The translations under genes and the position numbers were made by a program. Under the pieces are notes generated by a model. It ran no database searches, had not been told where the DNA came from, and saw nothing but the letters and a program-made list of their open reading frames with translations. Below, in pieces: positions 1 to 22,173 of a stretch of 22,173 nt of DNA (its first letter is position 1; each line of letters starts with the position of its first letter). The stretch is from a virus: IMG/VR virus record IMGVR_UViG_3300032217_001168, positions 1-22,173 of that record; one strand, 5' to 3'.

Positions 1-1
1 C

Positions 2-289
2 GAACTCAAACGACAAATTGAAGAGGGAGAAAAAAGTTGCATTGCTGGTAGCAGGCAAATCTTCTCAGAAGGCATCTCAGTCAACATCTTAAGTTGTGTA
101 ATTTTAGCAGGCCCAATTGCTAACGATGCACTACTAGAACAAATTGTTGGGCGCATACAACGTATGCATCCTGGCAAATTAGACCCACTAGTCATAGATA
201 TGAATTTTAGTGGACCAAGTGATAGAAAACAAAACAAGGATCGCCAAGCTTTTTATGCCCGCAAGGGTTGGGAAGTAACAGGCGCATAA
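2..289 (+). CDS. SF2 DNA/RNA helicase, C-terminal 95 residues (partial, 5' end outside window)
   Basis: The frame is open from the window edge to a TAA at 287-289 and encodes the end of a superfamily 2 helicase. Seen directly: a motif V-like segment GSRQIFSEGISV (fragment residues 16-27) and a motif VI-like segment QIVGRIQR (47-54), whose arginines are the family's ATP-sensing residues. The fragment ends in a short basic/aromatic tail (RQAFYARKGWEV). In phages this architecture fits the UvsW/DEAD-DEAH class that remodels branched DNA and stalled forks, which suits the neighbouring recombination genes. The N-terminal domain with the Walker motifs is not in the window, so UvsW-like versus another SF2 subfamily cannot be decided. 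The stop is followed after one base by the ATG of the next gene. Confidence 0.85.
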   Translation, partial: ELKRQIEEGEKSCIAGSRQIFSEGISVNILSCVILAGPIANDALLEQIVGRIQRMHPGKLDPLVIDMNFSGPSDRKQNKDRQAFYARKGWEVTGA

Positions 290-290
290 T

Positions 291-503
291 ATGTATTTAA
301 CATTTACAAACGCAAGCCCTGCACATAAAGGTAATAAGGTAGCAATACACAGAGACCTTATTTTAACAGTACATGAAGCGATGGTAACACGAGATGATGA
401 AACACTAGAAATGGTTACTTTTATCTTTGGCCCGCCACATGGAACATGGGAAGTTACAGAATCACTAGAAGAAGTAGTAGCCATACTAAATGATTTAGCA
501 TAA
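291..503 (+). CDS. Small conserved-looking phage protein of unknown function (70 aa)
   Basis: Starts one base after the helicase stop (TAATATG), so it is probably translated by coupling; no Shine-Dalgarno sequence lies at the usual distance. It encodes a compact, probably beta-rich protein: an opening strand MYLTFTNASPAHKGNKVAI, a central segment around HEAMVTRDDETLEMVTFIFGPP, then HGTWEVTESLEEVVAILNDL, which looks like a strand followed by a short helix. The last part loosely resembles the 'T-V-x-E-S-x-E-E-V' ending of small FlbD-like proteins, but this is too weak to assign. I believe similar ORFs occur in aquatic phages. No catalytic motif, membrane segment or signal peptide is visible. 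Role unknown, possibly accessory to the helicase. Confidence 0.7.
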   Translation: MYLTFTNASPAHKGNKVAIHRDLILTVHEAMVTRDDETLEMVTFIFGPPHGTWEVTESLEEVVAILNDLA

Positions 504-513
504 AATTTTGCAC

Positions 514-548
514 TTGCAAGTTTTTTCAAAGTTTGGTATAATACTATC
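514..548 (+). promoter_or_regulatory. Sigma70-type promoter P1 (extended -10), predicted leaderless start
   Basis: The -35 box TTGCAA is at 514-519, followed by a 17-base spacer and a perfect -10 TATAAT at 537-542 preceded by TGG (extended -10, TGnTATAAT). Initiation 7 bases after the -10 would fall on base 549, the A of the next gene's ATG, and no Shine-Dalgarno sequence lies upstream. The 11-mer TGGTATAATAC and the 6-base -10 to ATG distance recur exactly at 4865-4880. Confidence 0.8.
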
Positions 549-923
549 ATGGCAATATTCTTTAACTTACAAACTCTAGAAAACGAAGCTGGCAGTGATT
601 CTAATAAGTTTGTAGCACTACTTGAGTATCATTATTCAAAACGAGTGCCTTATAAATATTCCAAATATAAGCCTAGCAAAGTCCCACTAAACGGACACAG
701 TTATTTACTTAATCCAACAGAGTTATTTAGTGATAAATCAACAGATGTTTTATACAAAGTACAATACATAAAACTAGCAGCCCGTAGAGATTATAGTTTA
801 TATAAACTATACAATTATAAAGCACTACAACTATCGTATTACCCAGATATAGTATACGATGCAATTAAAACTAACCCGTTATTGAATATAACACAATCAG
901 AAATACTCTTTAAATACGAGTAA
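549..923 (+). CDS. Unknown phage protein, 124 aa, first gene behind promoter P1
   Basis: Encodes a tyrosine- and lysine-rich soluble protein without recognisable motifs, signal peptide or membrane helix. Visible segments are an N-terminal FVALLEYHYSKRVPYKY patch, a middle NGHSYLLNPTELF, and a C-terminal half with many aromatic and basic residues (ARRDYSLYKLYNYKALQLSYYPD) ending in ITQSEILFKYE. The many Tyr/Lys/Arg residues would suit nucleic-acid contact, but that is inference only. The ATG at 549 coincides with the predicted transcription start of P1 and has no Shine-Dalgarno sequence, so translation is probably leaderless. It precedes the ssDNA-binding protein gene by 26 bases, likely in the same transcript. 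I recall similar ORFs in aquatic phage genomes but know no function. Confidence 0.75.
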   Translation: MAIFFNLQTLENEAGSDSNKFVALLEYHYSKRVPYKYSKYKPSKVPLNGHSYLLNPTELFSDKSTDVLYKVQYIKLAARRDYSLYKLYNYKALQLSYYPDIVYDAIKTNPLLNITQSEILFKYE

Positions 924-949
924 TCTTTCATTAATCCAAGGATAAAACA

Positions 950-1582
950 ATGGCATTAGCATTTACAGCAACTAAAGGTAAAGCAGTTAAAAACTCTCAT
1001 GAGTCATACGTCTACAAAGACGGTGAAAATACAGTACGATTAGTGGGTGGAATTCTTCCACGCTATGTATACTGGTTAAAAGGCAGCAACAACAAAGATA
1101 TTCCAGTTGAGTGCTTGGCTTTTGATCGTGAAAAAGAAAAATTCACAAATGCAGAAGTAGATCATGTTCCTGCATATTTTCCTGATAAAAAGTGCTCATG
1201 GAGCTATAGTGTTAATGCACTAGTGGATGGTAAAGTAGTTGTGCTAAACCTAAAAAAGAAATTGTTTGAGCAAATTTGTTCAGCAGCAGAAGACTTAGGT
1301 GATCCAACTGATTACACAACAGGTTGGGACGTAGTGTTTAAGCGTTCTAAAACAGGCCCCCTGCCGTTTAATGTTGAGTATACCTTAAGCGTATTGCGTT
1401 GTAAAAAACGTGCACTAAGCAAAGACGAACTTGCCATTGTTGAAGCAGCCATTCCTATTGATGCTAAGTTTATTCGTGCTACTCCTGAAGAAGTAAAAAC
1501 TACTCTTGAGCGTATTACCAGTGGCGCTGAAGAAGAATCTGAAGGCGTTGATGGTGAAGCAGTTAGTGATTTAACTCAATAA
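950..1582 (+). CDS. gp32-like single-stranded DNA-binding protein (probable)
   Basis: 210 aa. The start is supported by AAGGA (from CCAAGGATAAAACAATG) about 8 bases upstream. The likely role is to coat ssDNA during replication and recombination and recruit partners through its tail. Seen: a basic N-terminus (TKGKAVKNSHES), a beta-rich core with strands such as NTVRLVGGILPRYVYWL, CSWSYSVNALVDGKVVVLNL and GWDVVFKRSKTGPLPFNVEY in an OB-fold-like arrangement, then a helix and a strongly acidic C-terminal tail (residues 191-210, EEESEGVDGE), the hallmark of phage and bacterial SSBs. T4 gp32 is about 300 aa with a zinc-binding segment; the four cysteines here do not form an obvious zinc pattern. 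The position beside gp46/47, flap nuclease and helicase genes supports the call. The gene is followed directly by an intrinsic terminator, consistent with high expression relative to downstream genes. Confidence 0.62.
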   Translation: MALAFTATKGKAVKNSHESYVYKDGENTVRLVGGILPRYVYWLKGSNNKDIPVECLAFDREKEKFTNAEVDHVPAYFPDKKCSWSYSVNALVDGKVVVLNLKKKLFEQICSAAEDLGDPTDYTTGWDVVFKRSKTGPLPFNVEYTLSVLRCKKRALSKDELAIVEAAIPIDAKFIRATPEEVKTTLERITSGAEEESEGVDGEAVSDLTQ

Positions 1583-1587
1583 AAAAT

Positions 1588-1620
1588 AGCCGCTATAGGT
1601 TTGCACTTATAGCGGCTTTT
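1588..1620 (+). terminator. Intrinsic terminator after the SSB gene
   Basis: A perfect 9-bp stem GCCGCTATA (1589-1597) pairs with TATAGCGGC (1608-1616) around a 10-base loop, followed by TTTT (1617-1620); an extra A1588-T1617 pair is possible. Six A residues lie just upstream. It lies inside the + strand gene run, 6 bases after the SSB stop, and ends 5 bases before the gp47 start codon, so it probably acts as an attenuator of the nuclease genes. Confidence 0.85.
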
Positions 1621-1625
1621 ACATT

Positions 1626-2582
1626 ATGAAAATACTATTTACAGCAGACATACACATTAAACTGGGGCAAAAAAATGTTCCAGTTGAGTGGGCTAAGAAT
1701 CGTTATGCTATGTTTATTCAACAACTTGCTGAACATAGTGCAGATTGCGATTTATTAGTACTAGGCGGAGACGTATTTGATCGTATGCCTACAATGGATG
1801 AACTAGAAGTTTATTTTGATTTAGTTGCTTCCATTTCAATTCCTTGTGTTATTTACGCAGGTAATCACGAAGCTTTGAAAAAAGACACTACTTTTTTTAG
1901 TTTTTTAAAGAAAAGTACTCAACGGCTTAATAGTTTAGTCACAGTTATTGATGACTATCACAGCATTAATAATATGGATTTTATTCCGTACAACAAACTA
2001 AAAGATTTTGAAAAATCACCACACTTAACACACGGCAACGTTTGCTTTACACACGTTCGCGGAGAAATTCCACCACACGTTAAACCTGAAATTGATCTTA
2101 GTTTATTAGATCGTTGGGACGTAGTACTAGCAGGTGACCTACACAGTTACGAAAATTGCCAACGTAATATTCTTTATCCTGGTAGCCCTTGCACTACTAG
2201 CTTTCATAGACATAATGTAGATACTGGCGTTATTATATTTGATAATATTACTCTTGAACATAGTTGGGTTAAATTACAGCTTCCGCAACTAATACGCAAA
2301 ACTATTCAGGCAGGTGAGGATATGCCTGCCACAGACTATGATCACACCATTTATGAAATTGAAGGTGACATGAGCGCGCTTGGCGCCATGGCTGATAATA
2401 GTTTGATTGATAAAAAAGTGGTAAAACGAGAAACAGATACAGCCCTTATACTAGACCCTAGTATGACACTTGCTGCTGAACTACAAGAGTATTTACTTTA
2501 TATCCTACAACTACCAGATAATACTGTGCTAGATATTTTACAAGTATTAAATAACAACATGGATAAAATTGCACTAGAATGA
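1626..2582 (+). CDS. 47: gp47-like recombination nuclease subunit (SbcD/Mre11 family)
   Basis: 318 aa metallophosphoesterase, the nuclease half of the gp46/47 (SbcCD, Mre11-Rad50) complex that resects double-strand ends for phage recombination. All family motifs are visible in order: DIH (residues 8-10), GGDVFDR (47-53), GNHE (79-82), a histidine in FTHVRGEIPP (H143), and GDLHS (170-174) followed by PGSP (185-188). These supply the Asp/His/Asn ligands of the two-metal site. The C-terminal 120 residues are the less conserved capping/Rad50-contact region. Length is close to T4 gp47 (about 340 aa). The gene overlaps its partner by ATGA at 2579-2582, as expected for a stoichiometric complex. No good ribosome-binding site precedes the ATG: the upstream region is occupied by the terminator hairpin. 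Confidence 0.95.
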   Translation: MKILFTADIHIKLGQKNVPVEWAKNRYAMFIQQLAEHSADCDLLVLGGDVFDRMPTMDELEVYFDLVASISIPCVIYAGNHEALKKDTTFFSFLKKSTQRLNSLVTVIDDYHSINNMDFIPYNKLKDFEKSPHLTHGNVCFTHVRGEIPPHVKPEIDLSLLDRWDVVLAGDLHSYENCQRNILYPGSPCTTSFHRHNVDTGVIIFDNITLEHSWVKLQLPQLIRKTIQAGEDMPATDYDHTIYEIEGDMSALGAMADNSLIDKKVVKRETDTALILDPSMTLAAELQEYLLYILQLPDNTVLDILQVLNNNMDKIALE

Positions 2583-4393
2583 TTATCTTTGAAGAAATTA
2601 GATGGGGCAATGCATTTTCCTACGGCCCTAATAATAAAATCAGATTAGACGGTACTCCGCTAACGCAAATTGTAGGAAAAAATGGTCATGGCAAAAGTTC
2701 AATTGCGCTAATTATTGAAGAAGTACTATTTAATCAAAATTCAAAAAAGATTAAAAAGTCAGATATTCTTAATCGTTATTCAAAAGATAAAAATTACACA
2801 ATTGAATTAGATTTTAATAAAGATGGAACAAAATATAATGTTGCAGTTAGTAGAACAGGTACTGCTAGTAATATTAAACTTACTCGTGACAGTATTGATA
2901 TTAGCAGCCACACTGCCACTGGCACTTATAAAACTCTTGAACAAATTCTTGGTTTTGACCATAAAACGTTTAGTCAAATTGTTTATCAAAGTTCGGTTTC
3001 GTCACTAGAGTTTTTAACTGCCACAGATACAGCTCGTAAAAAGTTTCTTATTGAATTACTAAACCTAACAGTTTATACACGTGCAGCTGATGTGTTCAAA
3101 GAATTAACTAGTGGAATGACTAAACAAGTTGAATCTGCTCAAACTAAGATCAATACTGTTCGTGCTTGGTTAAACAAGTATGAAAAAGAAGATTTAACCA
3201 TTCGTGAATTAGCAGATGAACCTGCACAACCAACAGACGCAATTAATGAATTAACACTTGTCAACAATGAATTAAAAAACATCGAGTTTACAAACAAAAG
3301 AATTACTGCTAATAATAAATATCGAGAATTATTTGAAAATACTGTAGCAAAATCTATTTTAGCTCCTGTTACTTTATCGAACTCTGATGAATGGCACACA
3401 GATCAAAAAATCAAGCTAGCAGCATTGCAAAGTCAATTAAAAAATGGTAAAGCCTTGGCAGCTAAATGTGACGGGCCAACCAGTAAATGTCCTACTTGCA
3501 CTCAAACAATTGACAATAGTACAATGTACCATATGGTTGAAGAGTTTGAGGCCAGCAAAATTAATTTATTAACAGAAATTGATGAAATAACTAAAATTAT
3601 AGCAACAGAAACTAAGCTAAAAGCAGAGTGGGATAAATATAATGAATATATTCTAGAAATAGAAAAATATCATTATTTAATTGACAAAGACCTAACAACT
3701 ACTTTACTAGATAAAAATGACCTAGAAAGCAAAGTTACTGCACTAGAAAAATCAATTTCAACTGTTAATAGTATAATTTCTAAAGTCAAAGCTAGTAATA
3801 AAACGATCACTGAACATAATTCTAAAGCTGCTGTTATATCTGCTCAAATGCAAGATATGAAAACTGAACTAGAAACACATACTGTTGATTTACTAGATAA
3901 AGCTAGTCAACTATCTAATTTGCAAGTTCTAGTAAAAGCTTTTTCCACTACAGGTTTAGTTGCCTATAAAATAGAATGTTTAGTTAAAGATCTAGAAGAA
4001 CTTACTAATGAGTACCTTAACGAACTTGCAGATGGCAGATTTCAGCTATCTTTTAAAATTGCATCATCGGATAAATTAAATGTTGTTATTACTGACAATA
4101 GCCATGACGTGGATATCCTTGCTCTTTCTAGCGGGGAGCGTGCTAGGGTTAACGTTGCTACTTTGCTTGCTATTCGTAAACTTATGCAAACGTTATCTAA
4201 TAGCCGTACAAATCTACTTATTCTCGATGAAACAGTGGAAAACTTGGATAGTGAAGGCAAAGAACGTCTTATTGAAGTTTTACTTAAAGAAGAAAACTTA
4301 AACACTTTTCTTATATCACACGGTTTTTCTCATCCATTACTAGAAAAACTTCAGGTAGTAAAAGAGAAAAATATATCAAGGATAGAACTATAA
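2579..4393 (+). CDS. 46: gp46-like recombination ATPase subunit (SbcC/Rad50 family)
   Basis: 604 aa SMC-like ATPase, partner of gp47. Walker A is GKNGHGKSS (residues 33-41); two coiled-coil arms (about 170-470) flank a zinc-hook CPTC (C304-C307) by which two molecules join; the ABC signature is LSSGERARV (516-524); Walker B is LLILDETVENLD (546-557), including the catalytic E551, and a D-loop/H-loop region with LISHGF follows. The arms are short compared with cellular SbcC/Rad50 (about 1000-1300 aa) and similar in size to T4 gp46 (about 560 aa). The start overlaps the gp47 stop (ATGA), and its TAA shares one base with the ATG of the next gene (TAATG at 4391-4395), so the three genes are translationally coupled. 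Function: ATP-driven opening of DNA ends to the gp47 nuclease. Confidence 0.95.
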   Translation: MIIFEEIRWGNAFSYGPNNKIRLDGTPLTQIVGKNGHGKSSIALIIEEVLFNQNSKKIKKSDILNRYSKDKNYTIELDFNKDGTKYNVAVSRTGTASNIKLTRDSIDISSHTATGTYKTLEQILGFDHKTFSQIVYQSSVSSLEFLTATDTARKKFLIELLNLTVYTRAADVFKELTSGMTKQVESAQTKINTVRAWLNKYEKEDLTIRELADEPAQPTDAINELTLVNNELKNIEFTNKRITANNKYRELFENTVAKSILAPVTLSNSDEWHTDQKIKLAALQSQLKNGKALAAKCDGPTSKCPTCTQTIDNSTMYHMVEEFEASKINLLTEIDEITKIIATETKLKAEWDKYNEYILEIEKYHYLIDKDLTTTLLDKNDLESKVTALEKSISTVNSIISKVKASNKTITEHNSKAAVISAQMQDMKTELETHTVDLLDKASQLSNLQVLVKAFSTTGLVAYKIECLVKDLEELTNEYLNELADGRFQLSFKIASSDKLNVVITDNSHDVDILALSSGERARVNVATLLAIRKLMQTLSNSRTNLLILDETVENLDSEGKERLIEVLLKEENLNTFLISHGFSHPLLEKLQVVKEKNISRIEL

Positions 4394-4848
4394 TGGCAGT
4401 AGACCCCCGAGCCAAAGGAGCCCGAGCCGAGACCACAATTCGTGATCAGCTTCGCAAACTCACAAACTTGCAGTGGGAACGGGTACCCAGCTCAGGTGCC
4501 TTAGACCCTAAACATGGGCTAAAAGGAGATCTTTATGTACCTGGTGAAAAGAATCTTTATTCGGTAGAAGTTAAACATTATGAAGAAGATCATTTAACTA
4601 GCGCAATCTTAACAGGCAAGAGCCCACAATTCTTTGAATGGTGGGCTCAAGCTGTGCGTCAGGGTGCTCAGGTAAATAAAATTCCCTTGTTAATATTTAA
4701 ACACGACCGATCAAAGGTATTTTGTGCCTTTGAAGATATGCCTAGCGGTGAGTACAGATATTTCTTTATCAATGCATTGGCATACGAAGTATATGTATCA
4801 CTACTAGACGATTTTGTGACACACGAAGCACCAAAATTTATAGCTTGA
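4393..4848 (+). CDS. PD-(D/E)XK endonuclease, Holliday-junction-resolvase-like
   Basis: 151 aa. The arrangement matches the archaeal Hjc-like branch of the PD-(D/E)XK fold: an N-terminal basic helix KGARAETTIRDQLRK with conserved E13, then WERVPSSGALD, then KGDLYV with D46, a turn, and VEVKHYEE giving the E59-x-K61 pair. These are the residues that hold Mg2+ and catalyse phosphodiester cleavage in the family. The size is typical for resolvases. The second half (FEWWAQAVRQG...IPLLIFKHDRSKVFCAFE) is also common in this fold. Being coupled to gp46 by TAATG and lying near a flap nuclease fits a role in cutting four-way or branched recombination intermediates, as T4 gp49 does with a different fold. 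The alternative is a generic restriction-like or VRR-type nuclease. Fold call strong, substrate inferred. Confidence 0.78.
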   Translation: MAVDPRAKGARAETTIRDQLRKLTNLQWERVPSSGALDPKHGLKGDLYVPGEKNLYSVEVKHYEEDHLTSAILTGKSPQFFEWWAQAVRQGAQVNKIPLLIFKHDRSKVFCAFEDMPSGEYRYFFINALAYEVYVSLLDDFVTHEAPKFIA

Positions 4849-4879
4849 CCCACAGCTGCAAAAGTGGTATAATACACAC
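4845..4879 (+). promoter_or_regulatory. Sigma70-type promoter P2 (extended -10), predicted leaderless start
   Basis: The -35 box TTGACC (4845-4850, overlapping the end of the nuclease gene), a 17-base spacer, and extended -10 TGGTATAAT with TATAAT at 4868-4873. Six bases then separate it from the ATG at 4880, so initiation is predicted at the start codon itself. No Shine-Dalgarno sequence is present. Box spacing and the -10 to ATG distance are identical to promoter P1 at 514-548. Confidence 0.85.
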
Positions 4880-5731
4880 ATGACTAAAACTTTTCAACAA
4901 ATAAATACCAGCAATGATCATTCACTAATGATTGTTGATTCACTAAATTTAGCTTTTCGCTATAAACATTCAGGGGCAGTTGATTTTTGCACAGACTATA
5001 TGCGTACAGTAGACAGTCTTCGTAAATCTTATAAATCTACTAAACTTATTATAGCTGGAGACATGGGCGCATCAAGCTATCGCAAAGGTTTATACCCCGA
5101 ATACAAGCAGAATCGCAAAGATAAGTACGCAGATCAAACTGAAGCAGAGAAAGAAGCTTTTGAATTATTCTTTGAAGAAGTTCAAAACATATTAATTCAA
5201 TATGAATCAGATGGTAAATATCCAGTTGTTCGTTTCCAAGGTGTTGAAGCAGACGATATTGCTGCGTACATTGTTAGTAAACGCAAAAAATTCAATCTTG
5301 AGCAAATCTGGCTTATCTCCAGTGACAAAGACTGGGATTTGCTTGTTTGTCCTGGTGTATCACGATTTAGCTATGTAACACGCAAAGAAGTAACACATGA
5401 TAATTGGCACGAACATTATGATTTTGATGTTGATAGTTATATTAGCATTAAGTGTCTTATGGGTGACTCAGGAGATAATGTGCCTGGTGTACCCGGAGTT
5501 GGCCCTAAAAAGGCTGCTAGTTTGGTCGAAGAATACGGCTCAGCCTATGACATTATTGCGGCGTTGCCTATTAGCAGCAAGTATAAGTATATTGCTAATC
5601 TTAATAATTTTGGCAGTGCTGGGCTTATGTTGAATTACCAGTTAATGGATTTAGTTACACACTGCAAAGATGCAATCGGTGAAGAAAATTGCAAACAATT
5701 AGATACAATACTGGAGAATTATCTTGTTTGA
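4880..5731 (+). CDS. Flap 5'-3' exonuclease (T4 RNase H / T5 D15 / Pol I 5'-nuclease family)
   Basis: 283 aa. Removes RNA primers and 5' flaps during lagging-strand synthesis. Metal-binding residues are recognisable in order: D20 in IVDSLNLAFR, D61 in IIAGDMG, the basic arch segment around R68-R79 (YRKG...YKQNRK), E123-A-D-D126, D149 and D151 in SSDKDWD, and D196/D199 in MGDSGDNVPGVPGVGPKKAA, which also forms the helix-3-turn-helix DNA-binding motif. Length matches the phage family (about 290-305 aa). The start ATG at 4880 lies exactly at the predicted start of the P2 transcript. The 3' end overlaps the TTG start of the dUTPase by 8 bases, so P2 probably drives exonuclease, dUTPase and reductase together. 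Confidence 0.93.
   Translation: MTKTFQQINTSNDHSLMIVDSLNLAFRYKHSGAVDFCTDYMRTVDSLRKSYKSTKLIIAGDMGASSYRKGLYPEYKQNRKDKYADQTEAEKEAFELFFEEVQNILIQYESDGKYPVVRFQGVEADDIAAYIVSKRKKFNLEQIWLISSDKDWDLLVCPGVSRFSYVTRKEVTHDNWHEHYDFDVDSYISIKCLMGDSGDNVPGVPGVGPKKAASLVEEYGSAYDIIAALPISSKYKYIANLNNFGSAGLMLNYQLMDLVTHCKDAIGEENCKQLDTILENYLV
5713..5726 (+). promoter_or_regulatory. Ribosome-binding site that decides a TTG start for dUTPase
   Basis: GGAG at 5713-5716 is followed by a 7-base spacer and TTG at 5724-5726. The next in-frame ATG (codon 14) would remove the first beta strand of the dUTPase fold, so TTG is the likely start. Confidence 0.75.
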
Positions 5732-6173
5732 TGTAGTAGTTAGATTAAATGATGTTAGAGCAATGCCAGTTCGGGCACATCCAACTGATGCAGGTGCAGA
5801 TTTATTTAGTATGGAAAATGTAGATATTTATCCAGGCGAAACTAAATTAATAGATACTGGTGTGTGCGTCAAAATTCCCGCAGGTTATGTTGGATTAGTA
5901 TATAATCGATCATCGCAAGGTAAAATTCATGTTGTAATTCCTCATAGTGTAGGCGTTATTGACAGTGATTATCGTGGTGTTATTAAAGTTTTGTTAATGA
6001 ACCAAGGCGAAGATCCTTATAAAATTGCACGATTTGATACACGAATTGCTCAACTTGTGATTACACCAATTTTACTGCCTAATTTTATAGGATGGGCAGA
6101 TACTGGTAAATGGGAAGATACAGAACGTGGTGTCGGCGGTTATGGCAGCACAAATAATAAAGGAAATAAATGA
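5724..6173 (+). CDS. dut: Deoxyuridine 5'-triphosphate nucleotidohydrolase (dUTPase)
   Basis: 149 aa homotrimeric-type dUTPase, hydrolysing dUTP to dUMP and pyrophosphate, which keeps uracil out of phage DNA and feeds dTMP synthesis. The five family motifs are visible: DAGADLFS (residues 22-29), NRSSQGK (61-67), GVIDSDYRG (77-85, with D80 the expected catalytic Asp and Y83 in the uracil pocket), RIAQLVI (107-113), and the C-terminal RGVGGYGST (135-143), where the usual Phe that stacks on uracil is Tyr. The start is a TTG with a good GGAG site; it overlaps the exonuclease end by 8 bases. Its own end overlaps the reductase start (ATGA at 6170-6173). Length is typical. Confidence 0.93.
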   Translation: MFDVVVRLNDVRAMPVRAHPTDAGADLFSMENVDIYPGETKLIDTGVCVKIPAGYVGLVYNRSSQGKIHVVIPHSVGVIDSDYRGVIKVLLMNQGEDPYKIARFDTRIAQLVITPILLPNFIGWADTGKWEDTERGVGGYGSTNNKGNK

Positions 6174-8128
6174 CAGCAAGTACAAGAGCACAAGTAATTA
6201 CACGAAGAACCTATAACAGACCTCTCTCAGATGATGGTAAAACATTTGAAACATGGGAACAAACAGTTGCCCGTGTAATTGATCATCAACAATGGTTATG
6301 GGAACGCGCAGCTAAACGTGAGCTGCTAGATACAGAATTTGCAGAATTATATGACTTAGAGCAATTAATGTTAGACCGTAAAGTATCTATGAGTGGTCGA
6401 TCACTTTGGTTAGGTGGTACAACAGTTGCACAAAAACGAGAAGCATCACAGTTTAATTGTAGTTTTACACAAGTTGAAACAGTTTACGATCTTGTAGACG
6501 TGTTATGGTTGTTATTACAAGGTTGCGGTGTTGGATTTAAACCAGTAGTAGGAACACTAAATGGTTTTACAAAAGCCATTAAAAATATTCGTGTAGTGCG
6601 TTCAACACGTACTGAAAAAGGTGGACTTGAACATAATGTAGAAACATTTGTCGACGGCGTATGGACTATTAAAGTAGGTGATAGTGCTGAAGCTTGGGCT
6701 AAATCTATTGGTAAGCTAATGGCTGGCAAATATGCTGCTAAAGAACTAGTTTTAGACTTTAGTGAATTACGTCCTGCGGGCGAAAGGTTAAAAGGCTATG
6801 GTTGGATTAGTAGTGGGGATAGTGCTATTAGCACTGCTTATGTCGCTATTGCAAAAATTCTCAATGGACGCGCTGATAGCCTTCTTACACGCATGGATAT
6901 TTTGGATATTGTTAATTGGCTTGGGACCATTCTTAGCAGTCGTCGTAGTGCTGAAATTGCTCTTTTCGAGTATGGTCAGCCTGAGTGGGAAGAGTTTGCA
7001 GTGGCTAAAAAAGATTGGTGGTTAACTGGCAATAGTCAACGTCAACAATCTAATAATTCATTAGTATTTAAAGAAAAACCATTATATGAAGACCTTCGAA
7101 AAATCTTTGATCTTATGGAAGATGCCGGCGGATCAGAACCTGGATTCATTAACGCAGTGGAAGCTACAAGACGAGCACCTTGGTTTTCAGGATGCAACCC
7201 CTGTGTGGAAATCTTACTGGGAAATAAATCCTTCTGTAATCTCACTGAAACTGATATCGGAAAGTTTAAAGGAAATACCGCTGGGTTACATGAAGCTATC
7301 AGACTTGCTGCCAGAGCAAATTACCGCCAAACTTGTGTGGACTTAAACGATGGAATCTTACAAGAAAGTTGGCATCTTAATAATTATTTTCTTCGGTTAT
7401 GCGGCGTTGGCCTTACTGGTATTGCCATGCGTCCTGACATGGGTGGTTACGACTACGAGTTTCTCAAAAGAACTGCTACTGCTGCTGCCATTGGTATGGC
7501 TGATGAGCTTAACTTACCTAAACCGAAAAACATAACTTGTGTTAAACCATCAGGAACTCTTAGCAAAATCATGGATACCACAGAAGGTATTCATAAACCC
7601 CTAGGTAAATATATTTTTAACAATGTACAGTTCAGTAAATACGACCCTGTTGTCGATAAATTGCGTGCTGCCAACTATAATGTTATTAATCATCCAACGG
7701 ATGATAGTGGTGTGTTAGTTACTTTTCCCGTTAGATGGGACAATGTTCCGTTTGCTAAAGTAAATGGAAAAGAAGTTAATCTTGATTCTGCTATAGATCA
7801 ACTTGAAAAATACAAGTTAATTCAAACTAGCTGGACACAGCAAAATACTTCTGTTACTATCTCCTACTCACTAGATGAAGTAGAAGATATTATTCAGTGG
7901 TTGTTGCATAATTGGGATTGTTATGTTGGTGTAAGTTTCTTATATCGTACCGATCCTAGTATGACAGCAAAAGACCTTGGTTATCTGTACCTTCCACAAG
8001 AAGTTGTAGATGAACATACTTATAATGACTACGTCATTACCTTAAAACCAGTTGATTTAAATGAAACTAATAGTTTCGACGAAATCATTGGTGATGAATG
8101 TGCAACGGGCGCTTGCCCCATTAAATAA
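6170..8128 (+). CDS. nrdJ: Class II adenosylcobalamin-dependent ribonucleoside-triphosphate reductase
   Basis: 652 aa monomeric, RTPR-type enzyme that reduces ribonucleotides to deoxyribonucleotides using a cobalamin-derived thiyl radical. Cysteines fit the Lactobacillus leichmannii pattern: C97 (FNCSF) and C356 (SFCNLTET) as the reducible pair, C345 in NPCVEI as the radical site with E347 nearby (C345 to C356 is 11 residues, the same as C408-C419), and the C-terminal shuttle pair C644/C649 (CATGAC) three residues from the end, as in RTPR. Further family segments are LQGCGVGFKPV, CGVGLTGIAMRPD, VKPSGTLSK and NTSVTISY. The protein is shorter than the 739-aa bacterial enzyme. A clear AAGGA lies 5' of the ATG, and the gene is coupled to dUTPase by ATGA. 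Activity would need host or environmental vitamin B12 and host thioredoxin, since no partner gene is visible here. Confidence 0.93.
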   Translation: MTASTRAQVITRRTYNRPLSDDGKTFETWEQTVARVIDHQQWLWERAAKRELLDTEFAELYDLEQLMLDRKVSMSGRSLWLGGTTVAQKREASQFNCSFTQVETVYDLVDVLWLLLQGCGVGFKPVVGTLNGFTKAIKNIRVVRSTRTEKGGLEHNVETFVDGVWTIKVGDSAEAWAKSIGKLMAGKYAAKELVLDFSELRPAGERLKGYGWISSGDSAISTAYVAIAKILNGRADSLLTRMDILDIVNWLGTILSSRRSAEIALFEYGQPEWEEFAVAKKDWWLTGNSQRQQSNNSLVFKEKPLYEDLRKIFDLMEDAGGSEPGFINAVEATRRAPWFSGCNPCVEILLGNKSFCNLTETDIGKFKGNTAGLHEAIRLAARANYRQTCVDLNDGILQESWHLNNYFLRLCGVGLTGIAMRPDMGGYDYEFLKRTATAAAIGMADELNLPKPKNITCVKPSGTLSKIMDTTEGIHKPLGKYIFNNVQFSKYDPVVDKLRAANYNVINHPTDDSGVLVTFPVRWDNVPFAKVNGKEVNLDSAIDQLEKYKLIQTSWTQQNTSVTISYSLDEVEDIIQWLLHNWDCYVGVSFLYRTDPSMTAKDLGYLYLPQEVVDEHTYNDYVITLKPVDLNETNSFDEIIGDECATGACPIK

Positions 8129-8134
8129 ACTATT

Positions 8135-8320
8135 ATGAACGAAAATCCAGATTTACACTTTACTTTTACTATGCAAGAAGCAAACGCTGTTCTTGCAGCA
8201 TTACAAGAACTACCTGCTAAAATTAGTAATCCGCTTAGCAAAAAGATGACAGATCAAGCCACTGAGCAGATTGAAAAAATCAAAGCAGACATGGCTTCAG
8301 ATGTAACTGACGTAGAATAA
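8135..8320 (+). CDS. Small helical phage protein of unknown function (61 aa)
   Basis: Lies 6 bases after the reductase stop and ends at the terminator. The sequence begins with a short strand (DLHFTFTMQEANAVLAAL), followed by ELPAKISNPLSKKM and an amphipathic, charged helix (TDQATEQIEKIKADMASDV). No motif, membrane segment or cofactor site. I recall very similar 'FTFT..EAN.VL.AL.ELP.K' proteins in other aquatic phages, so it is probably a real conserved gene, but no function is known to me. A role linked to the reductase or to DNA metabolism would be guesswork. Confidence 0.72.
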   Translation: MNENPDLHFTFTMQEANAVLAALQELPAKISNPLSKKMTDQATEQIEKIKADMASDVTDVE

Positions 8321-8357
8321 AAAAAGCCCCGTAATTGCAAGATTACGGGGCTTTTTT
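8320..8357. terminator. Bidirectional intrinsic terminator between convergent operons
   Basis: A 10-bp stem GCCCCGTAAT (8326-8335) pairs with ATTACGGGGC (8342-8351) around the loop TGCAAG; six A on the left (8320-8325) and six T on the right (8352-8357) extend the pairing and give a U-tract in both directions. It sits between the last + gene (stop ends at 8320) and the last - gene (stop at 8365) and should stop both transcripts. Confidence 0.93.
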
Positions 8358-8364
8358 ATTTGTT

Positions 8365-8736
8365 TTATTTTTTTCGGGCTAATTCGTAGTAGATGGCAAT
8401 AGCTTTGCCTTCACGAACATTCATAATATGATTGCGTTTTTCTGTGGACCAACTAAATCCACCATCTCCGCCCCACATATCCCAAGCAACACGACCTTTA
8501 CTTGGAAAACCTTCTTCACCACTATTAAATCCAGTAGCTTGTTTGTCTACTTCATGGCGGCTAAAAAAACTATACATACGTAGTACTGTATCTTCGCTTA
8601 GTGGTTCGCGGTCTTTTAATTGATTAGCTCGCGATAATCCTACTAGTGTACCACCTGGATGACCTTCTTCATGCCATTTTAATGCACGACGGGCAGCACT
8701 AGCCATGCCCTCTGTTGGTTTATATGTTTCTGCCAT
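8365..8736 (-). CDS. Conserved phage protein of unknown function (123 aa), last gene of the late block
   Basis: The start has a clear AAAGGA 8 bases upstream. Visible segments: MASAARRALKWHEEGHPGGT, a helix then GLSRANQLKDREPLS, MYSFFSRHEVDKQATGF, and EGFPSKGRVAWDMWGGD. This 'AARRAL.WHEEG ... GL.RA.QL..R..LS ... M.SFF.RHEVDK ... G.P..GRVAWD.WGGD' pattern recurs, from memory, in many tailed-phage proteins annotated only as hypothetical, often near packaging or head genes. The conserved His, Asp and Arg positions suggest a folded functional domain rather than a disordered one, but no activity is established. It follows PhoH by 8 bases and ends at the shared terminator. Confidence 0.8.
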   Translation of the reverse strand: MAETYKPTEGMASAARRALKWHEEGHPGGTLVGLSRANQLKDREPLSEDTVLRMYSFFSRHEVDKQATGFNSGEEGFPSKGRVAWDMWGGDGGFSWSTEKRNHIMNVREGKAIAIYYELARKK

Positions 8737-8744
8737 AATATCCT

Positions 8745-9458
8745 TTAATTGCGATACGCCATGATTATCTTTTTACAAATAGCAGAGCGTACAATATCTT
8801 CGTCTAAGAAATCGATAATTTCGATTCCGCTAATTCCTTGTAGTCGATTTACTGCATCCTCCAATCCAGAATCTGGAATATCAGATTGTTCAGTGTCACC
8901 ACTAAAAATCATTTTGCAACCTTTGCCAATACGACTAAGCAACATTTTCATTTCTTCGCGTGTGCAATTTTGAGCTTCATCAACTAAGACAATGCAGTCA
9001 TCAAAAGTAGTACCACGTAAAAAGCCTAGTGGAGTAGGTTCAATGTCTTTGTTTTTCAAACAATATTCATAAAACCCTTTACCTAGTGCACGAGTAAAAA
9101 TACTGTCAAACGGTAGTAAGTACGGAGCATACTTTTCTTCTAGTGTTCCAGGTAAAAAACCCAGTCCACGGCCTGTTTCCACATTGGGTCGTGTTAAAAT
9201 AATTTTTTGAACACGGCGGTGAAATAGTTCCGAAGCCGCATAGCTAGCCGCAATATACGTTTTACCCGTACCCGCGCTACCAATACCAAACACGATGTCG
9301 TTGTGTTTAATTGCATCTAAGTATTCTCCTTGTATAAAATTTAAAGGTTGTACTTCCTTAAATTTATAGTTGGAAGTATACGGATTTCTAGCATGAAAAA
9401 CTTCCTCCTCAACTTCTTGTCTTTGACGAGTACGTTTACTACTATTATTTCTTGCCAT
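8745..9458 (-). CDS. phoH: PhoH-like P-loop ATPase
   Basis: 237 aa. Walker A is GSAGTGKT (residues 60-67), and Walker B is CIVLVDEAQN (about 154-163), followed by the sensor segment KMIFSGDTEQSD. The motif ILTRPNVETGRGLGFLPG and the phrase EEKYAPYLLPF are diagnostic of the PhoH family, an SF1-helicase-like ATP-binding core. The N-terminal 35 residues are charged and probably flexible. phoH is common in marine phages; links to phosphate starvation are debated and RNA-related roles have been proposed, so the role here is open. No Pho-box-like sequence was recognised. The ribosome site AAAGG overlaps the stop of the upstream 57-aa gene, indicating coupling. Confidence 0.93.
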   Translation of the reverse strand: MARNNSSKRTRQRQEVEEEVFHARNPYTSNYKFKEVQPLNFIQGEYLDAIKHNDIVFGIGSAGTGKTYIAASYAASELFHRRVQKIILTRPNVETGRGLGFLPGTLEEKYAPYLLPFDSIFTRALGKGFYEYCLKNKDIEPTPLGFLRGTTFDDCIVLVDEAQNCTREEMKMLLSRIGKGCKMIFSGDTEQSDIPDSGLEDAVNRLQGISGIEIIDFLDEDIVRSAICKKIIMAYRN

Positions 9459-9466
9459 AAATACCT

Positions 9467-9640
9467 TTATTTGGTTACTTTTTTAGACACGTGCTTTTTG
9501 TGCACTTTTACTTGTTTGCATTTTTTCTTTACACAAACTTGTTTTGTCTTTGATTTTTCCTTTGTAACCTCTGCAGCTTGCGCATTAATACACAATGCTG
9601 GCGCAATGCATAAACACAAACTTAAAATAAATTTTTTCAT
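9467..9640 (-). CDS. Small secreted lysine-rich peptide (57 aa) with signal peptide
   Basis: A short gene: ATG at 9640, TAA at 9467-9469. AGAGGA lies about 7 bases upstream, and the start shares one base with the stop of the preceding gene (TAATG). The N-terminus is a textbook signal peptide: KK, a hydrophobic core FILSLCLCIAPALCI, and an AxA cleavage site NAQA-AE after about residue 22. The mature 35-residue part is very basic (KEKSKTKQVCVKKKCKQVK, then HKKH and SKKVTK) with two cysteines (C36, C41) that could form a disulfide in the periplasm. I recall similar peptides ending in 'K.VKVHKK' in other aquatic phages. Function is unknown. Its place between lysis-associated membrane proteins and phoH hints at an envelope role. 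Confidence 0.75.
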   Translation of the reverse strand: MKKFILSLCLCIAPALCINAQAAEVTKEKSKTKQVCVKKKCKQVKVHKKHVSKKVTK

Positions 9641-10131
9641 TAAAATCCTCTGTTAGTAATTACATGAAATGTAATGCTTATTAGTGGTACGATAATAGCT
9701 AAACATCCACTAATCCATAAAGTATTCATGACCAAGGCTGCTTTTGCCTCCCTGTCTCGATGTTTTCGATCTTCTTCTTCTTGTCGTAATTTTGCTCGCT
9801 CTTTGGCCATACGCGCACGTTCAGCCATCATTTCTTGCCAAACTTCTGCGTTGCCTGAGTAGAATAGTAGGTCTTTTAATTCCTTTTCATGTTGTCGTAA
9901 AGCCTTAGAAGCCATTGCAATTTTTAATGCTTCTGAGTTAATTTGAGCATCACTTTTATGCAGACTAGCCATTTTCATTTCTGTGCTAGCAGCGTGTACT
10001 TCATCTGCTGCACGATAAAATTGACTGAACTCTCCAATTAAACCATGTATATCTTTTCCTAGAGCTACCGCGGCTTTGATACCTTCAACAGCTCCTTGAG
10101 CTAACGCAAAAGCTGTGAATGGATCTATCAT
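9640..10131 (-). CDS. Coiled-coil protein with C-terminal membrane anchor (163 aa), unknown function
   Basis: The N-terminal part MIDPFTAFALAQGAVEGIKAAVALG is a hydrophobic, Ala-rich amphipathic helix. Long helical stretches follow (residues 40-90), then a strongly charged heptad-like helix rich in Arg/Glu/Lys (97-130, QEMMAERARMAKERAK and EEEDRKHRDREAK) and one membrane segment at about 133-157 near the C-terminus. This topology would place a cytoplasmic coiled coil on the inner membrane. Homologous ORFs are, I believe, widespread in aquatic podo- and myovirus genomes without a function. It has the strongest ribosome-binding site in the late block. Being next to spanins and an EF-hand membrane protein suggests a membrane or lysis-timing role, or an internal virion protein; undecided. 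Confidence 0.8.
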   Translation of the reverse strand: MIDPFTAFALAQGAVEGIKAAVALGKDIHGLIGEFSQFYRAADEVHAASTEMKMASLHKSDAQINSEALKIAMASKALRQHEKELKDLLFYSGNAEVWQEMMAERARMAKERAKLRQEEEDRKHRDREAKAALVMNTLWISGCLAIIVPLISITFHVITNRGF

Positions 10132-10134
10132 CTT

Positions 10135-10141
10135 ACCTCCT
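10135..10141 (-). promoter_or_regulatory. Near-perfect Shine-Dalgarno sequence
   Basis: AGGAGGT on the - strand, three bases before the ATG at 10131 and overlapping the stop codon of the upstream gene (10140-10142). It is the best ribosome-binding site seen in the window, suggesting high translation of the 163-aa membrane protein. Confidence 0.8.
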
Positions 10142-10520
10142 ATAGCGCAGGTTGTTGTGCTACAGGCACTACGGTTTTCTTATACACAGGTGCTGGTGCA
10201 CTTTTCATGCTTGCAAAAGCTTCTTTACCATAAAATGCTGCTACAATTGCTGCCACCGACACAAAATAAGTTGGCGCCATATCACCTAAAATTTTAGCTG
10301 CTGTATCTAAATGTATGTATGTGGCTAACACAACAGCAAATGGGTATAGCAACATTCCAAATAGTGCAAACCAAGCCATGTTACGTTGCGCATCTTGACG
10401 TGCATCTTCATTTTCTAGTTCTATTAATTGTTGATCCATTAAGAATTCACTATCACTAACAGTACCATCACCATCTAAGTCATATTTTTCATATTCGGAG
10501 TTTGGTTGTAGTTTTTTCAT
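10140..10520 (-). CDS. Membrane protein with one EF-hand calcium-binding loop (126 aa)
   Basis: Near the N-terminus is a canonical 12-residue EF-hand loop DLDGDGTVSDSE (residues 14-25), with Asp/Asp/Asp at positions 1, 3 and 5, Ser at 9 and Glu at 12. A charged helix follows (about 29-47), then two membrane segments (about 48-70 and 82-98) and a Pro/Ala/Val-rich tail. With the N-terminus in the cytoplasm or periplasm the loop could sense Ca2+ at the membrane; a single dockerin-like loop is also possible. Two-helix topology and position in the lysis region make a holin or antiholin-like role conceivable, but a better holin candidate exists at 11465-11686. It is coupled to the upstream gene by ATGA (10517-10520). 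Confidence 0.82.
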   Translation of the reverse strand: MKKLQPNSEYEKYDLDGDGTVSDSEFLMDQQLIELENEDARQDAQRNMAWFALFGMLLYPFAVVLATYIHLDTAAKILGDMAPTYFVSVAAIVAAFYGKEAFASMKSAPAPVYKKTVVPVAQQPAL

Positions 10521-10765
10521 TTTTTGGCATCCCTTGAACTAACAGAGTTTGAAGGCTCCCGAGGTTTAACAACAGGAGGTGGGGGTAATACAGGTTTAGG
10601 AATCTGAACACATACAGCTTTTATTTGAGGGTTTAATTGCTGGGTTTTAATTTCACTAATAGTTTTTAAACACGCAGATTCTTCTGGAAAATTGCCAACA
10701 TATTGTATAGTTGGAGTAATTAACCCAAAGCTAATTAATACAATTGTCCATATATAATCCGGCAT
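10517..10765 (-). CDS. Small membrane-anchored proline-rich protein (82 aa), unknown function
   Basis: The N-terminal hydrophobic stretch (residues 4-22, YIWTIVLISFGLITPTIQY) is a membrane anchor or uncleaved signal. Then come a short segment with two cysteines (C32 and C52, possible periplasmic disulfide) and a proline-rich part (VQIPKPVLPPPPVVKPREP) ending in a charged tail. It lies 3 bases after the o-spanin-like gene and overlaps the EF-hand gene by ATGA. The layout suggests a third envelope-spanning component beside the spanin pair; no family is recognised. Confidence 0.72.
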   Translation of the reverse strand: MPDYIWTIVLISFGLITPTIQYVGNFPEESACLKTISEIKTQQLNPQIKAVCVQIPKPVLPPPPVVKPREPSNSVSSRDAKK

Positions 10766-10768
10766 AGT

Positions 10769-11029
10769 TTACTCACTTTCAAATATACTTTTTTGTTTTT
10801 GATACCAATCTAGCCATGCTGAATTTTTTGCACTACACTCATGATATAATGTGTAGTTATCGGTAACAGTTTTTGTGTAGTCAATTATGCTTATACGATC
10901 ACCTGTAAGTTGTTTTAAATTTTTACAAGGTTCTTGCAATAACTCAGGTGCCGTAGGAAAATTCCTAGCAACAGGCACTGTGGTAGAACAACCAGCTAAA
11001 AATAATAGTAGTATTAAAACTAATTTCAT
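10769..11029 (-). CDS. Outer-membrane lipoprotein, Rz1-like o-spanin
   Basis: 86 aa. A lipoprotein signal peptide with lipobox LAGC ends at C14, which should become the lipid-modified N-terminus; Ser15 at +2 predicts outer-membrane sorting. The mature part (about 73 aa) contains PTAPELLQEPCKNLKQL and a C-terminal helix around YTLYHECSAKNSAWLDWYQKQ, a pattern I recognise from phage Rz1-like proteins. It would pair in the periplasm with the i-spanin encoded just upstream and fuse the two membranes at the last step of lysis. The two genes overlap by ATGA at 11026-11029, a separated rather than embedded Rz/Rz1 arrangement. Cysteines C35 and C65 may allow disulfide linkage. Confidence 0.82.
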   Translation of the reverse strand: MKLVLILLLFLAGCSTTVPVARNFPTAPELLQEPCKNLKQLTGDRISIIDYTKTVTDNYTLYHECSAKNSAWLDWYQKQKSIFESE

Positions 11030-11463
11030 TTTGTTGCCTCATTGTGAGCGTTAACAATAATATTAGGAATTTCACAGTTTTCTATGAATTGTATGACTTC
11101 TTGATCACGTACTACTTCACGATCAATGTACTTTGTAATAGTATCACCACGTTCACGAATTACTTGAATTTGTTTTACAGTTTGGGTAACTATTTCAGTG
11201 TTAGTTACAGCAGACTTGGCTTCGGCTACAAGAACGCGTTTTTGTAGTTCTGCAATTTTGGCTTCCCACTGTTTGTCATTTTCAATACCACCTTGAAACC
11301 ATACCGCCGCTACAGTTAAACATAGTGATGCTAACTGTAGCGGTAATTGGTAGGTGTTTATAAGTGGCACAAATTTAACAAAGTAACTTGCAACTAAACC
11401 TAATATACCTATAACAAGTACTACATCAAATACCCAATAAGGGAATAGTGTTAAGAGCCACAT
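11026..11463 (-). CDS. Inner-membrane i-spanin (Rz-like)
   Basis: 145 aa with hydrophobic segments at about residues 4-30 and 37-58, followed by a long periplasmic coiled coil (about 62-125, containing WEAKIAELQKRVLVAEAKSA, then VTQTVKQIQVIRERGDTITKYI). This membrane-anchor plus coiled-coil architecture, directly followed by a lipoprotein gene, is the signature of two-component spanins. The presence of two hydrophobic segments rather than one is a variation; the first could be an extra anchor. AAGGA lies 8 bases upstream of the ATG. The protein would span from the inner membrane to contact the o-spanin at 10769-11029. Confidence 0.8.
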   Translation of the reverse strand: MWLLTLFPYWVFDVVLVIGILGLVASYFVKFVPLINTYQLPLQLASLCLTVAAVWFQGGIENDKQWEAKIAELQKRVLVAEAKSAVTNTEIVTQTVKQIQVIRERGDTITKYIDREVVRDQEVIQFIENCEIPNIIVNAHNEATK

Positions 11464-11464
11464 A

Positions 11465-11686
11465 TTAGTCCTTGTCTTCGTTTCTTAATTTGATACCTGC
11501 TAATAAACCAATAAACCCACCTATTACGGTTTGAAAAGCTGGGCTTATTAATTTAAAAATTTCAGCATTATCTACAAGTGGATCAAATAGGCCAACCATT
11601 AATGTTGCTACCATACAGAGAATAACCGCGCACAGTGTCATTGTAACCATAGTGGTTACCACAAATGTTAACTTAGTTTTTTCCAT
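11465..11686 (-). CDS. Holin-like small membrane protein (73 aa)
   Basis: Charged N-terminus (MEKTK), membrane segment 1 at about 8-33 (VVTTMVTMTLCAVILCMVA), a short loop with acidic residues (DPLVDNAEIF), membrane segment 2 at about 46-66 (AFQTVIGGFIGLLAGIKL) and a charged tail RNEDKD. Two helices plus a charged C-terminus fit class II holins, which make the holes that release endolysin. The endolysin gene immediately upstream lacks a signal peptide and so needs such a partner. Junctions are tight: TAAATG on the 5' side and one spare base before the i-spanin gene. Assignment rests on topology and position, not on sequence similarity. Confidence 0.72.
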   Translation of the reverse strand: MEKTKLTFVVTTMVTMTLCAVILCMVATLMVGLFDPLVDNAEIFKLISPAFQTVIGGFIGLLAGIKLRNEDKD

Positions 11687-12301
11687 TTAGACACCTAGTA
11701 CTTCTTTGATATGTTCGTAGTGTTTAACACGATCTTCTAGTCCAATATAACCGCCATTAATACGTTTAGTCATAGCTTTAATATCGCCAGTATCAGCTAG
11801 TGAATTAAGATCATTACACTCCCAAAACCAGCAAGCACTTTGTACAGCACCTGCAAATGTTGCTAAATACTCTGGCATTTCTTCAAGCGGAGTTTCAATT
11901 GAATCCGCAAAGCTAAGGTAGTTGTCGTGACCAGTTAATTGAATTAATCCACGTCCACAATAACGGTAGCCATCACCTGAAGCTTCTGAGCCATTGCCCA
12001 TGCGGTTAGCATACACACGATTAGCAATCTTTTCAGGTTGATGAGCATAGGCTTCAGCTAGGTCGCTAGTAGGAAAGTATTTGGGGAATACTTTTTGTAG
12101 GCTAGCTGCTTTGTAGTTTAAGTTTTCTTTAATTGCAGAGAATCCGCCGGACTCGTGCACGCATTGTGCAAGAAACGCGGCAATTCGTTCTGCGGTATTA
12201 ATTTCATATTCTGGTAGAATAGCAATTAGGGCCTCATGCCAATCTGCCAAATTTGTGTTATTTGGCAAGATTTGCTTTAGCTGATGTAGTGTTAAGTCCA
12301 T
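11687..12301 (-). CDS. GH19-type endolysin (chitinase-fold lysozyme)
   Basis: 204 aa. Hydrolyses the beta-1,4 bonds of peptidoglycan. The GH19 core is visible: FLAQCVHESGGF with catalytic acid E50, the second acidic region around E59 (SAIKENLNYKA), then YANRMGNGSEASGDGYRYCGRGLIQLTGHDNY, which is the diagnostic GRG-x-IQLTG motif (115-123) preceded by the G-D-G-x-x-Y-x-G loop. The C-terminal segment (FAGAVQSACWFWECNDLNSLAD and ITKRINGG-like MTKRINGGYIG) is also typical. No signal peptide, so export depends on the holin downstream. Length fits single-domain phage GH19 endolysins. Overlaps the upstream gene by TAATG. Confidence 0.93.
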   Translation of the reverse strand: MDLTLHQLKQILPNNTNLADWHEALIAILPEYEINTAERIAAFLAQCVHESGGFSAIKENLNYKAASLQKVFPKYFPTSDLAEAYAHQPEKIANRVYANRMGNGSEASGDGYRYCGRGLIQLTGHDNYLSFADSIETPLEEMPEYLATFAGAVQSACWFWECNDLNSLADTGDIKAMTKRINGGYIGLEDRVKHYEHIKEVLGV

Positions 12302-12657
12302 TACTGTGTTTCAATCCAGTTTACTGTAGCTTCATCCCACATATACATTTTTCCATCTGTGGGCATAGCCACAGGTGCTGTCCAATTACAAGTTTCTTCG
12401 TTTAATACCCAGCTTGCAAACGGTTTAGGCGGAATAAAAGCATTTCTGGTTTCATCAAATGAGTAACCAATTCCAGCATAGTTCTTACGAAAATTACCGT
12501 TATAGCTAGTTTGTTTCCATGTGCCACCAAACAAACGTTCGCAAAAAGCTTGTCCAATATATTCTTTTTCTGTACCGTCAGCACTGGCGGTATCTGCATT
12601 GCTTACAACGATAACTTGTGTAACAACGCCGTCTTCAATTTTAGCAAAATGTGCCAT
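12301..12657 (-). CDS. Tail accessory protein, 118 aa, of a type found after phage tail fibres
   Basis: Tryptophan- and aromatic-rich soluble protein: MAHFAKIEDGVVTQVIVVSN, FCERLFGGTWKQTSYNGNFR, KNYAGIGYSFDETRNAFIPP, FASWVLNEETCNWTAPV, then MYMWDEATVNWIE. The repeated 'W-x-W/D-E-x-x-x-x-W' segments look like small beta hairpins. I recall near-identical architecture in many cyanophage and aquatic phage proteins in the fibre neighbourhood, usually annotated hypothetical or tail-associated. It probably decorates or helps assemble the fibre, but no biochemical role is known to me. It sits next to the endolysin (TAATG overlap at its end) and directly abuts the preceding 75-aa gene (TAAATG-type junction). 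Confidence 0.78.
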   Translation of the reverse strand: MAHFAKIEDGVVTQVIVVSNADTASADGTEKEYIGQAFCERLFGGTWKQTSYNGNFRKNYAGIGYSFDETRNAFIPPKPFASWVLNEETCNWTAPVAMPTDGKMYMWDEATVNWIETQ

Positions 12658-12885
12658 TTAATTATTTCCTGTAATTTTGTTAATAAACTCGCTATCCCAA
12701 ATTGTGGGTATAGACTCCTCAAACGCCTTGATTTTTTCCATTGTTTCGGTGATCTCCGTCCAAGTTGGACATGGACGAAGATCATCCCAACGTGTTATGT
12801 TGCTATTGGTTATTTCCCACTTAGCATTTGGTCGGAGTAATTGCATTGCTGTTTCAATGCCATAAAGTTGATAAATTTGTGTCAT
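12658..12885 (-). CDS. Small XkdW-like tail accessory protein (75 aa)
   Basis: Starts with IYQLYGIETAMQLLRPNAKWEI, followed by TRWDDLRPCPTWTEITETME and an acidic helix ending IPTIWDSEFINKI. The 'W-x-x-x-x-P-x-P-T-x-x-E-I' segment resembles the C-terminal part of XkdW-type proteins found downstream of phage and prophage tail fibre genes. This is a motif-level resemblance only. It is coupled to the large glycine-rich fibre upstream by ATGA (12882-12885), as expected for a fibre accessory or assembly factor. Confidence 0.72.
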   Translation of the reverse strand: MTQIYQLYGIETAMQLLRPNAKWEITNSNITRWDDLRPCPTWTEITETMEKIKAFEESIPTIWDSEFINKITGNN

Positions 12886-15155
12886 GTTAGTTTAATTATA
12901 ACAATGCCGCTGCCGCCAGCTCCTGATAAGTTAGTTGTTTCATAACCAGCAGCGCCACCTCCACCACTGCCAGTATTAGCTGTTGCCGCTGTACCTGCAG
13001 TTCCTGGATTTCCTGCACCACCAGCTCCACCACCGCCTGAGCCACCTGTTCCAGCTGTTGAATTAGCTCCACCACCACCTCCACCAGCATATATAACACT
13101 TGTACCTGACATTGTTGAAGCAGTACCGCTGCCACCATTGCCACCACGCGTACTTACAATACTAGTTTCTCCAACTGTTGAGGAACCACCACCACCACCA
13201 GCATTTGCTCCAGGAGAGGTGCCGCTGCCACCTGCATAACCTTGTCCACTAGTACCAGCACCACCAGTATAAGGCCCGCCAGTGTCATCTCCACCGCCGC
13301 CTCCACCACTGCCTCCAGTTCTACCAGCAACTGCTCTTTGACCTGCACCTACCCCATAACCTCCACCACCGCCACCTGTTGAAGTAATTGTACTAAATAC
13401 TGAATTACTGCCATCACCACCAGATGATTGAGTAGCATTTGATGAAGAATTTCCTCCAGCTCCTACGGTAATTGTATAAGTTGTATTAGCTGTTAAAGCA
13501 AGTGCTGTGCCAGTACGAAATCCACCAGCACCACCACCTCCGCCTGTATTTTTTCCACCACCGCCGCCGCCACCTGCAATTACTAGGTAGTCTGCAGTTG
13601 CAGCCGTTGTAGGACTTCTAAAAGTACTGCTTGCAGTAAAAGTAAATACTGTGTTTTTTGGTACTTTATATACTAAGATAACAACGCCTGAACCACCACT
13701 CATACCACTGGTACCGCCGTTACCTGCACCGCCACCGCCACCGCCTGTGTTTGCGGTTCCAGCAGTACCCGCTGTATCTTTATTAGCTCCATCGCCTCCA
13801 CTACGTGCAGGTGTTACTCCACCACCGTATCCACCACGTGTTGTACCTGTGTAGTGACCACCACCACCTCCACCACCTGCATAATACGCAGTAGTACCTG
13901 TAATAGTACTAGCTATACTTAATCCGCCATCACCAGCTGGACCAGAACTAGCTGTAGTACTAGGACCACCCGCTCCACCGGCTCCACCTCCACCACCACC
14001 CATTTGATGGTTTCCACCGACTTGTGAACCTGCTCCACCAGCGTAACCTTGTCCAGCAGTACCTGAACCGCCAGCGCTACCAGTTACTCCACTTGTGGGG
14101 CCTGAACCACCACCACCACCTGAACCACCTGTTCCGCCTACATTAGTACCAATACCACCTGGGGCACCATAGCCACCACCAAGGGATATAATACTAAAAG
14201 GGCTAACGTTGCCAAATGCAGTACTATTAGTATTAGTTATAGCTAGTGCACTAGTACTGCTATCAGTTAAAAATGTTCCGCTTAATAATAAACTAGTTTG
14301 CGTGCCAGTAATAGCAGTAATATTAGTGCCTGCAGCTTGTGTAGCTGTTAATGGCGAATTAGGAACTGTAAATGCACCTGTGTATACTGCGACGCCTTTA
14401 GTAATCCTAAGATTACTAAGATATCCACTATACTGAAAATTAACTGTGGCAACATCATCATACCCAATTCTTAAAGCTTGTGATGCTGATGTAGGTAATG
14501 ATATAGTTACCGGGCCTGCTGCTAAAGTTCCATTAATGTATATTCTTGCACTGCCAGCATTACATACTATTGCTACATGATACCAAGTGTTTAATGATAT
14601 AGTACTGGCAGAAGTTTGAATACCTGTAGGACTACCACTATAGGGTCTAAAAAAGCCTATTTGCCCACTATTGATATAACTTACATCCCAGCCAGCAGCG
14701 TCACCATTAGCACCTGCCATCAACATACGACATTCATTGCCTGATGTAGGAGTAGCTGTAGAATACATCCAAAATTCTATAGTCCAAGTACTACCAGATA
14801 AATCAAATGCACTAGATGATGCAGCTGTTAATTTAGCTCCACCAGTAAAATTATAACTATTACTAGTCATTAGTGACGTATTTCCGCCTACAGCTTGAGT
14901 AGAGCCCCCACTACCTATGGTAATAGTATATGCGTTACCTGGAGTAACTGTATAACCAGTAGCAGCTTTATATCCACCAGCACCACCCCCACCACCACCT
15001 GGTGAAGCACCGCCACCACCACCACCAGCTACTACTAAGTAGTCTAGTGATGTAACGCCAGGAGGTACAGTCCAAGAACCACTAGCAGTAAACGGGTGAA
15101 TAATTGTATATCCGCTAAGACCACCAGTTAAAAAGAAATTTCGTGATATAAACAT
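12882..15155 (-). CDS. Large glycine-rich tail fibre/adhesin with nested LamG-like domain (757 aa)
   Basis: Two glycine-rich domains in tandem. Domain 1 opens with GSWTVPPGVTSLDYLVVAGG (residues 26-45) and YTITIGSGGS (about 76-85), is interrupted by a LamG/concanavalin-like jelly roll (about 101-320: STWTIEFWMYSTA, TWYHVAIVCNAGSARIYINGT, GYLSNLRITKGVAVYTGAF), then resumes with poly-Gly blocks, TTAYYAGGGG and GSGVVILVYKV (about 489-498). Domain 2 (about 503-757) repeats the pattern without insertion: ATADYLVIAGGGG, YTITVGAGGN, VIYAGGGGGG, GSGIVIIKLT at the C-terminus. Such Gly-rich sheets form polyglycine-type packed helices in receptor-binding tips of some phage fibres; LamG folds often bind glycans. 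It likely contacts the host surface. Start shares one base with the previous stop (TAATG). Confidence 0.88.
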   Translation of the reverse strand: MFISRNFFLTGGLSGYTIIHPFTASGSWTVPPGVTSLDYLVVAGGGGGGASPGGGGGGAGGYKAATGYTVTPGNAYTITIGSGGSTQAVGGNTSLMTSNSYNFTGGAKLTAASSSAFDLSGSTWTIEFWMYSTATPTSGNECRMLMAGANGDAAGWDVSYINSGQIGFFRPYSGSPTGIQTSASTISLNTWYHVAIVCNAGSARIYINGTLAAGPVTISLPTSASQALRIGYDDVATVNFQYSGYLSNLRITKGVAVYTGAFTVPNSPLTATQAAGTNITAITGTQTSLLLSGTFLTDSSTSALAITNTNSTAFGNVSPFSIISLGGGYGAPGGIGTNVGGTGGSGGGGGSGPTSGVTGSAGGSGTAGQGYAGGAGSQVGGNHQMGGGGGGAGGAGGPSTTASSGPAGDGGLSIASTITGTTAYYAGGGGGGGHYTGTTRGGYGGGVTPARSGGDGANKDTAGTAGTANTGGGGGGAGNGGTSGMSGGSGVVILVYKVPKNTVFTFTASSTFRSPTTAATADYLVIAGGGGGGGKNTGGGGGAGGFRTGTALALTANTTYTITVGAGGNSSSNATQSSGGDGSNSVFSTITSTGGGGGGYGVGAGQRAVAGRTGGSGGGGGGDDTGGPYTGGAGTSGQGYAGGSGTSPGANAGGGGGSSTVGETSIVSTRGGNGGSGTASTMSGTSVIYAGGGGGGANSTAGTGGSGGGGAGGAGNPGTAGTAATANTGSGGGGAAGYETTNLSGAGGSGIVIIKLT
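14196..14855 (-). other. LamG-like (concanavalin-fold) domain nested in glycine-rich fold, copy 1
   Basis: Residues about 101-320 of the 757-aa fibre. Landmark strands: SGSTWTIEFWMYS, SLNTWYHVAIVCNAGSARIY and SGYLSNLRITKGVAVYTG, plus the linker GTNITAITGTQTSLLLSGTF. It separates NTSLMTSN from SIISLGGG, which are adjacent strands in uninterrupted glycine-rich domains of the same locus. Confidence 0.78.
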
Positions 15156-15526
15156 TATGCAAACGCCTGTGCTATGGAACCGTACCAGTATGTACCATCA
15201 CTAACAAAAGTTAAGATATCCCAACGACTTGCAGTAGTAGTAATTGTAGGCGCAGTTCCACCAGCATACTTAACACCGGTAAATGTGCCTGTAAACGAAC
15301 CTGCACCAGTGCTTAAGATTAGGGTAAATGATTTACCCGCACTTACAGTAGGCATTGTAAAAGTACAATTACCTGTAAGCGTGCAAGTTTGTAGTGTGCC
15401 GTTTGTTAATGAAATTGTTTGTGCAGTGCCGCTATTTCCAATAGCTACCACACCTTCTGTGTATTGACCACTCAGGGTTAGGTTATTAGTAGTTAACCCA
15501 TTGGTTCCGTCCATTACGATTGCCAT
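15155..15526 (-). CDS. Tail fibre tip-type protein (123 aa)
   Basis: Begins with MAIVMDGTNGLTTNNLTLSG, a phrase typical of the distal parts of phage fibres, then beta-rich segments ISLTNGTLQTCTLTGNCTFT, GKSFTLILSTGAGSFTGTF, KYAGGTAPTITTTASRWDIL and TFVSDGTYWYGSIAQAF. The last two are a recurrent C-terminal fibre motif: an Ala-Gly-Gly-x-x-P turn and a 'TSDGTYWYG' ending. It is a stand-alone short gene rather than the end of a long fibre. The ribosome site is weak (AAAGAAAG about 6 bases upstream of the ATG). Presumably a virion tip or decoration subunit; the exact place in the particle is unknown. Shares one base (TAATG) with the glycine-rich fibre downstream. Confidence 0.8.
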   Translation of the reverse strand: MAIVMDGTNGLTTNNLTLSGQYTEGVVAIGNSGTAQTISLTNGTLQTCTLTGNCTFTMPTVSAGKSFTLILSTGAGSFTGTFTGVKYAGGTAPTITTTASRWDILTFVSDGTYWYGSIAQAFA

Positions 15527-15582
15527 AATTTATTTCTTTCTTTTATTGGGTTAACTAGGATTTGTTCTATACCTAATATCAT
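15527..15582 (-). other. Longest intergenic gap of the late block (56 bases)
   Basis: No terminator hairpin or convincing promoter was seen. On the - strand it carries a frame ending INDIRYRTNPS then TAA (15551-15553), without a start codon. It also carries the weak AAAGAAAG ribosome site for the gene at 15526. Confidence 0.5.
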
Positions 15583-15846
15583 TTATGATCCTTTTGGATA
15601 TTTATTTTTTACTACTTGAATTTTTGCTTTCCATGCATCAATTCCTTCGTGAAAAATTGTATCAAACTGATCTGCATAAGATGGGTATTCTGATTGACGT
15701 TTTTCAATGTAATCATGAGAATTCAAGTATGCTTGAACAAGTACCTCATCATAAATAACTTTATTACCTGCAACATCAAATGCCTCATCGCCGGAGATAC
15801 TTACCACATTAGGGTAAGTTTTATAAATTGCTTCGTGTTTGTTCAT
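15583..15846 (-). CDS. Small tail accessory protein (87 aa), XkdW-like N-terminus
   Basis: Acidic helical protein: MNKHEAIYKTYPNVVSISGD, FDVAGNKVIYDEVLVQAYL, then SHDYIEKRQSEYPSYADQFD and IFHEGIDAWKAKIQVVKNKY. The opening 'AIYKxYPNV' with a following short beta segment resembles XkdW-type proteins; the ending 'YPSYADQFDTIFH..IDAWKA.I..VK..YP' recurs, from memory, in many phage proteins next to fibre genes. Likely a fibre-associated or assembly protein. It overlaps the upstream fibre gene by ATGA (15843-15846). The region just after its stop encodes, in another frame, a short peptide that looks like a fibre-type C-terminus (see findings). Confidence 0.78.
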   Translation of the reverse strand: MNKHEAIYKTYPNVVSISGDEAFDVAGNKVIYDEVLVQAYLNSHDYIEKRQSEYPSYADQFDTIFHEGIDAWKAKIQVVKNKYPKGS

Positions 15847-16454
15847 GCTGCAATCTCCATCAAAATAACTGTTATTGGTGTTCTAGTTGAATCATTAGCA
15901 ATATCATTATTACGACCATCTTGATTTAAATAAATTGTTACTGAACTATTTCCGCCAAGTGAAAATGTATAAGTCACTGCACTTGTAGAAGCCGGTGAAT
16001 CTAAAAACATAATTGACCCGGATTGACCACGCCATGTAGCACCACTATTTGCAAGACCACCTGCTATAGAACCAACAGCCCTGTTACTCGCAGCATCACC
16101 AGCATCTATTTTTGTTCCATTGCGAAACATAAAAATACCCCAAGTCGAATCACCACTTCCACTAATTTGACCAAAATTTGCTAAAATTAAAACTTTACTT
16201 GATGTTGAACTTGGTGTAATTGAGGCAGAAAGTCCAGTGATTGTTGCTGGAGAGCTTGTGCCTGATACTGTAGAAAACGTATCTGTTTTTGCAGTTTGTA
16301 CAACTTGTAGTACTTTTCCTACTCTGGTAACATTAGTTAATATTGTACCAGTTTCAGCGGGTAGTGTTAGCGTATAATTACTTGCGGTAACCGGAGCAGC
16401 TAGTGTTATTGTACCAGCTCCAGTTGCACTGGTTTGAAGTGATATTGCACTCAT
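15843..16454 (-). CDS. Tail fibre-type virion protein (203 aa)
   Basis: The N-terminal segment AISLQTSATGAGTITLAAPV, then ASNYTLTLPAETGTILTN, is a common phage fibre motif (the 'YTLTLP..TGT' repeat also used in the long fibre upstream). It is followed by RVGKVLQVVQTAKTDTFSTV, PATITGLSASITPSSTSSKV and LILANFGQISGSGDSTW, a beta-sandwich-like head found at fibre C-termini, and ends in STRTPITVILMEIAA. The opening repeat plus a globular tip makes it look like a miniature fibre. A strong AAAGGAG ribosome site lies 6-7 bases upstream. Role inferred: virion adhesin or tip subunit. Confidence 0.82.
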   Translation of the reverse strand: MSAISLQTSATGAGTITLAAPVTASNYTLTLPAETGTILTNVTRVGKVLQVVQTAKTDTFSTVSGTSSPATITGLSASITPSSTSSKVLILANFGQISGSGDSTWGIFMFRNGTKIDAGDAASNRAVGSIAGGLANSGATWRGQSGSIMFLDSPASTSAVTYTFSLGGNSSVTIYLNQDGRNNDIANDSTRTPITVILMEIAA

Positions 16455-16464
16455 TAGTGCTCCT

Positions 16465-16725
16465 TTAAATAATTGTCCATACTGAACCAGTAGGAATTGT
16501 TACCACAGCACCTGTGGCTATGGTAATAGGTCCAAAACTGCCAGCATTTTTGCCACTGGTAATAGTATAACTGGTATTAACCGTTTTGCCTACTTCTGAA
16601 AAAACTCCATCAGCACCGGATGAGCCTCCAGTTGCTGCAATGGTTTGATTTGGCCATGTTCCAGTAACGGTGATATTTGTACCAGCTGTTAGTGGGCCAC
16701 TTGATAATACTCGAGCATTAGTCAT
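16465..16725 (-). CDS. Short tail fibre-type protein (86 aa)
   Basis: Two recognisable parts. The first, LSSGPLTAGTNITVTGTWPNQ then TIAATGG, is repeated in nearly the same words inside the long fibre gene upstream (AGTNVTVSGTWPNQTIAST near 21060). The second, TSYTITSGKNAGSFGPITIA then GAVVTIPTGSVWTII, is a widespread C-terminal fibre motif with an ending 'VPSGS.WTIV' in other phages. The gene is therefore a minimal stand-alone fibre tip. AAAGGA lies about 7 bases upstream of the ATG. No function beyond virion surface protein can be stated. Confidence 0.78.
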   Translation of the reverse strand: MTNARVLSSGPLTAGTNITVTGTWPNQTIAATGGSSGADGVFSEVGKTVNTSYTITSGKNAGSFGPITIATGAVVTIPTGSVWTII

Positions 16726-16756
16726 GCTATTCCTTTAAAATGTTATACTGTTATAT

Positions 16757-17512
16757 TTAATAACCGCTATTATTCATATAGCCATTATATTTAGTCCATG
16801 TAGTTCCTGTGCTATTTCCAATAAATACAAACGATGATAATGCTGTAAAAGTAAAAGCAAGTAAACTAGCTGAAGAAGAATATATACCAGTAACACCTGA
16901 AGTTGGTGAATCAAAACTACCAACTAAATATTCTATAACTTGCTCGCCATAGTAATTAGCTGGATTAAAAATTGTAATTTCGTATATTCTGCCTGAGCTG
17001 CCGGGCGTTCCACTTGTTCCTGAGTTCCCCTCATAGCGAAACCTAGTATATGATGTGCCACTGTTAAGGTATGCTATTCGTTGATAACTATTATCACCTG
17101 CAGCCATCATAATTTTATTAAGTGCAGGATTACTAGCGCTTAAACCACTGTAGTTACTTGAACCGCCACCAAAAGTTATGTAACCATTTGAACCAATAAA
17201 TGCTGCAGTATAATTTGTACCATTAAATGTAAATGTAAAAGGAATAGTAGCAGTAACGTTGCCATCATCATTATTTGCGTTTTGTAAACTAGTCCAACCT
17301 GACGGTGTCCAACTACCTGCGCTGCCGGTACCTAAAACTGGTGATTTAGTTGTTGCTGTAATAAAAGAAGATGCGCTTGGTGGTACAAGATTTGGCCACG
17401 TACTAGATGATTTAGCTTGAATAATTTCATTTGAAGACCATCTTCCACTTGCTAAAGAAGTAGTAGGAGTATTAATAGTAGAAGACCTAATGGATCCATT
17501 CCAATTTTTCAT
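16757..17512 (-). CDS. Virion adhesin-like protein with shared N-terminal module (251 aa)
   Basis: The N-terminal 45 residues (MKNWNGSIRSS, LASGRWSSNEIIQAKSS, WPNLVPP) match the start of the next upstream gene (MNHWKGSIRSG, AASGKWDSHEVIQSRQS, WPVVPG), indicating a common attachment module. The body is different: PFTFTFNGTNYTAAFIGSNG then YITFGGG resembles the 'F-x-F-x-G-x-x-Y-x-x-x-x-I-x-S-N-G-Y-I-x-F' strand pair of nidogen-like and related extracellular beta domains, followed by MMAAGDNSYQRIAYL, TRFRYEGN and a closing set of strands (YEITIFNPANYYGEQVIEYL). This is a motif resemblance, not a domain proof. Ends ...YNGYMNNSGY. Likely a receptor-binding accessory. The ribosome site upstream is weak (AAGGC). 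Confidence 0.78.
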   Translation of the reverse strand: MKNWNGSIRSSTINTPTTSLASGRWSSNEIIQAKSSSTWPNLVPPSASSFITATTKSPVLGTGSAGSWTPSGWTSLQNANNDDGNVTATIPFTFTFNGTNYTAAFIGSNGYITFGGGSSNYSGLSASNPALNKIMMAAGDNSYQRIAYLNSGTSYTRFRYEGNSGTSGTPGSSGRIYEITIFNPANYYGEQVIEYLVGSFDSPTSGVTGIYSSSASLLAFTFTALSSFVFIGNSTGTTWTKYNGYMNNSGY

Positions 17513-17534
17513 TGTGCAATTGCCTTATATTATT

Positions 17535-19112
17535 TTAGAATGTTATTGAACCTGAAGCAGTCCATTTATATATTCTATTACCGCCAACAATTGTTACAGT
17601 TGGGCTTCCTGTTGTAGATGCTGCTACATTAGATGTTGAAGGATAACTTAGTATTACAACACCTGAACCACCTGTATAGGAATTACCGCCACCACCATCG
17701 CCACCACCTCCACCGCCTGTGTTTGCAGTTCCAGCACTACTAGCACCACCAGCACCTGTTCCGCCGCCGCCTAAACCACCGCTTGCTCCACCACTACCTA
17801 ATCCTGGACATCTTTGTCCACCACCACCGCCTGCATAGTATGTTGCAGTGCCTGTAATATCTGACTGTAATCCAATACCCCCATTACCGGAATTGCCCCC
17901 GCTACCTGTTCCTTGAGCACCCCCTACTGCACCTGCACCGCCGCCTCCGCCTGCACCTGTGTTACTTCCACCAGCTCCACCACTATTGCCTTGACCAGAT
18001 ATACCTATACCTGCAGTAACATTACCGTCTGCTCCACCGCCACCACTTCCACCATTAGCACCATTACCACCACCATCGCGACTAGCACCGCCTCCGCCGC
18101 CAAATCCGGTATAAAATGGACTAGTATTATTAAATGCAGTACTGCCAGTATTAGTTATTGTAAGTGCATTAGTACTGCTATCAATTAAAAATGTTCCACC
18201 AAGTAATAAACTAGTTTGTGTACCTGTAATAGCAGTAATATTAGTCCCACTACTTTGCGTAACTGTTAATGGAACCACAGACGGTGCAAATGCACCTGTA
18301 TATACAGCTACACCTTTTACAATACGCAAGTTAGAAATAGAACCTGGAAAATACTCACTACCAGCATAATTAGCACCTACTTTTGGACTTCCTGATCCAT
18401 CTGCGCTATTTCCAGCACCAGTTGTAGTATCTACTAACCTACCATTAAAAAAGGTCGTTACAGTTGTACCTGATCGGCATACTGCAATATGCGTCCAAGT
18501 AAAAGGCGTGATAGCAAGGGTGCTAGAATCAGGGCTATTTTGAGTATATATTTGCCAACAGAATCTAAGATTTGAACGAAGAAAAAATTGATAACTTCCG
18601 CTCGAGCCACCCCAATTTGAAAATATTTGACGAGCAGTGGTAGTAGCTGCAGAATTAAGATAAATCCATGTTTCGAATGTAAAATCTCCTGTTCCAAGCT
18701 GAAGTCCTGCATTGCCTGTTACTGTTAAGTATTGACTAGTGCCATTAAAACTATAACTATTGTTAATTAGTATTTGTGAATCACTACCATTTGTGCCTCT
18801 ATTGCTGCCACTTGTACCACCAGCACCACCAGCACCAACTGTAATTGGGTAAGTAGTGCCCGCAGTAACTGCAAGACTAGTATTAGTTACTAATCCACCA
18901 GCTCCACCACCTCCACCACCATTTGTACCGCCACCACCGCCGCCACCTACTACAAGATATCGTACAGAAGATGTAACACCTCCTGGAACTACAGGCCAAA
19001 TACCAGATTGTCTGGATTGGATAACTTCATGGGAATCCCATTTTCCAGAAGCTGCATCTAATGTAATAGTTGCAGCAACTCCAGAACGAATAGACCCTTT
19101 CCAGTGGTTCAT
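17535..19112 (-). CDS. Glycine-rich tail adhesin with nested LamG-like domain (525 aa)
   Basis: Residues 1-44 are the attachment module shared with the gene at 16757-17512. A glycine-rich domain then begins (SSVRYLVVGGGGGGG at 48-62; YPITVGAGGAGG at 88-99) and is interrupted by a LamG-like jelly roll (about 119-333: TGDFTFETWIYLNS, PFTWTHIAVCRSGTTVTTFF, PGSISNLRIVKGVAVYTGAF, then GTNITAITGTQTSLLLGGTF). The glycine-rich part resumes with GFGGGGGASRDGG and TATYYAGGGGGQ and closes at GSGVVILSYPS, then a short tail ASTTGSPTVTIVGGNRIYKW, which also occurs in the long fibre upstream. The LamG linker is almost identical in protein and DNA to that in the 757-aa fibre. TAATG overlap with the upstream gene. 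Confidence 0.87.
   Translation of the reverse strand: MNHWKGSIRSGVAATITLDAASGKWDSHEVIQSRQSGIWPVVPGGVTSSVRYLVVGGGGGGGTNGGGGGGAGGLVTNTSLAVTAGTTYPITVGAGGAGGTSGSNRGTNGSDSQILINNSYSFNGTSQYLTVTGNAGLQLGTGDFTFETWIYLNSAATTTARQIFSNWGGSSGSYQFFLRSNLRFCWQIYTQNSPDSSTLAITPFTWTHIAVCRSGTTVTTFFNGRLVDTTTGAGNSADGSGSPKVGANYAGSEYFPGSISNLRIVKGVAVYTGAFAPSVVPLTVTQSSGTNITAITGTQTSLLLGGTFLIDSSTNALTITNTGSTAFNNTSPFYTGFGGGGGASRDGGGNGANGGSGGGGADGNVTAGIGISGQGNSGGAGGSNTGAGGGGGAGAVGGAQGTGSGGNSGNGGIGLQSDITGTATYYAGGGGGQRCPGLGSGGASGGLGGGGTGAGGASSAGTANTGGGGGGDGGGGNSYTGGSGVVILSYPSTSNVAASTTGSPTVTIVGGNRIYKWTASGSITF
18114..18758 (-). other. LamG-like domain nested in glycine-rich fold, copy 2
   Basis: Residues about 119-333 of the 525-aa adhesin. 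Shares landmark strands and the closing linker (NITAITGTQTSLLLGGTFL) with copy 1 at 14196-14855, while the central part (WGGSSGSYQFFLRSNLRF) has diverged. It is inserted after GSDSQILINN and before the YTGFGGGGG strand. Confidence 0.78.
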
Positions 19113-19537
19113 TATGTTATTACCTCAAAAGACGCAACAATATGTAGGGCATTTGCAGTAGCACTAAAAACACCTAATGATTGGTTTTCTGTTATGTAAA
19201 ATGATGCTGCTTTATCTGAAATTACTAGTGATGCTCCACTAGGTACTACTATATTATAAGCTAGATAGTATATTGCTGTTGATGAAGCAAATGTTGGGTT
19301 GTTACCTATTGCTAGGTAACAACTTGCAGCCGTGCCTGTAACATTAGTTGCAACTACGGAACCCACTTTATGGATAGTTCCAGCAGCAGGGGTTAACCCT
19401 GTTAGTGCTGTTGTACCATTGTAGGTCCACGTAGTAATACCGTTTGCCGCTACAAAACTAGTAACAGAAGTTGTTGGAATGATATAAGCTGTATTTCCAT
19501 AAATAGAAGTTACACTAATTATATTTGGGTTTGCCAT
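19112..19537 (-). CDS. Small beta-rich virion-type protein (141 aa)
   Basis: Starts MANPNIISVTSIYGNTAYII, a phrase I recognise from short phage structural-neighbourhood proteins of about 130-140 aa. It continues with a conserved-looking core: KVGSVVATNVTGTAASCYLA, STAIYYLAYNIVVPSGASLV, ISDKAASFYITENQSLGVFS and NALHIVASFEVIT. The arrangement of eight or so strands with 'VxSVxxxNVxGTxAAxxxxAI' and a final 'ASFEVI' suggests a small jelly-roll or decoration protein. No signal peptide or membrane segment. AAGGA lies 7 bases upstream of the ATG. Function unknown; a virion surface role is inferred from position between two fibre genes. Confidence 0.8.
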   Translation of the reverse strand: MANPNIISVTSIYGNTAYIIPTTSVTSFVAANGITTWTYNGTTALTGLTPAAGTIHKVGSVVATNVTGTAASCYLAIGNNPTFASSTAIYYLAYNIVVPSGASLVISDKAASFYITENQSLGVFSATANALHIVASFEVIT

Positions 19538-19546
19538 TTTTTATCC

Positions 19547-22173
19547 TTAAAAGCCAAAGATCATGGCCATTGCTATACTTTTTCCAGGTGTAGCAACGCC
19601 AGTTAATTGACTACCACTGCCTGTAAACTGTGTTGCAGCTACAGTGCCACTGGAATTAATATTACCTGCTACACCTAAACCACCACCTACGGTTAATGCA
19701 CCTGTTGTTGAGCTTGTGCTTGGAGTTACATAACCTGCTGGAGGCATTGTTATAGTACCTGTTCCAGTAAAACTATATATTCTATAACCACCAGTTACTG
19801 TAACAGTTGGACTGCCTGTAGTAGTTGCTGCTGGATAACTATCTGAATAACGAATAATTACTACACCACTACCACCATTAGCTCCTGTTAATGCTGCAGT
19901 AGCTTCAGTAGCACCGCAACCACCACCACCGCCACCGCCTGTGTTAGCAGTTCCAGCTACCGAATTGGTAAAGGGTGATAGATTATTTGCACCAGCACCT
20001 CCGCCTCCTAATCCACCTGCTTCAAGACCATTTCGGCCCCAACCACCACCACCACCTGCATAGTATGTTGAAGTACCAGTAATAGATGATGTAGTTCCGA
20101 TACCGCCTGCAGTAGCTGAACCAACAGCACCCGCACCACCACCGCCACCTGCATCACCTAAATAACCATCATAACCCTGTCTTGGGGGACCTGCAGTTCC
20201 AGCACCAGCAGCACCGCCATTTATACTAGATCCACCACCAGATCCGCCAGCTACACCAGATTTACTTTGATCACTACCACCACCACCACCACCAATGGCA
20301 GTTATAGTAGTTATTCCAGTACCCGCAATACTTGAGTTAGTACCGCTTCCACCTGGGGCAGTATTACTTCCTGTTCTACCAGTACCACCAGAACCAACTG
20401 TTATAGTATACTGTGTACTGGCTGTCATTGCAAAACCAGTACCACTTAATAATCCACCAGCTCCACCGCCACCACCTGAGTCATATCCACCACCGCCACC
20501 ACCAGCTACTACTAAATAATCAATAGTAGCAGCAACTCCGGGATTAAGTCCGCCTATATTAACATTACCAGCTACTCCAGCACCTCCAGATACCTTTAAA
20601 GCACCTGTTGAATATGAAGTAGACTGTGTTGTATTAGTTAATGCTAAAGCCGCTGTAGCGTCAAAACCACCTATAGTATAAGTTACTAAATCTACTGTAT
20701 CTCCAGCATTAGCACCTACAGCTAGGACAACAGATGTACCACTAGTAGCAGTATAATCGCTAGGAGATAATCTTACACCATTAACATAAATGTCAACATA
20801 AGGTGCTGTATAAGTTGCGCTAAATGTAGTTTGTGCTGCTGTTGCTGTATAAGAGTAGGTTGTTAAACCAGCTATAGTAGCAGTACCGCCACCACTGCCT
20901 GAGCCAGAAACAGTTACAGTAACTGCACCACTTGTATTAGTTGATGTAACTCCTGCCCCAACAAAATTAATACTAGTTGCAGATGATGTTAATAAAGTAC
21001 CTTCGTCTGATACTGAAATAGAACCACCACTTGCTGTAGATGCAATAGTTTGATTAGGCCATGTGCCACTTACAGTAACATTTGTACCTGCAACTAAACT
21101 AACTTTTGCAGAATCAAAACCTACGTAATCAAAGTCCCAATCAGCTGCTGTAGTAAGTGTTGTACCTATACAGGTTAAAAGAACCGTTACTCCAGCAGGT
21201 ATTGTACCAACTGTATTTAATCCCGAACTTTGAACAGTAACAATTCCTGTAGAGTTATTTTCAATACTATAACTTATTCCAGTTGCTAAAGTACTTGTTA
21301 CAGGTAAAACAACAGTTTGTGTTGTGGTACCAGTAAAAAATTGTTGATGTGTACTGGTTGCTGTTAAAGTTGTTGTACCTGCTGCAGTTGCAGTTGTTGT
21401 ATAACCTAACTTAATATTATCAATAACTGGAAGAGTTAATGTTTTGTTTGTTAGTGTATCTGTTGTAGCACGACCAACTAGTGTATCAGTTGATGTTGGT
21501 AGTGTTAGCGTACCTGTGTTAACAATAGTGCCAATAACTGGACTAGTTAATGTTTTATTTGTTAGTGTATCTGTAGTAGCACGACCAACTAATGTATCTG
21601 TTGAAGTTGGTAGTGTTAGCGTACCTGTATTAACAATACTGCTAATAACTGGACTAGTTAAAGTTTTGTTTGTTAGGGTATCTGTTGTGGCACGACCAAC
21701 TAATGTATCAGTTGACGTTGGTAGTGTTAATGTACCTGTGTTAACAATACTACCAATAACTGGACTAGTTAAAGTTTTGTTTGTTAGTGTTTCTGAGCCT
21801 GCTAATGTACTTAATGTACCAGAAGTTGGTAAAGTTAACGAGGTAGTAGCAGTAGCAGTAAAAGTTCGCGCAAATGCACCAGCATGTGTAACATTGCCAG
21901 CTAGTGATAAAGCATTGGTTCCATTAACAGTAAGGTTACCTGGAAGCGTTGTATTACCGCTTGCGTCTAATAATGTTAAAGTTCTTGTTATACTTGTAAA
22001 TGTACCACTATATTGGCGGAAATATATTGGTTCATTTGAGTCATCCGCAGTATCAAACGATACATAACCCGCATTACCTGCTGTTCCACCTACTAATATT
22101 CTAAAGAAATCATTATCAGCAATATTAGCGCGTATTATTTCAAGAGTATTTGATCCAGTTACAGTAGCAACAA
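19547..22173 (-). CDS. Very long tail fibre with repeats and C-terminal glycine-rich domain (partial, N-terminus outside window)
   Basis: The - strand frame is open without any stop from the window edge (first full codon at 22171) to the TAA at 19547-19549: at least 874 residues. In order: a beta-rich part with NTTLPGNLTVNG; three and a partial 37-residue repeats (TLTLPTSTDTLVGRATTD, TLTNKTLTSPVI; fragment residues about 125-250); a segment with AGTNVTVSGTWPNQTIAST (about 360-378); a small domain YVDIYVNGVRLSPSDYTATS (about 445-490); GALKVSGGAGVAGNVNIGG; a glycine-rich domain (YLVVAGGGGGG at about 550 to GSGVVIIRYS at about 770) without a LamG insertion; and a C-terminal GALTVGGGLGVAGNINSSG with GSGSQLTGV. 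These are all classic phage fibre modules. The ATG at 20428 is internal and lies in the middle of the glycine-rich fold, so it is not the start. Confidence 0.88.
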   Translation of the reverse strand, partial: VATVTGSNTLEIIRANIADNDFFRILVGGTAGNAGYVSFDTADDSNEPIYFRQYSGTFTSITRTLTLLDASGNTTLPGNLTVNGTNALSLAGNVTHAGAFARTFTATATTSLTLPTSGTLSTLAGSETLTNKTLTSPVIGSIVNTGTLTLPTSTDTLVGRATTDTLTNKTLTSPVISSIVNTGTLTLPTSTDTLVGRATTDTLTNKTLTSPVIGTIVNTGTLTLPTSTDTLVGRATTDTLTNKTLTLPVIDNIKLGYTTTATAAGTTTLTATSTHQQFFTGTTTQTVVLPVTSTLATGISYSIENNSTGIVTVQSSGLNTVGTIPAGVTVLLTCIGTTLTTAADWDFDYVGFDSAKVSLVAGTNVTVSGTWPNQTIASTASGGSISVSDEGTLLTSSATSINFVGAGVTSTNTSGAVTVTVSGSGSGGGTATIAGLTTYSYTATAAQTTFSATYTAPYVDIYVNGVRLSPSDYTATSGTSVVLAVGANAGDTVDLVTYTIGGFDATAALALTNTTQSTSYSTGALKVSGGAGVAGNVNIGGLNPGVAATIDYLVVAGGGGGGYDSGGGGGAGGLLSGTGFAMTASTQYTITVGSGGTGRTGSNTAPGGSGTNSSIAGTGITTITAIGGGGGGSDQSKSGVAGGSGGGSSINGGAAGAGTAGPPRQGYDGYLGDAGGGGGAGAVGSATAGGIGTTSSITGTSTYYAGGGGGWGRNGLEAGGLGGGGAGANNLSPFTNSVAGTANTGGGGGGGCGATEATAALTGANGGSGVVIIRYSDSYPAATTTGSPTVTVTGGYRIYSFTGTGTITMPPAGYVTPSTSSTTGALTVGGGLGVAGNINSSGTVAATQFTGSGSQLTGVATPGKSIAMAMIFGF
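21442..21800 (-). repeat. Tandem in-frame 111-bp repeats (37 residues each) in the long fibre gene
   Basis: The marker tract TTTTRTTTGTTAG (read on +) begins at 21442, 21553, 21664 and 21775, exactly 111 bases apart. The first three units differ from each other at only about nine or ten positions by eye; the fourth diverges after its first 20 bases. Translated on the - strand each unit carries TLTNKTLTSPVI and GTLTLPTSTDTLVGRATTD. High DNA identity makes unit number prone to change by slippage or recombination. Confidence 0.92.

Follow-up and report, generated by a model that had tools for sequence, protein, structure and literature searches.

Does a phage promoter that ends only six bases before a start codon yield an mRNA that begins at that codon? 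The question was raised by the first lines of a 22,173-nucleotide virus record (IMG/VR IMGVR_UViG_3300032217_001168, the whole of which is called the window here). On its plus strand, the -35 hexamer TTGCAA (514 to 519) is separated by 17 bases (520 to 536) from the TATAAT of an extended -10 element, TGGTATAAT (TGG+TATAAT, 534 to 542), and the six bases ACTATC (543 to 548) then lead into the ATG (549 to 551) of a 124-aa gene (phrog_4258, 549 to 923). The first-pass annotation had described this promoter, P1, as TTGCAA-N17-TGGTATAAT-N6-ATG549, and its coordinates proved exact on direct reading. Its remark that the gene lacks a Shine-Dalgarno (SD) sequence, while the starts at 950, 6170, 8736, 10131 and 16454 have one, held as well: no SD 4-mer was seen upstream of 549, and all five of the other starts carry an SD. 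Since the start site favoured by RNA polymerase lies 7 bp downstream of the -10 element, at a purine preceded by a pyrimidine (PMC5730371), the expected transcription start is the A of ATG549 (position 549), which is the seventh base past the -10 and follows a pyrimidine, and the gene is predicted to be leaderless.

Such a prediction depends on the start codon, which, judged from the sequences, is secure: ATG549 is the only ATG in the 124-aa frame, the sole GTG and TTG are codons 33 and 112, and the initial methionine is invariant in 22 homologues. The second gene of the P1 unit, encoding a gp32-like single-strand DNA-binding protein (SSB; 950 to 1582, plus strand), is led by an SD, and the unit appears to end at an intrinsic-terminator-like hairpin (1588 to 1617, plus strand). 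The SbcD-like gene that follows starts at ATG1626, 9 bases past this hairpin and also without an SD; in T5, too, a terminator immediately precedes the D12 gene. For the 124-aa product, structure prediction gives a compact fold (pLDDT 93); the protein had no Pfam match, neither its sequence nor its fold had a relative in the PDB, and its relatives were T5-like phage proteins only.

The surroundings of P1 are those of a T5-like phage, with genes for a helicase (D10), X, SSB, SbcD, SbcC, a resolvase, a flap endonuclease and dUTPase in that order; the arrangement D10-X-SSB-D12-D13-D14-D15-dut with homologous proteins, by which membership of the Demerecviridae was judged, is present. A 70-aa open reading frame lies at 291 to 503, between the helicase end and P1, and elsewhere in the window the minus strand of 12882 to 20428 holds long, glycine-rich, repetitive frames of tail-fibre-like composition. 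When positions 1 to 20000 were scanned for promoters that match 10 or more of the 12 hexamer bases and have the TG extension, only two sites passed, P1 and a second one, P2; in both, exactly six bases separate the -10 from the start ATG of a conserved gene. P2, the best promoter in the window, consists of TTGACC (4845 to 4850, plus strand), 17 bases, and again TGGTATAAT (4865 to 4873), six bases before ATG4880 of a T5 D15-like flap endonuclease gene (4880 to 5731, plus strand), which is likewise predicted to be leaderless and is not preceded by an SD; the P2 unit likely ends at another intrinsic-terminator-like hairpin (8320 to 8357, plus strand). P1 had been presented as a lone exception, a view that does not survive this second case (4865 to 4882) and the many that a search for the -10-N6-ATG layout, proposed by the same annotation, brought up in related contigs. 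The stop codon of the preceding resolvase gene (4846 to 4848) falls within the -35 of P2, so that genome compaction is a plausible driver of the layout. With two strong promoters placed exactly six bases before start codons, the mRNAs are expected to begin at the ATG, without a leader. The motif TATAAT-N4-9-ATG by itself was neither rarer nor more frequent in the window than chance would have it (4 occurrences against 3.7 expected), so that it is the full promoters, together with the comparison with relatives, that give the layout its significance.

The comparison gave a divided answer at P1. The 124-aa protein is encoded at twelve loci, with 64-100% identity, and the promoter was kept in all of them, while its distance from the ATG was not: it is N6 in the window and in L003-L007, N20 with a clear SD (AGAGAGG) in L008-L012 (69-70% identity), and N19 in L013 and L014. 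The CTTG core of the -35 was retained at all homologous loci and TGNTATAAT in all aligned homologues. In the alignment, L008-L014 lack the stretch 291 to 503, and the helicase end stands directly before the promoter. An iterated profile search for the 124-aa protein over the fetched loci gave 85 matches, and TATAAT was found 18-20 bases before the ATG in 40 of the 40 listed homologues that lie beyond the window's clade and include the upstream region, Vibrio phage pVp-1 among them; in L086 two TATAATs overlap, at N19 and N14. The first-pass annotation had held that absence of the spacing from homologous loci would speak against its reading: the N6 spacing is kept within the window's clade, but gives way to N18-20 in the 40 others. 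This distribution marks N6 as the derived state, produced by a loss of about 14 bases, with which the short leader went, in the window's clade only; conservation of N6 at P1 is therefore shallow. The reverse polarity, with N6 as the ancestral state, was ruled out by the homologues at N18-20. The pVp-1 homologue (L134, about 6849-7211, minus strand) reads as a protein of 120 aa and is preceded at N19 by a promoter of its own; since it is annotated as gp010 with 67 aa, the start of gp010 is probably misannotated.

At the flap endonuclease the short distance is the property of a whole clade. Upstream of 80 endonuclease homologues TATAAT stood at N5/N6 in the window's clade and at N22-31 in most others, with a small clade at N10/N12, and in a tree of 58 endonuclease proteins all N5/N6 rows fell into one clade (SH-aLRT 92; 14 rows, two of them without TATAAT). 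The N-terminus of the protein is conserved among the homologues. The spacers of the clade (ACACAC, ATACTC, ACACTC, AACTA, ATATAC, AACACT, ATCAAC, ATAAAA) vary in their letters and keep a constant length of 5-6, as expected if the distance is under selection.

Several other genes of the group were found in both states. NAD-dependent ligase A has N7 in G012, G014 (and its near copy G013), G015 and G021, with N31 in T5 and N26 in pVp-1; the phrog_8420 endonuclease has N7 in G014/G013 and N20-28 in G015, G021 and G024; the terminase small subunit has N6 in G009 and N16-31 in G012, G014, G018 and G021; a 74-aa gene has N6 in G012, G014/G013 and G015, and N24 with an SD in G008; and a kinase-like protein has N6 in G014 and N26-35 elsewhere. 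Distances of 8-15 were absent from these five orthologue sets. With this arrangement at several genes of the relatives and an ordinary short leader at others, the layout looks like a real, evolving mode of starting translation and not like a product of chance.

A family-wide count was made on ten contigs (681 kb), in which open reading frames were called by length only, near-identical sites were removed, and each distance was taken between TATAAT and the first in-frame ATG of the gene. The distribution was bimodal, with 19 sites at N6 and 8 at N7, few at N8-N18, and a broad leadered mode from N19. The 27 sites at N6/N7 compare with 23 at all other distances from 0 to 18 (P ~3e-18 in a Poisson test that assumes independent sites, some of the contigs being related), and when a -35 with at least 4 of 6 matches was required, 16 remained at N6/N7 against 9 (P ~4e-14). 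Five control hexamers gave no N6/N7 spike in the same ten contigs. The base before the ATG was a pyrimidine at 23 of the 27 N6/N7 sites versus 68 of 119 leadered ones (P 0.008), the baseline being 270 of 530 genes of at least 100 aa. In T5 (AY543070), pVp-1 and AhSzw-1, in a stretch of 100 kb each, none of 79 TATAAT sites lay at N6/N7 (P 3e-5). Near-consensus -10 hexamers (5 of 6 matches) gave no clear N6 spike, so that weak -10 elements are left uncounted. Several N6 sites without a good -35 were seen in G018 and G024 (e.g., L130 at 10000 and 11720); they share the context TTTTTTG(T/C)GC-TATAAT before small open reading frames and perhaps belong to a second promoter class.

Beyond the family, IMG/VR was searched with the pattern TTGAC-N15-TGNTATAAT-N6-ATG, and the rate at which the ATG opens a frame was compared with that of N10 and N3 versions, among the matches listed. 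In this sample the N6-ATG opened a frame of at least 60 aa at 66% of 128 sites, as against 32% for N10 and 26% for N3 (P 7e-11 versus N6), and a pyrimidine preceded the ATG in 72 of 84 open frames with N6 versus 29 of 63 with N10 or N3, again among the matches listed. Over all sampled IMG/VR loci, at least 97 N6 genes in at least 62 protein families were found.

Very probably, then, P1 and P2 are sigma70-type extended -10 promoters that give true leaderless mRNAs, leaderless and short-leader forms being two alternative states of one conserved promoter. Motif, spacing, bimodality, the derived state at P1 and the conserved start codon come from sequence and comparison. The sequence of events would be that the host sigma70 RNA polymerase starts at A549, and that the AUG-first RNA, terminated by the hairpin at 1588-1617, codes for the 124-aa protein and then, led by an SD, for the SSB; the P2 RNA would start at A4880 and probably run to the hairpin at 8320-8357. 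Ribosomes bind AUG-first mRNAs via the 5' AUG (PMC4965119), and translation would begin at this terminal AUG without SD pairing. The arrangement may have a regulatory use, such as the translation by intact 70S ribosomes under changed host conditions that the first-pass annotation suggested, or it may reflect compaction. Lineages would switch state by gaining or losing bases between the -10 and the ATG, intermediate leaders being rare. The RNA 5' end and initiation at the 5' AUG are what we infer from these features, and the leaderless prediction for 549 made in the first-pass annotation is well supported by the N6/N7 spike throughout the family, the pyrimidine-A initiator at an ATG that is the only one of its gene, the lack of such sites in the T5-like controls, and the second-locus spacer of conserved length and diverged sequence.

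How far might other accounts explain the same features? The promoters could be real and the RNA start slightly upstream (at A543 or A546, and at A4874-A4878), giving near-leaderless mRNAs with leaders of 1-6 nt and no SD. Both spacers do contain other purines, many promoters have start sites that vary within a few bases (PMC5730371), and the N10/N12 distances of the small endonuclease clade would fit; however, the sharp N6/N7 spike and the pyrimidine-A at the ATG indicate the ATG itself, and distances that would yield leaders of 1-11 nt are rare, which makes this account unlikely. It is highly improbable that the promoters serve mainly the downstream genes (SSB, dUTPase/reductase), the first gene being read from longer read-through RNAs and the position of its ATG being incidental. 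Same-strand upstream genes could supply read-through and the SSB start at 950 has its SD, but a longer RNA would offer no SD before 549 or 4880, the start at 549 is uncoupled from the upstream stop at 503, and the spacing spike would be left unexplained. As for chance, by which an AT-rich genome occasionally places TATAAT near an ATG, the count of the bare motif in the window would allow it, yet the retention of P1 in 40 further homologues and the family-wide spike with its controls already contradict it, and we regard it as extremely improbable.

The host in which these mRNAs would be read was approached through related contigs. Besides tRNAs, a permuted tmRNA is encoded in each of G014, G012 and G018. 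These tmRNAs match Rfam tmRNA_permuted, and those of G014 and G012 also match beta_tmRNA (RF01850) above threshold. The permuted beta-type tmRNA genes lie amid many tRNA genes (L098 3336-3760, L107 13486-13988, L120 19214-19603), with tag peptides such as ANDSQFALAA. The hosts of this T5-like phage group are thus probably betaproteobacteria, as we infer from these contigs rather than from the window. A minority of betaproteobacterial genes are leaderless, such genes being detectable in 9 of 71 genomes with a mean of 6.8% in those (PMC3160421). A scan for the host, over genome contigs with the endonuclease, gave two weak matches.

Phage leaderless mRNAs are known for few genes, mostly repressors. 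Leaderless mRNA as such has precedents (lambda cI, Deinococcus); that a phage group should use it routinely for replication genes appears to be unreported. The closest bacterial parallels are the ORF-adjacent -10 regions of Deinococcus-Thermus (PMC12340547) and the 'TA-led' leaderless genes (PMC3160421), in which the -10 lies about 12 bp upstream of the start, there is no SD, and the transcript is expected to begin at the ATG. At both ATG549 and ATG4880, TATAAT begins 12 bases upstream, within the ~10-12 bp of TA-led genes, and both have an authentic start codon and no SD before it, an absence that is partly forced at N6/N7 because the -10 fills that space. In contrast to these bacterial genes, the phage promoters have a full -35, a TG extension and orthologues that alternate with leadered forms, and they belong to a T5-like group whose host is probably betaproteobacterial. 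What they have in common with leaderless lambda cI (PMC4965119) is a phage gene whose transcript is predicted to start at the A of the AUG and to be read without an SD, but cI is a prophage repressor, whereas here replication and recombination genes at several loci are concerned and the prediction comes from sequence. A cI-type repressor identity was ruled out, the products being phrog_4258 and a flap endonuclease with no repressor match by sequence or fold. Mapped mRNAs of Lactococcus cremoris show bimodal leader lengths with an empty zone at 4-14 nt, attributed to incompatible initiation modes (PMC10986495); leaderless and leadered modes with a gap between them are common to both systems, although those are measured host transcripts and the phage leaders are deduced from promoter positions. 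In T5, the annotated promoters P31A/P31B before T5.125-D11 (AY543070) occupy the same syntenic place as P1, between the D10 helicase and SSB genes; they have long leaders, and none of 22 T5 TATAAT sites lies at N6/N7.

The architecture appears to be widespread among environmental viral contigs, and gene prediction that relies on an SD can put starts of this kind in the wrong place. If about one sixth of the group's consensus promoters make leaderless mRNA, with orthologues in both forms and rare intermediates, the group would offer a natural experiment on shifts between initiation routes. More tentatively, and with considerable doubt, the phage group may, via length changes at fixed promoters, switch its core replication genes from leaderless to SD-led mRNAs and back, an architecture that would recur in many environmental phages, and may thereby keep part of its genome on an initiation route of its own, one that would remain active in an infected host with reduced canonical 30S initiation.
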